Below are positions 1 through 64,000 of a stretch of DNA of 64,000 nucleotides, piece by piece. The first letter of the stretch is position 1. Each line of letters begins with the position of its first letter. Both the position numbers and the translations under genes were made by a program. The notes beneath the pieces were generated by a model. The model saw only the letters and a list, made by a program, of their open reading frames with translations. It did no database searches and was not told the DNA's origin. Origin of the DNA: Rhizobium sp. Q54 (lineage in GTDB: Bacteria > Pseudomonadota > Alphaproteobacteria > Rhizobiales > Xanthobacteraceae); the NCBI GenBank assembly GCA_945907045.1, contig CAMDSH010000006.1, positions 62,001 through 126,000 on the forward strand, read 5' to 3'.

Positions 1-513
1 AGTGTGCTCGTTCTCGTGAGCGCGGCGGCGCCGGCGTGGGCGCAGACCGGCTTCGACCGGCGCGGCGGCGATTACACCAGCTTCCAAATTCGCAATGGCG
101 ATCCCGCCGAATGCGCGGGGCGCTGCGAGCGTGATGCGCGCTGCCGGGCCTGGAGCTTTTCCTATCCGCGCACAGCCAGCACGCTGGCGACCTGCTGGCT
201 GAAGAACCAGGTCCCCAGCCGGGCGGAAGACAAATGCTGCGTGTCGGGCGTGCGCGGGGCCGGCGTGATCGAGCCGCGCAAGGGGCCGTCGGAATTTTCC
301 ATCGACCGTTTCGGCGGCGATTATCGCAGCTTCGAACTCACTGCCGATCCGGAAGGCGCACTTTGCAAAACCGCTTGCGAGGGCGAGAGCCGCTGCCGCG
401 CATGGACCTACACGCGGCCGGGATATTTTGGGCCGAACGCGCGCTGCTATCTCAAGGACAGGATCAAGCCGCCGCGCACGAAGCCGTGCTGCATTTCGGG
501 TGTTGTACGCTAG
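1..513 (+). CDS. PAN-like repeat secreted protein, 5' end cut by window edge
   Basis: The reading frame is open to base 1, so the true start probably lies upstream; a GTG at 4 is the first possible start seen. The visible N-terminus (VLVLVSAAAPAWAQ) looks like the end of a signal peptide with an AWA-Q cleavage site. Two tandem units follow, each opening with a (F)DR-x-GGDY-x-SF motif (about bases 52 and 301) and each holding about six Cys, including a terminal CC-(V/I)-SGV. This is the pattern of PAN/apple-like domains, which bind proteins or carbohydrates outside the cytoplasm. The ligand cannot be predicted. The 3' end converges on tldD with a 6-bp gap. Confidence 0.75.
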   Translation, partial: SVLVLVSAAAPAWAQTGFDRRGGDYTSFQIRNGDPAECAGRCERDARCRAWSFSYPRTASTLATCWLKNQVPSRAEDKCCVSGVRGAGVIEPRKGPSEFSIDRFGGDYRSFELTADPEGALCKTACEGESRCRAWTYTRPGYFGPNARCYLKDRIKPPRTKPCCISGVVR

Positions 514-519
514 CTATTT

Positions 520-1941
520 CTAACCAGTGCCACCAACCGTAATGCGGTCCATCCGCAAACTCGGCTGCCCGACACCGACCGGCACTCCCTGGCCGTTCTT
601 GCCGCAGGTGCCGATGCCGGGATCGAGCGCGAAGTCGTTGCCGATCATCGAGATGCGATGCAGGTCGGTCGGGCCGTTGCCGATCAGCATGGCGCCCTTC
701 ACCGGCGCGGTGACTTTGCCGTTCTCGATCTTGTAGGCCTCGGTGCATTGGAAGACATATTTTCCCGATGTGATGTCGACTTGCCCACCGCCGAAATTCA
801 CCGCGTAGAGGCCGTTCTTCACAGAGGCGAGAATTTCCTTCGGGTCGTGCTGGCCCGCGAGCATGTAGGTGTTGGTCATGCGCGGCATCGGCACATGCGC
901 GTGAGATTCGCGCCGTCCGTTGCCGGTCGGCTTCATGCCCATCAGCCGTGCATTCTGCCGGTCCTGCATGTAGCCGACGAGAATGCCGTCCTCGATCAGC
1001 ACAGTGCGGTTGGTCGGCGTGCCTTCGTCGTCGATGGAGAGCGATCCGCGCCGCGAGGCAATCGTGCCGTCATCGACGACGGTGACGCCTTTCGAGGCCA
1101 CGCGCTGGCCCATCAGCCCCGCGAACGCCGAGGTCTTCTTGCGGTTGAAGTCGCCTTCGAGGCCATGACCCACAGCCTCGTGCAGCATGACGCCGGGCCA
1201 GCCGGAGCCGAGCACCACATCCATTTCACCGGCGGGAGCAGGAACAGCTTCGAGATTGACCAGCGCCTGACGCACGGCTTCGTCCACCGCGCCTTGCCAT
1301 GAGCCGGTCTCGATGAAGCGCGCGTAGCCTTCGCGCCCGCCGAAACCATGCCCGCCGGATTCCTGCCGGTCGCCTTCGCCCGCGACGACCGAAACATTCA
1401 GCCGCACCAGCGGGCGCACGTCGCGATAGGTCTGTCCGTCCGCGCGTAAGATTTCCACCACCTGCCAGGTGGCGGCGATGCTGGCCGATACTTGCCGCAC
1501 GCGCGGATCTTTCGCGCGCGCATAGGCATCGAGTTGTTCCAGCAGCTTCACTTTCGCCTCGAAAGCCGGCTCACCGAGTGGATTGTCGTCGCTGTAAAGC
1601 TTGCGGTTGGTACGGCCGGGCGCTTCGGCGTAATTGCCTTTGTAGCCGCCCTTCACCGCGCGCACCGCGTCGGCCGCGCGCGCCAGCGCGTCTTCCGACA
1701 GATCGGACGCATGCGCGTAGCCAACCGCTTCGTCCTTCACCGCGCGCAGGCCGAAACCTTGCGCGGTATCGTAGGTCGCCTGCTTGAGCCGGCCGTTGTC
1801 GAACACCAGCACTTCGGCCTGGCGGTATTCCAGAAAAAGTTCCCCGTCGTCGGCGCCTTCCAGCCCGCGGCCGAGATGATGCGCGACCTTGGTGCGGTCG
1901 AGCCCGGCGCGGTCGATCAGCGATGCAGTGGAAAGGTCCAT
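520..1941 (-). CDS. tldD: TldD metalloprotease subunit
   Basis: TldD of the TldD/TldE (PmbA) zinc protease pair (peptidase family U62), which in Escherichia coli processes peptides such as microcin B17 and degrades unstructured peptides. The product is about 473 residues, normal for the family, with the metal motif HEAVGHGLEGD near residue 253. The ATG at 1941 is chosen over an upstream TTG at 2007 because a GGAG lies about 8 bases before it and the protein then starts at MDLSTASLIDRAGLD. The tldE/pmbA partner is not in the window. TldD close to the cox operon is common in this order; here several genes lie between them. Confidence 0.93.
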   Translation of the reverse strand: MDLSTASLIDRAGLDRTKVAHHLGRGLEGADDGELFLEYRQAEVLVFDNGRLKQATYDTAQGFGLRAVKDEAVGYAHASDLSEDALARAADAVRAVKGGYKGNYAEAPGRTNRKLYSDDNPLGEPAFEAKVKLLEQLDAYARAKDPRVRQVSASIAATWQVVEILRADGQTYRDVRPLVRLNVSVVAGEGDRQESGGHGFGGREGYARFIETGSWQGAVDEAVRQALVNLEAVPAPAGEMDVVLGSGWPGVMLHEAVGHGLEGDFNRKKTSAFAGLMGQRVASKGVTVVDDGTIASRRGSLSIDDEGTPTNRTVLIEDGILVGYMQDRQNARLMGMKPTGNGRRESHAHVPMPRMTNTYMLAGQHDPKEILASVKNGLYAVNFGGGQVDITSGKYVFQCTEAYKIENGKVTAPVKGAMLIGNGPTDLHRISMIGNDFALDPGIGTCGKNGQGVPVGVGQPSLRMDRITVGGTG

Positions 1942-2007
1942 GGGTCTGTGCTCCGGAATGGCTTCCCAGCAAAGATAGGGTGCCGCGGGCGATTCCGCGA
2001 GCGCCAA

Positions 2008-2727
2008 TCAGTCGTGCGTGAAACTCACCTCGACCTCGCCAATCGGGTCGAGCACATGGGCAAGGCCGGTTTCGTCCGGCTCCAGCATCAGCGGCGGCGT
2101 GATCGAGCCGGTAATGATGACGTCTCCGGCGCGCAGGCGCTCGCCGCATGCGTCGAGGATGCTGGCGACGTGGCCGACGATATCGACCAGTTTGCCGGTC
2201 AGCGCCTCCGGATCGGTGGTGCTTGCGGCTTCCGCGCCGCGCCGGATCAGGCGGGAGGTGAGCCCGTCCACGCCCGCGCCGGCGCGCGTGTTGCCGCACA
2301 GCACGACATGCCGTGCATAAAGATCGCCAGTCAGCACCACGCCGATATTTTCCGGCGTCGGGGGAGGTTCGAAATCGGCAAGCTCGATGGCGGGGAGAAT
2401 TTCCTTGATCGCCGCGATCACCGTATCGCGCTCGGCCTTGCCGGGCAGGTCGCGCGCCATGCGAACGCAAATCTCGATTTCGGCGACCGGCTTGGTCCAG
2501 CCCGCGAACGACACCGTGCTGCCGGACAGCAGCAGCCCGCGCTGCATCAGGAAGCCGACCATCGGCCCGGCGTTGCCGAGTTTTTGCATGATCGCGGGAG
2601 CGCCGAGGCCGACCTTCCAGCCCAACGGTTTTTCGCCGGCGGCGATGCGTTCGCGCCGCTTCGCGAGCTGCGCCATCATTCCGTTTTTGATCAGCGGGTT
2701 TTCGAGATCGGTCAGCGCGAAGGTCAC
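2008..2727 (-). CDS. 2-keto-4-pentenoate hydratase / FAH-superfamily protein
   Basis: About 239 residues of the MhpD/HpaH branch of the fumarylacetoacetate hydrolase superfamily, which hydrate or decarboxylate 2-oxo-alkenoates in meta-cleavage catabolism using a divalent metal. Family features seen: GWKVGLGAP near the N-terminus, the acidic metal-ligand segment AEIEICVRMARDL, then PAIELADF, and a C-terminal GDVIITGSITPP. The GTG at 2727 follows a GGAGAG at good spacing and is preferred to the ATG at 2772. The gene ends just upstream of tldD in the same direction. No ring-cleavage genes are nearby, so the substrate is unknown. Confidence 0.82.
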   Translation of the reverse strand: MTFALTDLENPLIKNGMMAQLAKRRERIAAGEKPLGWKVGLGAPAIMQKLGNAGPMVGFLMQRGLLLSGSTVSFAGWTKPVAEIEICVRMARDLPGKAERDTVIAAIKEILPAIELADFEPPPTPENIGVVLTGDLYARHVVLCGNTRAGAGVDGLTSRLIRRGAEAASTTDPEALTGKLVDIVGHVASILDACGERLRAGDVIITGSITPPLMLEPDETGLAHVLDPIGEVEVSFTHD

Positions 2728-2904
2728 GTTTGCCTCTCCGGGAAAATCAGCACCGCGGCAATAATAGCGCACCGCGAAGCGTCTCGTTTATCGTTCTAAG
2801 CCGGCGGTGGATGGTTGCGCCGATGTCCTTGCCGGTTCAATTCAGCGGTGTCATGCTTGAAGCGTAATCTGCGATGTCGGGCGTGGTGCTTTATCTTTGG
2901 GGGC

Positions 2905-4071
2905 ATGCGCGTGTCGTCCTTGTCATTATGTCGGCTCGGTGCGTTTGTCATTATCGCGTCGGCTGCTTTGGCCGCGACTTCCGACGCTTTGCTTGCCGCC
3001 GAAGCTGCCCCCTATGCCGACGCGAGCTGCCGGATTCCTTTCGAGACGCTGACGAATCCGAAAACCGGGGAATTCTTCCCGCCGGACGCTGCGCTCAACG
3101 AGAATATCAAACTCCCGCAACATTTGCGTCAGCGCTACATCGTCGCCGATTTGAATTCGTCGGACGAAAGCGGTTATTGCCGCGGCGTGCAGGAATATTT
3201 CTCGCCCGTGAGCGAATTAAGCGAGTTTCCGCGTTTGCGCGCAATCGCCGTCACACGCAACGTCGATATCGGGTTGTTGGCGAAGGAAAACCCCAAGTCG
3301 CTGCTGGAGTCTGCGGAAAATCCGGACGACGCAACGGCGCTCTCGCTGGAACTGGGGGATATGAAAAATTATGCCGAGCAGGTCGAGCGCTACAAGACCG
3401 ATCCGGTAAACAAACCGCCGGTCTTCAACGGCTATTGCGTGGGACAGACGTTGAATTTTTGCGAGCTCGTCGATGGGAAACCGAAGCTCGTCTATCGCTT
3501 CGTGACATCGTCGAGCCGGGCGCCGCCGCCGCTCAACCGCTATTACGCGCCGGTCAACATCATCAATTCACGCAGCTGGAGTTCGGATCGCCGCTATGGC
3601 GCTAGCGATGCTCTCCGGGACGCGCGGATGGGCGGCGGAAACGCCACGCAGGTACCTTTCCAGAACGGCGGCAATCCGATCGAGATGCCGAACTTTATGC
3701 ACTTCCTGCCGGCGGAGGGTTACACCGGCGAGCGGGCGAACGGCATCCATCAGATCGCGGGCGGCCTCGACTCCGGCGGCACGTTTGGGTCGCCGGTCAG
3801 TCTGGGTTGCATCCGGCTCAACAAGTACCAGGCCAAGCTGGCGCGGTGGTGGACGCCGCGGCAGGCCAAGTTCTTCGTCTACTTCGAGCCTAATCGCTAC
3901 CGGCACTTCGGCGACAAGGTGACCAACAAGGCCAAGGGAGCGCCGAACCCGGCGCAGGATTCGTCGCGGATCGCCCATCGGGAGCAAAGCGTGGACGAGA
4001 TCGTCGCGCGGCGCGCACGCCGCTCCCCGTCATCGGCACTTCTGCGTTGGCCGTGGTCGCCCGCGAATTGA
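2905..4071 (+). CDS. secreted L,D-transpeptidase (YkuD)-like protein
   Basis: About 388 residues. An N-terminal signal peptide (MRVSSLSLCRLGAFVIIASAALAA) supports the ATG at 2905 over the longer frame from 2815. Near the C-terminus lies a YkuD-type active site: GIHQ with His about 282, then SPVSLGCIRL with Cys about 302, matching the His...S-x-G-C-x-R arrangement of enzymes that make 3-3 cross-links in peptidoglycan or attach proteins to it. The roughly 250 residues before it match nothing I recognise, and the YkuD core is not the usual HGT...S-H-G-C form, so this is a divergent member. The last 40 residues are basic and low complexity. It acts in the periplasm if exported. Confidence 0.68.
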   Translation: MRVSSLSLCRLGAFVIIASAALAATSDALLAAEAAPYADASCRIPFETLTNPKTGEFFPPDAALNENIKLPQHLRQRYIVADLNSSDESGYCRGVQEYFSPVSELSEFPRLRAIAVTRNVDIGLLAKENPKSLLESAENPDDATALSLELGDMKNYAEQVERYKTDPVNKPPVFNGYCVGQTLNFCELVDGKPKLVYRFVTSSSRAPPPLNRYYAPVNIINSRSWSSDRRYGASDALRDARMGGGNATQVPFQNGGNPIEMPNFMHFLPAEGYTGERANGIHQIAGGLDSGGTFGSPVSLGCIRLNKYQAKLARWWTPRQAKFFVYFEPNRYRHFGDKVTNKAKGAPNPAQDSSRIAHREQSVDEIVARRARRSPSSALLRWPWSPAN

Positions 4072-4119
4072 ATGTAGCCTTGCGCGTGTTGCCGTGCCGT
4101 GCCGTCCGCTAGGCGGCGG

Positions 4120-4608
4120 TCACTTGTGGCTCTCAGGGTGTATTTCGTAACCCGAAGCCTCGATCGAGCCCGCGCCCATCCAGCCCCACACCAGCACGAC
4201 ATCTTCCTGCGAGGTGTTGTTGAAACCGTGCCAGCAGCCGCGCGGCGAATAGATCACGTCGCCTTCGCCGGAAGGCTTCTCGCCGGTATCGGTGTAGATC
4301 GTGCCGCGGCCTTTGATGACTATGAAAAATTCATCGCAGTTGTGATGCCGGTGATTTTCATGGCGCGCACCGGGCTTGAGCACGGTCCAGCCGACGACGT
4401 GGTCGGCGCCGGCGGATTTCTTGTCGATCAAAAACTGCACCTGCATGTCGACCCAGCCGTCGTCTCGCTTGAGTCCCTCGACCTTCGGCACGTCGCGCAA
4501 ATTGGTGCGGTACATCGACACTGATTTCGGCGCCTCGTTGATTTTGGCGGCGGCGCCTTTCACGGCTTTCGCCAGCGCGGCGCCGATCTTTTCGGCGGTT
4601 GATGTCAT
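4120..4608 (-). CDS. cupin-domain protein
   Basis: A 162-residue single-domain cupin. Motif 1 is visible as HENHRHHNCDEFFIVIKGRG (His-rich metal site) and motif 2 around GDVIYSPRGCWHGF, so a metal-binding beta-barrel is expected. Members range from isomerases and dioxygenases to sensors; the substrate cannot be deduced. Its start overlaps the stop of the upstream dehydrogenase by 4 bases (ATGA), so the two are almost certainly co-translated and probably act in one small-molecule pathway. Confidence 0.8.
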   Translation of the reverse strand: MTSTAEKIGAALAKAVKGAAAKINEAPKSVSMYRTNLRDVPKVEGLKRDDGWVDMQVQFLIDKKSAGADHVVGWTVLKPGARHENHRHHNCDEFFIVIKGRGTIYTDTGEKPSGEGDVIYSPRGCWHGFNNTSQEDVVLVWGWMGAGSIEASGYEIHPESHK

Positions 4609-5486
4609 GATTGTCCTCCCAGCCGGCGATAGACTTCATGCGCCGCGACGAAATCCTTGTGATCGATCCCCAGCCCGCGGCAGGCGTTCATCATTTCGTT
4701 GGCGGCGGCGGCGAGCGGCACCGGGCTGCCCTGCTTGCGGCCAAGATCGAGCGCCAGCAGCATGTCCTTCTGTTGCAGCGTCACGTCGGCGAGCGGCACC
4801 TTCGGCATCTTGCCCTCAAGGATGAACGGCCCGCGATAGCCGAGCACCGGCGATGCCGCGACGCTCTTGAGTACCGCATCGACAGCGGTCTCGCGCGAAA
4901 CGCCGCCTTTTTCCGCCAGCGCGATGGCTTCGCCGAATGCGATCACCTCCACCATGAGGAGCAGATTGACCGCGATTTTCATCTGGCAGGCAAGGCCGTT
5001 GGCCCCGATGTGCGTCACCTTCGGACCGATGGCGAGCAGCACCGGCTTGGCGCGTTCAAAGGCAGCAGCGTCGCCGCCGACCATCACCGAGGCGTTGCCT
5101 TGCACCACCGTCACGGGACTTCCCGATATCGGCGCATCGAGCATGATCGCACCGGCTTTTGTAAATTCAGCGGCGACCGCGCGGCTGGCGTCGGGATCGA
5201 TCGTGCTCATGTCGATGTAGATGCCGCCTTTTCGCAAACCAGCGAGAATGCTTTGCTCGCCGAGCGCGACCGCCTTCACCGCGTTCGAGTCGGTGACGAT
5301 GGAAAAAACGATGTCGGATTTTTCGGCAACCTGACGCGGCGTATCCGCCCAGCGCATCCCGGCCTTGATGAGCGGCTCGGCTTTGTCGCGCGAACGATTC
5401 CAGCCGGTGACGGAATGTCCCGCAGCAATAAGGCGCGGGACGATCAATTGCCCCATCGCGCCGAGACCGACAAAACCCAATTCCAC
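4605..5486 (-). CDS. NAD(P)-dependent beta-hydroxyacid dehydrogenase (3-hydroxyisobutyrate dehydrogenase family)
   Basis: About 293 residues of the beta-hydroxyacid dehydrogenase family (HIBADH, tartronate semialdehyde reductase, GLYR). The N-terminal Rossmann motif is GFVGLGAMG, the substrate signature region reads DAPISGSPVTVVQGNASVMVGG, and the catalytic Lys lies in LACQMKIAVNLL. A GTG start at 5486 is preceded by GGGAGG with 5-base spacing, better than the ATG at 5504. It is the first gene of a two-gene operon with the cupin. Substrate unassigned; a branched or hydroxylated C3-C4 acid is the family expectation. Confidence 0.88.
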   Translation of the reverse strand: MELGFVGLGAMGQLIVPRLIAAGHSVTGWNRSRDKAEPLIKAGMRWADTPRQVAEKSDIVFSIVTDSNAVKAVALGEQSILAGLRKGGIYIDMSTIDPDASRAVAAEFTKAGAIMLDAPISGSPVTVVQGNASVMVGGDAAAFERAKPVLLAIGPKVTHIGANGLACQMKIAVNLLLMVEVIAFGEAIALAEKGGVSRETAVDAVLKSVAASPVLGYRGPFILEGKMPKVPLADVTLQQKDMLLALDLGRKQGSPVPLAAAANEMMNACRGLGIDHKDFVAAHEVYRRLGGQS

Positions 5487-5534
5487 GCAATCCTCCCGCA
5501 ACAACCCGCGCGGAAGTTACCACGCGTGCTGGAA

Positions 5535-6053
5535 TTACGGCAGCTTGTCGTAGCCTTCGCCGAAGCCCTTCAGGCTCATGGGAAAGCCTATGCCTTCCTC
5601 CGGCGTCTGGAAGATGATGAAGGTTGCGGTCTGCCCCGTGCGCAATTGTTTGATCAGCGTGTCGTCCATGATGACTTCGGCGATGCAGCCGTTGGGCAGG
5701 CAGCGCACAAAGCCAGCGCGGCCCACATCCGTCTGGTCGATCTTCAGACCCAAGCCTGAGGGCAGCAGCACGCCGAGCGGCGCGACCACGCGCATCAGCC
5801 GGCTTTTCTGGTCGGCGGTTTTAAGAACGATCACGGTCAGGCCGACATTGGCCCGGTCCTCGGCGGTGACGCTCTGGATCAGCGCGCATTGCTCGCCCTG
5901 GGAGCCAGGCGGCGTGTCGCAGCGGATCTGCCATTCCTGATGCACGGAGCGGACGGCGCCCTGGGCGAGGGCGTTGCCGGCGCTGCCTGACAGGGCGGCG
6001 AGCGCGAGCATGAAAGCCGCGGCAACCGGGCGAAGCGCTCGTCCAAGGTTCAT
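5535..6053 (-). CDS. invasion-associated locus B (IalB) family secreted protein
   Basis: About 172 residues with a signal peptide (MNLGRALRPVAAAFMLALAALSGSAGNALAQ) and a mature domain typical of the IalB family: a conserved EWQIRCDTPPG opening, paired Cys (IRCDTPP / EQCALIQ and RCLPNGC), and the LRTGQTATFIIFQTPEEGIGF region. IalB was named from Bartonella erythrocyte invasion, but homologues are widespread in free-living Hyphomicrobiales, where the role is unclear; export to periplasm or surface is expected. An ATG at 6083 would add ten residues; neither start has a strong ribosome-binding site. Divergent from coxB, a common alphaproteobacterial arrangement. Confidence 0.82.
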   Translation of the reverse strand: MNLGRALRPVAAAFMLALAALSGSAGNALAQGAVRSVHQEWQIRCDTPPGSQGEQCALIQSVTAEDRANVGLTVIVLKTADQKSRLMRVVAPLGVLLPSGLGLKIDQTDVGRAGFVRCLPNGCIAEVIMDDTLIKQLRTGQTATFIIFQTPEEGIGFPMSLKGFGEGYDKLP

Positions 6054-6480
6054 TTGACTAAATTCTTGGCTGAAAGTGCCCATCGAATGGCCCCGAATCG
6101 CACCTTGCCCCGGTCTTGTCAGGCCCGTCTGGGTATATGGCGGGGCCGTCATGTCAAGCAAGCATGCGGCAGGCCCCAGCAGGACAAGACCATTGTGGCG
6201 GCGTGGTGATGCAGGCCCGCCGCTACGAGCTTTTGGAGGCCTCCGGTAGCTGTGAAAAATAAGCCGTTTGTCGCATGCGACATATAACAAGGCGCATTGC
6301 GGCAGGCCCGGAATTGTGGTTTGAGAGACCGGGATTTTCCCCCGTCCCGCCGCACGTTCACGCAACGAGTCACGCCCGTGACCCACCCGTGCACAAGCGG
6401 GCAGCGCCGTACATCAGCCTCGCGGTGTGTGGTGCGTTGGGGCCGACGCGGCCGAATTTCGTCGAAGGAGCAAACCGACG
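6054..6480. promoter_or_regulatory. divergent ialB-like/coxB intergenic region
   Basis: About 430 bases with no convincing gene between the divergent IalB-family gene and coxB; the open frames here lack family similarity and good starts. Its one clear element is a 14-base perfect palindrome at 6269-6282, annotated separately and abutted by a -10-like TATAAC at 6283-6288. A good ribosome-binding site (GAAGGAG) lies just before coxB at 6481. Promoters for both directions must lie here, but I cannot place them with confidence. Confidence 0.5.
6269..6282. repeat. 14-bp perfect palindrome in coxB upstream region
   Basis: TGTCGCATGCGACA is a perfect dyad lying roughly 200 bases from both the IalB-family start and the coxB start. 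It looks like an operator for a dimeric regulator; which one is not known. A TATAAC directly follows. Confidence 0.6.
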
Positions 6481-7320
6481 ATGCTGTTGCTCAAGCGGTT
6501 GATCGCTTTCATGGCTGCGAGTGCAGCCGTACTCGCCACCGGTGGAATTGCGCTAGCCGGTCTCGGCCAGCCATCGCCATGGCAGATGAATTTGCAGCAG
6601 GCGGGTTCGCCCGTGATGGAAGAGATCATCTGGTTTCATAACCTGCTGATCTATCTCATCGTTGCCATTTCGGTTTTCGTTCTCATCCTGTTGGCCATCG
6701 TCGCGGTGAAGTTCAACGCGCGCGCCAATCCGGTGCCGTCTAAGACGACCCACAACACCCTGATCGAAGTGATCTGGACCGTGGTCCCCGTCGTCATCCT
6801 GGTGACGATCGCGGTGCCCTCCTTCCGCCTGCTGTTCCACCAGCTCAACATGCCGAAGGCCGACGTCACCGTGAAGGCGACCGGCAAGCAGTGGTACTGG
6901 AGCTACAGTTATCCGGACGCGAAATTCGAATTCGACTCGCTGATGCTGCAGGAGAAGGACCGCAAGCCCGACCAGCCGCGTCTTCTCGCGGTCGACAATG
7001 AAATGGTGGTGCCGGTGAACAAGGTGGTCCACATACTGACCACCGGCGCCGATGTGATCCACGCATTCGCGATCCCGTCGTTCGGCGTCAAGATCGACGC
7101 GATCCCCGGCCGCATCAACGAAACCTGGTTCAAGGCGACGCGCGAGGGAATGTATTACGGCCAGTGCTCGGAATTGTGCGGCAAGGACCATGCGTTCATG
7201 CCGATCGCGATCCGGGTGGTCGGCGATCGCGAATACGCAACATGGCTGGATCAGGCGAAGAAGAAATACGCGCAGGATAACGGCGCGCAACCGAACGTTC
7301 TGGCCGCGGCCGAAAAGTAA
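6481..7320 (+). CDS. coxB: cytochrome c oxidase subunit II
   Basis: Subunit II of the aa3-type cytochrome c oxidase, which takes electrons from cytochrome c through the CuA centre. 279 residues: signal-like N-terminus, two transmembrane helices (about 50-75 and 95-115), then a periplasmic cupredoxin domain. The CuA ligands are visible in CSELCGKDHAFM (Cys229, Cys233, His237, Met240), with the aromatic electron-entry patch at KQWYWSYSYPD. GAAGGAG before the ATG fixes the start. First gene of the oxidase operon. Confidence 0.98.
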   Translation: MLLLKRLIAFMAASAAVLATGGIALAGLGQPSPWQMNLQQAGSPVMEEIIWFHNLLIYLIVAISVFVLILLAIVAVKFNARANPVPSKTTHNTLIEVIWTVVPVVILVTIAVPSFRLLFHQLNMPKADVTVKATGKQWYWSYSYPDAKFEFDSLMLQEKDRKPDQPRLLAVDNEMVVPVNKVVHILTTGADVIHAFAIPSFGVKIDAIPGRINETWFKATREGMYYGQCSELCGKDHAFMPIAIRVVGDREYATWLDQAKKKYAQDNGAQPNVLAAAEK

Positions 7321-7374
7321 TTCGGGCGCGAACAGGCAGCGAGCGGGCGACAACACGGTCGAAGGAACGGGATT

Positions 7375-8985
7375 ATGGCGACGACGGCTCACGACGCTCA
7401 TCATGACGATCACGCGCACGCGAACCCGACTGGGTGGCGCCGCTTCGTCTATTCGACCAACCACAAGGACATCGGCACGATGTACCTGGTGACGGCGCTG
7501 GTCGCCGGCGTGATCGGCGCTTCGCTGTCGATCGGCATGCGGATGGAGTTGCAGTCGCCGGGCATCCAGATTTTCCACGAGCCGCACACTTTCAACGTGT
7601 TCACCACCGCGCACGGCCTGATCATGATCTTCTTCATGGTGATGCCGGCGATGATCGGCGGCTTCGGCAACTGGTTCGTGCCGATCATGATCGGTTCGCC
7701 CGACATGGCGTTCCCGCGCATGAACAACATTTCGTTCTGGCTGCTGCCCGCGTCCTTCACGCTGCTGATCATTTCAGCCTTTGTCGAAGGCGAACCGGGC
7801 TCGCCCGGCGTCGGCGCAGGCTGGACGATCTATGCGCCGCTCTCGAGCAGCGGCCATCCGGGACCGGCAGTCGACTTCGCGATCCTCTCGCTGCATCTTG
7901 CAGGCGCCTCGTCGATTCTCGGCGCGATCAACTTCATCACCACCATCTTCAATATGCGCGCGCCCGGCATGACGCTGCACAAGATGCCGCTGTTCGTGTG
8001 GTCGCAGCTCGTCACCGTGTTCCTACTGCTGCTTTCGATGCCGGTGCTCGCGGGCGCCATCACGATGCTGCTCACCGACCGCAATTTCGGCACCACGTTC
8101 TTCTCCGCCGAAGGCGGCGGCGATCCGGTGCTGTTCCAGCATCTGTTCTGGTTCTTCGGCCACCCGGAAGTTTACATCCTGATTCTGCCGGGCTTCGGCA
8201 TGGTCAGCCAGATCGTCGCGACCTTCTCGAAGAAGCCGGTGTTCGGCTATCTCGGCATGGCCTACGCGATGGTCTCCATCGGCGGCATCGGCTTCGTGGT
8301 GTGGGCGCATCATATGTACACGGTCGGCATGTCGACCGGCGCGCAGGCTTATTTCATCGCGGCCACCATGGTGATCGCGGTGCCGACCGGCGTGAAGATA
8401 TTCTCCTGGATCGCCACGATGTGGGGCGGGTCGATTGAATTCAAGACGCCGATGTTGTGGGCGATGGGATTCATCTTTCTGTTCACGGTCGGCGGCGTCA
8501 CCGGCGTCGTGCTCGCCAACGCGGGCGTCGACCGCGTGTTGCAGGACACTTATTACGTGGTGGCGCACTTCCACTACGTGCTCTCGCTCGGCGCCGTGTT
8601 CGCCATCTTCGGCGGCTGGTACTACTGGTTCCCGAAGATGAGCGGCTACATGTACAACGAGACCATCGGCAAGATTCACTTCTGGGTCACGTTCATCGGC
8701 GTCAACATCGTATTCTTCCCGCAGCACTTCCTCGGCCTCGCGGGCATGCCGCGCCGCTACGTCGATTATCCGGATGCGTTCGCCGGCTGGAATTTCGTCT
8801 CGTCCATGGGCTCGTATGTTTCGGGCTTCGGCGTGATCATCTTCTTCTACGGTCTGGCGGAAGCCTTCGCGAAGAAGCGTCCGGCGGGCGCCAATCCGTG
8901 GGGTCCCGGCGCAACCACGCTGGAATGGACGCTGTCCTCGCCGCCGCCGTTCCACCAGTTCGAGACCCTGCCGCGGATCAAGTAA
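7375..8985 (+). CDS. coxA: cytochrome c oxidase subunit I
   Basis: The 536-residue catalytic subunit carrying heme a, heme a3 and CuB; it reduces O2 and pumps protons across the inner membrane. Signature segments are present: [20 protein letters not shown] (heme a ligand region), [17 protein letters not shown] (CuB His cross-linked to Tyr), WAHHMYTVG (CuB His pair) and [13 protein letters not shown] (heme a3/heme a ligands). The His-rich N-terminus ([12 protein letters not shown]) is common in this group. A GAAGGAACG lies before the ATG. Second gene of the operon. Confidence 0.98.
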
Positions 8986-9005
8986 GCCGCATTGAAGGGT
9001 AGATA

Positions 9006-9959
9006 ATGTCGCTCATCAGCGAAGGTGCCGGGCAAAGAAGGCTTATCGAGCAGGGTCTGATCGAACCAAGCCTTGCCGGCGTCGGCGATTATCTCGCTCT
9101 GATGAAGCCGCGGGTGATGTCGCTGGTGGTGTTCACCGCGCTGGTCGGCCTCGCCATTGCGCCCGTGCATGTGCATCCGGTGATCGGCTTTACCGCCTTG
9201 CTCTGCATCGCGGTCGGCGCCGGAGCGTCGGGCGCGCTCAACATGTGGTACGACGCCGACATCGACGCCAAGATGACGCGCACCGCGCGCCGCCCGATTC
9301 CGGCGGGCCGCGTGTTGCCGGGCGAGGCGCTCGCCTTCGGGCTCACGCTGTCGGTCTTCGCGGTGGTTGTGCTCGGGCTGCTGGTGAATCTCGTCGCGGC
9401 CGGGCTGCTCGCTTTCACCATCTTCTTCTATGCAGTCGTCTACACGATGTGGCTCAAGCGCTCGACGCCGCAGAACATCGTCATCGGCGGCGCTGCCGGG
9501 GCTTTCCCGCCGGTGATCGGCTGGGCGGCGGCGACGGGGAGCATCTCGCTCGAGCCGTGCCTGTTGTTCCTGATCATCTTCTTCTGGACGCCGCCTCATT
9601 TCTGGGCGCTCTCGCTTTACCGCACCGAGGATTACGCGCGCGCCGGAATTCCGATGCTTCCCGTCGTGGCGGGCGACGCCGCGACGCGGCGGCAGATCCT
9701 GCTCTACACGCTCGTGCTGGTGCCGCTGGGCTTGGCGCCCTGGGCGCTCGGTTATGCGGGCGTGCTCTATGGCGTCACCGCGCTGGTGACCGGCGCGATC
9801 ATGCTCATTCTGGCATTTCAGGTGCGCGCTGAGCGCCGCCCGGCAGAGCGCGCCAGCCGGCATCTTTTCGCCTTCTCGATTCTCTATCTTTTCCTGCTGT
9901 TTGCCGTATTGCTGGCCGAACGGGGATGGGGCGGCCTCATCGGCCGGGTGGCGGCGTGA
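9006..9959 (+). CDS. ctaB: protoheme IX farnesyltransferase (heme O synthase)
   Basis: 317-residue UbiA-family membrane enzyme that adds a farnesyl group to heme b to give heme o, the precursor of heme a for this oxidase. The prenyl-diphosphate/Mg site is [20 protein letters not shown] with the N-x3-D-x3-D spacing, and the second Asp-rich loop lies in [18 protein letters not shown]. About eight to nine hydrophobic helices. It sits between coxA and ctaG as in other Hyphomicrobiales. Confidence 0.97.
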
Positions 9960-9979
9960 CCGCGCTACTGGACATAAAG

Positions 9980-10147
9980 ATGAATGAGCGGCGCAAAGAC
10001 GAAGGCATCGTGCTTACGGAGGAGCAGAAGCGCCGCCGCCGTGCGCGCTCGCTCGCCATCGCGCTTTCGCTCGGCGCGCTTGTACTGCTGTTTTACATCG
10101 TCACCGTGGTCAAGCTCGGCCCCGGCATTCTGAGCCGGCCGCTATGA
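9980..10147 (+). CDS. CoxF-like small single-pass membrane protein
   Basis: 55 residues from the ATG at 9980, or 63 from a GTG at 9956 that overlaps the ctaB stop. A basic N-terminal segment ([11 protein letters not shown]) is followed by one transmembrane helix ([20 protein letters not shown]) and a short periplasmic tail. A small protein at this position between ctaB and ctaG is typical of alphaproteobacterial cox operons (often called CoxF) and is presumed to help oxidase assembly. Its TGA overlaps the ctaG ATG (ATGA), supporting translational coupling. Confidence 0.8.
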
Positions 10148-10740
10148 AAAATTCCGCGCCAGGTAAAAGCACGCGCCGCGATGTTGTCATCGCCGCCAGC
10201 TGCGGTGCTTTTGTCGCAATGATGCTGGGCATGGCCTATGCGTCGGTGCCGCTTTACAACTGGTTCTGCCGCGCCACCGGTTTCGGCGGCACGACGCAGG
10301 TTTCCAACGCGGCGCCCGGCCATGTGCTGGGGCGCAAGATCACCGTGCGCTTCGACGCCAATGTCATCCCCGGCCTGCCGTGGAAATTCGAGCCGGAGCA
10401 GACTTCCGTGGAAGTCCGCATCGGCGAGGTGGTGACCGCCTTCTATACGGTGACCAACGAAGCCGCGCGCGAGACCCTGGGGCAGGCTTCGTATAATGTC
10501 TCGCCGCCGACGGTCGGTCTCTATTTTCAGAAGATCAACTGTTTCTGCTTCACCGAGCAGCGCATGAGCGCGGGCGAGAAACGGGAAATGCCAGTGGTAT
10601 TCTACGTCGACCCGGAATTGGCGAAGGATGCCGACCAGAACGATCTCACCGTCATTACGCTTTCCTATACGTTCTATCCGCAGCGCGAGCAGCCCAAGCC
10701 GGTGGCGCAAGCGCCGGGAAAACCTTCCGGACGGATTTGA
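10144..10740 (+). CDS. ctaG: cytochrome c oxidase assembly protein CtaG/Cox11
   Basis: 198 residues: short cytoplasmic tail, one transmembrane helix (about 15-38) and a periplasmic beta-domain. It delivers copper to the CuB site of CoxA. The copper-binding Cys pair is in INCFCFTEQ (near residue 133), and the conserved Cox11 segments [12 protein letters not shown] and [11 protein letters not shown] are present. Start overlaps the stop of the small upstream gene. Confidence 0.97.
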
Positions 10741-10803
10741 GAGCAGGACTTAAACCGCGGGCGTAACATTACCCCGCCGAGCGACACTTGAACGGAGACG
10801 ACG

Positions 10804-11655
10804 ATGGCTGAGGCTCATACGCAGAACCACGATTACCACCTGGTCGCTCCCAGCCCGTGGCCGTTCGTCGGCTCGATTTCGGCTTTCATGATGGCCTTCG
10901 GCGGCATCATGTGGATGCATCATTATTTCGCCGCCGCGCCGCTCATCTTCGGTGTTGGCGTCGTCGGCATGCTCTACACGATGATCGGCTGGTGGCGCGA
11001 TGTCATCCGCGAGGCGCAATATCAGGGGCATCACACCCGCGTGGTGCAGTTGCATCATCGCTACGGAATGATCCTGTTCATCGCCTCCGAGGTGATGTTC
11101 TTCGTCGCCTGGTTCTGGGCGTACTTCAACACCGCCTTGTTCCCCGGCGCGGAAAATGAAATCGGCCGCATCGCCTTCACCGGCGGCGTCTGGCCGCCGA
11201 AGGGCATCGAGACCTTCGATCCATGGCATCTGCCGCTGCTTAACACGCTGATCCTGCTCACCTCGGGAACGACGGTGACCTGGGCGCATCACGCGTTGCT
11301 GGAAGGCGATCGCAAGGGCCTCAAGTGGGGCCTCGCGCTCACGGTGGCACTCGGGCTCACCTTCACCTGCGTGCAGGCCTACGAATACGCGCACGCGGCG
11401 TTCAACTTCAAAGGCAACATCTACGGCGCGACTTTCTTCATGGCGACCGGTTTCCACGGCGTGCATGTCATCATCGGCTCGCTGTTCCTGATCGTCTGCC
11501 TGTTCCGCGCTATCGCCGGACACTTCACGCCCAAGCAGCATCTCGGCTTCGAGTTCGCCGCCTGGTACTGGCACTTCGTCGACGTGGTGTGGCTGTTTTT
11601 GTTCGCCTGCATTTACGTATGGGGCGCGGGCGCGAGCGCCGGCCACGGACACTGA
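10804..11655 (+). CDS. coxC: cytochrome c oxidase subunit III
   Basis: 283-residue, seven-helix core subunit III, which stabilises proton pumping and oxygen delivery in the aa3 oxidase. Characteristic segments: [12 protein letters not shown] at the N-terminus, [18 protein letters not shown], and [15 protein letters not shown] at the C-terminus. Preceded by a GGAGACGACG ribosome-binding region. A 12-bp perfect hairpin follows the stop, which may end part of the transcription at this point. Confidence 0.98.
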
Positions 11656-11674
11656 AGTTGCAACACATTTGCTA

Positions 11675-11704
11675 CGAAAGGGCGGCGAGTGTGCCGCCCT
11701 TTCG
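11675..11704 (+). terminator. hairpin after coxC
   Basis: Perfect 12-bp stem (CGAAAGGGCGGC / GCCGCCCTTTCG) with a 6-base loop, 20 bases after the coxC stop, followed only by a weak CGTTTC tail. It could be a partial terminator or an RNA-stabilising hairpin that sets the core oxidase subunits apart from the downstream assembly genes. Confidence 0.6.
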
Positions 11705-11744
11705 CGTTTCATGACGGCGCATGCTTTCGCCTGCGAAGAGTGAC

Positions 11745-12128
11745 ATGACCGGAAAAACCGCCACGCCATTGCCGATCGCGAGGGGTCTGCGCTGCCGCTG
11801 TCCGCGCTGCGGCGAGGGCAGACTGTTCGACGGCTTTCTCACCTTGCGGGCAAAATGCGAGCGCTGCGGTTTGAGTTATAGCTTCGCCGATGCCGGCGAC
11901 GGGCCGGCGATTTTCGTTATTTTCATCGCCGGCTTCATCGTGGTGTTCTCGGCGCTGATCACGGAAATTCTTTACCAGCCGCCGTTCTGGTTGCATGCGC
12001 TGTTGTGGGGACCGATGATTCTTGCCGTCACGCTGTTGCCGCTGCGCTCGATGAAGGGCCTGCTGATCGCGTTGCAATACCATCACAAGGCCGCGGAAGG
12101 CCGTCACGATGGCCGGAGCGATGCATGA
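11745..12128 (+). CDS. DUF983 family zinc-ribbon membrane protein
   Basis: About 127 residues (ATG at 11745; an ATG at 11721 would add eight). The N-terminus carries two CxxC pairs (CPRCGEGRLF and CERCGLSY), a zinc-ribbon pattern, followed by two hydrophobic helices. DUF983 proteins sit in alphaproteobacterial cox operons between coxC and surf1 and are presumed assembly-related; no activity is established as far as I know. Stop overlaps the surf1 start (ATGA). Confidence 0.88.
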   Translation: MTGKTATPLPIARGLRCRCPRCGEGRLFDGFLTLRAKCERCGLSYSFADAGDGPAIFVIFIAGFIVVFSALITEILYQPPFWLHALLWGPMILAVTLLPLRSMKGLLIALQYHHKAAEGRHDGRSDA

Positions 12129-12883
12129 GCAAGCCTGAGAAAACCGTTCGCAGGCGGCGCGGCGTCTTTGAGCCGTTCGTGCTTACGAGCGTCGCGGTCA
12201 TCATACTGATCGGGCTCGGCATCTGGCAGCTCGACCGCAAAATTTGGAAAGAACAGCTGATCGAAATGGTGACGCAGCGGCTCGCCGCGCCGCCTGCGTC
12301 CGGCCTGCCGCCGCGCGATCAGTGGATACGGCTTAAGCCGGAGCAGGAAGAATATCGCCGCGTGACGTTTCCCGCCGAATATCTCAACGAGCAGGAAGCG
12401 CTGGTTTATACCGCAGGCTCCGCGTTCCGCTCGGACGTCTCCGGCCCCGGCTATTGGGTGTTCACGCCGGTGCGGCTCGTCGGCGGCAGCATCGTGATCG
12501 TCAATCGGGGTTTCGTGCCGCTCGACCGCAAGGATCCGGCCACGCGCAAGGACGGCTCGCTCACCGGCATCGTCGATATCGTCGGCGTCATCCGCTTTCC
12601 CGAGGCGCGCGAGCTTTTCACGCCGGCGGACGAACCGAAAAACAACGTCTGGTATGTCCGCGACCCCAAGATGATCGGCGAAGCGAAAAACTGGGGCCGG
12701 GTGTCGCCGTTCTATGTCGAGCAGGAAGAGCCGCAGCCGCCGGGGAACCTGCCGCGAGCGGGCAGACTGGAAGTGAAGCTAACCAACAACCACCTGCAAT
12801 ACGCGCTCACCTGGTTCGCGCTCGCCGTGGTGTTCGTCCTGTGTTTCCTCTCGTGGCTGCGCAGCCGCCTGCGCGAGAGCTAA
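12125..12883 (+). CDS. SURF1 family oxidase assembly protein
   Basis: 252 residues of the SURF1/Shy1 family, which bind heme a and help insert it into CoxA. Two transmembrane helices flank a periplasmic domain: helix 1 FEPFVLTSVAVIILIGLGIWQ, helix 2 near the C-terminus (LTWFALAVVFVLCFLSWL). The family LGIWQLDRK and NNHLQYALTWF signatures are visible. The ATG overlaps the DUF983 stop, giving the natural start rather than the longer frame from 12005. Confidence 0.95.
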   Translation: MSKPEKTVRRRRGVFEPFVLTSVAVIILIGLGIWQLDRKIWKEQLIEMVTQRLAAPPASGLPPRDQWIRLKPEQEEYRRVTFPAEYLNEQEALVYTAGSAFRSDVSGPGYWVFTPVRLVGGSIVIVNRGFVPLDRKDPATRKDGSLTGIVDIVGVIRFPEARELFTPADEPKNNVWYVRDPKMIGEAKNWGRVSPFYVEQEEPQPPGNLPRAGRLEVKLTNNHLQYALTWFALAVVFVLCFLSWLRSRLRES

Positions 12884-12967
12884 ATCCGCTTCCTTGTTAA
12901 AGCCGTCCCTTACCATTACTCTGCCCTGGAAACGGGCGCGCAAACCCCTTAAACGCTAGTAAATTCA

Positions 12968-14383
12968 ATGCGTTATATCTCCACGCGGGGCGAGGCTCCG
13001 CCGCTTGATTTTGTCGAAGTCATGCTCGCGGGCCTTGCCCGCGACGGCGGACTTTACGTGCCGGAAAGCTGGCCGCGGTTCGACGCCGCGACTATCGCCG
13101 GCTTTTCCGGTCAGCCTTATGCCGAGGTCGCGGTCGAGGTAATCCGCCCCTTCATCGGCGGCACCATCGCGGACGCCGATCTCGCCCGCATGGCGCGCGA
13201 GGCTTACGGCACTTTCCGCCATCCCGCCGTCGTGCCGGCAGTGCAGCTTTCCACCGGCACATTCGTCGCCGAGCTGTTTCATGGGCCGACATTGGCCTTC
13301 AAGGACCTCGCGATGCAGTTGGTCGCGCGGATGATGGACCATGTGCTGCAGGCGCGCGGCGAGCGCACCACCATCGTAGTCGCGACCTCAGGCGACACCG
13401 GCGGCGCGGCTGTGGAAGCCTTCCGCGGCCGCGCGCAGGCCGACATCGTGGTGCTGTTCCCGCACAATCGCATTTCCGAAGTGCAGCGGCGGATGATGAC
13501 CACGGCGGAGGATGCCAACGTGCACGCCGTCGCCATCGAGGGAACCTTCGACGATTGTCAGGCATTGGTGAAAAGCCTGTTCAATCATCACGCGTTCCGC
13601 GACCGCGTGCGGCTCTCCGGCGTCAACTCGATCAACTGGGCGCGCATCGTGGCGCAGATCGTTTATTACTTCACCACTGCGGTGGCGCTCGGCGCGCCGC
13701 AGCGGAAAGTCGCGTTCACCGTGCCTACGGGGAATTTTGGCGACGTTTACGCCGGCTACGCCGCGCAGCGCATGGGCCTCGGCATCGACCGGCTGGTGGT
13801 CGCGACCAACGTCAACGACATTCTCGCGCGCACGTTCGCCACCGGCACTTACGAGCTGCGTGACGTGATGGCGACGACCTCGCCGTCGATGGACATACAG
13901 GTGTCGTCGAATTTCGAACGGCTGCTGTTCGATGCCTATGGCCGCGACGCCAAATCCATCCGCGCGCTGATGGGTTCGCTGGCGCAATCGCGCCGCTTCG
14001 CGATTTCGGCTCGCGCGCTCTCGGAAATCCGCAACTCGTTCACAGCCGACCGCGCGGACGAAGACGAAGTTGCCGCCACCATGCGCGCCACGTTGCGCGA
14101 GGCCGGTTATCTCGTCGATCCGCACACCGCCGTCGGTCTTGCCGTCGCCGAGAAAGAAGCGCGCGATCCTGCCGTGCCGATGGTGGTGCTCTCGACCGCG
14201 CATCCGGCGAAATTCCCCGATGCGGTGGAAGCCGCCACCGGCGTGCGCCCCGCGCTGCCAGATTGGCTTGGCGATTTGCCGCAGCGGAAAGAACGTCTCA
14301 CCGTGCTGCCGCCCGATCAGGCGGCGGTCGAACGATTTGTCCAGGCGGCGTCGCGTGCCGCGCGTGAAGGAGCAGCGGCATGA
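12968..14383 (+). CDS. thrC: threonine synthase
   Basis: 471-residue PLP enzyme that converts O-phosphohomoserine to threonine. It is the long ThrC type, starting MRYISTRGEAPPLDF, with the PLP Lys in GPTLAFKDLAMQ (about residue 109), the SGDTGGAA phosphate loop, and the TGNFGDVYAGY segment. thrC directly after the cox operon, followed by an M16 peptidase, is a conserved order in Hyphomicrobiales. The stop overlaps the next start (ATGA). Confidence 0.97.
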   Translation: MRYISTRGEAPPLDFVEVMLAGLARDGGLYVPESWPRFDAATIAGFSGQPYAEVAVEVIRPFIGGTIADADLARMAREAYGTFRHPAVVPAVQLSTGTFVAELFHGPTLAFKDLAMQLVARMMDHVLQARGERTTIVVATSGDTGGAAVEAFRGRAQADIVVLFPHNRISEVQRRMMTTAEDANVHAVAIEGTFDDCQALVKSLFNHHAFRDRVRLSGVNSINWARIVAQIVYYFTTAVALGAPQRKVAFTVPTGNFGDVYAGYAAQRMGLGIDRLVVATNVNDILARTFATGTYELRDVMATTSPSMDIQVSSNFERLLFDAYGRDAKSIRALMGSLAQSRRFAISARALSEIRNSFTADRADEDEVAATMRATLREAGYLVDPHTAVGLAVAEKEARDPAVPMVVLSTAHPAKFPDAVEAATGVRPALPDWLGDLPQRKERLTVLPPDQAAVERFVQAASRAAREGAAA

Positions 14384-15651
14384 GCGTCGCGATGACGAAA
14401 CTTTCTTCCGGCCTCACGATCGTGACCGACGACATGCCGCATCTGCATACGGCTTCGCTCGGCGTGTGGGTCGGCTCGGGCAGCCGCGACGAACTGCCGG
14501 ATGAACACGGCATATCGCATTTGCTTGAACACATGGCTTTCAAGGGCACGACGCGGCGCACCGCGCGGCAGATCGCCGAGGCCATCGAAGCCGTCGGCGG
14601 CGATATCAACGCCGGAACCAGCGTGGAAACGACCGCCTATTACGCGCGCGTGCTCAAGGCTGACGTGCCGCTGGCGCTTGACGTGCTCTCCGACATTCTG
14701 TCCGATCCGACCTTCGACCCGGAGGAATTGCAGCGCGAGCAGAACGTCATCGTGCAGGAAATCGGCGCGACGGAAGACGCGCCCGACGATCTGGTGTTCG
14801 ACCGCCTGCAGGAGACTGCGTTTCCCAACCAGCCGGTCGGCCGCTCCATCCTCGGCACGCCGGCGTCGGTGCGTGCTTTCAACGCCAAGCGGCTGCGCGC
14901 TTATCTCTCGCGCAATTACCGCGCGCCCGACATGGTGATCGCGGCCGCCGGCGCGGTCGATCACAAGGCCATCGTCGCCGAGGCCGAGCGGCTGTTCGCC
15001 AGCTTTCAGGGTCCGGCGGCGCCGGTGCCACAGCCGGCGAAGTTCGGCGGCGGCGCGCGCATCGAGTCGCGCGATCTCGAACAGGTGCACATTGCGCTCG
15101 CGTTGCAAGGCATTCCGCAGCGCGACCCGGAGCTTTACGCGTTGCAGGTATTCACCAGCGTGCTCGGTGGCGGGATGTCATCGCGGTTGTTTCAGGAGGT
15201 GCGAGAAATTCGCGGGCTTTGCTACACGATCAACGCCTTTCATGCGCCTTACAGCGATACCGGGTTGTTCGGGCTTTATGCCGGCACCGACGCGGCGGAT
15301 GCCCCCGAGTTGATGCGCGTGGTGGTCGATCAGATCGCGGGCGCCGCCGAGACACTGAACGAAAAGGAAGTCGCCAGAGCCAAGGCGCAGATGAAAGCGG
15401 GACTGCTGATGGCGCTGGAGAGTTCCGAAGCGCGCGTCGGGCAGCTTGCACGCCACATGCTGGCCTATGGGCGGCCGATTCCGGTCGAGGAAATCGTCGA
15501 GAAGGTCGAGGCTGTGACGGTCGAGCGCGCGCGCGCCGCCGGGCGCGCATTGATCGGCCGCGGCCGTCCGGCGATTGCCGCGCTCGGCCCCGGCAGCGGA
15601 CTTGAGAGCGCGGCGGCGATCGCCGAGAGCCTCACCAGCCGCGTGGCCTGA
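14380..15651 (+). CDS. M16 family zinc peptidase (mitochondrial processing peptidase-like)
   Basis: 423 residues of the pitrilysin/MPP-beta family. The inverted zinc motif is HLLEHMAFKGT (HxxEH, about residue 47), with the distal Glu in REQNVIVQEIGATED and the C-terminal half carrying the R/Y substrate-binding region (GLCYTINAF). Alphaproteobacterial members are close relatives of the mitochondrial processing peptidase; the bacterial substrates are not well defined. No signal peptide is seen. Translationally coupled to thrC. Confidence 0.93.
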   Translation: MSVAMTKLSSGLTIVTDDMPHLHTASLGVWVGSGSRDELPDEHGISHLLEHMAFKGTTRRTARQIAEAIEAVGGDINAGTSVETTAYYARVLKADVPLALDVLSDILSDPTFDPEELQREQNVIVQEIGATEDAPDDLVFDRLQETAFPNQPVGRSILGTPASVRAFNAKRLRAYLSRNYRAPDMVIAAAGAVDHKAIVAEAERLFASFQGPAAPVPQPAKFGGGARIESRDLEQVHIALALQGIPQRDPELYALQVFTSVLGGGMSSRLFQEVREIRGLCYTINAFHAPYSDTGLFGLYAGTDAADAPELMRVVVDQIAGAAETLNEKEVARAKAQMKAGLLMALESSEARVGQLARHMLAYGRPIPVEEIVEKVEAVTVERARAAGRALIGRGRPAIAALGPGSGLESAAAIAESLTSRVA

Positions 15652-15677
15652 TGTATTATCGTTGAGCGGGCTGGTTC

Positions 15678-16262
15678 ATGGCGTTTTTCCGCACCGTCAG
15701 TTTTTCCGAACCGATGCCGGCCATTACCGGCAACGGCATCATGTTGCGGATGCCGCAGATGGCGGATTACGCCGAATGGGCACAGCTCCGCGAAGCCAGC
15801 CGCGGCTTCCTCACGCCGTGGGAGCCGACCTGGCCGTCGGACGATCTCACGCGCGGCGCGTTCCGGAGGCGGCTCAAGCGTTACGCCGAGGATCAGCGCG
15901 CGGATCTCGCTTATGCCTTCATGGTCTTTCGCAACGAAGATGGCGCGCTGGTCGGCGGACTGACGCTGGCGAATATCCGCCGCGGTGTCGCCCAGGCTGG
16001 CAGTCTCGGTTATTGGATGGGGGCGCAGTTCGCGCGCCACGGCTTCATGACAGCGGCGCTGCGCGCGCTCATTCCCTTTGCCAACGAAAACCTGCGGCTG
16101 CACCGGCTGGAGGCGGCCTGCATTCCGGGCAACGACGCTTCGATCCGGCTGCTGGAAAAAACCGGATTCAAGCGCGAGGGCTATGCCCGCGAATACCTCT
16201 GTATCAACGGGGCGTGGCAGGACCACCTGCTTTATGCGCGTCTGAGAAGCGATGCGCCTTAA
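15678..16262 (+). CDS. GNAT acetyltransferase (RimJ/RimL-type)
   Basis: 194 residues with a GNAT fold: LGYWMGAQFARHGFMTAALRAL gives the acetyl-CoA loop (R/Q-x-x-G-x-A/G variant ARHGFM), followed by NLRLHRLEAACIPGNDASI and LLEKTGFKREGYAREY. These are RimJ/RimL hallmarks, enzymes that acetylate N-termini of ribosomal proteins or small amines. It continues the thrC-M16 strand 26 bases downstream, the usual third member of this conserved trio. Confidence 0.9.
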   Translation: MAFFRTVSFSEPMPAITGNGIMLRMPQMADYAEWAQLREASRGFLTPWEPTWPSDDLTRGAFRRRLKRYAEDQRADLAYAFMVFRNEDGALVGGLTLANIRRGVAQAGSLGYWMGAQFARHGFMTAALRALIPFANENLRLHRLEAACIPGNDASIRLLEKTGFKREGYAREYLCINGAWQDHLLYARLRSDAP

Positions 16263-16352
16263 CCACGCAAGGACGCCGCCTTGGGACTGCCATGCTTGGG
16301 TTGCTATAAAGCGGGCCTCCGGTGAGGGGCGTTTCGGGGACACGGGCTTCAA

Positions 16353-17060
16353 ATGCGTGAGTTGAGTAACGGACGAAAAGACGCGGGGAGGACGCCCGGC
16401 GCCGTTCTGGCGCTTGTCGTGCTCGCGATTGCGCTGCCCGGTTGCTCCAGCATATCCGGTGGCTCCTCGTCCGCCTCCAGCGATCCCGGCGACAAGCTGG
16501 GCGCGGCTTTGTTCGGGCCGCCGGCGAAGCCCACGGGCATCACCAGCAACACCCCGGAAGATTTCGAATGTCCCGGCGTGCAGGTCCGGCCAGGCGCTTC
16601 GACGTTGAACATTTCAGGCCGGGGCGCAGACAACGCCGCGCTCGATGTGCGCTACCAGGGCAGCATCGTGCGCACGTCGCGGGACTGCCAGGTTCGCACC
16701 GGCAATGTCACCATCCGGGTCGGCGTGGAGGGGCGTCTCGTCCTTGGGCCGGCCGGCGGGCCGGGCCAGATCGATGTCCCGCTGCGTCTTGCGGTCGTGC
16801 ACGAAGGAACGAACGCGAAGACCGTCACCACCAAATTTTATCGCGTGTCGGTGACGGTGCCGGAAAACGAAGCCCGGGTTACTTTCACGCACATTGCCGA
16901 AGATCTGACGTTCCCGATGCCGGTGCCGGCGGGCGATATCGACTCGTATATCGTTTATGTCGGCTTCGATCCGGCCGGCATGCCGGAGCCGAAAGCAAAG
17001 CCCGCGCCGAAGACCGCTGCGAAGAAACCGGCGCCCAGGCAGCCGGCACAGCCGCGCTGA
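16353..17060 (+). CDS. predicted lipoprotein of unknown function
   Basis: 235 residues. A lipobox (ALPGC, Cys about residue 30) follows a hydrophobic stretch, so a lipid-anchored periplasmic protein is likely. A Ser/Gly-rich linker leads to a beta-rich domain of about 130 residues with two Cys (FECPGVQ and RDCQVRTG), and an Ala/Pro/Lys-rich tail (KPAPKTAAKKPAP) that could contact the cell wall. I do not recognise the domain. Same strand as the GNAT but 90 bases away. Confidence 0.7.
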   Translation: MRELSNGRKDAGRTPGAVLALVVLAIALPGCSSISGGSSSASSDPGDKLGAALFGPPAKPTGITSNTPEDFECPGVQVRPGASTLNISGRGADNAALDVRYQGSIVRTSRDCQVRTGNVTIRVGVEGRLVLGPAGGPGQIDVPLRLAVVHEGTNAKTVTTKFYRVSVTVPENEARVTFTHIAEDLTFPMPVPAGDIDSYIVYVGFDPAGMPEPKAKPAPKTAAKKPAPRQPAQPR

Positions 17061-17066
17061 GAGAAG

Positions 17067-17723
17067 TTACCAGCCGCGCAAATCGATAACGGTGCCCTTG
17101 AGCGCCCGCATGTCGGAAATGACGACGCGCGCGCCCGCCCGCTTGAGATGTTCGCCGAGTTGCGTTCCGGCGTGACTGCCGCCGATGAAACCGATCGGCG
17201 TCATGCCTGCTGCGGCGGCGGCGGCGACTCCGACCGGCGAATCCTCGACCACGATGCAGGCGGACGGCGCGACGCGCATCTTGGCGGCGACATGCAACAG
17301 CAGGTCGGGCGCCGGTTTCCCGCGCGGCACGTCGTTCGCAGAAAACAAATAGGGCTCGAAGAAGCGTGCGAGATCGGTGGTCTCCAGGCTCACCTTGATG
17401 CGGTCGAGCGAGGATGACGACGCGACGCATTTCGGCCCGCGCAGCCAGCTCAGCGCATAGGCCATGTGCGGCGTCGCGCGCAGCTGCTCGCGGAAGCGCC
17501 GCAACGTGGCGGCGGCGACGGTGGCGGCGAAGTTCTCCGGCAACTTGCGGCGGGAGACGGCCTCGACCTCGGCGAACATGTCGGCGGGGCGGCGGCCGGT
17601 GAAATAGCGCGCGACGATATCGGGGGTGATCGGGAAACCGGCGCGCATGAACTCCTGCGCGGCCACCGAGGTGGCCAGCGGCTCGCTATCGACGAGTACG
17701 CCGTTGCAGTCGAAGATGACCAC
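17067..17723 (-). CDS. HAD-superfamily hydrolase (phosphoglycolate phosphatase/beta-PGM type)
   Basis: 218 residues, subfamily IA HAD with a helical cap. Motif I reads FDCNGVLVDSE: the nucleophile Asp is present but the usual second Asp (DxD) is Asn, encoded AAC. Motif II is ASSSS, motif III Lys is in RGKPAPDLLL, and motif IV is VVEDSPVGV. The second Asp is the general acid/base in phosphatases of this type, so activity may be altered. GTG start at 17723; an upstream start cannot be excluded. Converges on the lipoprotein gene. Confidence 0.85.
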   Translation of the reverse strand: MVIFDCNGVLVDSEPLATSVAAQEFMRAGFPITPDIVARYFTGRRPADMFAEVEAVSRRKLPENFAATVAAATLRRFREQLRATPHMAYALSWLRGPKCVASSSSLDRIKVSLETTDLARFFEPYLFSANDVPRGKPAPDLLLHVAAKMRVAPSACIVVEDSPVGVAAAAAAGMTPIGFIGGSHAGTQLGEHLKRAGARVVISDMRALKGTVIDLRGW

Positions 17724-17949
17724 GGGGTCCCTCGGACCTTGGCCGGTCTGCCGGCCGCACTATTTTCTGGGAACGCACAACAGGACTCGCGAAGCGTGTG
17801 CCGCGAATCAGATAACCAAGAATAATGGCGGTGCGGTGGGTCGCAATGATGGCTGGGCGCGCCATCCCTCTTGTGCACAAGGGCTGGTAGCGTTGGGGAC
17901 AACCTAAATCTGGGATAGCAGAAACGCCGAAAAGCCAGATGCGTGCTGG

Positions 17950-18432
17950 CTAATTGAGCTTTTTCCGGACGTCCTCGATGCCCTTGGCGAGCAGGTCGCC
18001 GGCAACCTGGCCCTTGGCCGTCTGCGTGAGGATTTTTTCGGCGGCGGCGACGGCAGCCTCGGCGGCAGCGGCGCGCACGTCGGTCATCGCCTGCGCCTCG
18101 GCCTGGGCGATCTTGGTCTCCGCCATCTTGGTGCGGCGGGCGACGAAATCCTCGACCTTGGCCTTGGCTTCGATGGCGAGCCGTTCGGCCTCGGCCTTGG
18201 CGCCGGCGATGATGGCCTGCGCTTCGCCCTCGGCCTCTTTCCGCTTGCGCTGGTAGTCGGCGAGCAGCTTCATCGCCTCGTCTTTCAGGCGGCTGGCTTC
18301 GTCGAGTTCCGATTTGATGCGCTCGCCTCGCTTGTCGAGCGCCCCGATAACGACCTTATGCACGCCGAGATAAATCAGGCCGCCACAGAAGATCACGAAA
18401 GCGATCGCAACCCAGACTTCCGGTTCGAACAT
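17950..18432 (-). CDS. atpF: ATP synthase F0 subunit b
   Basis: 160 residues: one N-terminal transmembrane helix ([19 protein letters not shown]) then a long Ala/Glu/Lys-rich coiled coil that forms half of the peripheral stalk of the F1F0 ATP synthase. Last gene of the F0 operon; the F1 genes are elsewhere, as usual in alphaproteobacteria, where atpHAGDC form a separate operon. Confidence 0.95.
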
Positions 18433-18443
18433 CGTGCGATCCT

Positions 18444-18980
18444 CTAGCGCTTGAGGGCTTCAGCGACCGCGTCGGCGACCGCTTTTTCGCCCGGCGCTGT
18501 GCCGATCAGCCGCTCGACAATGGCCGTAGCGGCTTGCGCGGCGATACTGGAAACGTTCGCCATCGCCGCTTTCTTGGTGGCGGCGATGCTCTTTTCGGCG
18601 TCGGCAAGCTTCACGTTGAGCGCATCTTCCAGCTTCTTGCGGCTCGCTTGCGCCTCCGCCGCCTGCTTGTCGCGCATTTCATTGGCGATGAGTTGCGCGC
18701 GCGCACGGGCGTCGGCCAGCGCCTTCTCGTAGGCGGCGATGGCGGCGTCAGACTCGCCCTTCAAGCGTTGCGCTTCGGCGAGATCGTCGGCGATGCGCTT
18801 GGCACGGCCATCGATGATCGCGCCGATACGCGGCAGCGCGAGCTTCGACATTGCGACGTAGAGAAAAGTGAAGGCAATCGCCAGCCAGAATAGCTGCGAG
18901 GCAAAAGTCTGCGCGTTGAAGGGCGGGAACGGGATTTTATGCCCGCCCGGCGCCTCGGTATGCGCTGTGTTTGTTGCCAT
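18444..18980 (-). CDS. ATP synthase F0 subunit b'
   Basis: 178 residues, second stalk subunit (b'), with a transmembrane helix near residues 28-48 ([21 protein letters not shown]) followed by a charged coiled coil. Separate b and b' genes are typical of alphaproteobacteria and photosynthetic lineages, where a b/b' heterodimer replaces the b2 homodimer. Eleven bases separate it from atpF. Confidence 0.95.
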
Positions 18981-19011
18981 CGCGTCTGGCCTATCGTGGC
19001 CTGCGGTCCGC

Positions 19012-19239
19012 TTAGAGCGCGAACAGCAGCAGGAGCGCGATCAGCAGCGAGAAGATGCCGAGCGCTTCGGTGACGGCGAAGCCGAAAATCAGGTTGCCGA
19101 ACTGGCCCTGCGCGGCCGACGGATTGCGCACAGCGGCGGCCAGATAGTGGCCGAAGATGGCGCCCACGCCGACGCCGGCGCCGCCCATGCCGATGCAGGC
19201 AATTCCAGCGCCGATGTATTTCGCGGCGATCGGATCCAT
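19012..19239 (-). CDS. atpE: ATP synthase F0 subunit c
   Basis: 75-residue two-helix proteolipid that forms the rotor ring. The proton-carrying carboxylate is Glu58 in [15 protein letters not shown], and the polar loop reads [11 protein letters not shown]. Glu at this place with no Na-site Gln/Ser pattern suggests proton coupling. Between atpB and b' in the usual order. Confidence 0.97.
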
Positions 19240-19270
19240 GAGGAAAACTCCTTCTTAGGTTGAACGGGCT

Positions 19271-20020
19271 TCAGTGGCCCGGGTGAATCGCATCGTTGAG
19301 ATAGATGCAGGTGAGGATGGCGAAGACGTAGGCTTGCAGCACCGCGACCAGCATTTCCAGCGCGGTCAGCGCGATGGTGAGGCCGAGCGGCAGCACCGCG
19401 CCGGCCCAGCCGAAAACGCCGTAGGCGGTGAGCATGGTCACGAAGCTGGCGAAAACCTTCAGCGTGATGTGACCGGCCAGCATGTTGGCGAACAGTCGCA
19501 CGCTGTGCGAGATCGGGCGCGAGAGGAACGACATCACCTCGATCAGCACGATCAGCGGCAAGATGAAAATCGGGATGCCTTTCGGCACGAACAGATTGAA
19601 GAAGTGCAGGCCGTTCTTCCAGAAGCCGTACACCAGCACCGTGATGAACACCGAGAGCGAAAGCGCCGCCGTGATGACGATGTGCGTCGTCACCGTGAAG
19701 GCGTAAGGGATCAGCCCGATCAGGTTCACCGTCAGGATGAACATGAACAGCGAGAACACGAACGGGAAAAAGCGCATTCCCTCGGTGCCGGCGGTGCTGC
19801 GTATCGTGTTGGCGACGAATTCGTAGGACAGCTCGGCCATCGACTGCATGCGGTTCGGCACCAGCCGGCGGCTCGATGTGGCGCCGAGCAGGAAGGCGGT
19901 GATGCCGCCGACCGCGATCGCCATGAACAGCGCCGAATTGGTGAAGGCGATTTCGGACGAACCGATCTTGCCGAGCGGGACAAGGTCCACGATCTGGAAT
20001 TGGTGGATGGGGTCGGCCAT
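19271..20020 (-). CDS. atpB: ATP synthase F0 subunit a
   Basis: 249-residue membrane subunit forming the proton half-channels. The essential Arg lies in [12 protein letters not shown], and the C-terminal helix region is [22 protein letters not shown]. Its ATG shares one base with the TGA of atpI (TGATG), indicating coupled translation. Confidence 0.97.
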
Positions 20021-20376
20021 CAGTCGGTCCTATTCGCATCGGGCGCAACGCCCGCCGCGCGCATCACGTTGAGAACGCCGGCCGCAAAGCCGAGCAGCAG
20101 AAACACGATCATCCCCCACGGCGAGATTCCGAGCCAGCGATCCAGCAGCCAGCCGATCAGCGCGCCCACGATGACGCCCGCCACCAGTTCGGTCGAAAGC
20201 CGAAAACCGCGCGCGAGCGCCGATGGGTCGGCGGTCTGACGAGGACCGGAGCTATTTTCGGCGGGACGGCTCACTTGATTGAGCCGCTCGCCGAGATGCT
20301 GGAGCCTCGCGGAGAGATGAGCTTCGTCGTCCGGTTGGTTCTTGCGATCGCCTGTTCCGCGTTTGCCGTCAGCCAT
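20020..20376 (-). CDS. atpI: ATP synthase accessory protein AtpI
   Basis: 118 residues: a hydrophilic N-terminal half and two C-terminal transmembrane helices ([16 protein letters not shown] and [18 protein letters not shown]). AtpI/AtpZ-type proteins head F0 operons and are thought to aid c-ring assembly or Mg uptake. First gene of the operon; a 260-base region upstream should hold the promoter. Confidence 0.9.
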
Positions 20377-20637
20377 GCTTTCGACATCCGCGAATTTTCA
20401 AGGCACCCACTTGTTCCGCCGCCCTAAAAGCCGCGCGGACCATACGCACAGGGTATGTTCGAGTCAAGAAACGGCCAGTGCGGCATAAGTGATTGAACCA
20501 CAGCGATAAATGCCGATTTTTCTGCCGCGATTTTGGGCGCTCCGCGGCTCCGTCAACCGTAATAAAGGTGCAAGGTTCTGCGATCTCTTGAGGAATGTTA
20601 CGCTGGCGCTCTTCAAATCAATGAGGGTGCACTTGTG

Positions 20638-21114
20638 ATGACCCGTCTTGCGTTTCTGTTTGCTGTCGGCTTGGCGGTGCTAAGCGGCCCGGCTGCCGCT
20701 CAAACGCAACCGGAGCCGTCTGCCGCGCCCTCTGCGGCCACAGACAAAGCCGCGCCGGAACAGCCGCCCGGGGCCGCCCCCGGCCGATACAGTTTCAACC
20801 GCGTCGAAGGCGGTTTCGTGCGGCTCGATACCGTCACCGGGCAGGCCTCGCTGTGCAGCGAGCGCGCGGTCGGCTGGGCCTGCCAGGCGATGCCGGAAGA
20901 GCGCAATGCGCTGGAGAATGAAATCATGCGGCTGTCGGAAGACAACGCGGCGCTTAAAAAACAGCTGGCGGCGCGCGCAACCTCGCCTGACACCAATAAC
21001 AGCGATCAGCATTTAAAGCTGCCGACCGATCAGGACCTCGACCGCGCGATTGCCTTCATCGAGAAGGCGTGGCGGCGTTTCGTTGCGCTGGTCAACCGGA
21101 TGCAAAAGACGTGA
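20638..21114 (+). CDS. secreted coiled-coil protein of unknown function
   Basis: About 158 residues (GTG at 20635 or ATG at 20638). A signal peptide ends at AAAQ, followed by a Pro/Ala-rich linker, a short domain RYSFNRVEGGFVRLDTVTGQ with two Cys (ASLCSERAVGWACQA), and a coiled coil (ERNALENEIMRLSEDNAALKKQL). The domain recalls small envelope proteins of Hyphomicrobiales, but I cannot name a family. Divergent from the atp operon. Confidence 0.72.
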   Translation: MTRLAFLFAVGLAVLSGPAAAQTQPEPSAAPSAATDKAAPEQPPGAAPGRYSFNRVEGGFVRLDTVTGQASLCSERAVGWACQAMPEERNALENEIMRLSEDNAALKKQLAARATSPDTNNSDQHLKLPTDQDLDRAIAFIEKAWRRFVALVNRMQKT

Positions 21115-21145
21115 TGCCAAAGACCTGATGACGAAGACCTGATGC
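21104..21145 (+). repeat. three imperfect 14-bp tandem repeats over a stop codon
   Basis: Three consecutive 14-base units at 21104, 21118 and 21132 share the core AAGACSTGATG. The first holds the TGA stop of the secreted coiled-coil protein and the others add further TGAs. It looks like a local duplication at the gene end. Confidence 0.65.
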
Positions 21146-21158
21146 AAACGGATCATTC

Positions 21159-21620
21159 GTGACGGTGCGTCTTTCAGCCATCAGCAGCACGGCGCCGCAG
21201 CTCATCGCGACGGCGACGCTCACTGTCGAAACCGCCGGTCCCGGTTTTAGCGAAATCACCGCCGAGGCGGCGCGCTTCATCGAGCAAGCCGGCGCAGGCG
21301 ACGGCGCGCTATTGCTTTATCTGCGCCACACCTCGGCCTCGCTGGTCATTCAGGAGAACGCCGATCCCGACGTACAGGCCGATTTGATCTCTGCGCTCGA
21401 CCGTCTGGCGCCGGAAGATGCGGGCTGGGTGCACGACGCCGAAGGCCCGGACGATATGCCGGCGCACGTGAAGGCGATGCTCAACGGCGTCTCGCTGCAA
21501 ATTCCGGTGCGCGGCGGCGCGCTGAGCCTGGGGACCTGGCAGGGTATTTATCTCGCCGAGCACAGGGCCAAGCCCCACCGCCGCGAGGTGGTGCTGCAAT
21601 TTCTCGGCAGCCGCAAATAA
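21159..21620 (+). CDS. YjbQ/UPF0047 family protein
   Basis: 153 residues of the YjbQ (UPF0047) family, small proteins with a conserved His/Glu cluster; E. coli YjbQ has weak thiamine-phosphate synthase activity, but the main role is unresolved. Visible conserved segments: LYLRHTSASLVIQENADPDV, EGPDDMPAHVKAML, and SLGTWQGIYLAEHR. GTG start at 21159. Convergent with the orphan DUF4212 gene, 4 bases apart. Confidence 0.88.
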   Translation: MTVRLSAISSTAPQLIATATLTVETAGPGFSEITAEAARFIEQAGAGDGALLLYLRHTSASLVIQENADPDVQADLISALDRLAPEDAGWVHDAEGPDDMPAHVKAMLNGVSLQIPVRGGALSLGTWQGIYLAEHRAKPHRREVVLQFLGSRK

Positions 21621-21624
21621 GCCG

Positions 21625-21906
21625 CTAGCCGTCCTCGTCCGGTGCGCCACCGCCGCCATCATGTTGCCGGGCGAAGTGAAACAGCATGACGACGAACACC
21701 ACAAGCGCGCCTTGCGCGGCGATGAATATGCCGAGCGGCATGTTCAGCACCGGCACGGTGATCTTGTTGAGCGGAATGACGAACAGATAAACGGTGAGCG
21801 AAAACAGCAGCCACAGCCCCAGCATCACCAGCATAAGCCGATTGCCGCGCAGCCAGTGCGCATGCTGCTGCTGAATAAAAGGCGATTGCCGGTCGAAAGG
21901 ATTCAT
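21625..21906 (-). CDS. orphan DUF4212 small symporter subunit
   Basis: 93 residues: HAHWLRGNRLMLVMLGLWLLF..., two transmembrane helices, and the segment IPLNKITVPVLNMPLG...QGALVVFVVMLFHFARQ. This is clearly homologous to the DUF4212 protein at 25257-25523, which pairs with the ActP-like symporter, but this copy has no large symporter next to it. GGGAGAG precedes the ATG at 21906. Last gene of a run of four small membrane-protein genes on this strand. It may form an alternative small subunit; this is inference. Confidence 0.85.
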   Translation of the reverse strand: MNPFDRQSPFIQQQHAHWLRGNRLMLVMLGLWLLFSLTVYLFVIPLNKITVPVLNMPLGIFIAAQGALVVFVVMLFHFARQHDGGGGAPDEDG

Positions 21907-22034
21907 CGGTGCTCTCCCTGCGCGGTTGCAACAGGCGGATGGCGACCCACACGAATCACATGTGTGAAAGCAAACGCCCCGGCAGGCGGGGCGTCCAGTC
22001 AAATCGGCGGAGATTTTGCCGGAGCCGCTCTGCG

Positions 22035-22403
22035 TTACAGGCCGAGCAGCGAGAAGAACAGCGCCATCACCCACATCGAGATGGCGATGACCGAGGTCCA
22101 CATCGCGAAGGTCAAATAAGTGTCGCGCAGGATCGTCGCGCTCGCCCACTGGGCATAGGCTTCCGGCGGCCGGAAATCCTTCTCCAGATACAGCCACATC
22201 TCGGTCTTGCGGTAATCCTTGGTCAGCGCTTCGCGCGCCTTGTAGATAAGGATTATGGCCATCATCGTGGTGAGAAAACCGCCGGCCTGGAATGCGAGCG
22301 CCGGTATGAAAGACATGCCGATCATTACGCAAAAGATCGCGAGACAGCCAAAACCGCAGGCCCGCAGCACCGTCTCGTAAGCAATGCGCCGCATCTCTTC
22401 CAT
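22035..22403 (-). CDS. small membrane protein of unknown function (four-helix)
   Basis: About 122 residues starting MEEMRRIAYETVLRACG. Two hydrophobic helices near the N-terminus (CGFGCLAIFCVMIGM; GGFLTTMMAIILIY), a soluble loop (KAREALTKDYRKTEMWLYL), then a C-terminal helix (WTSVIAISMWVMALFFSLLGL). I do not recognise the family. A start at 22421 is also possible. Lies between the orphan DUF4212 and another small membrane-protein gene, so co-transcription is likely. Confidence 0.72.
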   Translation of the reverse strand: MEEMRRIAYETVLRACGFGCLAIFCVMIGMSFIPALAFQAGGFLTTMMAIILIYKAREALTKDYRKTEMWLYLEKDFRPPEAYAQWASATILRDTYLTFAMWTSVIAISMWVMALFFSLLGL

Positions 22404-22516
22404 GGAGACGCCCGTGAGCATGAACTGAATGAGCAGGCTACCGCGCTAGGCTGACTAGTTTCAACCGGTGGCCGCCGCCGGCACGCCAGCTGTGCACGGT
22501 AATCGCATTGCTGCGA

Positions 22517-22843
22517 TTAAAGGCCGAATTGCAGAAAATTACCGATGGCGGGGAGCGTGAGCAGCGCGGTGCCCGCCAGCCATATCCACAGCGATGCCGC
22601 GGTGGAGTCATCTTTGGCGCCGATGAAGTGCTCATAGATGGCGGCCGGGATTCCGCCGATGATAATCGTCGCGGTTGACACCATCAGCGAGGAAAACAGC
22701 AGGGTCAGCGGCGTGCTGCCGAACAAAAGCGTCGGCGCCAAAATCTGGACGTGCAACAAAGCAAACAGCAGCGCGATCTGGTTGAACAGGCCGTTGATCA
22801 TGCCGAAAAAAGCGATGCCGATGTAATAGAAGTTTTTTTCCAT
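22517..22843 (-). CDS. small membrane protein of unknown function (three-helix)
   Basis: 108 residues starting MEKNFYYIGIAFFGMINGLF. Three hydrophobic stretches are visible (residues about 5-28, 38-65 and 80-105), with little soluble sequence. Not recognised. Begins 7 bases after the stop of the YggT-like gene, so it belongs to the same transcription unit. It may be part of a membrane complex with its neighbours; this is inference from position. Confidence 0.72.
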   Translation of the reverse strand: MEKNFYYIGIAFFGMINGLFNQIALLFALLHVQILAPTLLFGSTPLTLLFSSLMVSTATIIIGGIPAAIYEHFIGAKDDSTAASLWIWLAGTALLTLPAIGNFLQFGL

Positions 22844-22850
22844 GGCGCGC

Positions 22851-23156
22851 CTAACCAACCTTGGGCGCGAGGCCCAGAACCAAAAATAGATAGAGCATCA
22901 GCACGCGCAACCAGAACATCCACACGAATCCGAACAGCCAGAGCACGACCGGTTGCGTTGCCTTCGGAGTCACCAGCGCGAGAATTGCAAGAACCGGGTC
23001 GGTAATCCGGCAGAAGAACCGCCAGATGTAATTCGGCGAATCCGGGTCCACGAATAGGCCGAGCAGCACGCGCCCCAGCATCGTGTACATCAACGCTGCC
23101 AGAATGAAATTCGGCAGGTGGAAATACCAGTAGGTGAGAAAGGAAGCGCCGGTCAC
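22851..23156 (-). CDS. YggT-like small membrane protein
   Basis: 101 residues from a GTG at 23156 that follows GAGGA at workable spacing. The order of features resembles YggT/Ycf19 proteins: an N-terminal helix (FHLPNFILAALMYTMLGRVLLG), the loop SPNYIWRFFCRITDPVLA, and a C-terminal helix. YggT proteins are linked to membrane-protein or cofactor assembly and osmotic tolerance in some bacteria; the match here is moderate. First gene after the symporter terminator, and first of the four-gene membrane block. Confidence 0.7.
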   Translation of the reverse strand: MTGASFLTYWYFHLPNFILAALMYTMLGRVLLGLFVDPDSPNYIWRFFCRITDPVLAILALVTPKATQPVVLWLFGFVWMFWLRVLMLYLFLVLGLAPKVG

Positions 23157-23212
23157 CGGATGTCGATCCTCATTTAAGCGCACAATGGCCGCTGCAGGTT
23201 GGCGCGGCAATC

Positions 23213-23243
23213 GAAAAAAAGCGGGGCCCCGTAGGGCCCCGCT
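23213..23243 (-). terminator. Rho-independent terminator after the ActP-like symporter gene
   Basis: Read on the minus strand: a perfect 10-bp stem (AGCGGGGCCC / GGGCCCCGCT) with a 4-base loop, followed by seven T residues. It lies about 20 bases after the symporter stop and separates the DUF4212-symporter pair from the downstream membrane block. Confidence 0.9.
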
Positions 23244-23265
23244 CCAGCTTAGATCGCGAGTGCGA

Positions 23266-25242
23266 TCAAGCCTTTTCCTCGAGCACCGTCTTGCCACGCG
23301 GCTTCCGGATCTCGTCGACGTAGGCTTGCATTTCCTTCGACGGTTCCTTGCCCATGAGGCTGACGACGTAGATCACCAGGAAGCCGAGAGGCATGCCCAG
23401 CAATCCGCAGGCGATGTTGTTGAGGTCGAACCAGCCGATCTTGTTGGCCATCGGATGCGCAAGTGTCGGCCAAGTTTCCATGGCATTTGGAAGTGCCATA
23501 GCCTTGGCGATATCGACAAGTGGTGCACCGGTGAGCGGGCTCAGCAGCGAGCTCATGCCGAAGTACTTCACGCCGTAACCAGGGAAGTACCTGGTGCAGA
23601 CGAGATAGAACAGGCAGAGACCGAAGCCGGCCAGCATGCCGCAGATCGCGCCAGTTGCTGTCGTGCGTTTCCACCAGACGCCCATGACGAGAGCCGGGAA
23701 GTTACCGGCCATCGCGAGGGAGAACGCCCAGCCGACCATGGCCAGGATGTCGCCCGGTTTGGTCGCCGCAAGCGCAGCCGACGCCACCGCCACGAAGAAC
23801 AAGAGAACGCGAGCCACGGTGAGCCGGCGGATCGTCGGCGCATTCGGGTCGAGCATCTTGTAGTAGATGTCGTGGGACAGTGCGTTGGCGATGGCGAGCA
23901 GGAGCCCGTCAGCGGTCGAAAGCGCCGCCGCCAGACCGCCCGCGGCCACCAGACCCGAGATCACGTACGGAAGGCCCGCGATCTCCGGCGTGGAGAGCAC
24001 GATCACGTCCGTATTGATGACGAAGTCTTGCAGACGAACGACGCCGGTGTGGCCTGCGATCGCCTTACAAGCGGCGACAACGTCGGCGATGCTGCTGGCA
24101 TTCTTGCCGCAGATCTGAATCAGACCGAGTTGACCCCACTGGAACAGCCAGGGCTTCAAGGAGGTGACGTTGGCCCCGATGATGTTGGTGTACACCTCCA
24201 GCTTCGAGAACGCGGCGTAAGCAGGCGCCGAGAAGTAAAGCAGGAAGATGAACAGCAGCGACCACGCTACCGACTGCCGCGCTTCACGCACCGACGGGGT
24301 GGTGAAATAACGCATCAGGATGTGCGGCAGCGAAGCGGTGCCGACCATCATGCAGAAGATGATCGCGAAGAAGTTCAGCGGGCTGTAGTTGATGAACGGC
24401 TGGATGTGCGGCTTGAGAGTAGCCGCCGTCGCCAGACCGTTGGCCAGCATCTGGTTTTCACGAGCGGTAATTTCGGCGATCGCGGTTCCGTAGGTGAGTT
24501 CCGGAATCGGAATGCCGTAATGCTGTGTCGACAAGATGACGATCGGAGTGAGGTAGGCGATGATCAGCACGATATACTGTGCGATCTGCGTCCAGGTCAC
24601 CGCCCGCATGCCGCCCAGCATCGCGCAGAGCAGAATGCCGACGAGGCCGGCGAACACGGCGACTTCGAACTGCATGCCAAGGAAGCGCGAGGCAATCAGG
24701 CCGGTGCCGTAAATCTGCGCCGTCACGTAAGTGAAGGAGCAGCAGACGAGCACGATCACCGCGATGAAGCGGGCGAAGTTGCCGCCGAACCGGAACGCCA
24801 TAAAGTCCGGAACCGTGTAGGCGCCGAATTTGCGCAGATACGGTCCGATCAAGATGGACACCAGCACGAAACCGCCGGTCCAGCCAAGCACCCACGCGAT
24901 GCCATCGTAGCCGAGCAGGAAGAGCGTGCCGGCCATGCCGACGAAGGAAGCTGCCGACATCCAGTCGGCGCCGGTCGCCATGCCGTTGTAGAAGGCCGGC
25001 ACGCGCCGGCCAGCGACGTAATATTCGGATAGCTGTGCCGTTCGCGTCATAACACCGATGACGGCGTAAACCGCCAGCGTGAAGAACACGAACAGATAGC
25101 CAAGAACCTTGTTCGGGACACCCATCTGCTCAAGGATCGCGAGCAGGACGATGAAGGCGACGAAGCCGCCCGCATAAGTGCCATACATCCGGCCGAGTTG
25201 CTTATAAAAGGCGTCTGCGCCGGCAGCGGTTTGTGTTGCCAT
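23266..25242 (-). CDS. ActP-like sodium:solute (acetate/carboxylate) symporter
   Basis: 658 residues, SSS family (SLC5-like), about 13-14 transmembrane helices. Family features: SEYYVAGRRVPAFYNGMATGADWMSAASF near the N-terminus, GLAAALSTADGLLLAIANALSHD in the core, and RKFGAYTVPDFMAFRFG. It is longer than classical E. coli ActP (about 550) owing to an extra loop around residues 370-430 with Cys residues. Paired with a DUF4212 small subunit just upstream, the known two-component symporter type linked to acetate uptake. Nearby CrbS/CrbR-like genes strengthen a carboxylate role. Substrate is inferred. Confidence 0.88.
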   Translation of the reverse strand: MATQTAAGADAFYKQLGRMYGTYAGGFVAFIVLLAILEQMGVPNKVLGYLFVFFTLAVYAVIGVMTRTAQLSEYYVAGRRVPAFYNGMATGADWMSAASFVGMAGTLFLLGYDGIAWVLGWTGGFVLVSILIGPYLRKFGAYTVPDFMAFRFGGNFARFIAVIVLVCCSFTYVTAQIYGTGLIASRFLGMQFEVAVFAGLVGILLCAMLGGMRAVTWTQIAQYIVLIIAYLTPIVILSTQHYGIPIPELTYGTAIAEITARENQMLANGLATAATLKPHIQPFINYSPLNFFAIIFCMMVGTASLPHILMRYFTTPSVREARQSVAWSLLFIFLLYFSAPAYAAFSKLEVYTNIIGANVTSLKPWLFQWGQLGLIQICGKNASSIADVVAACKAIAGHTGVVRLQDFVINTDVIVLSTPEIAGLPYVISGLVAAGGLAAALSTADGLLLAIANALSHDIYYKMLDPNAPTIRRLTVARVLLFFVAVASAALAATKPGDILAMVGWAFSLAMAGNFPALVMGVWWKRTTATGAICGMLAGFGLCLFYLVCTRYFPGYGVKYFGMSSLLSPLTGAPLVDIAKAMALPNAMETWPTLAHPMANKIGWFDLNNIACGLLGMPLGFLVIYVVSLMGKEPSKEMQAYVDEIRKPRGKTVLEEKA

Positions 25243-25256
25243 GATTTTTCTCTCCC

Positions 25257-25523
25257 TCAGTCGTCTTCAGCCATGCCGAACTCGCGGTCGATCTTGTCCT
25301 GCTGTTTCGCGAACATGAACAGCATGACAACGAACACGATCAGCGAGCCCTGAGCGGCCATGTAGAAGCCGAGCGGGAAGCCGAGCACTGGGATGACGAT
25401 GGTGTTTAATGGTTTGACGAACATGTGGATGACGTAACCGAAGAAGAACCAGACGCCGAGATGCATGAACATCAGCCTGGTGGTCTTCCTCCAGTGTGCG
25501 TCGGTGTTTGATTGACTGGCCAT
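25257..25523 (-). CDS. DUF4212 small subunit of the symporter
   Basis: 88 residues starting MASQSNTDAHWRKTTRLMF; two helices and the conserved VKPLNTIVIPVLGFPLGFYM and QGSLIVFVVMLFMFAKQQD segments. DUF4212 proteins precede ActP-like symporter genes and are considered their small subunit. GGAGGG precedes the ATG at 25523, so the longer frame from 25664 is not used. Fourteen bases separate it from the symporter gene. Confidence 0.9.
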   Translation of the reverse strand: MASQSNTDAHWRKTTRLMFMHLGVWFFFGYVIHMFVKPLNTIVIPVLGFPLGFYMAAQGSLIVFVVMLFMFAKQQDKIDREFGMAEDD

Positions 25524-25830
25524 GAGTTGCTTGCCCTCCCTCAAAGCACCGGCCCGCAGGTGCGGTCCGGATGTGAACGTGCGAGGGGGGCCGACTGTCG
25601 GCCATTGCGGCACCCCCCTTTGCCGCTGCCCCAGTCCGTTTTTTGCAGACGGTTCCGAGGTCAATGATAAAAGGTAGCACCGAGACTTAGGCTGCCCGTA
25701 TAAGACTTTCGGCCAAGGGAAACGGCTATAGCTACTGAGTTAATTGACTTTTTTGCGATGATTGTTTCGCAGATGCGAAGACGGCTCGAACGATTACAGT
25801 GATGCGATGAATATCTTGGAGAAAATAGTG
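25524..25830. promoter_or_regulatory. divergent region upstream of the symporter operon
   Basis: About 307 bases with no gene. It holds an odd palindrome at 25589-25603, runs of C and T around 25611-25645, and an AT-richer stretch around 25660-25760 where promoters for the minus-strand symporter operon and the plus-strand unknown gene could lie. No hexamer pair is convincing. Confidence 0.4.
25589..25603. repeat. 15-bp inverted repeat upstream of DUF4212-symporter operon
   Basis: GGCCGAC-T-GTCGGCC, two perfect 7-base arms around one base, 66 bases upstream of the DUF4212 start. It has the look of an operator for a dimeric regulator such as the nearby LuxR-type protein; no binding data are known to me. 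Confidence 0.5.
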
Positions 25831-26445
25831 ATGGGTTTTTTGGATATATTTCGCTTCCGTCGCCGGTCCCCGATCCGGGATTCGCAGGCGCTCGCGAAGT
25901 TCATCGACGAGAATTCCGCCTTTCTGGTGCAGAAGGCGATCTACGAATATTCGCGCGCCCGCGCCGGCCATTATTCCAAAGTGCTCTTTGCCGAGCCGGA
26001 ATTTCACCAGGCGGTCGAGCAATCGCGCTGGCGCTCTTATCCGCTCGGGCTCGTGATGGTGACGGAGGTCGCCGACAACGTGCTGCATTCGAACAGCACG
26101 GCCAACCGGCGCAGCGACCTCGATAAGCTTATGGGCGTCATTCTGGGGGTTTTCGACGGTTATCCGGTGCCCGCGGCTTTGGGAGAGGCCGCATGGAGTA
26201 AATTGCGCGGTGAACTGGAGCAGCGCCTGAAACTCATCGGCCTGCACCCGCCCAAACGCGCCATCGATATTCCTGAGCCTTTCGCGAAGCTTTATTTCGA
26301 ACTGATGCCGATTCACGAAAAGCTGCGGGGGCGCGATTTCATGACCACGAGCAATTATCTGAAAGTGACGCTTGCCAATATCCATCACGAATTGACCGAG
26401 CGCATCGATATCACCGCCATTACCGGCGCATTGCGCGCGGGCTAA
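25831..26445 (+). CDS. conserved protein of unknown function near the acetate-type regulon
   Basis: 204 residues from the ATG at 25831, which follows GGAG at about 9 bases; an ATG at 25807 would add eight residues. Soluble, no signal peptide. Mostly helical, starting MGFLDIFRFRRRSPIRD, with charged segments QALAKFIDENSAFLVQKAIY, SRARAGHYSKVLF and ELMPIHEKLRGRDFMTTSNYL. I do not recognise a domain. It lies between the divergent symporter operon and the response regulator. Confidence 0.72.
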   Translation: MGFLDIFRFRRRSPIRDSQALAKFIDENSAFLVQKAIYEYSRARAGHYSKVLFAEPEFHQAVEQSRWRSYPLGLVMVTEVADNVLHSNSTANRRSDLDKLMGVILGVFDGYPVPAALGEAAWSKLRGELEQRLKLIGLHPPKRAIDIPEPFAKLYFELMPIHEKLRGRDFMTTSNYLKVTLANIHHELTERIDITAITGALRAG

Positions 26446-26479
26446 ATGGCCCTAAACGAGGCCCGTGCCCCCGCTTGTT

Positions 26480-26510
26480 TTGCGAGCCTTTTAGACTGGC
26501 TTCCTATAAT
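26480..26510 (+). promoter_or_regulatory. candidate sigma-70 promoter of the response regulator
   Basis: A perfect TATAAT at 26505-26510 is preceded by a TTGCGA at 26480-26485, but the 19-base spacer is longer than ideal. It would give a leader of about 105 bases before the response-regulator start. Confidence 0.4.
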
Positions 26511-26621
26511 GTGACCCGTAGTTTTTAAGCCGCCGTTCCGGACCCCTTTTTATGCGGGCTTGCACGGGGGCAGGGGCGGCGGAACAATGCCCGGCCGCGA
26601 CGGCCGCGACAGTCAACGTGA

Positions 26622-27308
26622 GTGAGTAGCGTGAATTCGTCCGAGTCCCACCGGCTGGTGATTGCCGACGACCATCCCTTGTTCCGCGGCGCGTTGCGCG
26701 AGGCGGTCACCGGGCTGTTCGAGCACATGGACATCGCGGAAGCTGGCTCGTTCGACGAGGTCGCCGACCTGCTGGAGCGCGACAGCGAGGTCGATCTCAT
26801 TCTGCTCGACCTGACCATGCCGGGCGTGCGCGGATTTTCCGGCCTGATGTACATGCGCGCGCAATATCCGAGCGTGCCGGTGATCGTGGTGTCGGCGAAC
26901 GACGATCCCGCCGCCATTCGCCGCTGCATGAAGTTCGGCGCTTCCGGTTTCATCCCGAAGACACTCGGCGTTGATGCGATGCGCTCTGCCATCGCGCGCA
27001 TCCTCAACGGCGGCGTGTGGACGCCGCCCGACGTCGATCTCGACAGCGGCTCGGACGCGGAGACCGCCGAACTGATGACGCGGCTGGCGACGCTGACGCC
27101 GCAGCAGGTGCGCGTTCTGATGATGTTGTCGGAAGGCCTGCTCAACAAGCAGATCGCCTATCAGCTCGGCGTGTCGGAGGCGACGGTGAAAGCCCACGTC
27201 TCGGCGATTTTGCAGAAGCTCGGCGTGGAGAGCCGCACCCAGGCGGTGATCGCGGCTTCCAAGATCGAAGTCGGGCAATGGTCCGCGAGCGTCGCGGCCG
27301 AAACCTAA
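26622..27308 (+). CDS. LuxR/NarL-family response regulator (CrbR-like)
   Basis: 228 residues. An N-terminal receiver domain has the acidic pair in VIADDHPLFRG and the phospho-acceptor Asp in LILLDLTMPGVRG, with the Lys in FIPKTLGV. The C-terminal HTH reads LTPQQVRVLMMLSEGLLNKQ...VSEATVKAHVSAIL, a LuxR DNA-binding domain. GTG start at 26622 or 26631. It converges on the hybrid kinase 6 bases away. A symporter-type kinase plus a LuxR regulator is the CrbS/CrbR (MxtR/ErdR) arrangement that controls acetate use in Vibrio and Pseudomonas; the assignment here is by architecture and neighbours. Confidence 0.9.
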   Translation: MSSVNSSESHRLVIADDHPLFRGALREAVTGLFEHMDIAEAGSFDEVADLLERDSEVDLILLDLTMPGVRGFSGLMYMRAQYPSVPVIVVSANDDPAAIRRCMKFGASGFIPKTLGVDAMRSAIARILNGGVWTPPDVDLDSGSDAETAELMTRLATLTPQQVRVLMMLSEGLLNKQIAYQLGVSEATVKAHVSAILQKLGVESRTQAVIAASKIEVGQWSASVAAET

Positions 27309-27314
27309 ATCTTC

Positions 27315-30300
27315 TTATTCTGCCGCGGCGATCCGCTGTACCCGCCATTGCGCGAGCAGCGCGCGCAGCGCCGCCGGCTTGATCGGCTTGTTGAGAATCT
27401 GAATGCCTTCGGTGCGTGCTTCCTCGCGCACTTTCGGGCTGCGGTCGGCGGTAATCAGAATTGCCGGCAAATCCTCTCCGAGGCGGCGGCGCAATCCGTT
27501 GATCGCCTCGATGCCGTTGCCTTCGTCCAGGTGGTAATCGACCAGCAGTCCGTTCGGCGCCAGCGTGCTTTCCTCGATCGCTAGCAGCGCGGTTTTCAGA
27601 TCGGGCGCCTTGATCACCTGACAGTCCCAACCGCCCAGCAGCGTTTCCATCCCGTCGAGGATCGCGGGCTCGTTGTCGATGCACAGGACGATGGTGCCTG
27701 CGAGCTGGCCGGGATCGATGCGCGGCGTATCGCGCTGCGGCAGCGCGCTTGGCGCGGCGTTCGACAGCGGCACCTCGATGGAGAAGTTCGAACCGCGCCC
27801 GACCGCCGATTTCACTTCCACCTCGTGCCCGAGCACGCGCGCGATGCGCTCGACGATGGAAAGACCGAGGCCGAGCCCGCGCGCGATCTTGGCGCCCTGA
27901 TCGAGCCGGTGGAATTCCGTGAAGATGATGCGCTGTTTCGACGGCGGGATGCCGACGCCGGTATCGTAGACGTCGATGCACAGGTTGCTCCCGCGCAACC
28001 GGCAGCCCACCAGAACGCGCCCTTTCGGCGTGTATTTGATGGCATTGGAGATGAGGTTTTGCAGCAGCCGGCGCAGCAGGCGGCGGTCGGATCGTACGAC
28101 GCGCGAGCAGGGGACGAAGGTCAATTCCAGCCCCTTGGCGCTGGCCAGCGGCGTGAACTCGACCTCGATCTGGCGGAGCAGTTCGTCCATGCGAAAGCTT
28201 GCGAGTTCCGGCCGCATGGCGCCGGAATCGAGCCGTGAGATATCGAGCAGCGCGCCGAAAATTTCCTCGACCGCTTCGAGTGAGGCATCGATGTTGCCGA
28301 CGAGCTGGGTGTTTTCGCTCACTGCTTGCCGCTCGACCAGGCTGGTGACGTAAAGCCGCGCCGCGTTGAGCGGTTGCAGGATGTCGTGGCTTGCCGCTGC
28401 GAGGAAGCGGGTCTTGGAGATGTTGGCCTCGTCGGCTTCGCCCTTGGCGCGCGCCAGCGCGGCGTTGAGGCGCGTGAGCTGCTCGGTGCGCTCGCGCACG
28501 CGGCGCTCCAGCGTCTCGTTGGCTTTCTCCAGCGCTTCGGCGGCTTCCACGCTTGGCGTGATGTCGGTGAAGGTCGTGACGATGCCGCCGTCCGGCATGC
28601 GGTTGGCGCGCACTTCGATCACCAGCCCGCGCTCGGCGAAGCGCTCGAGGAACGGCTCACTGCCGGAGACGTAGCGGCCGATCTGCTCGCGCACCAGTTC
28701 GTCGATGCGGCCGGCGCCGAGTTCGCTGTTCTTGGCGTTGTAGCGCAAAATTTCGTCGAGCCCGATGCCGACGCGCGTCACCGCCGGCGGCAGGTCGAGC
28801 ACTTCGCCGAACTGCCGGTTCCAGCAGATCAGCTGCAGGTCCTTGTCGAACACCGCGATGCCCTGGCGCACGTGATCGAGCGCGGTTTGCAGAATTTCGC
28901 GGTTGTACTGGATCGCGGTGTTGGCGTCGTCGAGCAGCTTGAGCGCGGCTTTGGTCGATACCGTCGGCTTGCGAAGCAGCAGCGATAGCACCAGACGCGA
29001 GGACGCCGCGCCGATCGCCGAAGCGAGCATGTGTTCGGCGTAGCGCAGAAGCTGGAAATCCGCTTCGGCTTTCGGATCGACGCTGATGCGCCGCGCCGTG
29101 GCGAAGCTCTCGATCGAGGATCGCGCGCGATCCTCGCCAAGATAGCGCGCCACCGTCGTGGTCAGCTCCTCCACCGTCACGGAAGACCGCCAGAGCCGGA
29201 AGCTCGGTGAGATCGGCGTGAGATCAGCCGGGACGAACACGTTGGCCTGCAAGCGCTCGATTGGCGAGGGCGCGCGGCTAAGCGAGAAGCCGATAAAGGC
29301 CATGATGTTGACCGCGAGGCTCCAGATCACCCCATGCACCAGCGGCGGCAGGTCGAGCCCGAGCAGATGCTGCGGCCGCAGCAGCGTGAGGCCCAAGGGT
29401 CCATCGCGCAGTAAATCGCCGCCGACGATGCCGACATCGGCGAAGCTCGGCAGCAGCAGCGTATAGCCCCAGACCAGGAAGCCGCAGACCATCCCCGCGA
29501 TGGCGCCGCGCGCGGTGCCGCGCCGCCAGATCACGCCCCCGAAAAAAGCCGGGGCAAGTTGCGCGACCGCCGCGAACGACAACAGGCCGATGGAGGCGAG
29601 CTGAGCTTCGCCCGCCGAGCGGTAATACATGTAAGCCAGAAACAGGATGAAGAAGATCGCGAGCCGCCGCACCGTGAGCAGCAGCGTGCCGACATTCTCG
29701 TGGCCGGTGAGCAGCATTTGCCGGCGCTGCAACACGAACGGCATGACGATGTCGTTCGACACCATGATGGAGAGCGCGACCGATTCCACGATCACCATCG
29801 CGGTGGCGGCCGACAGCCCGCCGACGAAAGCGGCGATGGTGAGCATGTGCGAGCCGGTGGAAAGCGGCAACGCCAGCACGAACATGTCGCTGTCCACCTT
29901 GCCGAAAGGAAACGTCAGCAGGCCGGCGACCGCGATCGGCACCACGAACAGATTGATCAGCACCAGATAAATCGGAAACATCCAGGCCGCGCGTTTGACC
30001 TCGCCCTCGTTGTTGTTCTCGACAACGGTGACGTGGAACTGGCGCGGCAGCAGCACGATGGCGACGAACGATAGCAGTGTCATCGCCACCAGCGTGTCGA
30101 TGCGCGGCTCGCGCGTGAATATCGCGGCGGTGTGCGGCTGCTTCATCGCTTCGGTAAACAGCGCGACCGGCCCATCGAACATCCAGAACGTCACGAACAC
30201 ACCGACTGCGAGGAAGGCGACGAGTTTGACGATCGACTCGATCGCGATCGCCAGCATCAGTCCGTCCTGATGCTCGGTCGCGTCGATGTGCCGGGTGCCG

Positions 30301-30836
30301 AACAGCACGGCGAAGATCGCCATCGAAAACGCCACGAACAGCGCGATGTCGCCGAAGAATGGATGAACCGCGGCGCCATCGGTCGCGATATGCGACATGA
30401 TGGTCTCCAGCGACGAGGAGACCGCTTTGAGCTGCAGCGCGATGTAGGGAATGGTGCCGATGATGGCGATGAGCGCGACAGTGGCGGCGACCGCCTGGCC
30501 CTTGCCGTAGCGCGCGGCGATGAAGTCGGCGATTGAGGTGATGTTCTGCATCTTGGCGAGCCGCACCATGCGCAGGATGAGCGGCGCGCAGAGGCCGATC
30601 ATCAGCACCGGCCCGATGTAGATGGCCAGAAAGTCGAATCCGGTGCGCGAGGCGAGGCCGACCGAGCCGAAGAACGTCCACGACGTGCAATAGATCGCCA
30701 GCGAAAGCGGATAGATCATCGGCCGCAGGCGGCTCTCGCGGCCGGCCAGACGGAAACGGTCGCCATAGCTCGCGATGAGGAACAGCAGGCCGATATAGCC
30801 GAGCGCGAACGCGATAACGACCCAGCCTTGCAGCAT
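27315..30836 (-). CDS. hybrid histidine kinase with N-terminal sodium:solute symporter domain (CrbS/CbrA-like)
   Basis: 1173 residues in one chain. Residues 1-500: SSS transporter-like domain of about 13 helices (ISTSWTFFGSVGLASRTG-type start, STGSHMLTIAAFVGGLSAAT core). About 520-640: a STAC-like linker (SVTVEELTTTVARYLGEDRA). About 650-760: a PAS domain (DHVRQGIAVFDKDLQLICWN). About 800-1030: kinase with H-box FLAAASHDILQPLNAARLY and ATP-lid GVGIPPS...GLGLGLSIVERIA. C-terminal receiver with Asp in NGLLVDYHLDEG and Lys in ILNKPIKP. Such proteins sense or transport a substrate and signal it; the nearby symporter suggests acetate or a related acid. Confidence 0.95.
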   Translation of the reverse strand: MLQGWVVIAFALGYIGLLFLIASYGDRFRLAGRESRLRPMIYPLSLAIYCTSWTFFGSVGLASRTGFDFLAIYIGPVLMIGLCAPLILRMVRLAKMQNITSIADFIAARYGKGQAVAATVALIAIIGTIPYIALQLKAVSSSLETIMSHIATDGAAVHPFFGDIALFVAFSMAIFAVLFGTRHIDATEHQDGLMLAIAIESIVKLVAFLAVGVFVTFWMFDGPVALFTEAMKQPHTAAIFTREPRIDTLVAMTLLSFVAIVLLPRQFHVTVVENNNEGEVKRAAWMFPIYLVLINLFVVPIAVAGLLTFPFGKVDSDMFVLALPLSTGSHMLTIAAFVGGLSAATAMVIVESVALSIMVSNDIVMPFVLQRRQMLLTGHENVGTLLLTVRRLAIFFILFLAYMYYRSAGEAQLASIGLLSFAAVAQLAPAFFGGVIWRRGTARGAIAGMVCGFLVWGYTLLLPSFADVGIVGGDLLRDGPLGLTLLRPQHLLGLDLPPLVHGVIWSLAVNIMAFIGFSLSRAPSPIERLQANVFVPADLTPISPSFRLWRSSVTVEELTTTVARYLGEDRARSSIESFATARRISVDPKAEADFQLLRYAEHMLASAIGAASSRLVLSLLLRKPTVSTKAALKLLDDANTAIQYNREILQTALDHVRQGIAVFDKDLQLICWNRQFGEVLDLPPAVTRVGIGLDEILRYNAKNSELGAGRIDELVREQIGRYVSGSEPFLERFAERGLVIEVRANRMPDGGIVTTFTDITPSVEAAEALEKANETLERRVRERTEQLTRLNAALARAKGEADEANISKTRFLAAASHDILQPLNAARLYVTSLVERQAVSENTQLVGNIDASLEAVEEIFGALLDISRLDSGAMRPELASFRMDELLRQIEVEFTPLASAKGLELTFVPCSRVVRSDRRLLRRLLQNLISNAIKYTPKGRVLVGCRLRGSNLCIDVYDTGVGIPPSKQRIIFTEFHRLDQGAKIARGLGLGLSIVERIARVLGHEVEVKSAVGRGSNFSIEVPLSNAAPSALPQRDTPRIDPGQLAGTIVLCIDNEPAILDGMETLLGGWDCQVIKAPDLKTALLAIEESTLAPNGLLVDYHLDEGNGIEAINGLRRRLGEDLPAILITADRSPKVREEARTEGIQILNKPIKPAALRALLAQWRVQRIAAAE

Positions 30837-30842
30837 CAGCGT

Positions 30843-30878
30843 AACCTTCCGGCGCCGGGTGCTAAGTCCCGGCAGGTT
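30843..30878. repeat. bulged inverted repeat between kinase and exonuclease-fusion genes
   Basis: Arms AACCT...GCCGGG and CCCGGC-AGGTT pair with a 6-base bulge on the left and an 8-base loop. It lies in the 178-base divergent region, close to the kinase start, and could be a regulator site or an RNA hairpin. Confidence 0.4.
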
Positions 30879-31014
30879 AAAGGTTTTACCGCCTCTAGGT
30901 CACCACAGATCGGGCTTCAGGTCCATCGCGCGGCTGCGGCTTCGGAGCGGCTTGTCACCGGTCAAAACAACAGACATGGAAACCGGCATGATCCGGCTTG
31001 TCCCGGGGAGACAC

Positions 31015-33132
31015 ATGGCAAAACTCGCCAGCGCAACGCCGTTGATCGCTCTTGAAGCGGTCGCGATCGACACCGAGACCACGGGGCTCGATCCGGCGAG
31101 CGCGCGCATCGTCGAGGCCGCCGCGGTGCGGCTGGCCGGCGGGCGGATCGACGAGAAGTCGGCTTATCGCTCGCTGGTCAACCCGGGCGAGCCGATACCG
31201 GCGGCTTCCACGCGTATCCACAACATTGGCGATGCCGCGGTCGCATCTGCGCCCGCCTTCAAGGCAATGTGGCCGGAACTGAGCGCGATGATCGGCGGCG
31301 AAATCGTCATCGGTCACACGCTCGGCTTCGACCTTGCGGTGCTCAAGCGCGAATGCGAACGCGCGGGTTTGCCGTGGCAACGTCCGCGCACGCTTGATAC
31401 GCGGCTGCTGGCGCAGGTGGCGGAGCCAAATCTCGGCGGCTACACGCTCGATCACCTTGCCGCCTGGCTCGGAGTGGACATCGCCGGCCGCCATTCGGCG
31501 CTCGCTGACGCCATCATGACGGCGAAGATATTTCTCGCGCTGCTGCCGAAGCTGCGCGAAGGTGGCATCCGCACGCTGGCGGAAGCCGAGCAGGCCTGCC
31601 TCGCGCTCACCAAGGTGCTGGAAGATCATCACCGCGCCGGATGGCTGGAAGCGGTGGCGGCGCCGGGCGCGGATGCCGCGGAGAGCGCGCTCGCGCGCAT
31701 CGACACCTATCCTTACCGCCATCGTGTGCGCGACGTGATGAGCGCGCCGGTGAAATTTATTCCAGGCTCGACACCGCTTGGCGATGCGCTCAAGCGCATG
31801 GCGGCGGACAACATCTCATCGTTGCTGGTTGCCGACGCCGACCCCGTTTCCGCCGGCGATGCCGGCATCGTTACCGAACGCGACGTGCTGCGAGCGCTGG
31901 CCAAACACGGCGCGCAGGCACTTACGCTTGCGGTGGACAAGCTCGCCAGCCGCCCGCTCGCCGCGGTGCCGGCCGATGCTTTCGTCTATCGCGCGCTCGG
32001 CCGCATGAACCGGCTCAAATTACGCCACCTCGGCGTCGAAGACGGAGATGGACTGATCTGCGGCGTTGTCACGTCGCGCGACCTGTTGCGGCTGCGCGCG
32101 CAGGAAGCCGTAACGCTCGGCGATCATATCGACGAGGCGGCTGATGTTCCTGAACTTGCGCGCGCCTGGGTACGGCTGCCGCGCGCCGCTTCCGAACTGC
32201 GCGCCGAAGGCGTGCCGACCATCGGCATCGCCGCTGTGATCTCGCACGAACTGGGCGCGTTGACGCGCCGCGCCGCCGTGCTCGCCGAACAGTGGATGCA
32301 GGCGGAAGGCCTTGGGCAAGCGCCCTGCCGTTACGCGATGTGCGTGCTCGGTTCGGCCGGGCGCGGCGAAAGCCTGCTGGCGATGGATCAGGACAACGCC
32401 ATTGTTTTCGCGGAAGGCGCGCCGGACGGAGATGCCGACCGCTGGTTCGCGCGGCTGGGCGCGATCGCCGCTGACATCCTGCACGAAGTTGGCGTGCCGT
32501 ATTGCCAGGGCGGCGTGATGGCGCGCAATCCGCAATGGCGCGGCTCGGTCGCGACCTGGCGCGAGCGCATCGATGGGTGGATCGGGCGCTCCAATCCGGC
32601 GGATCTGCTTTCGGTCGATATTTTCTTCGATCTTGCCGGCGTGCACGGCGACATGGCTATGGCGAATGCGCTCTGGCGCAGCGCCTTCGATACCGCGAGC
32701 GGCAACGCCGCGTTCGCCAAGCTGCTCGTGGAAGCGGCGGGCGAGGCGGAACCCGGGCTCAACATGTTGGGCGGCATTCGCACCGAGGGCGGGCGCATAG
32801 ACTTGAAAAAAACCGCTCTGTTCGGAATCGTCACCACGGCGCGCGTTCTAGCCATACGCCATCACATTCTTGAGCGTTCGACCTCGGCGCGGCTCGCGGG
32901 CGTGATCGCGCTCGGTCACGGCGGCGCGCACGATCTAGGCGCGCTGGGGCACGCGCAAGGCGATATTCTCGACCTCATTCTCGGCCAGCAGATCGTGGAC
33001 ATCGAGCGCGGCTTGCCGCCAGGCAACAAGGTTGTGCTCAAACGGCTGAGCGGCGAGGAGCGCGGGCGGCTGAAATCCGCGCTTGCGGCGGTGGGCCATC
33101 TCGACGAGTTCACGCGCGACCTGCTGTTCTAG
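31015..33132 (+). CDS. fused DEDDh exonuclease - CBS pair - DUF294 nucleotidyltransferase
   Basis: 705 residues. N-terminal DnaQ-like exonuclease with all DEDDh residues visible: AIDTETTGLDP (Asp19, Glu21), IGHTLGFDLAVL, and GRHSALADA (His and Asp). Two CBS domains span about 237-375 (RVRDVMSAPVKFIPG; VTSRDLLRLR). From about 400 comes the GlnD-like nucleotidyltransferase with VLGSAGRGESLLAMDQDNA, then the DUF294 C-terminal helical domain. GGGGAGA precedes the ATG at 31015. In many gammaproteobacteria the exonuclease and the CBS/DUF294 protein are separate neighbours of DUF4212-symporter genes; here they are one chain. Biochemical role unknown, likely signalling or nucleotide-linked control of acetate metabolism. 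Confidence 0.9.
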   Translation: MAKLASATPLIALEAVAIDTETTGLDPASARIVEAAAVRLAGGRIDEKSAYRSLVNPGEPIPAASTRIHNIGDAAVASAPAFKAMWPELSAMIGGEIVIGHTLGFDLAVLKRECERAGLPWQRPRTLDTRLLAQVAEPNLGGYTLDHLAAWLGVDIAGRHSALADAIMTAKIFLALLPKLREGGIRTLAEAEQACLALTKVLEDHHRAGWLEAVAAPGADAAESALARIDTYPYRHRVRDVMSAPVKFIPGSTPLGDALKRMAADNISSLLVADADPVSAGDAGIVTERDVLRALAKHGAQALTLAVDKLASRPLAAVPADAFVYRALGRMNRLKLRHLGVEDGDGLICGVVTSRDLLRLRAQEAVTLGDHIDEAADVPELARAWVRLPRAASELRAEGVPTIGIAAVISHELGALTRRAAVLAEQWMQAEGLGQAPCRYAMCVLGSAGRGESLLAMDQDNAIVFAEGAPDGDADRWFARLGAIAADILHEVGVPYCQGGVMARNPQWRGSVATWRERIDGWIGRSNPADLLSVDIFFDLAGVHGDMAMANALWRSAFDTASGNAAFAKLLVEAAGEAEPGLNMLGGIRTEGGRIDLKKTALFGIVTTARVLAIRHHILERSTSARLAGVIALGHGGAHDLGALGHAQGDILDLILGQQIVDIERGLPPGNKVVLKRLSGEERGRLKSALAAVGHLDEFTRDLLF

Positions 33133-33215
33133 GCTTCGAATTTGGGTTTCGACCTGCGCCGCGCGCGGCCCTGCCCAGCCTTGCGTGCATTTGACGCAGA
33201 GCGGCGCGCACGGCA

Positions 33216-34406
33216 TTGATCGCGCGACCGGATCGCGGCGCGAGGCGCGCAGCGGCCGCATCGCCTGAGAAACGCCGGCCCTTGCTCTCTTCATTCAACC
33301 TGCGGCGCATCCCGCTCGGCCAGCTGGCCGAGACGCTGCTGATCGCGACGGCGGGCGGCGCGGCGTTCGGTCTTTTAGGTATTCCCGCCGGATGGCTTTC
33401 GGGTTCGATGCTCACGGTGGCCGTGGCCGCGCTCGCGGGCCGTCCGGTGATGATGCCGAACCCGCTGACGCGCACGATTTTCGTGCTGATCGGAATTTCG
33501 CTCGGCGCGGTGGTGACGCCGGAGACGCTGCAAGGAATAGCGGCCTGGCCGCTCAGCCTTGCCGTTCTCATCGTCGCGCTGGTGTGCATGCACGCGGCCG
33601 CCACCGCTTATCTGTATTACGTCCATCGCATCGATCTGACCTCGTCGCTGCTGGCGGCGGCACCGGGAGCGCTCTCGCAGGTCGTGGTGCTCTCGACCGA
33701 AACCGGCGCCGATCTGCGCGCGGTGGCGATCGTCCAAACGATGCGAGTGGTGATCGTGTCGGTCGGCCTGCCCGCCGGGCTGGTTGCGCTGGGTCTTGCC
33801 GCCGCGCCGGCGCGCATGATCGGGGGGCCGTTCAGCCTTGAAATTCTGCCCGAGCTGGCGGGACTGATCGCGGTCTCGACGCTGGTGGCGGTGATTTTCT
33901 ACCGCCTGCATTTCCCTGGCGGCTTGCTGTTCGGCGCGATGTTGTGCTCGGCCGTTCTGCATGGCACCGGCGTCGTCCATGCGGTGATGCCGTGGTGGGT
34001 GGCGAACGCCGCGATGGTTGCGCTTGGTGCGGTCACCGGCTCGCGCTTCGCCAACACGTCGTTGCGGTTGTTGCTGAAATATATCGGCGCTGCGTTCGGT
34101 TCGTTCGCGGTGGCGACGGCGGTCGCCGCCGTATTTGTCTGGGTGCTCACCAGCTTTCTGTCGTTCCGCATCGCCGATGCGATCATCGCTTTCGCGCCCG
34201 GCGCGGTCGACGCCATGATGATCCTGGCGCTCGCGCTCAATCTCGATCCGGTCTATGTCGGCGCGCATCATCTCGCGCGTATTTTCTTTGTCTCGCTTAC
34301 GCTGCCATTCGTCGCGCACGTGGCGAGCCGCAGTGCGTCGTTGCCGCCGCAAAGGGCTGAGCAGCCGCCGCTCACCAAAGTGATGCTCGAAGACGATGAG
34401 GATTGA
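33216..34406 (+). CDS. AbrB-family membrane protein (putative transporter)
   Basis: About 396 residues from a TTG at 33216; a TTG at 33282 (LSSFNLRRIPLG) is an equally plausible start, and neither has a strong ribosome-binding site. About ten to eleven transmembrane helices in two related halves, each with a G-x-PAGWL...GSML-type or FPGGLLFGAML-type segment, the internal duplication seen in the membrane AbrB family (often mislabelled transcription regulator or ammonia monooxygenase). The substrate is unknown. Convergent with hemA. Confidence 0.85.
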   Translation: MIARPDRGARRAAAASPEKRRPLLSSFNLRRIPLGQLAETLLIATAGGAAFGLLGIPAGWLSGSMLTVAVAALAGRPVMMPNPLTRTIFVLIGISLGAVVTPETLQGIAAWPLSLAVLIVALVCMHAAATAYLYYVHRIDLTSSLLAAAPGALSQVVVLSTETGADLRAVAIVQTMRVVIVSVGLPAGLVALGLAAAPARMIGGPFSLEILPELAGLIAVSTLVAVIFYRLHFPGGLLFGAMLCSAVLHGTGVVHAVMPWWVANAAMVALGAVTGSRFANTSLRLLLKYIGAAFGSFAVATAVAAVFVWVLTSFLSFRIADAIIAFAPGAVDAMMILALALNLDPVYVGAHHLARIFFVSLTLPFVAHVASRSASLPPQRAEQPPLTKVMLEDDED

Positions 34407-34424
34407 GAGCGCGTGAGCGCGGAA

Positions 34425-35651
34425 TTACTCGGCGGCGAGCGCCTTGACGCGGGTCGGCAGTTCCAGCCGATCCCAAACATCGATCAATGCTTCGGCCAGC
34501 GCGTCGATCAGCGCATCGTCGTGATACGGCGAGGGCGTGATGCGCAGCCGCTCCATGCCGCGCGGCACGGTCGGATAGTTGATCGGCTGGATATAGATGC
34601 CGTGCTCGGCGAGCAGCATGTCGCTCGCGTTCTTGCATTTTTCCGCATCGCCGACGAACAGCGGGACGATATGGGTTTCGCTCGGCATCACCGGCAAGCC
34701 GGCGGCATTGAGCACCGACTTCACGCGCGCGGCGCGGTCCTGATGGCGCTCGCGCTCCCAGCTTGAAACCTTGAGATGACGGATCGCCGCCGTCGCAGCC
34801 GCGCAGATGGCGGGCGGTAGCGCGGTGGTGAAAATGAATCCTGGCGCGTAGGAGCGCACGGCGTCGATCAGCTCCGCGTTGCCGGCAATGTAGCCGCCGA
34901 GGCAGCCGAACGCTTTCGCAAGCGTGCCTTCGATCACATCGACGCGCTTCATTGCGCCGTCACGTTCGGCAATGCCGCCGCCGCGCGGGCCGTACATGCC
35001 GACGGCATGAACTTCATCGACATAGGTCATCGCGCTGTAGCGTTCCGCGAGATCGCAGATGCGCGCGAGCGGAGCAATATCGCCGTCCATGGAATAGAGA
35101 CTTTCGCACACGATCAGCTTCGGCCGGTTCGGCGCGGCGCGCAGCAATTCCTCGAGATGAGCGAGATCGTTATGCCGCCAGATTTGTTTCTCGCAACCCG
35201 ACTGACGCACGCCCTCGATCATCGAATTGTGGTTGAGCGCATCGGACAGCAGCAGGCAGTCCGGCATCAGTTTGGCGATGGTGGCGATGCCGGTTTCGTT
35301 CGAGACATAGCCGGAGGTGAAAACCAGCGCGGCTTCCTTGCCGTGCAGGTCGGCGAGTTCGCGCTCAAGCTCGACCAGCGGATGATTGGTGCCGGCGATG
35401 TTGCGCGTTCCGCCCGCGCCCGCGCCCATGCGCGAAGTCGCCTCGACCATGGCGCCGACCACCTTCGGGTGCTGGCCCATGCCGAGATAATCGTTGGAAC
35501 ACCAGATCACGACCTCGCGCGGGCCTTGCGGCGCGTGCCAGAGGGCGTGGGGGAAACGGCCGGCGAGGCGCTCAAGGTCCGCGAACACGCGGTAGCGCCG
35601 CTCTTCCCGCAGCCGGTCCAGGGCCTGTGCAAAAAACGCCTTGTAATCCAT
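34425..35651 (-). CDS. hemA: 5-aminolevulinate synthase
   Basis: 408 residues from [17 protein letters not shown]-dependent condensation of glycine and succinyl-CoA to 5-aminolevulinate, the first step of heme synthesis by the Shemin pathway, used by alphaproteobacteria. The PLP Lys is in [14 protein letters not shown], with the [15 protein letters not shown] and [14 protein letters not shown] segments also visible. The heme is needed for the aa3 oxidase encoded earlier in the window. Confidence 0.97.
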
Positions 35652-35786
35652 GACTATTTTCTGGTCCGCAGGCCCCACTGCCCCTTTTTTAGAAGGGTTC
35701 TATGCGGTTTGTCGAGACGATTATTGCCGCGTTTCTGTGGGCGATTTTGACGCGGATCAATGCCGTACAGGGCCATCCGGCGGGGG

Positions 35787-36347
35787 CTATTTCTTTTTCC
35801 CGCTGAAATCGCCGAGATCGATAAAGGAGCGCATGCCCGCGAGCATGATCGCTCCGATGTGCAGTTGCAGGACGAATTCGCCCGCGCGGATCAACTCCGC
35901 CAATTCCGCCTGCGACACCAGCTTGACGTCGATACCCGCTTCCACGGCCTGACGTGGATCGCGAGCGTCGGTCTCGACAAAAAAAGAATGCAGGCGGTTG
36001 GATAGCCGCGCGGTGCAGGGGGCGTAGGTACCGAGCGCGTGCACCTTGGCGGCGGGCATTCCCGTTTCCTCCAGCAGTTCGCGCCGGCAGCATTCCGCCG
36101 GGTCTTCGCCCGCTTCGACCATGCCGGCGGGCAGCTCCCAGGTGAATTTTTCCAGCGCTGGGCGGTATTGCTTGACGATCGGAATCTTGCCCTCAGGCGT
36201 TCGCGCGAGGATCGCGATGTAATCCTGCTGGCCAACCGCATGATAAATTTCCGGCGGTGCGCCTTCCGCGAATTCCACTTCGCGCTCGATCAGCTCCATC
36301 CATTGCGAAATCTTGATGGTCTTGCGCGATCGAATTTTCGGCCACAT
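35787..36347 (-). CDS. NUDIX hydrolase (ADP-ribose pyrophosphatase-like)
   Basis: About 186 residues; ATG at 36347 chosen over a TTG at 36359. A full NUDIX box spans roughly 37-59% of the chain: G-x5-E at GMVEAGE, then x7, then RELLEETGM. The upstream segment YRPALEKFTWELPAG is typical of ADP-ribose or nucleotide-sugar pyrophosphatases. It directly precedes no pathway gene on its strand but lies 14 bases downstream of the sugar methyltransferase, suggesting nucleotide-sugar turnover or simple co-transcription. Confidence 0.88.
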   Translation of the reverse strand: MWPKIRSRKTIKISQWMELIEREVEFAEGAPPEIYHAVGQQDYIAILARTPEGKIPIVKQYRPALEKFTWELPAGMVEAGEDPAECCRRELLEETGMPAAKVHALGTYAPCTARLSNRLHSFFVETDARDPRQAVEAGIDVKLVSQAELAELIRAGEFVLQLHIGAIMLAGMRSFIDLGDFSGKKK

Positions 36348-36360
36348 CGGCGTTACCAAT

Positions 36361-37629
36361 CTAAAGAAAGCGTGGAACGGGCAGCGGCGTCATCAATTGG
36401 CCGCGGAAACCTTTGGCTTTGAGTTTCGGCGCGAGTTCGTCGGCGATGTGCCAGGAAAAAATCACCGCGCAGTCCGGCTGGTCGGCGAACAATTTGGCTT
36501 CGTCCACGACGGGGATTTGCGTCCCCGGCATGTACTTGCCGATTTTCAGCGAGCCGGCGATCTCGCAGACATAATCGATGATGCCTTCATCGAGGCCGAC
36601 ATAATTCACCAGCGTCGAGGCGCGCGAGGGTGCGCTGATGCCCGCGATGCGCGCGCCTTTTTCCTTCAGATCACGCAGCATCGAGAGCAGACGCAATTTG
36701 GAGAGCACCACGTCGTGGCGGAAGGTGTCGAGACGTTTAGTCATCGCATCGCCGCGCGGTTCGGCACTAAGCATCTTGGCGACGCTGGCCTGCACCGGAT
36801 ATTGCCCCTTTCGGGCGGCATAGACGCGGATCGAGCCGCCGTGACTCGGGATCGGGCGGGCGTGGAAGACCTCGAGATCGTGCATCTCCAGCAGATGCTT
36901 CAAACTGTGCAGCGAATAATAACGCAAGTGCTCGTGATAGACGGTGTCGTATTGCAGCGTGTCGAGCAACGGAATGAGGTAATGCGATTCCGAGATGAAC
37001 GCGCCGTCGGGCGCTAGCATTTCGATGATGCCATCGACAATGGCATGCACGTCCTCGATATGCGCAAAGCAATTCGCCGCCGTGATGACGCGCGCCGGAC
37101 CGTGCGAGGCTTTCACTTCTTTCGCCGCTGCCGTGCCGAAATAACGCTTGATGGTCGGAATGCCGCGCGAATTGGCGATATCGCCGACGTCGGTCGGTTC
37201 GATGCCGAGGATGCGGTGGCCGCCCTTCTGGAAGTTCGAGATCAGCGTGCCGTCGTTGGAGCCGATATCGACGGCAAGATCGTCCGGCTTGAGCTTGAGC
37301 AGCGCGGAGGATTCCGCATAGAGATCGGCGAAATTGTCGCGCAGCAGCTTTGTCATGCCGCTGGTGTAGGGATATTCCGGCGGGAAAATAATGACCGGAT
37401 CGACCACGCAGCCGAGCTGCACCAGTTCGCACTTTCGGCAATGCAGCAGATTGGTCGGGAACCACGGCAATTGCTTTTGTATCTGCCCGATCGTCACCAT
37501 CTGGTTGACCGGCGGCATGTAGCCGAGCGAGAGCACGTTATCGAGCGGCTCGTGTCCGCAAATCTGACAGCATTCCACCGGAACGCTGGCGCCGGTGCCG
37601 GCGGCACGCGCAACTTTTATCGGGCGCAA
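36361..37629 (-). CDS. SAM-dependent C-methyltransferase of nucleotide-sugar type
   Basis: 422 residues. N-terminal zinc-binding domain with two CxxC pairs (CCQICGHEPLD; LHCRKCELVQ), central Rossmann SAM domain (DLAVDIGSNDGTLISNF), and a C-terminal domain (RIAGISAPSRASTLVNY...). This three-part layout is that of sugar 3-C-methyltransferases such as TylC3/TcaB9, which methylate NDP-keto-deoxysugars; the His/Glu segment YHEHLRYYS is the catalytic region. The start is a TTG at 37629 with a strong AAGGAG 8 bases upstream. Coupled to the SDR gene upstream. Confidence 0.88.
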   Translation of the reverse strand: MRPIKVARAAGTGASVPVECCQICGHEPLDNVLSLGYMPPVNQMVTIGQIQKQLPWFPTNLLHCRKCELVQLGCVVDPVIIFPPEYPYTSGMTKLLRDNFADLYAESSALLKLKPDDLAVDIGSNDGTLISNFQKGGHRILGIEPTDVGDIANSRGIPTIKRYFGTAAAKEVKASHGPARVITAANCFAHIEDVHAIVDGIIEMLAPDGAFISESHYLIPLLDTLQYDTVYHEHLRYYSLHSLKHLLEMHDLEVFHARPIPSHGGSIRVYAARKGQYPVQASVAKMLSAEPRGDAMTKRLDTFRHDVVLSKLRLLSMLRDLKEKGARIAGISAPSRASTLVNYVGLDEGIIDYVCEIAGSLKIGKYMPGTQIPVVDEAKLFADQPDCAVIFSWHIADELAPKLKAKGFRGQLMTPLPVPRFL

Positions 37630-37644
37630 GCGAACACTCCTTGA

Positions 37645-38628
37645 TCAGCTTTTGGGCGCGAGGGCGGCGTTCCGCCAATACCAGTCGAGTGTCGGCGGTA
37701 GGCCATCGTCGAGCGGCACGCGCGGCTTATAGCCGAGCTTGCCGAGTTTAGAAATGTCGGGGCAGCGGCGCAGCGTCGAACCGGGCTGCACCGGGCCGGT
37801 GATGAGCTCAATCTCGCGCCCCGCGTGGCGAGCGATGCGGCGGGCCAAATCGGCGACCGCGATCTCTTCGCGCGTGCCGACATGATAGATGCCGAGGTGC
37901 TCGCCTTTCTCGCGCATCGTCATGACGCCGGCGACGAGGTCGTCAACGTGGCAGAAGCTGCGCGTCTCGCGTCCATCGCCCTGTATTTCGAACGGCACCG
38001 CGCCTTTGGGATGCTTTTCGATCGCGCGTTGCATGCGCAGCGCGAATTGCGGGATGACGTGTTCCCAGCCCATGTCGGGGCCATAGACATTGTGCGGACG
38101 GAAAATCAGCACGCGTTCGAAATCCTTGCGCCCGTAATTGATTGCCATCAGTTCGCTGATGATCTTGCCGCCGCCGTATGAGAAGCGCGGATTTTGCGGA
38201 TCGGGCACGATCAGCGGCGCGCTCTCGTCGGTCGGGATGTTCGACGGGGTTTGGTAGACCTCCGAGCTTGAGGCCAGAATGAGCGAGCCGACTTTGTTCT
38301 TCCGGCAGGCGTCGAGCACATTGACGATGCCTTTGACGCCCACGTCGAGCACGAGTTCGGGCGCGTTGTAGAAAAATTCCGTGCCGTTGACGAAGGCGAG
38401 GTGATGCACTTCGTCAATGCTGCGCATGGCAGCATCGACGGCGCCAGCATCGCGAATATCGCCGCCGGTGAATTCGATGTCTTTCTGGATGTCGGCTAAC
38501 CGGCGCGGACTGCCACGCGAATTGTCATCGAACACGCGCACGCGCGCTCCGCTTTTGACCAGCGCCTTCACCAGGCTGGAGCCGATGAAACCGCTGCCGC
38601 CGGTGACCAGTACGCGCCGCTGGCTCAT
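37645..38628 (-). CDS. NAD-dependent nucleotide-sugar epimerase/dehydratase (extended SDR)
   Basis: 327 residues. NAD motif VTGGSGFIGSS at the N-terminus, catalytic Ser region ASSSEVYQTP, and YxxxK as FSYGGGKIISE. C-terminal half has RPHNVYGPDMGWEHVIPQF and QGDGRETRSFCHVDDL, typical of GDP/UDP-sugar epimerases and dehydratases. Works with the downstream methyltransferase, probably on an activated hexose; the substrate is not predictable. First gene of its strand's unit, divergent from the DegT gene. Confidence 0.92.
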   Translation of the reverse strand: MSQRRVLVTGGSGFIGSSLVKALVKSGARVRVFDDNSRGSPRRLADIQKDIEFTGGDIRDAGAVDAAMRSIDEVHHLAFVNGTEFFYNAPELVLDVGVKGIVNVLDACRKNKVGSLILASSSEVYQTPSNIPTDESAPLIVPDPQNPRFSYGGGKIISELMAINYGRKDFERVLIFRPHNVYGPDMGWEHVIPQFALRMQRAIEKHPKGAVPFEIQGDGRETRSFCHVDDLVAGVMTMREKGEHLGIYHVGTREEIAVADLARRIARHAGREIELITGPVQPGSTLRRCPDISKLGKLGYKPRVPLDDGLPPTLDWYWRNAALAPKS

Positions 38629-38708
38629 CGGCTGGCTTTCGTCAGAGTCGTAATGGAGGGCATCGTCCCGGATCCGGTAAAGCTGCGTCGCGCGAATACA
38701 TTTTTGGT

Positions 38709-38721
38709 ATTATAGGATAAT
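38709..38721. promoter_or_regulatory. AT-rich dyad in the divergent sugar-cluster promoter
   Basis: ATTAT-AGG-ATAAT sits in a locally AT-rich patch (38700-38740) between the divergent SDR and DegT genes, in a window that is otherwise GC-rich. It can supply -10-like hexamers in both directions (TATTAT / TATCCT), so it is a likely promoter core. Confidence 0.4.
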
Positions 38722-38771
38722 CATGGTGTACATACGCATCGCATTCCACAAATAGACACCGACACAGCAGA

Positions 38772-39890
38772 ATGTCCCCGCCCAAAGGCCATTCAAATCC
38801 GCCGCCGATTGCATGGTTTGGTCCGCACCTGACCGGCAGGGAAATCGAGCGGCTGCGCGATGTCCTCGATCGCCAATACATCAACGATGGCCCGCTGGCG
38901 CGCGAATTCGAGCGCCGAGTCGCCACCGTCGCCGGAACGCGCCATGCGGTGGCGGTGACCAGCGGTACCGCGGCCATTTCATTGGCGCTGATGGCAGCCG
39001 GCGTCGGTCCGGGCGATGAGGTGCTGGTTCCTGATCTCACGTTCGCGGCCACCGCCAACGCGGTACGGATGGCCGGGGCGGAGGTGAAACTTGTCGATGT
39101 CGAGCCGGTTCGCTTCGGAGTCGATCCCGATGGCGTCAAGGCCGCGATCGGCCCGCGCACGCGCGCGCTCGTTACCGTCGATGTAAACGGGCGCGGCGCC
39201 GATTACAGGCGACTGGAAAAAATCTGCCGCGATACTGGCCTCGTGCTGATCTGCGATGCCGCCGAGGGGCTGGGCTCTCGCTATGCCGGGCGTCCTCTGG
39301 GTTCGTTCGGACTTGCGGGATGCTTTTCGTTCTCCGCCAACAAGACGATCACGGCAGGACAGGGCGGCATCGTCACCACCAACGACGACGCGCTGCATGA
39401 CCGCTTGCGCGAACTCAAAGACCAGGGCCGCCGCCACGGCGGCACCGGCGGCGACGACCTGCACCCGGTGATCGGATTCAATTTCAAGTTCACCGATTTG
39501 CAGGCCGCGGTCGCGCTCTCGCAACTCGACGAACTGGAAAAGCGGCTGGCGGCGGCTCAGCGGCGCGACAGTTTATATGCCGAGCGGCTCGCCAATCAGC
39601 CGGGCCTGACATTGCCGCCATTTTCGGAAGTCGGCGAAGTGCGGCAATGGACCGACGTGCTGCTGGAGAACCGTGCTGCCGTTTGTGCCGCGCTCGACGA
39701 TGCGAAGATCGGCCAGCGAGCGTTCTGGTTGCCGCTGCACCGGCAGGCGCCTTATGCCGCCGACGCGAAAAAATTTTCCAACAGCACGGATATTTCCCGG
39801 CGCGGATTATGGCTTGCCTCGCGCTTCGATCTCGCCGACGCCGATTTTGACCGCATCGGCTCGGTGATCGTGGCGGCGCTGCGGCGCTGA
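38772..39890 (+). CDS. DegT/DnrJ/EryC1/StrS family sugar aminotransferase
   Basis: 372 residues. PLP enzyme that aminates NDP-keto-sugars. Visible: SGTAAISLALMAAGVGPGDE near the N-terminus, ICDAAEGLGSRYAG (PLP-contact Asp), and the PLP Lys in CFSFSANKTITAGQGG. The family member closest in style makes amino-deoxy sugars for surface polysaccharides. It sits divergent to the SDR and methyltransferase and next to an acyltransferase that could N-acylate the new amine. Confidence 0.93.
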   Translation: MSPPKGHSNPPPIAWFGPHLTGREIERLRDVLDRQYINDGPLAREFERRVATVAGTRHAVAVTSGTAAISLALMAAGVGPGDEVLVPDLTFAATANAVRMAGAEVKLVDVEPVRFGVDPDGVKAAIGPRTRALVTVDVNGRGADYRRLEKICRDTGLVLICDAAEGLGSRYAGRPLGSFGLAGCFSFSANKTITAGQGGIVTTNDDALHDRLRELKDQGRRHGGTGGDDLHPVIGFNFKFTDLQAAVALSQLDELEKRLAAAQRRDSLYAERLANQPGLTLPPFSEVGEVRQWTDVLLENRAAVCAALDDAKIGQRAFWLPLHRQAPYAADAKKFSNSTDISRRGLWLASRFDLADADFDRIGSVIVAALRR

Positions 39891-39899
39891 CGCGATAGA

Positions 39900-40463
39900 T
39901 CAGCCGCCGGCTTTGGCCGGATAGCCAAGCTCTTGCGCATAGCGCAGCATTTTTTCCCGTGGCCGCACCTTCACCGGCTTGGCTGGAATCCCGGTATAGA
40001 TCGTCCAGGGCTCGGTATTTTTGGTCACCAGCGAACAGGCGCCGATCACCGTGCCTTCGGCCAGCGTCACGCCGGGCAGGATCACGGCATTGGTCCCTAC
40101 ATTGACAAAATTTTTCATGACGACCTGACCCATATCAAGCTCGTCTTTGTATTGATCCGGGATCGTCGCAGGCCCGATCAATCCGTCGCCCATGTGCTTG
40201 TCGCTGACGCAAACGACCCGGCAGCCGGCCGCGAGATTCGTGAAGTTCCCCATCGTGAAGTGCGCCTTAGGCCCGCCGATGATCGACACATAGGGGCCGA
40301 TGTGAACGTAGTCCCCGATATCCGCGGCGGTCGTGATATAGGCGGTATCGATGGCGACGTGATTGCCGATGCTGACGAGCTGCGGGCGGCGGAATTCCGC
40401 GTTCGGGCTGATGACCACATCGTTCCCAACCGACTTCAACAGGCTATAGTCGAACTTCGACAT
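39900..40463 (-). CDS. left-handed beta-helix (hexapeptide repeat) acyltransferase
   Basis: 187 residues from MSKFDYSLLKSVGND. Hexapeptide repeats (VSIGNHVAIDTAYITTAADIG, FVNVGTNAVILPGVTLAEGT) predict a trimeric left-handed beta-helix; the C-terminal VTKNTEPWTIYTGIPAKPV is typical of sugar O- or N-acetyltransferases. It probably modifies the sugar made by the DegT protein. Tail-to-tail with the DegT gene, 9 bases apart, and divergent from the membrane gene at 40514. Confidence 0.88.
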   Translation of the reverse strand: MSKFDYSLLKSVGNDVVISPNAEFRRPQLVSIGNHVAIDTAYITTAADIGDYVHIGPYVSIIGGPKAHFTMGNFTNLAAGCRVVCVSDKHMGDGLIGPATIPDQYKDELDMGQVVMKNFVNVGTNAVILPGVTLAEGTVIGACSLVTKNTEPWTIYTGIPAKPVKVRPREKMLRYAQELGYPAKAGG

Positions 40464-40513
40464 GACCGCGCCGCGCTCCACCCGACATCTGATTCCGAAA
40501 ACTACCACAGAAC

Positions 40514-42592
40514 ATGATGGCCGATAGCAGGGAAGCCGTTTCAACGCCGCGCGGCGCGTTTTGGTGCCGTCTGGCGGCGATGCTTCTGGCCGTCGCCGCA
40601 GCCGGGCTGCCGGTCAATCATCTGTTCGGCTACGCGCTGCTGCTGCTGGTGGCGGCGGTTCTGATATTCGCCGGCGAGATGACGGCGTCGCGTGGCCGTT
40701 GGCTGGCAGCGGTCGCGGTCGTGGCCGCCGCCGTGCTGCTACGCATTTTGCTGACGCCGCAGCCGGTCCAGGAAGGCCACAACATCTTCGTGCCGGGCGA
40801 TCCGGCGGGCGTTTTGGAAAAGCAGCTGCCGCCCGACGTTTACCGGTTCATGAAAACCGAATTCGACGCTCGCTATCCGGCCGCGCAGCGCTGCGATCCG
40901 AAAACGCCCGGATGCTGGCAGGCCGGGCCGTTTCCGGATCGCGCTTTCGCCTTTTCCGCCGACGGAATTCTGGCCAAGCCCGCATATTCGCGAACCGTGA
41001 GCGAAATCAATTTTTCCGACGCAGTGTGGTTGCGGCTCGGGTTCATCAACGAGCAGCGTTACAACTGGAACGGTGACGGCGCGCTCGAACGCGGACAGCG
41101 CGACCGGCGTTTCTGGATGGGCTGGCAGCGCTGGCATGTCACCGTACCGTGGTTCGTGATGTACCAATTTCCCGCCAATTATACCGGCGCGGAATTGTGC
41201 TGGCGCGGAGATGTGCTGTGGGAAGGCGCCAATCAGCGTTATGAAATTTTGCGTCATGCGGAGACGGCATGCCGCGCAATCACCGGCGGCGATATTGGTC
41301 GTAAAATTTTCGGCGTCTCGGTCAAGCCGGATTCGCTGATTATGAAATTGAATTCGCCGCTGGCCACGCGCGCGCAACTGATCGCGCGCGACGCGGCGTC
41401 GCTGCTGGCGAGCGCCGGGCTGCTTCTGCTGCTGGTGCGCGTGCGTTGGCGCGATACCGTGCAACCGGCGGCATTGATTGCGCTGGCGCTCTCGGTAATC
41501 GTCATCGACGACGCGAGTTTCATCGGCGGCTGGCGTCCGTTCGACGGCGGCGACGATGGGCTGTTCTACAGTGGCGTCGGACGCACGATCGTGCAGGATT
41601 TGATGCGCGGCGATTTCACCGCGGCGCTGATCGGCGGCGAGAGGGTTTATTATTACGGCGGACCGGGGCTGCGCTATTTCCGCGCGCTGGAGATGATCGC
41701 CTTCGGCGACACCAATCTCGGCTACCTTTCGCTGGTGCTGGCGATGCCCATCGTCGTGTACAGCGTCTTCAAGCGCTTTCTCACGCAAGAGGTTGCGTGG
41801 CCGCTGGTGGTGGTTTTCACTGCGCTGCCGCTGGGCGAAATTTTCGGCACCAGTTTCTTCCATTACGCAAAATGGGCTGCGCGCGGTTTTGCCGACTCCG
41901 CCGCGCATATTTTGTTTCTGAGCGGAATGCTGGTGATCGCCGGCGTCCGGCGTCCCGGCCCCACGCCGGATGCAGCTCCTGCATTCGGCGGCGCGCTGCT
42001 CCTTGCTCTCGCGGTTTTCGTTAAACCCATTATCGCGCCGATGGTTGGAATATTGCTGGGCGGGGCTGGCCTCGCCGCGCTTTGGCAACAGCAATGGCGG
42101 CGGATTGCCGGTATGTGCGCCGGTTTCCTGCCGGTGCTGCTGATGCCGCTGCACAACTGGCACTACGGTCATGAACTGGTCTTGTTCAGCAGCAATTCGG
42201 GTCTGCCCGCGTCCTACACGATGCCACCCTCGGCTTACGTCTCTGCCTTGGGTGAAATCCTGCGTCTCGACTTCGGCGGCGAGCACGTCCAGCGCGGGCT
42301 GGCCCAGATCGCGGGCTGGCTGAGTGGGCCGGGCGATCTCCTCTTTCTGGCGCCGTTGAATGCCGCCGCCGTCGGCGTCGTCATCTTTGTCGCGTTTTGG
42401 GGGCGCGGCTACGATCCGTGGCTGCGGCTGATCGCCGGTGCGACGCTTGCCGAGCACGTCACCGCCATGATTTACATCCCGACGCCGCGATATTTTTACG
42501 TGATGTGGCTGCTCACAGCCGTGATCGTGGCGGAGTTTCTCGCCCGCGCCGGGCCCGGCTGGTGGCGGCGGCTACAAGCGGCACGTGCGTAA
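40514..42592 (+). CDS. large multi-pass membrane protein, possibly glycosyltransferase-like
   Basis: 692 residues. Two N-terminal helices, a periplasmic-looking domain of about 200 residues with Cys pairs (RCDPKTPGCWQAG; ELCWRGDVL), then about nine to ten more helices. The first loop after residue 340 has FDGGDDGLFYSGVGRTI, resembling the acidic loop of GT-C glycosyltransferases, but no family motif is certain. Placed between an acyltransferase and a GT2 gene, a role in adding or moving a lipid-linked sugar is plausible. Not recognised with confidence. Confidence 0.75.
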   Translation: MMADSREAVSTPRGAFWCRLAAMLLAVAAAGLPVNHLFGYALLLLVAAVLIFAGEMTASRGRWLAAVAVVAAAVLLRILLTPQPVQEGHNIFVPGDPAGVLEKQLPPDVYRFMKTEFDARYPAAQRCDPKTPGCWQAGPFPDRAFAFSADGILAKPAYSRTVSEINFSDAVWLRLGFINEQRYNWNGDGALERGQRDRRFWMGWQRWHVTVPWFVMYQFPANYTGAELCWRGDVLWEGANQRYEILRHAETACRAITGGDIGRKIFGVSVKPDSLIMKLNSPLATRAQLIARDAASLLASAGLLLLLVRVRWRDTVQPAALIALALSVIVIDDASFIGGWRPFDGGDDGLFYSGVGRTIVQDLMRGDFTAALIGGERVYYYGGPGLRYFRALEMIAFGDTNLGYLSLVLAMPIVVYSVFKRFLTQEVAWPLVVVFTALPLGEIFGTSFFHYAKWAARGFADSAAHILFLSGMLVIAGVRRPGPTPDAAPAFGGALLLALAVFVKPIIAPMVGILLGGAGLAALWQQQWRRIAGMCAGFLPVLLMPLHNWHYGHELVLFSSNSGLPASYTMPPSAYVSALGEILRLDFGGEHVQRGLAQIAGWLSGPGDLLFLAPLNAAAVGVVIFVAFWGRGYDPWLRLIAGATLAEHVTAMIYIPTPRYFYVMWLLTAVIVAEFLARAGPGWWRRLQAARA

Positions 42593-42619
42593 TTCCCGGA
42601 AATAAAGTAAGCCCTGCCT

Positions 42620-43387
42620 ATGACCGACCACGTGGCGCTGACAATCCTTTTGCCTGTGCGCAACGAGACCATGAACTTGCGCGTCATGCTGCGTATTTTG
42701 CGCGCGGTTCTCACCGTGCCGCACGAAATCCTCGTTATCTTCGATCATGAGTCCGACACCAGCATCGCCGTCGTTGAGGAAGTGCGCGCCGGTTATCCGC
42801 AGGTTCATCCTCTGCTCAATCGGTTGGGCAACGGGGTCGCCGGAGCGATCCGCGGCGGAGTGGCGGCGGCGCGCGGCGAACGTATCCTGATTTTTGCCGC
42901 CGACGAAGTGGGGCCGGTGCTCGCCATCGACGACATGATGGCGCTGATGGACGAAGGCGCCGAGTTTGTCAGCGCCACCCGTTACGCGCATGGCGGACGG
43001 CGGCTCGGCGGCACCATCATCGGCCATATCCTTTCACGCACGGCGAACGCGATGCTCAACGCGATGTCGGGTGTCGGCCTTTCCGACTCCACCACCGGCA
43101 TCAAGCTGTTCCGGCGCGGCGACTTCGACCGGCTCACGCGCGACACCAAGTCGGTCGGCTGGGCGGTGGCTTTCGAGATGGCGATCAACGCACAACTGGC
43201 GGGCCTCAAATTGGGCGAGGTGCCGATCATCTCCATCGACCGCCTGTTCGGCGGCAAGTCGTCGTTTCAATTGATCCCGTGGGTGATAAATTATTTTGGC
43301 TATTTCGCCACCGCCATAAGCAAGTTGCCGCGCTCCAGTAAACCCGATGTGAAAATCCGCATCCCGGTCGGCATGGGGCTGGGCTGA
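42620..43387 (+). CDS. family 2 glycosyltransferase
   Basis: 255 residues with a GT-A fold of the polyprenyl-phosphate sugar synthase kind: ILLPVRNETMNLRVML at the N-terminus, LVIFDHESDTS, a GNGVAGAIRGGVAAARGE segment, and AADEVGPV as the divalent-metal acidic site. STTGIKLFRRGDFDRL is also typical. No strong transmembrane segment except a weak one near FGYFATAIS. It likely transfers a sugar to a lipid carrier for the glycan made here. Twenty-seven bases after the membrane gene. Confidence 0.9.
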   Translation: MTDHVALTILLPVRNETMNLRVMLRILRAVLTVPHEILVIFDHESDTSIAVVEEVRAGYPQVHPLLNRLGNGVAGAIRGGVAAARGERILIFAADEVGPVLAIDDMMALMDEGAEFVSATRYAHGGRRLGGTIIGHILSRTANAMLNAMSGVGLSDSTTGIKLFRRGDFDRLTRDTKSVGWAVAFEMAINAQLAGLKLGEVPIISIDRLFGGKSSFQLIPWVINYFGYFATAISKLPRSSKPDVKIRIPVGMGLG

Positions 43388-43435
43388 GAAAACGCCGCTT
43401 GCCTCCGGCCTGTCGTGGCTGCAAAGAGTATCCGC

Positions 43436-45151
43436 ATGAGCGAACGTGAAGTCGGTTTCCAGCACGGTCTGACCAACTACGGCGACCGGGATTTTTCCCT
43501 GTATCTGCGGCGCTCGTTTGCGCAGTCGATGGGCTATTCGCAGGAGATGCTGGCGAAGCCGGTGATCGGCATCGCCTATACCGGCTCGGGCTTCAACAAT
43601 TGCCACCGGCATTTCCCCGAACTGCTCGACGCCGTGAAACGGGGAGTGCTCGCCGCCGGTGCGCTGCCGGTGGAGTTTCCCACCATCTCGCTCGGCGAGG
43701 TGTTCCTGAGCCCGACCAGCCTGAAATACCGAAATCTGATGTCGATGGACACCGAGGAGATGGTGCGCGCGCAGCCGATGGACGCTGTCGTGCTGATGGG
43801 CGGTTGCGACAAGACGGTGCCGGCGCAGCTGATGGGCGCGGTGTCGGCGGGGCGGCCCGCGATCATGTTGATCGCCGGGCCGATGATGACCGGGCGCCAC
43901 CGCGGCGAAAAGCTCGGCGCCTGCACCGACTGCCGCAGATTCTGGGCGCGCTATCGCGCCGGCGACATCGACAAGACTGAAATCTCCACGGTCGAAGGAC
44001 GCCTCGCGACGACAGCGGGCACCTGCGCGGTGATGGGCACGGCCTCGACCATGGCCTGCATCGCCGAGGCGCTTGGACTTATTCTGCCGGGCACTGCTGC
44101 GATTCCGGCCGTGCACGCAGACCGCCTGCGCGCGGCGGAAGCAACCGGCGCGGCCGCCGTGCGGCTGATCGGCTCGAAGCTCACGCCCGAGCGCATCGTC
44201 AACGCCAAATCGGTTGAGAACGCGCTGCGCGTGCTGCTCGCGCTCGGCGGCTCGACCAACGCGGTGATCCATCTCACCGCCATCGCCGGACGCGCCGGCG
44301 TGAACGTCTCGCTCGAACAGCTCAACAAGCTTTCCAGCACGACGCCGGTGCTGGTGAACCTCAAGCCGGTCGGCAACGGCTACATGGAAGACTTCTTCGC
44401 CGCCGGCGGCATGGGCTCGCTGCTGCGCGAACTCAAAGACCTGCTGCATCTCGATTGCATGACGGTGACGGGCGAGACGCTGGGCGAGCGGTTTTCCGCC
44501 GAGATCGAAACATATGTCGATCGCAACATCATCGCGGCGCGGAAAGAACCGCTGGAGCCGCAAGGCGGGCTGGTCGCGCTGTTCGGTAACATCGCGCCGA
44601 AAGGCGCCATTCTCAAGCGCTCGGCGGCGGACGCAAAATTATTCGAGCACGAAGGCAAGGCGGTGGTGTTCTCGTCGCTGGCGGACCTCGCCAAGCGCAT
44701 CGACGATCCCGCGCTTGAGGTCGAAGCGCATGACATTCTGGTGTTGCAGAATGCGGGCCCGAATGCGCCGGAAGCGATGCCGGAAGCCGGTTACCTGCCG
44801 ATCCCGAAAAAACTCGCGGCGAAGGGCGTGAAGGACATGATCCGCGTGTCGGACGCGCGCATGAGCGGCACGGCTTTCGGTACCATCGTGCTGCATGTCA
44901 CGCCGGACGCGGCGTCAGGCGGCCCGCTCGGTTTGGTGCGCAACGGCGATCGCATTAAATTGTCGGTGAAGGAGCATCGCATCGACCTGCTGGTCGACGA
45001 CGCCGAACTCAAGCGCCGCGCGGCGGTGGTGAAACCGGCGGCGGAAAAACCCGAACGCGGCTACGCCAGACTCTACGCGCAGGAAATTCTCGGCGCAGAC
45101 CAGGGTTGCGATTTTGCGTTTCTCAAACCGCGCTCAAGCAGCAGGGGTTGA
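43436..45151 (+). CDS. IlvD/Edd family dehydratase (sugar-acid or dihydroxy-acid)
   Basis: 571 residues. An iron-sulfur dehydratase; cluster Cys are visible in GSGFNNCHRH, VLMGGCDKTVPAQ and TAGTCAVMGTAST. The C-terminal RVSDARMSGTAFGT is the family signature. Its length and the opening NYGDRDFSLYLRRSFAQSMGYS resemble pentonate (for example arabinonate) dehydratases rather than IlvD of valine synthesis. It lies at the end of the sugar cluster with no transporter, so substrate is open. ATG at 43436; a GTG at 43415 is possible. Confidence 0.9.
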   Translation: MSEREVGFQHGLTNYGDRDFSLYLRRSFAQSMGYSQEMLAKPVIGIAYTGSGFNNCHRHFPELLDAVKRGVLAAGALPVEFPTISLGEVFLSPTSLKYRNLMSMDTEEMVRAQPMDAVVLMGGCDKTVPAQLMGAVSAGRPAIMLIAGPMMTGRHRGEKLGACTDCRRFWARYRAGDIDKTEISTVEGRLATTAGTCAVMGTASTMACIAEALGLILPGTAAIPAVHADRLRAAEATGAAAVRLIGSKLTPERIVNAKSVENALRVLLALGGSTNAVIHLTAIAGRAGVNVSLEQLNKLSSTTPVLVNLKPVGNGYMEDFFAAGGMGSLLRELKDLLHLDCMTVTGETLGERFSAEIETYVDRNIIAARKEPLEPQGGLVALFGNIAPKGAILKRSAADAKLFEHEGKAVVFSSLADLAKRIDDPALEVEAHDILVLQNAGPNAPEAMPEAGYLPIPKKLAAKGVKDMIRVSDARMSGTAFGTIVLHVTPDAASGGPLGLVRNGDRIKLSVKEHRIDLLVDDAELKRRAAVVKPAAEKPERGYARLYAQEILGADQGCDFAFLKPRSSSRG

Positions 45152-45216
45152 TCTTGCACGGCTTTTTTTACGCCGTTTACGGCCTCGTAGGCTTACCAGT
45201 CAATTAACCACACCCC

Positions 45217-45237
45217 CGCGGCGGGATTAACGCCGCG
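45217..45237. repeat. inverted repeat between dehydratase and GGDEF-EAL genes
   Basis: CGCGGCG - 7-base loop - CGCCGCG, perfect 7-bp arms, in the 182-base gap. No T-run follows, so it is more likely a regulator site or a weak terminator stem than a full terminator. Confidence 0.4.
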
Positions 45238-45333
45238 TGTAAATTAGCTCCTCTAAATAGCCGAAGAATATTGCCGTGAAATCGGGAGTTGGCGTCGCCG
45301 GCGCTTCCCGATCACGGAGAGGGGGCGTCTTTA

Positions 45334-48141
45334 ATGTTCAGGGTTCTGAATTGTCTCGGCAACGAGCACGACTGGCGATTGGTCGTTCTCGCAGGAATCG
45401 TTTGCTTTCTGACCTGCCTCGCGGCGGTGAGCCTTTTTCATCGCGCTCGCTCGTTGCAAGGGCGCTCCCGCGCCGGATGGCTGCTGACGGCCGGCGCCGC
45501 CACCGGATGCGGCATCTGGGCCACGCATTTCATCGCGGTACTCGCCTACGATCCGGGATTTCAGATCAGTTATGATTTTACGCTGACGGCAATCTCCTTG
45601 ATCGCCGCCGTTGCAATTACCTCAGGCGGACTTGCCTTCGCCATTTACAGCCCCCATCGCTGGGGCGCGCCCGTGGCGGGCGGAATTGTCGGCGCCGGCG
45701 TCGCTTGCATGCATTATCTCGGCATCGCGGCGCTTGATATGCAGGGCGACGTGATCTGGGCGCCGGATCTCGTTGCGGCATCCATCGTTCTCGGAATTCT
45801 GTTCGGCATGGGCGCGCTCACCGTTGCTGAACACGACGACAGCTGGCGGGGAGTATTGAGCGCAGCCATTCTTCTGACGCTTGCGATCGTTTCGCACCAT
45901 TTCGTCGCGATGGGCGCTGTCGGCATCATTCCGGATACAACGCGGATCATAAGCGCAAATTCTTTGTCGGATGTTTCGTTGTCGCTTGCGATAGCCGCTG
46001 TCACCGGCGTGGTGCTGGGATTGTGCATGATCGGCGTCGTCTCGGATCGCCGCACGCGTCAAAAAGTCGCCGCGCAGAATTTGCTGCTCGATGGCGCCTT
46101 GAACAACATGTCGCAGGGCCTGTGCATGTTCGACGCCGAAAACCGGCTGCTGGTGTGGAACCAGCGCTACGTCGAGATGTATCGCATCGAACCGGCGATG
46201 ATCTGGGCCGGTTGCACCATTCGCGACCTGCTTGACGCGCGCATCGCCGCCGGCACTTTCCCGCTCAACGCGGAAAAATACGACACTGAACTGCGGGCCT
46301 CGCTCCAGGCGGGTAAGCAAGTGGCGTTTGACATCGAACTGGTGGACGGACGCTCGATTTCCGTCATCAATCAGCCGCTGGCGGAAGGCGGCTGGATCGC
46401 CACGCACGAGGACATCACGGAGCGCACGCGCTCGCAGCGTGAACTGGCGAATACGCGCACCTTCCTCGACACCATCATCAACAACGTGCCTTCCGCCATC
46501 GTCGTGAAGGAGTTGCCGAGCTTCCGCTATCTGCTAGTCAATCGCACGGGCGAGAAATATTTCGGACTGTCCGCCGAAAAGATGCTCGGCAAAACGGCGG
46601 CCGAAGTGTTTCCGAAGGCGGCGGCCGACACCATTTTGGCGCACGATCTTGAACTGCTGAAATCCGGCAAGGAGCAATTCTTCGACGAGCACGCGATCAC
46701 CACCCCGGACGGCGGCACCCGCATCGTCACCAGCACGCGGCTCCCGATCGCGGGTTCCGACGGCAATCTTCAGTACATGATCGGCGTCGTTCAGGACGTG
46801 ACCCAGCGAAAACGCGATGAGGCGCGCATCGCGCACATGGCGCATCACGATCCGCTCACCGATTTACCCAACCGCACGGCGTTCAAAGAATGCCTGGAAG
46901 CGACGCTCGAACAGGCCGCAAAGACGAAAGAAAACTTCGCCGTGCTGTGCATCGACCTCGATCGCTTCAAGGAGATCAACGACGTTTTCGGCCATGCGGC
47001 CGGCGACAAGTTGTTGCGTCAGGTCGCCAGGCGTCTGGAAGAAGCCTGCCAGGGCGCCTTTGTGGCGAGGCTCGGCGGCGACGAATTCACGGTGATCACC
47101 GCCATCGGGCCGCAGCCCGCGGGCGCGGAAGAGATTTCCGACCGGCTGTACGCGGCGCTGGCAAAGGACGTCGATGTCGATGGCAATCCGCTGCGCGTCG
47201 GTCTCACCGCCGGCGTGAGCATCTATCCCACCGACGGCAGCGATGCCGCGACGCTGGTCGCCAATGCCGATGCCGCGCTTTATCGCGCCAAGGCGGAAGG
47301 GCGCGGCACGTTGCGCTTCTTCGAACCTGACATGGATAAGCGGCTGCGCGACAAGCGCGCGCTGCAGCACGATCTGCGCTCGGCGATTTCACGCAACGAA
47401 CTCGAATTGTACTACCAGCCGCAGGCGCTCATCGGCGGCGAGATTACCGGCTTCGAGGCGCTGGTGCGCTGGCATCATCCGAACCGCGGTCTGGTGCCGC
47501 CCGGCATGTTCATCTCGCTGGCGGAGGAGAGCGGCCTCATCATGTCGCTCGGCGAATGGATTTTGCGCGATGCCTGCCGCGAGGCGGCCTCATGGCCAAA
47601 GCCCATGCGCATCGCCATCAATCTCTCGCCTGTTCAGTTCCGCCACGGCGATCTCGCCGGGCTTGTGCATCAGGTTCTGCTGGAAACAGGTCTCTCGCCG
47701 AACCGGCTTGAACTCGAAATCACGGAAGGCGTGCTGATCGGCGATTTCGCGCGCGCGGTGTCGATCCTGCGGCGGCTGAAAAATCTCGGCGTGCGCATCG
47801 CGATGGACGACTTCGGCACCGGCTATTCGTCGCTGTCTTATTTGCAGTCGTTCCCGTTCGACAAGATCAAGATCGACCAGGCCTTCATCGCGAACCTGAG
47901 TCAGAACCCGCAATCGGCCGCGATCATTCGCGCCGTCATCGGCCTTGGCCGCGGTCTCGATCTGCCCGTCGTCGCCGAGGGCGTCGAGACGCAGGAGCAG
48001 CTCGACTTCCTCACCGCCGAATCCTGCGACGAGATCCAGGGCTTTCTCATCGGCCGGCCGAAGCCGATCCGCGACTATGCTGCGATGGTCGGGCGGGAAG
48101 CCGTTAAGATGCCCGCGCCCACAACCGCGCTCGCGGGCTAA
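45334..48141 (+). CDS. MHYT-PAS-GGDEF-EAL cyclic-di-GMP signalling protein
   Basis: 935 residues from the ATG at 45334, after GGAGAGGGGG. N-terminal MHYT sensor with seven helices and its motifs (GIWATHFIAVLAY, ACMHYLGIAALDM, SHHFVAMGAV), proposed to bind copper and sense O2, CO or NO. Two PAS-like regions follow (DGALNNMSQGLCMFDAENR; TIINNVPSAIVVKELPSF). GGDEF domain is intact (ARLGGDEFTVI) but lacks the RxxD inhibitory site just before it. EAL domain is intact: GFEALVRWHHP, ITEGVLI, MDDFGTGYSSLSYL, AEGVETQEQL. So both synthesis and breakdown of c-di-GMP are possible. Confidence 0.95.
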   Translation: MFRVLNCLGNEHDWRLVVLAGIVCFLTCLAAVSLFHRARSLQGRSRAGWLLTAGAATGCGIWATHFIAVLAYDPGFQISYDFTLTAISLIAAVAITSGGLAFAIYSPHRWGAPVAGGIVGAGVACMHYLGIAALDMQGDVIWAPDLVAASIVLGILFGMGALTVAEHDDSWRGVLSAAILLTLAIVSHHFVAMGAVGIIPDTTRIISANSLSDVSLSLAIAAVTGVVLGLCMIGVVSDRRTRQKVAAQNLLLDGALNNMSQGLCMFDAENRLLVWNQRYVEMYRIEPAMIWAGCTIRDLLDARIAAGTFPLNAEKYDTELRASLQAGKQVAFDIELVDGRSISVINQPLAEGGWIATHEDITERTRSQRELANTRTFLDTIINNVPSAIVVKELPSFRYLLVNRTGEKYFGLSAEKMLGKTAAEVFPKAAADTILAHDLELLKSGKEQFFDEHAITTPDGGTRIVTSTRLPIAGSDGNLQYMIGVVQDVTQRKRDEARIAHMAHHDPLTDLPNRTAFKECLEATLEQAAKTKENFAVLCIDLDRFKEINDVFGHAAGDKLLRQVARRLEEACQGAFVARLGGDEFTVITAIGPQPAGAEEISDRLYAALAKDVDVDGNPLRVGLTAGVSIYPTDGSDAATLVANADAALYRAKAEGRGTLRFFEPDMDKRLRDKRALQHDLRSAISRNELELYYQPQALIGGEITGFEALVRWHHPNRGLVPPGMFISLAEESGLIMSLGEWILRDACREAASWPKPMRIAINLSPVQFRHGDLAGLVHQVLLETGLSPNRLELEITEGVLIGDFARAVSILRRLKNLGVRIAMDDFGTGYSSLSYLQSFPFDKIKIDQAFIANLSQNPQSAAIIRAVIGLGRGLDLPVVAEGVETQEQLDFLTAESCDEIQGFLIGRPKPIRDYAAMVGREAVKMPAPTTALAG

Positions 48142-48149
48142 GCGGCCTG

Positions 48150-48176
48150 TCCGGCGTTTGCCGGAATTTCAATTTT
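48150..48176 (+). terminator. weak hairpin after the GGDEF-EAL gene
   Basis: TCCGGC-GTTT-GCCGGA forms a 6-bp stem with a 4-base loop 8 bases after the stop, followed by an AT-rich ATTTCAATTTT tail. A plausible short Rho-independent terminator. Confidence 0.5.
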
Positions 48177-48187
48177 CATGAAACGCG

Positions 48188-48262
48188 TGGTGCTGCCGCA
48201 CAGGATTGAACTGTGGACCTCTTCATTACCAATGAAGTGCTCTACCACTGAGCTACGGCAGC
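48188..48262 (-). tRNA. tRNA-Thr (anticodon GGT)
   Basis: A 75-base cloverleaf on the minus strand, with CCA encoded. Acceptor GCTGCCG/CGGCAGC pairs perfectly, D-arm GCTC...GAGC, anticodon arm CTTCA-TTGGTAA-TGAAG with GGT at the centre, and T-arm CACAG-TTCAATC-CTGTG. All stems are intact. Confidence 0.97.
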
Positions 48263-48361
48263 ATCGTCTCGCGCGTGGTGCGAATATCCGATTACGGCAG
48301 GCATGTCGAGCCGGGCATGAGGCGCTTTGCATGGCGGCTTGCCGGGCTTTAAGCTCATGGC

Positions 48362-48556
48362 ATGACTGAGAAAAATAAATCTCAGGCCCGGCGCGAAGAA
48401 CGGCGGGCGGCGTCCTTGCGGGAAAACCTCAAGCGGCGCAAAGCGCAAGCCCGCAACCGGGCGGCGGATTCGCCCGCGCGGCCCGGCAAAGGGCAAGCGG
48501 AGGGGCCTGGCGGGGTCCGACTTTCGCCGCAATCGGACGGCGATTTGGAGCGGTAA
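48362..48556 (+). CDS. small basic protein of unknown function
   Basis: 64 residues, rich in Arg, Lys, Ala and Gln ([19 protein letters not shown]), with no hydrophobic segment. Short Arg-rich proteins upstream of murA occur in related genomes, but I cannot name the family; its basic character fits nucleic-acid binding. No strong ribosome-binding site is seen (GCTCATGGC precedes the ATG). Confidence 0.55.
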
Positions 48557-48635
48557 CCCTGCATTTTCTTTGGCTTTGCAGGACGGCAGCCGCTGGGCCA
48601 TAAATCAGGCCTTCAGGCGGCCCTCAGGGATCAAA

Positions 48636-49925
48636 ATGGATCGCATACGCATCGTCGGCGGACAGCGCCTTAACGGGACGATCCCCATTTCCGGGGCGAA
48701 GAACGCCACGCTGCCGCTGATGATCGCCAGCCTGCTCACCGATCAGACGCTGATCCTCGACAACGTGCCGCGGCTCGCCGATGTCGGCCTGCTCCAGCGC
48801 ATCCTCGGCAACCACGGCGTCGATGTCATGACCGCCGGCAAACGGCCGGGCGACGATCCCAACAGCGGCCGCACGCTGCACATTTCGGCCAAGCACATCG
48901 TCGATACCACCGCGCCTTACGAACTCGTGTCGAAGATGCGCGCCAGCTTCTGGGTGATAGCGCCGCTGGTGGCGCGCATGGGCGAGGCGAAAGTTTCCAT
49001 GCCGGGCGGCTGCGCCATCGGCACGCGGCCGGTCGATCTGCTCATTATGGTGCTCGAACGTTTGGGCACGCAAATCGAAATCGAAAGCGGCTATGTCATC
49101 GCCCGCGCCAAAAAAGGATTGCGCGGCGGCGAGATTGTTTTCCCGAAAGTGACCGTTGGCGGCACGCACACGGCTTTGATGGCGGCCTCGCTCGCCAGCG
49201 GCACCAGCGTGATCGAGAACGCCGCGCGCGAGCCCGAGATTACGGATGTCGCGGATTGCCTGAATAAAATGGGCGCGAAGATTTCCGGCGCGGGGACCTC
49301 GCGCATCGTGATCGAGGGCGTGCCGAAACTAAACGGCGCGCGCCACAGCGTGCTGCCCGACCGCATCGAGACCGGCACCTACGCGATGGCTGTCGCGATG
49401 ACCGGCGGCGACGTGCTGTTGCAGAACGCGCGCCCCGAATTGCTGCAAGCCGCACTCGACGTGATCGCCAAAACCGGCGCCACGGTATCCACCACCAACG
49501 AAGGCATCCGAATCACCCGCAACGGCGGCGGCATCGCGCCGGTCGAAGTGACCACTGCGCCGTTCCCCGGTTTCCCGACTGATCTGCAAGCGCAGCTGAT
49601 GGCGCTGATGTCGCGCGCCAAGGGCACCTCGCGCATTACCGAGACCATTTTTGAAAACCGTTTCATGCATGTGCAGGAGCTTGCGCGGCTTGGCGCGCGC
49701 ATCCATCTCGATGGCGAAACGGCGACCATCGAGGGCGTCGAGAAACTCAAGGGCGCGCCGGTGATGGCGACCGACCTGCGTGCGTCGGTCTCGCTGGTGA
49801 TCGCTGCGCTCGCCGCCGAAGGCGAAACGATGGTCAACCGCGTCTATCATCTCGACCGCGGTTTCGAGCGGCTGGAAGAAAAACTCTCCGCCTGCGGCGC
49901 TTCGATCGAACGCCTGAGCGCTTAA
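48636..49925 (+). CDS. murA: UDP-N-acetylglucosamine 1-carboxyvinyltransferase
   Basis: 429 residues. First committed step of peptidoglycan synthesis: transfer of enolpyruvate from PEP to UDP-GlcNAc. [24 protein letters not shown] is the family N-terminus (Lys22 region), the active-site loop Cys lies in [14 protein letters not shown], and the inside-out alpha/beta repeats continue to the end. This Cys is the target of fosfomycin. The ATG at 48636 is used, not the longer frame from 48570. Confidence 0.98.
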
Positions 49926-49988
49926 AATTCAACGTCTGGACTAACGCATTCATCTCCGTCACGATTGCGCCCGCGAATGGGGGACGGG

Positions 49989-50768
49989 ATGCGCGCAAGC
50001 ATTTTCAAAACAAGTGTTGCCGCCCTCATGTTCTTTTCAACGGGAGTGAGCGCCGTGGCGGCTGAAATCAAGGTGATGAGCGCGGGCGCGGTGAAGCCGA
50101 TGGTTCTCGCGCTCGGCGAGGAATTCGCGCGCGAGACCGGCCACAAGGTTGAATTTGCCTTCGGCACCGTCGGCGCGATGCGCAAGCGCTTTGAAAGTGG
50201 CGAGGCGGCTGATCTCGTTGTGCTCTCGGTTTCCGCCATCGAGGGCATGGAAAAATCCGGCGCGTTCGTGCCCGGCAGCCGCATCGATCTTGGCCGCGTC
50301 GTCACGGGCGTCGTCATCCGCGAGGGTGCGCCGGTTCCCGATATTTCGACGGTGGAAGCGTTCAAGCAGGCGCTGCTAAATGCGCGCTCGGTCGCCTATA
50401 CCGACCCGAACGCGGGCGGCTCGTCCGGCACGTTCTTTGTCGGGCTGGTGGAGCGGCTGGGCATCGCCGAGGCGATCGGCAAGAAGGCCGTGCTGCGCCG
50501 GGGCGGGCACGATGTCGCCACCGCCGTCGCCAATGGCGAAGCGGAAATCGGCACGACCTTCATCAGCGAAATTCTGCCGGTGAAGGGCGCCAAGGTCGCC
50601 GGCCTGCTGCCGAAGGAGATTGCGAACGTGAATACCTATACGGCGGCGATTTCCGCAAAAAGCGCGTCGCGCGAGGCCGCCGCCGCCCTGATCGGCAAAC
50701 TTACGGCTGCCGCGACACGCGAGCGCTGGATCGCGGCGGGCCTGGAGCCGGCATTCGGCGGGAAATAA
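49989..50768 (+). CDS. periplasmic substrate-binding protein (molybdate-type), orphan
   Basis: 259 residues. Signal peptide ending AVAA, then an SBP_bac_11/ModA-like fold: IKVMSAGAVKPMVLALGEEF, EFAFGTVGAMRKRFESGEAADLVVLS, and SVAYTDPNAGGSSGTFF. These resemble ModA-type binders for oxyanions or small acids. No permease or ATPase gene is next to it, so it is an orphan binder or a regulator. Start taken at the third of three close ATGs. Confidence 0.82.
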   Translation: MRASIFKTSVAALMFFSTGVSAVAAEIKVMSAGAVKPMVLALGEEFARETGHKVEFAFGTVGAMRKRFESGEAADLVVLSVSAIEGMEKSGAFVPGSRIDLGRVVTGVVIREGAPVPDISTVEAFKQALLNARSVAYTDPNAGGSSGTFFVGLVERLGIAEAIGKKAVLRRGGHDVATAVANGEAEIGTTFISEILPVKGAKVAGLLPKEIANVNTYTAAISAKSASREAAAALIGKLTAAATRERWIAAGLEPAFGGK

Positions 50769-50864
50769 TTTTCGCAAAACGCGGCGTCTTGCGCTGGCGC
50801 GCGAGGCCGCCTAACTACGCGGGTGCAGGAGCGGGGCTCAAATCGAATGCAAGAAGGATCGGCC

Positions 50865-51350
50865 GTGGCCACGGATCCCATTAAATTTGTCGTCCTCGAC
50901 GAAGAGGACCTAGAAATCGTTTCCACGCATCTGCAGGACGCGACCGTGAAGGTCGCCGATGTGCTGTGGCGTGCGAAGGAAAAACGCGTCGTCGTCGCGC
51001 TAAATCGCTTCGACTGGGAAGCGGCGACCCAGCAGACGCCGGAATACCGGCGGCGGCGTGCGGCGCTGCGTTTCGAGCGCGTGCTCAGCTGCAAGAGCCG
51101 CGATGTCGATCCCGCCAAAGACGATGTGCTCAATCTGCTCGCCGTGGAATTCGTCGAGGAAGACGCGCCGGCAGGCGTCGTGACGCTGATTTTCTCGGGC
51201 GGCGCGACGCTGCGGCTTGAGGTCGAATGCCTGGAGGGCGAGCTTGCCGATCTCGGGCCGGCCTGGACGGCGGCGAAGTGCCCGGATCACCCCGAGGCCG
51301 CGCAGGCAAAATCCAAGGCTGATAATAAGGCCAAGACTAAAGCGCGTTAA
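50865..51350 (+). CDS. DUF2948 family protein
   Basis: 161 residues from a GTG at 50865 after AAGGA; the match to relatives begins at TDPIKFVVLDEEDLEIVSTHLQDA, which favours this start over the ATG at 50847. Conserved segments: VLWRAKEKRVVVALNRFDWE and LAVEFVEEDAPAGVVTLIFSGG. The tail is Lys/Ala-rich. DUF2948 commonly lies between murA and hisD in this order; function unknown. Its stop overlaps that of the convergent cupin gene. Confidence 0.88.
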   Translation: MATDPIKFVVLDEEDLEIVSTHLQDATVKVADVLWRAKEKRVVVALNRFDWEAATQQTPEYRRRRAALRFERVLSCKSRDVDPAKDDVLNLLAVEFVEEDAPAGVVTLIFSGGATLRLEVECLEGELADLGPAWTAAKCPDHPEAAQAKSKADNKAKTKAR

Positions 51351-51685
51351 CGCGCCGCGTCAGGCGTCCAGGGCGTCGCCAGCGGCTTTCCCTTTTCAAC
51401 GACATAGACCGCGAGCACCTTCACAGGTTTGTTGCCCGCCTTCACCTCATGCACGACGCCGGGGAGCACCTGCCAGGATTCGCCGACGCGGATGAGCTTG
51501 TCCGGCTGGCCGCGCTCCAGCACCGTCAGGTCGCCTTCCAGCAGATAAGCCGAGTCGAAGCCGGGATGCGTGTGCAGCCCGGTGTTGATCCCCGCCGCGA
51601 TCTCGAAGTGCATCATCACCATTTCGTACCGGCTGTCCGGCACGTCGAATCTCTCAAGATTCTTTCGCGTGATCGGTTCAGCCAT
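51347..51685 (-). CDS. small cupin-domain protein
   Basis: 112 residues from MAEPITRKNLERFD; a GGGGGG lies just before the ATG. Single cupin with HTHPGFDSAYLLEGDLTV (metal His) and PGVVHEVKAG. Similar small cupins are putative sensors or isomerases; no substrate. Its stop and the DUF2948 stop share bases (GTTAAC), so the two genes converge with a 4-base overlap. Confidence 0.82.
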   Translation of the reverse strand: MAEPITRKNLERFDVPDSRYEMVMMHFEIAAGINTGLHTHPGFDSAYLLEGDLTVLERGQPDKLIRVGESWQVLPGVVHEVKAGNKPVKVLAVYVVEKGKPLATPWTPDAAR

Positions 51686-51796
51686 GAGATCCCCCCGTCG
51701 CAAATTTCACCGTCAATCACGCACTAAAGCCCATTGCCCCGGCGGCGTGCAATGTGAGGGGTTGACGCGCCCGGAAGCCCACGCCATTCACCTGTC

Positions 51797-53092
51797 ATGC
51801 CCATTCGCCTCGACAGCAAGGACGCCGATTTTGCCGAGCGTTTCCGTGCACTTCTCGCGACCAAGCGCGAGACGGCGGAAGACGTCGAGCAGGCCGTGCG
51901 CGCTATTTTGGCTGACGTCGCCGCGCGCGGCGATGCTGCGCTCATCGAGCTGACCCGGAAATTCGACCGGCTCGACCTTGGCAAAGCCGGCCTGCGCGTT
52001 GCTGCCGCCGAGATCGACGCCGCCGCGGCAAAATGCGATCGCGTGGCCCTCGGCGCGCTTGAATTAGCGCGTGACCGCATCGAGGCCTATCACATCCGCC
52101 AGAAGCCGAAGGACGAGCGTTTCACCGATGCGATCGGCGTCGAGATGGGTTCGCGCTGGACCGCGATTGAGGCGGTGGGGCTTTACGTTCCCGGCGGCAC
52201 GGCGGCCTATCCGTCGTCCGTTCTGATGAATGCAGTGCCGGCGAAGGTCGCGGGCGTGCCGCGCGTCGTGATGGTGGTGCCGGCCCCGGACGGCAAGCTC
52301 AATCCGCTGGTGCTCGCCGCCGCGAAGCTCGCGGGCGTTGACGAGATCTATCGCGTTGGTGGCGCGCAGGCGGTGGCCGCGCTCGCTTACGGCACGGCGA
52401 GCATCGCGCCTGTGGCAAAAATCGTCGGGCCGGGCAACGCCTACGTCGCGACGGCCAAGCGTCTGGTGTTTGGCCGCGTCGGCATCGACATGATCGCCGG
52501 CCCCTCGGAAGTTCTGATCCTCGCCGACAAAACGGGTAATCCCGATTGGATCGCGGCCGACTTGCTGGCGCAGGCCGAGCACGACGAGAGCGCGCAATCG
52601 ATCCTGATTACCGATGACGCCACGCTCGCGGGCCAAGTTGAGAAAGCGGTCGCCGCGCAACTCAAGACGCTCAAGCGCGCGAAGGTCGCGGGCGCGTCGT
52701 GGGACAAGTTCGGCGCGGTCATCGTTGTGAAAAATCTCGGCGATGCGATCCCGCTGGTCGATTCGCTGGCGCCGGAGCATCTCGAAATCACCGCAACTGA
52801 GGCGGAAACGCTCGCGGCGCGCATCCGCAACGCGGGCGCGATCTTCATCGGCGCGCACACGCCGGAAGCCATCGGCGATTATGTTGCCGGTTCCAATCAT
52901 GTGCTCCCCACAGCGTGCTCGGCGCGGTTCTCGTCAGGGCTTGGCGTGCTCGATTTCATGAAGCGAACGTCGATCCTCAAATGCGGGCCGGACCAATTGC
53001 GCGCGCTCGGTCCCGCTGCGATAGCGCTCGGCGAAGCCGAGGGCCTCGACGCGCACGCGCGCTCGGTGGCGATACGCCTCAATCAGCGATGA
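51797..53092 (+). CDS. hisD: histidinol dehydrogenase
   Basis: 431 residues. NAD- and zinc-dependent oxidation of L-histidinol to L-histidine, the last two steps of the pathway. Family segments: [67 protein letters not shown] and the zinc/catalytic LAPEHLEI. Heads the hisD-UPF0262-phosphatase operon; the next start overlaps its TGA (ATGA). Confidence 0.98.
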
Positions 53093-53580
53093 GCCCGGCC
53101 AAGCCCTCCGCTTCGAAACAGCGGCTCGTCGCGGTGACGCTCGACGAGAATTCCATCGGCCGTTCCAATCCGGATGTCGAGCACGAGCGCGCGGTCGCGA
53201 TCTACGATCTGCTGGAGGAAAATACATTCGCTCCCGCCAATCACGATGGCGGGCCTTACGCGCTGCACTTAAGCATCGACGGTGCACGGCTGGTGTTCGA
53301 CATCCGGCTGGAGAACGGCGAGCCGGTGATCGCTCACCTGTTCTCGCTCGCGCCGCTGCGCAGCATCGTGAAAGATTATTTCATGATCTGCGATAGCTAC
53401 TATCAGGCGATCCGCACCGCGACGCCGGATAAGATCGAAGCCATCGACATGGGCCGGCGCGGCCTGCACAACGACGGCTCGCATCTGCTGATGGAGCGTC
53501 TCAAGTCGAAGGTGGATGTGGACTTCGACACCGCGCGGCGTCTGTTCACTTTGATCTGCGTGCTGCACTGGAAGGGCTGA
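53089..53580 (+). CDS. UPF0262 family protein
   Basis: 163 residues. Small soluble protein conserved next to hisD in alphaproteobacteria; begins with [28 protein letters not shown] after a short tail and has IKDYF-type [12 protein letters not shown] and [11 protein letters not shown] segments. No domain function is known. Start overlaps the hisD stop, hence coupled translation. Confidence 0.92.
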
Positions 53581-53587
53581 GTCGCTC

Positions 53588-54055
53588 ATGCCGACTGCAG
53601 CCCGCTCCTCGCGCCCTCAGGCGGTGCTGTTCGCCTGCGGGATGAATTCCATCCGCTCGCCGATGGCGGCGCATCTGTTCCGCGAAATGTTCGGCAAGAC
53701 CATTTACGTCGGCTCCGCCGGGGTGCGCAAAGGCGAACTCGATCCCTTTGCCGTTGCGGCGATGGAGGAAATCGGCATCGACATTGCGAAGCACAAGCCG
53801 CTCACCTTCGAGGAACTGGAGGAATGGGAGGGGCTCAATTTCGATCTCATCGTCACGCTCGCGCCGGAAGCGCACCATCGCGCGCTTGAGCTGACGCGCA
53901 CGCTGGCCGCGCAAGTGGAATACTGGCCGACGCCGGATCCGACCGCCGCCGAGGGCAGCCGCGAGCAGCGCCTCGACGCCTACCGCGCGGTGCGCGATCA
54001 GCTGATGCAGCGGATCAGGCAGCGCTTCGGCGCACAGGGCAGCGGCAACGAGTGA
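53588..54055 (+). CDS. low molecular weight phosphatase family protein
   Basis: 155 residues of the LMW protein tyrosine phosphatase / arsenate reductase superfamily. The P-loop CX5R(S) is LFACGMNSIRSPMAA, and the C-terminal acid loop is PTPDPT (DP). The nearby hisD and UPF0262 genes are its usual company in this order. Substrate unknown (protein phosphotyrosine or arsenate). Confidence 0.9.
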   Translation: MPTAARSSRPQAVLFACGMNSIRSPMAAHLFREMFGKTIYVGSAGVRKGELDPFAVAAMEEIGIDIAKHKPLTFEELEEWEGLNFDLIVTLAPEAHHRALELTRTLAAQVEYWPTPDPTAAEGSREQRLDAYRAVRDQLMQRIRQRFGAQGSGNE

Positions 54056-54078
54056 AAGCTGCGGGTAGCTTTGTTTTT
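54055..54078 (+). terminator. terminator-like hairpin after the phosphatase gene
   Basis: AAAGCT-GCGGGT-AGCTTT (6-bp stem, 6-base loop) overlaps the TGA and is followed by GTTTTTA. It probably ends the hisD-UPF0262-phosphatase transcript before the Sel1-like gene. Confidence 0.6.
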
Positions 54079-54125
54079 ATCCGCGATTGTTGTTGAATGA
54101 GCCTCAAACGTCTTGGAGTTTTCAA

Positions 54126-55330
54126 ATGCGATTCCGGCTCGTCTTATTGACCTGTTGCCTTTTACCGCTCGGGACTCTTCCAGTCTTTGTGGGGGAGGCC
54201 ACGGCGCAAAGCGCGGCCGCGCAGGAATGTCTGCGGATCAACGCAAGTCCTCCGGACATGTTCGACCGCGAGCAGCGCAAGCGTGCCAACAAGGTCTGGA
54301 TCGAAACCTGCATGCAGGCGATGACGACCGACGGCGGCGATCTTCGCATCAAGCGGGCGCTGGCGCGGTCCTATGGCGTGGACGGACAACGGGCGGAAGA
54401 GATCAAGCTGTTGCGCGAGCTGGGCGCGCAAAATCATGCTGACGCGCTGTTCGAGATTTACGACACACACAAATCCTACGACCGCAGCGACGTGAACAAG
54501 CCGCAACTGGTCACGCGCGCCGAAGCCGAGCAATCGCTGCGCAAGGCGGCCGAGCTTGGTCACCCTTATTCGATGTGGATGCTGGCGGTGCTGCTCGACC
54601 GCGGCGCCACCGTGAAGCGCGATCCGGCGGGCGCGATCCATTGGGCCACGCGGGCGATGGCGAACCCGCCGAAGGAGACCACGGCGGCCGACATCGAATT
54701 GCGGCTCGGCAACTTTTTGGCCAAGTCCGCCAATGCCGATGAGCGCACGCGCGGTATCGCGCTGCTGGAAAAATACGCGAGCGCCGGGCGTGGAGACGCC
54801 AAGGCCAATCTGGCAATCGCAATTCGCCGGACGGATCCGGCGCGCGCGCGCTGCTCGAGGAGGCGCTGCGCACCTATCCGGGCCATGCGCTTCCGACGCT
54901 CACCGAGATGCTGATCAAGGGCGAAGGCGGCGCGGCCGACCCGAAGCGGGCGGTGTCGCTGCTCAGCGGGCGGACCGCGTCCGACGTGCCGGCGGTGCGC
55001 GGCGCACTCGGCCGGCTTTACATCGAAGGCAAACTGGTGCCGCGCGACATGCCGAAAGGCATCGAATTGCTCGACGGTCTGGCGCGATGGGATCACGAGG
55101 CGCGGATCGAGGTGATGGGTCTGTTGGCGTCCAATCCGGATCTGCGCATCTCCTATCCGGGCGGGTTTTTGTATCAAGCCACCGAAGCCGCTGAATTGGG
55201 AGAACCCGGCGCCAAAGCCGCGCTGATCGCGCTCAAGCTCTCGTCCAATGCCCAGTTCAGCGACAAGCCCGGCGGCTGCGCGCTGGCCGAAGGCGGCGCG
55301 CAACGTCCGCCGGAATGCCGCGCCAACTAG
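54126..55330 (+). pseudogene. Sel1-like repeat secreted protein, interrupted by a frameshift
   Basis: ATG at 54126 after TTGGAG; signal peptide ends at ATAQ. Sel1/TPR-like repeats follow (KAAELGHPYSMWMLAVLLDR; GIALLEKYASAG). The frame runs to a stop at 54914, but from about 54840 its sequence is non-repeat Arg-rich; the other frame continues cleanly as LLEEALRTYPGHALPTL... to the stop at 55330. The break falls in a (GC)6 run at 54840-54851; removing one GC pair would restore one continuous chain (PARALLEEALR). So it is a 2-base insertion by slippage, a real pseudogene, a phase-variable gene, or a sequencing error. Confidence 0.8.
54840..54851 (+). repeat. (GC)6 tract at the frameshift
   Basis: Six GC dinucleotides inside the Sel1-like gene. 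Five copies would keep the reading frame; six shift it. Such tracts slip during replication. Confidence 0.7.
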
Positions 55331-55412
55331 GCGGTTTCCGTTTCGGTTGTGCAACCCGTCCGCTTCCGGTAGTCACCTCTCTTCGTTTCCCTAGTCGAAC
55401 GGCACCCAGCAG

Positions 55413-56036
55413 ATGATTGGCCGGCCCAAATTCGTCCTCGCTTCCGGCTCTCCGCGCCGCCTCGCGCTCATTAATCAGGCAGGCATCGAGCCAGATTCGC
55501 TCCGCCCGGCGGAAGTCGACGAGACGCCGAAAAAGGGCGAGCTGCCGCGCGCCTATGCCACCCGGCTGGCGCGCTCGAAGGCGGAAGCTGCGCTCGGCGC
55601 GGTCAAGCTCGACGACGAATTGCGCGGCGCGTTTATCCTTGCCGCCGACACGGTGGTCGCGGTCGGCCGCCGCATTTTGCCGAAGGCCGAATTGCTCGAC
55701 GAGGCGGCGCAGTGCCTGCGGCTGCTCTCGGGACGCAGCCATCGCGTGCACACGGCAGTGTGCCTGGTGACGCCGAAGGAGGCGTTCCGCCAGCGGCTGG
55801 TAGAGACGCGCGTGCGCTTCAAGCGTCTCTCCGATCAGGACATCGAATCTTATCTCGCTTCCGGCGAATGGCGCGGCAAGGCCGGCGGCTACGCAGCGCA
55901 GGGCCTCGCGGGCACGTTCATCGTCAAGCTCGTCGGCTCCTACACCAACGTGGTCGGCCTGCCGCTGTACGAGACCGCGCTGATGCTTGGCGGCGAGGGC
56001 TATCCGATCCATTTCGGCTGGCTCAACGCGGTCTAG
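55413..56036 (+). CDS. maf: Maf-family nucleotide pyrophosphatase
   Basis: 207 residues. Maf/YceF-type house-cleaning NTP pyrophosphatase. [16 protein letters not shown] is the N-terminal nucleotide-binding motif; [17 protein letters not shown] holds the catalytic Asp; [20 protein letters not shown] and VVGLPLYET follow. Sits just before yacG as usual, but infA, often found before maf in this order, is not seen here. Confidence 0.95.
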
Positions 56037-56043
56037 CCGCACG

Positions 56044-56250
56044 ATGGCCGCGCCGACTTTGTCCCCCGGAAAGCCTTGCCCGCTCTGCGGCAAGCCGGCG
56101 GACGACGCATTCAAGCCGTTCTGCTCCAAGCGCTGCGCCGATGTCGATCTGCATCGCTGGCTCGCCGGTGTCTATGCCGTGCCGGTGAAGGAAACCGAGG
56201 ACGAAGACGGCGAGCAGGTCCGCGACGCCGAAGAAAAGCCGGAAAACTGA
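56044..56250 (+). CDS. yacG: DNA gyrase inhibitor YacG
   Basis: 68 residues. Zinc-binding protein with CPLCGKP and CSKRCADVDLHRWL (four Cys) and an acidic tail. YacG binds gyrase B and inhibits the enzyme in E. coli. The stop shares one base with the next start (TGATG). Confidence 0.95.
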   Translation: MAAPTLSPGKPCPLCGKPADDAFKPFCSKRCADVDLHRWLAGVYAVPVKETEDEDGEQVRDAEEKPEN

Positions 56251-56759
56251 TGGATTGGCCGGACAAGATTTTTGCGGCGCTCAAACGCGCGAACATCTCC
56301 CAGGCCGGCTACGTGCCGGACGCAGGGCATTCGCGGCTGATCGATCTGTGCCGCGCTGACGCGAAGATGCGTGATGTCGTGCTCACCACCGAGGAGGAAG
56401 GCGTGGCGCTTTGCGCCGGCGCCTGGCTCGGCGGCGAACGCTCTGTCTTGCTAATGCAATCCAGCGGCGTCGGCAATTGCATCAACATGCTCTCGCTCAT
56501 CCGCACCTGCCGTTTTCCGCTGCTGATGCTGGTGACGATGCGCGGCGAGTGGGAGGAGTTCAATCCATGGCAGGTGCCGATGGGCTCCATCGTCGAACCG
56601 ACGCTCAAACTTTGCGACATGCAGGTCGTGCGCGCGAATGCGCCGGATGAAGTCGAACCTGCGGTTACCAAAGCGATCGAGCAGGTGTTCAAAAATGAAA
56701 CCGCCGTTGCCGTGTTGCTCTCGCAGCAGTTGATCGGGCGCAAGCAATGGACAAAGTGA
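56250..56759 (+). CDS. ThDP-dependent decarboxylase alpha subunit (sulfo-/phosphonopyruvate decarboxylase-like)
   Basis: 169 residues, the pyrimidine-binding half of a ThDP enzyme. LTTEEEGVALCAGAWLGGERS contains the Glu that activates ThDP; MQSSGVGNCINMLSLI is a typical ComD/Ppd segment. Together with the next gene it gives a split two-subunit enzyme, as in sulfopyruvate decarboxylase (ComDE). It overlaps the following gene by 13 bases. No PEP mutase or sulfolactate gene is in view, so the oxo-acid substrate is not settled. Confidence 0.85.
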   Translation: MDWPDKIFAALKRANISQAGYVPDAGHSRLIDLCRADAKMRDVVLTTEEEGVALCAGAWLGGERSVLLMQSSGVGNCINMLSLIRTCRFPLLMLVTMRGEWEEFNPWQVPMGSIVEPTLKLCDMQVVRANAPDEVEPAVTKAIEQVFKNETAVAVLLSQQLIGRKQWTK

Positions 56760-57325
56760 TGCTGGAGCGCCGCGCCGCCGTCGCGGCATTGCTGGGCAAC
56801 CGGCCCGATGATTTGTTCGTCGTCACAGGATTGGGCTCGACGACGTGGGACGTTGCATCGCTGGGCGAGAGCGAGCGCGACTTCTATCTCTGGGGTGCGA
56901 TGGGCGGGGCGGCGATGATCGGGCTTGGCATCGCGCTGGCGCAGCCGAAGCGGCGCGTCCTCGTTCTCACCGGCGACGGCGAGATGCTGATGGGCATGGG
57001 AAGCCTCGCCACCGTCGGCATCCAGAAGCCGAAAAATCTTGCCATCGTCGTCTTCGACAACGGCGTCTATGGCGAAACCGGCATGCAGCCGAGCCACACG
57101 CAAGGCGGCGTCGATCTGCTTAAAGTTGCGGAAGCCTGCGGCATCGGCGCGCGGCTCGATGTGTACGACGAAGCCGGCTTGCGCGATCTCGCCAAACGGC
57201 TCGCGGGCCTCAACGAGACGCTATTCGCCCGCGTCCGCATCGCCGCCGACGATCCGCCGCGCGTGCTCCCGACGCGCGATGGCGTGGAACTAAAGCAGCG
57301 TTTCCGCCGCGCCATCGGTGTCTAA
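56747..57325 (+). CDS. ThDP-dependent decarboxylase beta subunit (ComE-like)
   Basis: 192 residues, the ThDP diphosphate-binding half. The metal/ThDP motif GDGEMLMGMGSLATVG...FDN starts near residue 76 (GDG-x26-N form). YLWGAMGGAAMIGLGIALA and GVYGETGMQPSHT are also family-like. Overlaps the alpha gene, so equimolar, coupled expression is likely. Ends 111 bases before tRNA-Phe. Confidence 0.88.
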   Translation: MDKVMLERRAAVAALLGNRPDDLFVVTGLGSTTWDVASLGESERDFYLWGAMGGAAMIGLGIALAQPKRRVLVLTGDGEMLMGMGSLATVGIQKPKNLAIVVFDNGVYGETGMQPSHTQGGVDLLKVAEACGIGARLDVYDEAGLRDLAKRLAGLNETLFARVRIAADDPPRVLPTRDGVELKQRFRRAIGV

Positions 57326-57365
57326 CTGGCTAAAAGGGGCCATTCGCGCGCCAAATGGGCGCTTC

Positions 57366-57394
57366 TGGACAGTGCGGAATCGAGCCTCTATAAA
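57366..57394 (+). promoter_or_regulatory. sigma-70-type promoter of tRNA-Phe
   Basis: TGGACA (57366-57371), exactly 17 bases, then TATAAA (57389-57394), about 42 bases upstream of the tRNA. Close to the sigma-70 consensus and well placed for a stable RNA. Confidence 0.7.
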
Positions 57395-57435
57395 ACCCGC
57401 GCTTTCCGTTCCCCGCCGATCGTTGCGGGACCGGC

Positions 57436-57511
57436 GCCCAGGTAGCTCAGTTGGTAGAGCATGCGATTGAAAATCGCAGTGTCGGCGGTTCAATTCCGTC
57501 CCTGGGCACCA
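57436..57511 (+). tRNA. tRNA-Phe (anticodon GAA)
   Basis: 76 bases with encoded CCA. Acceptor GCCCAGG/CCTGGGC, D-arm GCTC/GAGC, anticodon arm TGCGA-TTGAAAA-TCGCA with GAA, T-arm GGCGG-TTCAATT-CCGTC with one G-T pair. A run of nine T (57526-57534) follows and probably ends transcription. The maf-yacG-tRNA-Phe order is conserved in related genomes, apart from the ThDP genes inserted here. Confidence 0.97.
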
Positions 57512-57605
57512 AGAATTTATTCCTATTTTTTTTTGGACGAAACCAGCAGCCCTCCAGGCGCCTTTCACAGCAGCATTCAGGCAAAGAACCGCTGACCGAA
57601 ACCGG

Positions 57606-57890
57606 TCAGTGGCCGAAGTTGCAGATCGCGGATTCGGAGCGGGCAGATTCACCCGTCGATTTCGCTTTGTTGTCGCGTGCCACCGGGCGCCGTTTGTCAC
57701 CATCCTGAATTAAACCGTTGATGCGTGCGATTTCGCTTTGCACCTGGCGCATCTGCCATTCAGGGATGGAGCGGGCCGCACGGGCACTGACGAGGGCATC
57801 AAGTGCCCGCGCCAAGCGCGCCAGAAGCACCCGCAGGTTTTGCATCTGGACCGGCAGTGCGGCGAGATTTTCGAGCACAAGGGCAGTCAT
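57606..57890 (-). CDS. small protein of unknown function
   Basis: 94 residues from MTALVLENLAALPVQMQNL, after a GGAGAG. Helical, Leu/Ala/Arg-rich (LRVLLARLARALDALVSARAARS), then QVQSEIARINGLIQDGDKRR and a polar tail. A coiled-coil or helical-bundle protein; family unknown. Divergent from the kdp operon. Confidence 0.6.
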   Translation of the reverse strand: MTALVLENLAALPVQMQNLRVLLARLARALDALVSARAARSIPEWQMRQVQSEIARINGLIQDGDKRRPVARDNKAKSTGESARSESAICNFGH

Positions 57891-57999
57891 GGAAGTCTCT
57901 CCTTGTTGTTGCGGAAGCCTTTCCGACCTCCGTGACTGCAAGGTGTGCGCCGCCGCATAGAAATTCGATTGGGAAGTCAACGCTTCCGCATAAACGCGT

Positions 58000-58054
58000 C
58001 ATAAAGATCGAAATTTTGCGAAGCGCCGCATGGCTCAGCGGAACGATCTTTATG
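58000..58054. promoter_or_regulatory. 11-bp inverted repeat upstream of the kdp operon
   Basis: CATAAAGATCG at 58000-58010 and its exact reverse complement CGATCTTTATG at 58044-58054, 33 bases apart and about 100 bases before the first kdp-associated ORF. A candidate operator, for instance for KdpE; the regulator is not shown by sequence. Confidence 0.5.
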
Positions 58055-58154
58055 CCGTCTTGATATATCGCAACTGCAATTCACATCGCTTCCTTATCTT
58101 CACCAGCCTATTTGAAGCGTTGTTGCTCCCAAAGAAATTTAACAAGTAGCTCCC

Positions 58155-58238
58155 ATGTTCGATCTCGTTCTCATGGCGCTTGGTCTCGTCTTTTTCGCGC
58201 TGGCGATTGGCTACGCCTTCGCTTGCGACCGGCTTTAA
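58155..58238 (+). CDS. 27-residue membrane micro-protein preceding kdpF
   Basis: Encodes MFDLVLMALGLVFFALAIGY plus AFACDRL, a single hydrophobic helix with a short tail, ending 11 bases before kdpF. Tiny hydrophobic ORFs occur in this place in related kdp operons. It may be a second KdpF-like peptide; too short for a family call. GGGAGAG behind it serves kdpF. Confidence 0.6.
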   Translation: MFDLVLMALGLVFFALAIGYAFACDRL

Positions 58239-58249
58239 GGGAGAGCGCC

Positions 58250-58339
58250 ATGATCTTCGACTATTCGCTCGCCGGTCTCGTGACGGCCGGGCTGCTGATC
58301 TACCTCACATACGCTTTGCTGCGGCCCGAAAGATTCTGA
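58250..58339 (+). CDS. kdpF: potassium-transporting ATPase subunit KdpF
   Basis: 29 residues: [20 protein letters not shown] then YALLRPERF. The YALLRPERF ending is the KdpF signature. One helix; stabilises the KdpABC complex. GGGAGAG lies before the ATG. Confidence 0.92.
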
Positions 58340-58349
58340 GAGGCGCATC

Positions 58350-60053
58350 ATGACCACGATTGGCTGGATCCAAATTTTGCTTTTCTGCGCGATCATTGTC
58401 GCGCTCGCGCCATTACTCGGCGCCTATATGACACGCGTGTTCAGCGGTGAGCGCACGTTTCTCTCGCCGGTCCTGCGCCCGGTCGAAGCGGTGATTTACT
58501 GGCTCGGCGGCGTCGACGAAAAACGCGAGCAGCATTGGCTGACCTATACGATCGCCATGCTGCTGTTCCATGTCGGCGGCTTTCTCATTCTTTACGCGCT
58601 GATGCGTTTGCAGGCCTCGCTGCCGTTTAACCCGGCCGAGCAATCCAACGTCGCGCCTGATCTCGCGTTCAATACGGCGGTCAGCTTCATCACCAACACC
58701 AACTGGCAAAACTACGGCGGCGAGGGCACGATGTCGTACCTCACGCAGATGCTCGGCCTCACGCACCAGAACTTCCTGTCGGCGGCGACCGGCATCGTGC
58801 TGGCGGTGGCGCTGATCCGCGGCTTCGCCCGCGCCTCGGCCAAGACCGTCGGCAACTTCTGGATCGATATCACGCGCTGCACGCTCTACATCCTGCTTCC
58901 GATCTGCATCGTCTACACGATCTTTCTGGTGTGGCAGGGCATGCCGCAGACGCTGGGTGCTTACGTCGAAGCCACCACGCTGGAAGGCGCCAAACAAACC
59001 ATCGCGGTCGGACCGGTCGCTTCCCAAGTCGCAATCAAGATGCTCGGCACCAATGGCGGCGGCTTCTTCAATGCCAATGCGGCGCATCCGTTCGAGAATC
59101 CGACCGCCCTGTCGAATTTCATCCAGATGCTGTCGATCTTTGTGCTCGGCGCGGCTTTGACCAATGTGTTCGGCCGCATGGTCGGCAATCAGCGCCAGGG
59201 CTGGGCGATTCTCGCTGTCATGGGCATTCTGTTCATCGCCGGCGTGGCGGTGTGTTACTGGGCCGAAGCCCATGGCACCGAAACGCTGAATGCGCTCGGG
59301 CTCACCGGCGGCAACATGGAAGGCAAAGAGGTCCGCTTCGGCATCGTCGCCTCGGCGCTGTTTGCCGTCATCACGACGGCTGCCTCTTGCGGCGCCGTCA
59401 ACGCCATGCACGACTCATTCACGGCGCTCGGCGGCATGATCCCGCTTATCAACATGCAGCTCGGTGAGATCATCATCGGCGGCGTCGGTGCCGGCCTCTA
59501 CGGCATGCTGCTGTTCGTCATCCTCACAATCTTTATCGCCGGTTTGATGGTCGGCCGCACGCCGGAATATGTCGGCAAGAAAATCGAAGCCAAGGAAGTC
59601 AAGATGGCCATGCTCGCCATCCTGGCCATGCCGCTGATGATGCTCGGCTGGACCGCGGTCGCCGCGGTTAATCCCCAGGCGCTCACCCAGCTCGGCAATG
59701 CCGGCCCACACGGTTTTTCCGAGATGCTCTATCTGTATGTGTCGAGCACCGCCAATAACGGCTCGGCCTTCGGCGGCATAACGGCTAATACGATGTTCTT
59801 CAACATTACCGGCGCCGTCGCCATGTTCGTCGGCCGCTTCTTCATGATCATCCCGGCCATGGCGATTGCCGGCTCGCTCGCGGAGAAAAAGAGCGTTGCC
59901 GCATCGTCCGGCACATTCCCGACCACGGGCGGGCTGTTCATCGGCCTCACTGTCGGCGTCATTCTGGTCGTCGGTGGCCTCACGTTCTTCCCCGCGCTCG
60001 CGCTCGGGCCCATCGTCGAGCATCTCGCGATGCAGGCGAACACGGTTTTCTGA
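58350..60053 (+). CDS. kdpA: potassium-transporting ATPase subunit A
   Basis: 567-residue potassium-selective channel-like subunit of the high-affinity Kdp pump, related to Trk/Ktr with four pore loops. Visible: [19 protein letters not shown] (pore 1), [19 protein letters not shown] (pore 2), and [12 protein letters not shown] (last pore). Expressed when potassium is scarce. Ten bases after kdpF. Confidence 0.98.
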
Positions 60054-60078
60054 TCAGGAATCATTTGGAGTTACGGCA

Positions 60079-62151
60079 ATGGATACGACCAAACTGCGCA
60101 AACGGATGCCTGTCTCCACGCTCTTCGACCCGAAGATCGTATTGCCGGCAATCGGCCAGGCTTTCGTCAAGCTCAATCCGGCCACGCTGATCAAGAACCC
60201 GGTTATTTTCGTGCTTGAGGTCGTCACGGCTCTAACGACGGTCTTGCTGGTACGCGATGTGCTGCAACATCACGCCGACACAAGCTTCACCTTCCAGATC
60301 GTGCTTTGGCTGTGGTTCACCGTGCTGTTCGCGAACTTCGCCGAAGCGGTGGCGGAAGGACGCGGCAAGGCGCAGGCCGATACTTTGCGCGCGACGCGCA
60401 CCGAGACGCGCGCCAAGCGCATTCTGATGCCGGACAATTACGCGGTCTACGAGGGCGTATCGGCGGAAGAGCTGGAAGCCGGCGACCTGGTACTGTGTGA
60501 GCCCGGCGACATTATTCCGGGCGACGGCGACGTGATCGAAGGCATCGCCTCGGTGAACGAGGCCGCCATTACCGGCGAATCCGCGCCGGTGATCCGCGAA
60601 TCCGGCGGCGACCGCTCGGCTGTGACCGGCGGCACCACCGTCCTGTCGGACCGCATCGTGGTCCGCATCACATCGTCGCCCGGTACGTCATTCCTCGATC
60701 GCATGATCAAGCTGGTCGAAGGCGCCGAGCGGCAAAAGACGCCGAATGAAATCGCGCTGAACATCCTGCTGATCGGCCTGACCATTATCTTCGTGTTCGC
60801 GACCGCGACCATCCCGAGCTATGCCACTTACGCCGGCGGCGCAGTTTCCGTCGTCATCTTGGTCGCGTTATTCGTGACGCTGATCCCGACCACCATCGGC
60901 GCGTTGCTTTCGGCCATCGGAATTGCCGGCATGGACCGGCTGGTGCGATTCAACGTGTTGTCGATGTCCGGCCGCGCGGTCGAAGCCGCCGGCGATGTCG
61001 ACACACTGCTGCTCGATAAAACCGGCACCGTTACTTTCGGCAACCGTCTGGCCACCGAAATCATCGTGGTGCCGGGCGTGACCGAGCGCGAGGCGGCGGA
61101 AGCGGCGTTGCTTGCCAGTGATGCCGATGAAACCGCGGAAGGCCGTTCCATCGTCATGCTGATGCAGGAAAAATATAATGTGAAGCACAAGGCAGCGCCG
61201 GCCGGTGCCAAGTTCATCGAATTCTCGGCCACGACCCGGTTGTCCGGCATCGACATCGGCGACCGCAAGCTGCGCAAGGGCGCGATCGATTCCGTGCTCG
61301 AGTTCGCGCGCAAGCAGGCCGGTAAAAATGTTTCAGAGTCACCGACTTTCCGTGCAGCCGTCGACAAGATTGCGCGCTCCGGAGGTACTCCCCTCGGTCT
61401 GGTCGAAGGCGACCGTATTCTCGGCGTCATCCATCTGAAAGACGTGGTGAAGCCGGATGTGAAGGAGCGTTTCGCCGCGTTGCGCCGCATGGGCATCAAG
61501 ACCGTGATGATCACCGGCGACAACCCGGTGACCGCCGCCGCCATCGCCTCGGAAGCCGGCGTTGACGATTTCATCGCCCAAGCGACGCCCGAGGACAAGC
61601 TGCGCTACATCCGCAACGAGCAGGCGCAGGGCCGGCTGATCGCCATGTGCGGCGACGGCACCAATGACGCGCCGGCGCTCGCCCAAGCAGACGTCGGTGT
61701 CGCCATGCAGACCGGCACTCAGGCCGCACGCGAGGCCGGCAACATGGTCGATCTCGATTCCGATCCGACCAAGCTGATCGAGGTGGTCGAGATCGGCAAA
61801 CAATTGCTGATGACGCGCGGTGCGCTCACGACCTTCTCGATCGCCAACGACGTGGCAAAATATTTCGCCATCATCCCGGCGATCTTCCTTGCCTTCTACC
61901 CGCAGCTTGCCGTGCTCAATGTCATGCAGCTCGCCACGTCGCAGAGCGCGATCCTGTCGGCGATTATCTTCAACGCATTGATCATCATCGCGCTCATTCC
62001 GCTGGCGTTGAAGGGCGTCCGCTATCGCCCGATCGGCGCCGGCCCGCTGCTGCAGCGAAATCTGCTGATCTATGGACTCGGCGGCATCGTGCTGCCGTTC
62101 ATCGGCATCAAGGCCATCGACCTCGCGGTCAATGCCTTGCACTTGGTCTAA
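60079..62151 (+). CDS. kdpB: potassium-transporting ATPase subunit B
   Basis: 690-residue P-type ATPase subunit that powers Kdp. Phosphorylated Asp in [14 protein letters not shown] (about residue 313), TGES actuator motif ([10 protein letters not shown]), the ATP-binding FSATTRLSG region, and the hinge [16 protein letters not shown]. The ATG at 60079 follows TTGGAG; the longer frame from 59866 overlaps kdpA and is rejected. Confidence 0.98.
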
Positions 62152-62162
62152 GGAGAAGCGTC

Positions 62163-62765
62163 ATGTTGAAAGAAATCCGCCCGGCCATCATCCTACTCGT
62201 CCTGCTGACGCTGATCACGGGCTTGGCCTATCCGCTCGCGATGACGGTAATCGCCGGAGTGATCTTCCCGAACCAGGCGCAAGGCAGCCTGATCGAGAAA
62301 GACGGAAAGGTCGTCGGTTCGTCACTGATCGGACAAGTGTTCGCCGACGATAAATATTTCCACGGCCGTCCGTCGGCGACTAACGCGCCGGACCCGAAAG
62401 ACGCCACCAAGACTGTCGACGCGCCATACAACGCAAGCAATTCCATGGGCTCAAATCTCGGCCCGACCAGCAAAGCGCTAGCCGAGCGTATCAAGGGCGA
62501 CGTGGACACATTGAAAAAGGAAAATGCGTCGGCAGCCATCCCGGTCGATCTGGTGACAACCTCAGGCAGCGGTCTCGACCCGCACATCTCCCCGGAAGCC
62601 GCGTTGTTTCAGGTGCCGCGCGTCGCCAAGGCGCGGAGCCTGCCGGAGCCTCAGGTGCGGGCGCTGGTGGAGAGCAACGTCGAGGGCCGTACTCTTGGGC
62701 TGCTGGGCGAACCGCGTGTCAACGTGCTGAAACTCAACCTCGCGCTCGACGCCCTTAAGTCCTAA
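62163..62765 (+). CDS. kdpC: potassium-transporting ATPase subunit C
   Basis: 200 residues: one N-terminal helix ([22 protein letters not shown]) and a periplasmic domain with [13 protein letters not shown] and [22 protein letters not shown], the KdpC signatures. It stabilises ATP binding by KdpB. A GGAGAAGCGTC leader precedes it. Confidence 0.97.
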
Positions 62766-62786
62766 ACTGGGCGGGCGAGGAAGTTA

Positions 62787-64000
62787 TGCCCGCCGAAATC
62801 ACCCAACAGAGAGCCTCACCGGACGCGCTTCTCGCGCTCGCCAAGAAGGAAGGGCGAGGTCAGCTTAAAATCTTCCTCGGCGCCGCGCCCGGCGTCGGCA
62901 AGACCTACGCCATGCTGACCTCGGCCCGTTCGGCGAAAGCCGAGGGTCGCGATGTCGTCATTGGTCTCGTCGAAACACATGGACGGCGGGAAACCGAGGC
63001 GCTGGTCGACGGTTTCGACATTTTGCCGCGCTCCCCGATCGTCTATCGCAACCAGGTGATGAAGGAATTCGATCTCGACGCTGCGCTGGCGCGGCGGCCG
63101 AATTTGCTGTTGGTCGATGAATACGCGCACACCAACGTGCCCGGCAGCCGTCATCCGAAGCGCTGGCAGGACATCGGCGAAATTCTCGCCGTCGGCATCG
63201 ATGTCTGGACGACGCTCAACATCCAGCATCTCGAAAGCCTCAATGACGTTATTCAGAAAATCACGCGCGTGCGCGTGCGTGAAACCGTTCCCGATACGGT
63301 GTTCGATCAGGCCGACGAAATTGTGCTGGTCGATTTTCCACCGGACGAATTGTTGAAGCGTCTGGCCGAGGGTAAGGTCTATGTTCAGGAAACCGCTGCG
63401 CGCGCGGTTGAAAGCTTCTTCAAGCCGCAGAATTTAACGGCTTTGCGCGAACTGGCGTTGCGGCGCGCCGCCGAACGCATCGACGCTGATCTGATCGAGC
63501 GCATGCAGGCGCAGGCGATCGAGGGGCCGTGGGCAGCCGGCGAACGTATCCTCGCCTGCGTCGGACCCGACCTCAGCTCCCCAATGATCGTACGGGCGGC
63601 AAAGCGCCTGGCCGATTTGATGGATGCACCCTGGATCACAGTCACGGTGGAGCGGCCGGGAAGCCATCTCGATGAGTTGAGCCGGGCGCGTGTTGACGAT
63701 GCGATGAAGCTCGCACGAACGCTTGGCGGCGAAACGCAAACGTTGATCGGCAACGACATCCCGACCGAACTTTTCCGTTTTTCTAAGTTCGAGAACGTTA
63801 CGCAAATCGTGATCGGGCGCTCACGTGGCGGGTTCTTCACTGAACTATTCCGCCGCTCGTTGCCGCACGAATTGGTGCGCCGCGCCGAAGACATCGCCAT
63901 TCATCTGGTGACAGGTCGGGACGATACGGCCTCGCAACCGGGATGGCGGTTGCCGCAACTTCAATTCGCGGTACAAGTGATGCCGCTGGTGTGGTCGACG
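62787..64000 (+). CDS. kdpD: sensor kinase KdpD, truncated at the window edge
   Basis: Open frame from the ATG at 62787 (after GAGGAAG) to the end, about 404 codons visible of the usual 900. N-terminal KdpD domain with Walker A GAAPGVGKTYAM, Walker B region LLLVDEYAHTNVPGSRHPKR, and NIQHLESLNDVI; then a UspA-like region (RILACVGPDLSSPMIVRAAK). The membrane and kinase parts lie beyond the edge. It would sense potassium or turgor and signal to KdpE. Confidence 0.95.

Follow-up and report, generated by a model that had tools for sequence, protein, structure and literature searches.

Control of a symporter gene and of CBS-domain and exonuclease genes by the sensor kinase CrbS and the response regulator CrbR has been published for Pseudomonas (PMC5715377, PMC9927547). 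In Vibrio cholerae, a putative cation-acetate symporter (VC2704/VC2705) was reported whose locus tags place it near the gene for CrbR (VC2702; PMC7858070), and for Sinorhizobium fredii convergent crbS and crbR genes were described, mutants of which failed to grow on acetate (PMC9100948). Since the Pseudomonas regulation and the convergent Sinorhizobium genes have already been published, the grouping of genes analyzed here is largely known. The link to a nuclease/nucleotidyltransferase protein is likewise not new, as reported for P. putida pp_0354/pp_0353 (PMC9927547) and for Pflu5625 (PMC5715377). In our work presented here we describe a cluster at positions 21625-33132 of a 64,000-nucleotide stretch of Rhizobium sp. 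Q54 DNA (the window), in which this partly known type of small-acid uptake and sensing cluster is joined to unstudied membrane and soluble partners that accompany this version of the symporter in many related bacteria.

Gene content of the locus

The preliminary description of this region had named a DUF4212 gene paired with an ActP-like symporter, an SSS-domain hybrid kinase convergent with a LuxR-type regulator, an exonuclease-CBS-DUF294 protein, and unknown membrane and soluble genes between them. The DUF4212 gene is present as the first gene of an operon on the reverse strand (D4a, 25257..25523; PF13937, E 7.8e-26). It is followed by a 658-aa sodium/solute symporter (SSS, 23266..25242), which belongs to the VC_2705 family (TIGR03648, 675.8 bits at a cut-off of 320.75). 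The symporter assignment was thus correct, but its identification as the acetate permease ActP was rejected (TIGR02711, 162 bits against a cut-off of 1099.25). DUF485, the partner of ActP, gave no match in the genome of the strain, which is 91% complete.

Downstream of the symporter the operon contains four more small membrane genes, which account for the unknown membrane genes and add a second DUF4212 gene. These encode a YggT-like protein of 101 aa with a GTG start and similarity to PF02325 (22851..23156), TM113 (22517..22843), which starts 7 bases past the YggT-like stop codon and is supported by its own alignment and by 80 named loci, TM128 (22035..22421), which has three long helices, and D4b as the last gene (21625..21906; PF13937, E 1.8e-12, above the cut-off), so that the order is D4a-SSS-YggT-like-TM113-TM128-D4b. 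Both DUF4212 proteins exceed the TIGR03647 cut-off of 26.05 bits (82.8 bits for D4a and 43 for D4b). A 235-aa DUF4212 fusion frame (21625-22332) was discarded, as its N-terminal part belongs to an over-long open reading frame. TM113 had no Pfam match, and TM128 is also without a family; its model (pLDDT 86.6) matched no PDB fold at E<=0.001.

On the forward strand, divergent from the operon, lies the gene for the soluble protein of the preliminary description, here called SOL (25831..26445), which is supported by an alignment, about 204 aa long, without a family and, in a confident model (pLDDT 93.8), all-helical. Foldseek searches of PDB and BFVD returned nothing at E<=0.001; of two sequence profile runs against PDB chains, one gave a best E of 0.076 and the second none. 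The corresponding profile of the YggT-like protein reached a best E of 0.13 against PDB chains, neither it nor SOL was matched in plasmid records, and a PHROGs search with four of the proteins gave a best E of 0.061.

Next to SOL follows a LuxR-type response regulator (26622..27308, forward strand; Response_reg and GerE). Its best NCBIfam model is ErdR (NF041830), and because its 233.7 bits fall short of the cut-off of 390, we call it CrbR-like. It is convergent with a CrbS-like hybrid kinase (27315..30836, reverse strand), in which PAS_7, HisKA, HATPase_c and a C-terminal REC all exceeded their cut-offs. The SLC5-type nature of its N-terminus is indicated by a profile match to PDB entry 10ed_A, annotated as 'histidine kinase' (E 3.9e-60), and by profile-profile comparison with the symporter (hhalign, probability 96.3 over 218 columns). 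The N-terminus had no match to Pfam SSF, and no STAC entry was found among the domain matches listed for the kinase.

The exonuclease-CBS-DUF294 gene (31015..33132, forward strand) encodes a fusion of a DEDDh-type exonuclease, a CBS pair and a DUF294 nucleotidyltransferase-like part, with RNase_T (PF00929, E 4.3e-30), CBS, DUF294 and DUF294_C all above cut-off. Domain and residues place it among the DEDDh exonucleases; these residues and those of the nucleotidyltransferase were assigned by eye from motifs which we take to be the diagnostic ones. The gene probably starts at the ATG at 31015, preceded by GGGGAG, rather than at 30859, from where the reading frame was listed. A scan of the window with Rfam returned only tRNAs above threshold and no other known RNA element; a riboswitch candidate has been reported for TIGR03647 (PMC6429828).

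Symporter subtypes and their partner genes

A symporter search of 385 genomes of the alphaproteobacterial class gave 93 rows, which were divided at 44% identity to the window symporter into 64 rows of subtype II (at least 46%, including the window symporter; L223 with 49% belongs here) and 29 of subtype I (26-39%; 34-39% for the window symporter in tblastn). On the symporter tree the label is clustered, with 3 changes compared to a mean of 23.4 after shuffling, and the median lengths are 678.5 and 596 residues for subtypes II and I, respectively, as taken from trimmed frames. From this search 55 subtype II and 5 subtype I loci were examined; 32 further subtype I loci were obtained from a DUF4212 search, giving 37 in total.

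A YggT-like gene lies directly downstream of the symporter in 53 of the 55 subtype II loci, and this pairing holds down to genomes of 1.2-1.3 Mb. SOL is found divergently upstream in 48 of them. At subtype I loci neither the YggT-like gene nor SOL was detected in the two sets (0/5 and 0/32 for each, together 0/37). Thus, in Alphaproteobacteria SOL and the YggT-like gene nearly always accompany subtype II. The pattern is weaker outside the class, where subtype-II-like symporters had the YggT-like gene downstream in one of four loci (L214) and SOL in none. In another locus from outside the class (L218), a YggT-like gene lies upstream of D4a. TM128 occurs in 21 of 150 genomes of the same order, own genome included, and relatives of D4b in two of the 80 named loci (L046 and L124).

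To our knowledge, SLC5/SSS symporters have been treated as one-protein carriers with at most one small partner. A subtype that has a YggT-like protein and SOL at nearly every alphaproteobacterial locus examined therefore offers a direct way to probe accessory proteins of these carriers. The YggT-like protein would most likely be an accessory membrane subunit and SOL a cytosolic factor for assembly or activity, while TM113, TM128 and D4b may be additions in some lineages. A rival reading, to which we give appreciable weight while holding it the less probable one, is that the YggT-like protein, TM113, TM128 and SOL do not belong to the transporter but are expressed together with it for a different task, such as membrane-protein assembly or the handling of the metabolic stress of acid uptake. 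In its favour are locus L259, where the YggT-like, TM113 and exonuclease-CBS-DUF294 genes form a run without a symporter match and the symporter, D4a and SOL of the same genome lie on another contig, as well as the relatives of TM128 that have no symporter in the fetched stretch, where no other family is common to more than three of 12 loci. The association of the YggT-like gene with subtype II argues against it. More tentatively, and with the balance of our judgement against it, subtype II DUF4212 symporters of Alphaproteobacteria might in general be multi-subunit SLC5 transporters, with the YggT-like protein as obligate membrane subunit, SOL as a cytosolic factor whose all-helical fold is new, TM113, TM128 and D4b as lineage-specific subunits, and a CrbR switch where CrbR exists and other means of control elsewhere.

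Linkage of the sensor, regulator and exonuclease genes

Conserved linkage in related genomes, proposed as a check in the preliminary description, was indeed found. TM113 served as bait for the 80 named loci, so that the symporter search is the less biased test. The 80 loci contained the YggT-like gene (80), SSS (79), TM128 (76), D4a (66), SOL (63), the exonuclease (43), the regulator at an identity of at least 55% (42), UPF0047 (38) and the SLC5 part of the kinase (33), and of the 17 loci in which SOL is missing, 16 either start at or close to D4a/SSS or contain neither of the two. All ten counted genes were present in 24/80 loci and the convergent kinase/regulator pair in 26/80, and in other lineages of the phylum the symporter, CBS-DUF294, exonuclease and CrbS-type kinase genes recur jointly. 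As the same order of genes is found again in many genomes, the grouping is not due to chance. Only 4 of the 55 subtype II loci of the class contain an SLC5-type kinase within the fetched stretch; the kinase is therefore a neighbour in some lineages and not an obligate part. Many subtype II genomes also contain no CrbR relative at E<=1e-45. Taken together, the transporter has to be functional in the absence of CrbS/R as well.

A CrbR-box-like site upstream of the symporter operon

A position weight matrix was built from the 16 ACTU sites listed in Table 4 of PMC5715377, which are mostly predictions with weak q-values in that source. It detected a CrbR-box-like site between D4a and SOL (25701..25716, reverse strand), 193 bases before the D4a start (p 0.02 compared to shuffled sequences). 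Upstream of D4a, three runs over 77 loci found sites at p<=0.05 in 39, 40 and 37 of them, with the best match at -240 to -175 in 63 of the 77; in loci L186-L217 the site was significant in 17/32. Control upstream regions gave 0/77 for SSS, 2/90 for TM113, 2/25 for the kinase, 4/44 for UPF0047, 9/89 for the YggT-like gene and 10/52 for the regulator. The site was significant in 10 of 15 loci from CrbR-positive genomes, five being without it, compared to 3 of 39 from CrbR-negative ones (one-sided Fisher 2.6e-5, to be read with the relatedness of these non-independent loci in mind), and this association also holds where CrbR is located elsewhere in the genome. That the site tracks the presence of a CrbR relative supports control of uptake by the sensor, and it predicts part of an acetate/pyruvate regulon in Bradyrhizobium and relatives.

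In front of acs, a site at p<=0.05 was found in 11 of 29 regions. The sequence GACCAAAGT occurred in 7/29 (shuffled mean 0.02), among them the own genome, where the site-like sequence lies at -116. Of the 29 acs regions, one contained the D4a-type half-site and none a strict full-site pattern; of the 77 D4a regions, three contained the acs-type half-site and six the strict pattern. Thus, the acs and D4a sites agree in part of the motif only. No significant site preceded the exonuclease-CBS-DUF294 gene (0/50).

Substrate and proposed function

Acetate is a plausible substrate of the symporter, and pyruvate is equally so. The substrate could well be a small acid other than acetate (pyruvate, lactate, propionate or another), with the kinase sensing an internal or redox state, a reading that we rate as a serious minority option. 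It agrees with reports that deletions of actP genes in Pseudomonas had little effect on growth on acetate and one impaired growth on pyruvate, that P. putida actP-I and pp_0353 mutants were impaired on pyruvate and not on acetate (PMC9927547), that a sister SLC5/STAC system of S. fredii serves pyruvate (PMC9100948), and that autophosphorylation of MxtR is inhibited by ubiquinone (PMC7918813). On the other side stand the acetate phenotype of the S. fredii crbS and crbR mutants (PMC9100948) and the partly similar site before acs in some genomes including the own one.

The suggestion that all these genes form one system is partly supported. The recurring linkage and the site that follows CrbR speak for it, and the kinase, absent beside most subtype II loci examined in the class, and the exonuclease gene, without a significant site, speak against one fixed system. 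That the genes are mere neighbours whose adjacency in the window lacks any joint function, as these last two points might suggest, is nevertheless very improbable, because their co-linkage is repeated in many families with varying order and strand and the site follows CrbR even when CrbR is encoded elsewhere.

Overall, we consider it likely that the CrbS/R short-chain-acid module is represented by this locus in an alphaproteobacterial version, with the following mechanism taken as a whole. The CrbS-like kinase, with SLC5-type and PAS input, would pass phosphate to the CrbR-like regulator. By binding the ACTU-type inverted repeat between D4a and SOL, this regulator would raise expression of the D4a-SSS-YggT-TM113-TM128-D4b operon and probably also of acs, which is located at another place in the genome. 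The DUF4212 and SSS pair would import acetate or a monocarboxylate related to it, for instance pyruvate. The exonuclease-CBS-DUF294 protein may tune this metabolism post-transcriptionally, responding to adenylates, which would provide the coupling of uptake to nucleotide-linked signalling that had been proposed.

Comparison with known systems

Literature searches for DUF4212, for DUF294 with exonuclease and acetate, and for YggT with sodium solute symporters found nothing, and a search for YggT, symporter and acetate listed nothing that was judged related. Within the YggT family (PF02325), 42 of 47 members of the YggT-like alignment matched at E<=0.01 (best 1e-6). The match is thus weak and repeated, and the window member, with a score of 18.4 below the gathering score of 27, is not assigned to the family and differs in being tied to a symporter operon. 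With the TIGR03647/TIGR03648 pair (VC_2704/VC_2705) the locus shares the order of small and large subunit, both above cut-off, whereas its symporter adds the YggT-like and SOL partners and is usually longer than subtype I.

The CrbS/CrbR genes of S. fredii NGR234, reported as required for growth on acetate, are likewise adjacent and convergent on an alphaproteobacterial chromosome; a DUF4212 symporter is not mentioned in the legend to the figure of their context, nor are YggT-like or SOL genes described in the available text (PMC9100948). In the reports on CrbS/CrbR (MxtR/ErdR) of Vibrio and Pseudomonas, the common features are the SLC5-PAS-kinase-REC sensor, the LuxR-type regulator, the ACTU-type site and control of a symporter (PMC5715377, PMC9927547, PMC7858070). 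Pseudomonas CrbS/R was also reported to control a CBS-domain gene that lies in the same operon as a gene for an exonuclease (PMC5715377, PMC9927547). CBS and RNase_T parts are shared with pp_0354/pp_0353, of which the pp_0354 promoter is bound by ErdR as reported (PMC9927547), but the two Pseudomonas genes correspond here to a single fusion that begins with the exonuclease. Furthermore, in contrast to Vibrio and Pseudomonas, the kinase gene is here a convergent neighbour of the regulator gene, the symporter is of the DUF4212 type instead of DUF485-ActP, and the YggT-like, TM113, TM128 and SOL genes are additional.

Gene organization of the module

The preliminary description had proposed an acetate-type sensing and uptake module, and all of the genes it named are present and backed by curated models; relative to its list, gene starts were refined and further genes added. 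The window spans bases 62001-126000 of contig 6, in a 3.3 Mb draft genome made up of 74 contigs. On the reverse strand, the symporter operon comprises the first DUF4212 gene (D4a, 25523-25257), the VC_2705-family symporter gene SSS (25242-23266), a gene for a YggT-like protein (23156-22851), the genes of two small membrane proteins without family, TM113 (22843-22517) and TM128 (22421-22035), and the second DUF4212 gene (D4b, 21906-21625). On the forward strand and divergent from the operon lies SOL (25831-26445), encoding a soluble protein without family, and the CrbR-like LuxR-type regulator gene (26622-27308, forward) is convergent with that of the CrbS-like hybrid kinase (30836-27315), from which the exonuclease-CBS-DUF294 gene diverges. 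The latter is directly followed by a gene for an AbrB-duplication membrane protein (33216-34406, forward). A UPF0047 (PF01894) gene (21159-21620, forward) is convergent with the operon end, and the ATP synthase b-type subunit and ATPase_gene1-type genes at 18444-20376 (reverse) are probably part of an F0 operon.

The best named matches of TM113 come from MAGs that carry the labels Pseudorhodoplanes, Rhizobium and Pseudolabrys. The YggT-like protein is remotely related to YggT. Across 50 aligned SOL sequences 18 columns are invariant, and the structure model of SOL (mean pLDDT 93.8) consists entirely of helices. No match to this model at E≤0.001 was found in the two structure sets compared, PDB (best 0.086) and BFVD (best 0.44), so that a new fold is at most a possibility. 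The TM128 model, with three long helices, gave no significant structural match.

Conservation of the gene linkage

A profile search of genome contigs with a TM113 alignment yielded 183 relatives, of which 80 were kept as named loci; Bradyrhizobium, Afipia, Hyphomicrobium and Microvirga occur among their record names. Gene presence was scored by tblastn, and the counts are lower bounds because a stretch of 20 kb is available at only 44 of the 80 loci. With TM113 as bait, the YggT-like gene was found in all 80, SSS in at least 79, TM128 in at least 76, D4a in at least 66 and SOL in at least 63 of the 80 loci. The corresponding minimum numbers are 45 for the regulator (42 of these at ≥55% identity), 43 for the exonuclease, 42 for CBS-DUF294 (39 at ≥45% identity), 38 for UPF0047, 33 for the SLC5 part of the kinase and two for D4b. 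SOL is missing at 17 loci, and 16 of these start ≤644 bases from D4a or SSS, or contain neither. The suggested linkage is conserved: all ten counted genes occur together in at least 24 of the 80 loci, and a convergent kinase/regulator pair ≤600 bases apart in at least 26. That the genes are mere neighbours, adjacent without joint function, is considered very improbable, if marginally less so after a second check.

Several named loci, L049, L059, L063 and L124 among them, carry a second TM128-like gene (about 30% identity) between TM113 and TM128, which suggests a local duplication. TM128 relatives also occur at L029-L033, L035, L037 and L040, with few common neighbours and no symporter match in the fetched stretches, some of which are short.

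Exonuclease and CBS-DUF294 form a single open frame in 37 of the 39 named loci that have both together on the same strand. At the class loci L255-L274 one pair was fused, seven were separate, four on opposite strands and one far apart, and at the phylum loci three were fused and eight far apart or in other order. The fusion is not the rule beyond the named loci.

Symporter subtypes and their partners

Since TM113 had been the bait in these counts, the symporter itself was used as query in 385 genomes of the class, 90 of which matched (93 rows at E≤1e-90). Subtype II, that of the window, comprises 64 rows at ≥55% identity (55 loci examined) and subtype I 29 rows at 39-43% (five examined). The YggT-like gene lies directly downstream of the symporter in 53/55 subtype II and 0/5 subtype I loci, and SOL lies divergently upstream in 48/55 and 0/5, respectively. 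TM113 is present in 19, TM128 in 25, the exonuclease in 30, CBS-DUF294 in 32 and the SLC5 kinase part in four of the 55 subtype II loci. Of the seven without divergent SOL, three (L264, L271, L298) carry the gene at another place in the stretch; the upstream sequence amounts to 11 bases at L267 and 685 bases at L283. The YggT-like gene is absent at L283 and L284. In the genome of L284, the symporter lies with D4a and SOL on the L284 contig, and a YggT-like-TM113-exonuclease-CBS-DUF294 run with no symporter match there lies on a different one (L259, about 9442-12358). In a symporter tree of 73 rows, to be read with caution for its long branches and near-copies, the YggT label is clustered (three changes versus a shuffled mean of 23.4). 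Genomes of about 1.2-1.3 Mb (L303, L304, L306, L307) retain D4a-SSS-YggT-like with divergent SOL.

A DUF4212 search of 249 phylum genomes matched 67, and 39 loci were examined. Subtype I loci had neither partner (YggT-like 0/32, SOL 0/32); subtype-II-like loci had YggT-like downstream in 4/7 and SOL in 2/7, L220 being also in the class set. At the four such loci outside the class (L214, L218, L222, L223) the numbers are 1/4 and 0/4, with a YggT-like gene upstream of D4a at L218. Thus, the YggT-like/SOL rule is one of the class. The fetched stretches of the 32 subtype I loci contain the exonuclease in 20 and the SLC5 kinase in ten; L190, L194, L196 and L206 combine symporter, CBS-DUF294, exonuclease and kinase with an adjacent convergent regulator.

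A CrbR-box-like site upstream of the symporter operon

For the PWM, Table 4 of PMC5715377 supplied 16 distinct sites, mostly predictions with weak q-values. Three runs on the 300 bases upstream of D4a at 77 loci gave sites at p≤0.05 in 39, 40 and 37 of them, with related genomes counted and shuffles that preserve neighbour composition only. The best match lies at -240 to -175 in 63/77 loci; in the window, the best 16-mer (25716-25701, p 0.02) is located between D4a and SOL. Control upstream regions reached p≤0.05 in 0/50 (exonuclease), 0/77 (SSS), 2/90 (TM113), 2/25 (kinase), 4/44 (UPF0047) and 9/89 (YggT-like) cases. A further control, the regulator's own upstream region, did so in 10/52, perhaps reflecting autoregulation. 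The D4a regions at loci L186-L217 reached p≤0.05 in 17/32. The subtype II class loci (54 of 55; the L267 stretch lacks D4a) were then split by CrbR status, and p≤0.05 was reached in 10/15 from genomes with a CrbR relative versus 3/39 without (one-sided Fisher p 2.6e-5), relatives being called at a single E-value, E≤1e-45, and some being just 43-46% identical.

Upstream of acs (29 genes, 28 genomes), p≤0.05 was reached in 11/29. GACCAAAGT precedes acs in 7/29 (shuffled mean 0.02, own genome included) and D4a in 3/77; the half-site frequently found upstream of D4a was seen in 1/29 acs regions, and the strict full-site pattern in 0/29 acs and 6/77 D4a regions. Therefore, the two promoters share the motif just partly.

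Interpretation and relation to the known CrbS/R regulon

Overall, the best explanation, which we regard as fairly likely, is an alphaproteobacterial CrbS/R short-chain-acid module with a CrbR-controlled DUF4212-SSS symporter operon; the substrate, CrbR binding and subunit roles are what we infer. Subtype II symporters might, more tentatively, be multi-subunit SLC5 transporters with a YggT-like subunit and SOL as a factor. Confidence in both readings is slightly reduced by the weaker pattern beyond the class and by the merely partial agreement between the acs and D4a sites. That one symporter subtype has YggT-like and SOL as near-constant partners, and that the site tracks the presence of CrbR, can both be tested; neither was found in the literature searched.

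In Pseudomonas, according to PMC5715377, acs and actP are under CrbS/R control, acs activation requires the ACTU inverted repeat, and the regulon includes Pflu5625, whose annotation lists CBS and nucleotidyltransferase domains. For P. putida, PMC9927547 reports that ErdR binds the pp_0354 promoter, that this CBS gene forms one operon with the exonuclease gene pp_0353, and that pp_0353 and actP-I are important on pyruvate rather than acetate. V. cholerae VC2704/VC2705, a putative cation-acetate symporter, is listed with CrbR VC2702 (PMC7858070), and acetate growth of S. fredii needs convergent crbS and crbR (PMC9100948). In view of these data, the grouping initially described is largely the known regulon, in an arrangement that is new.
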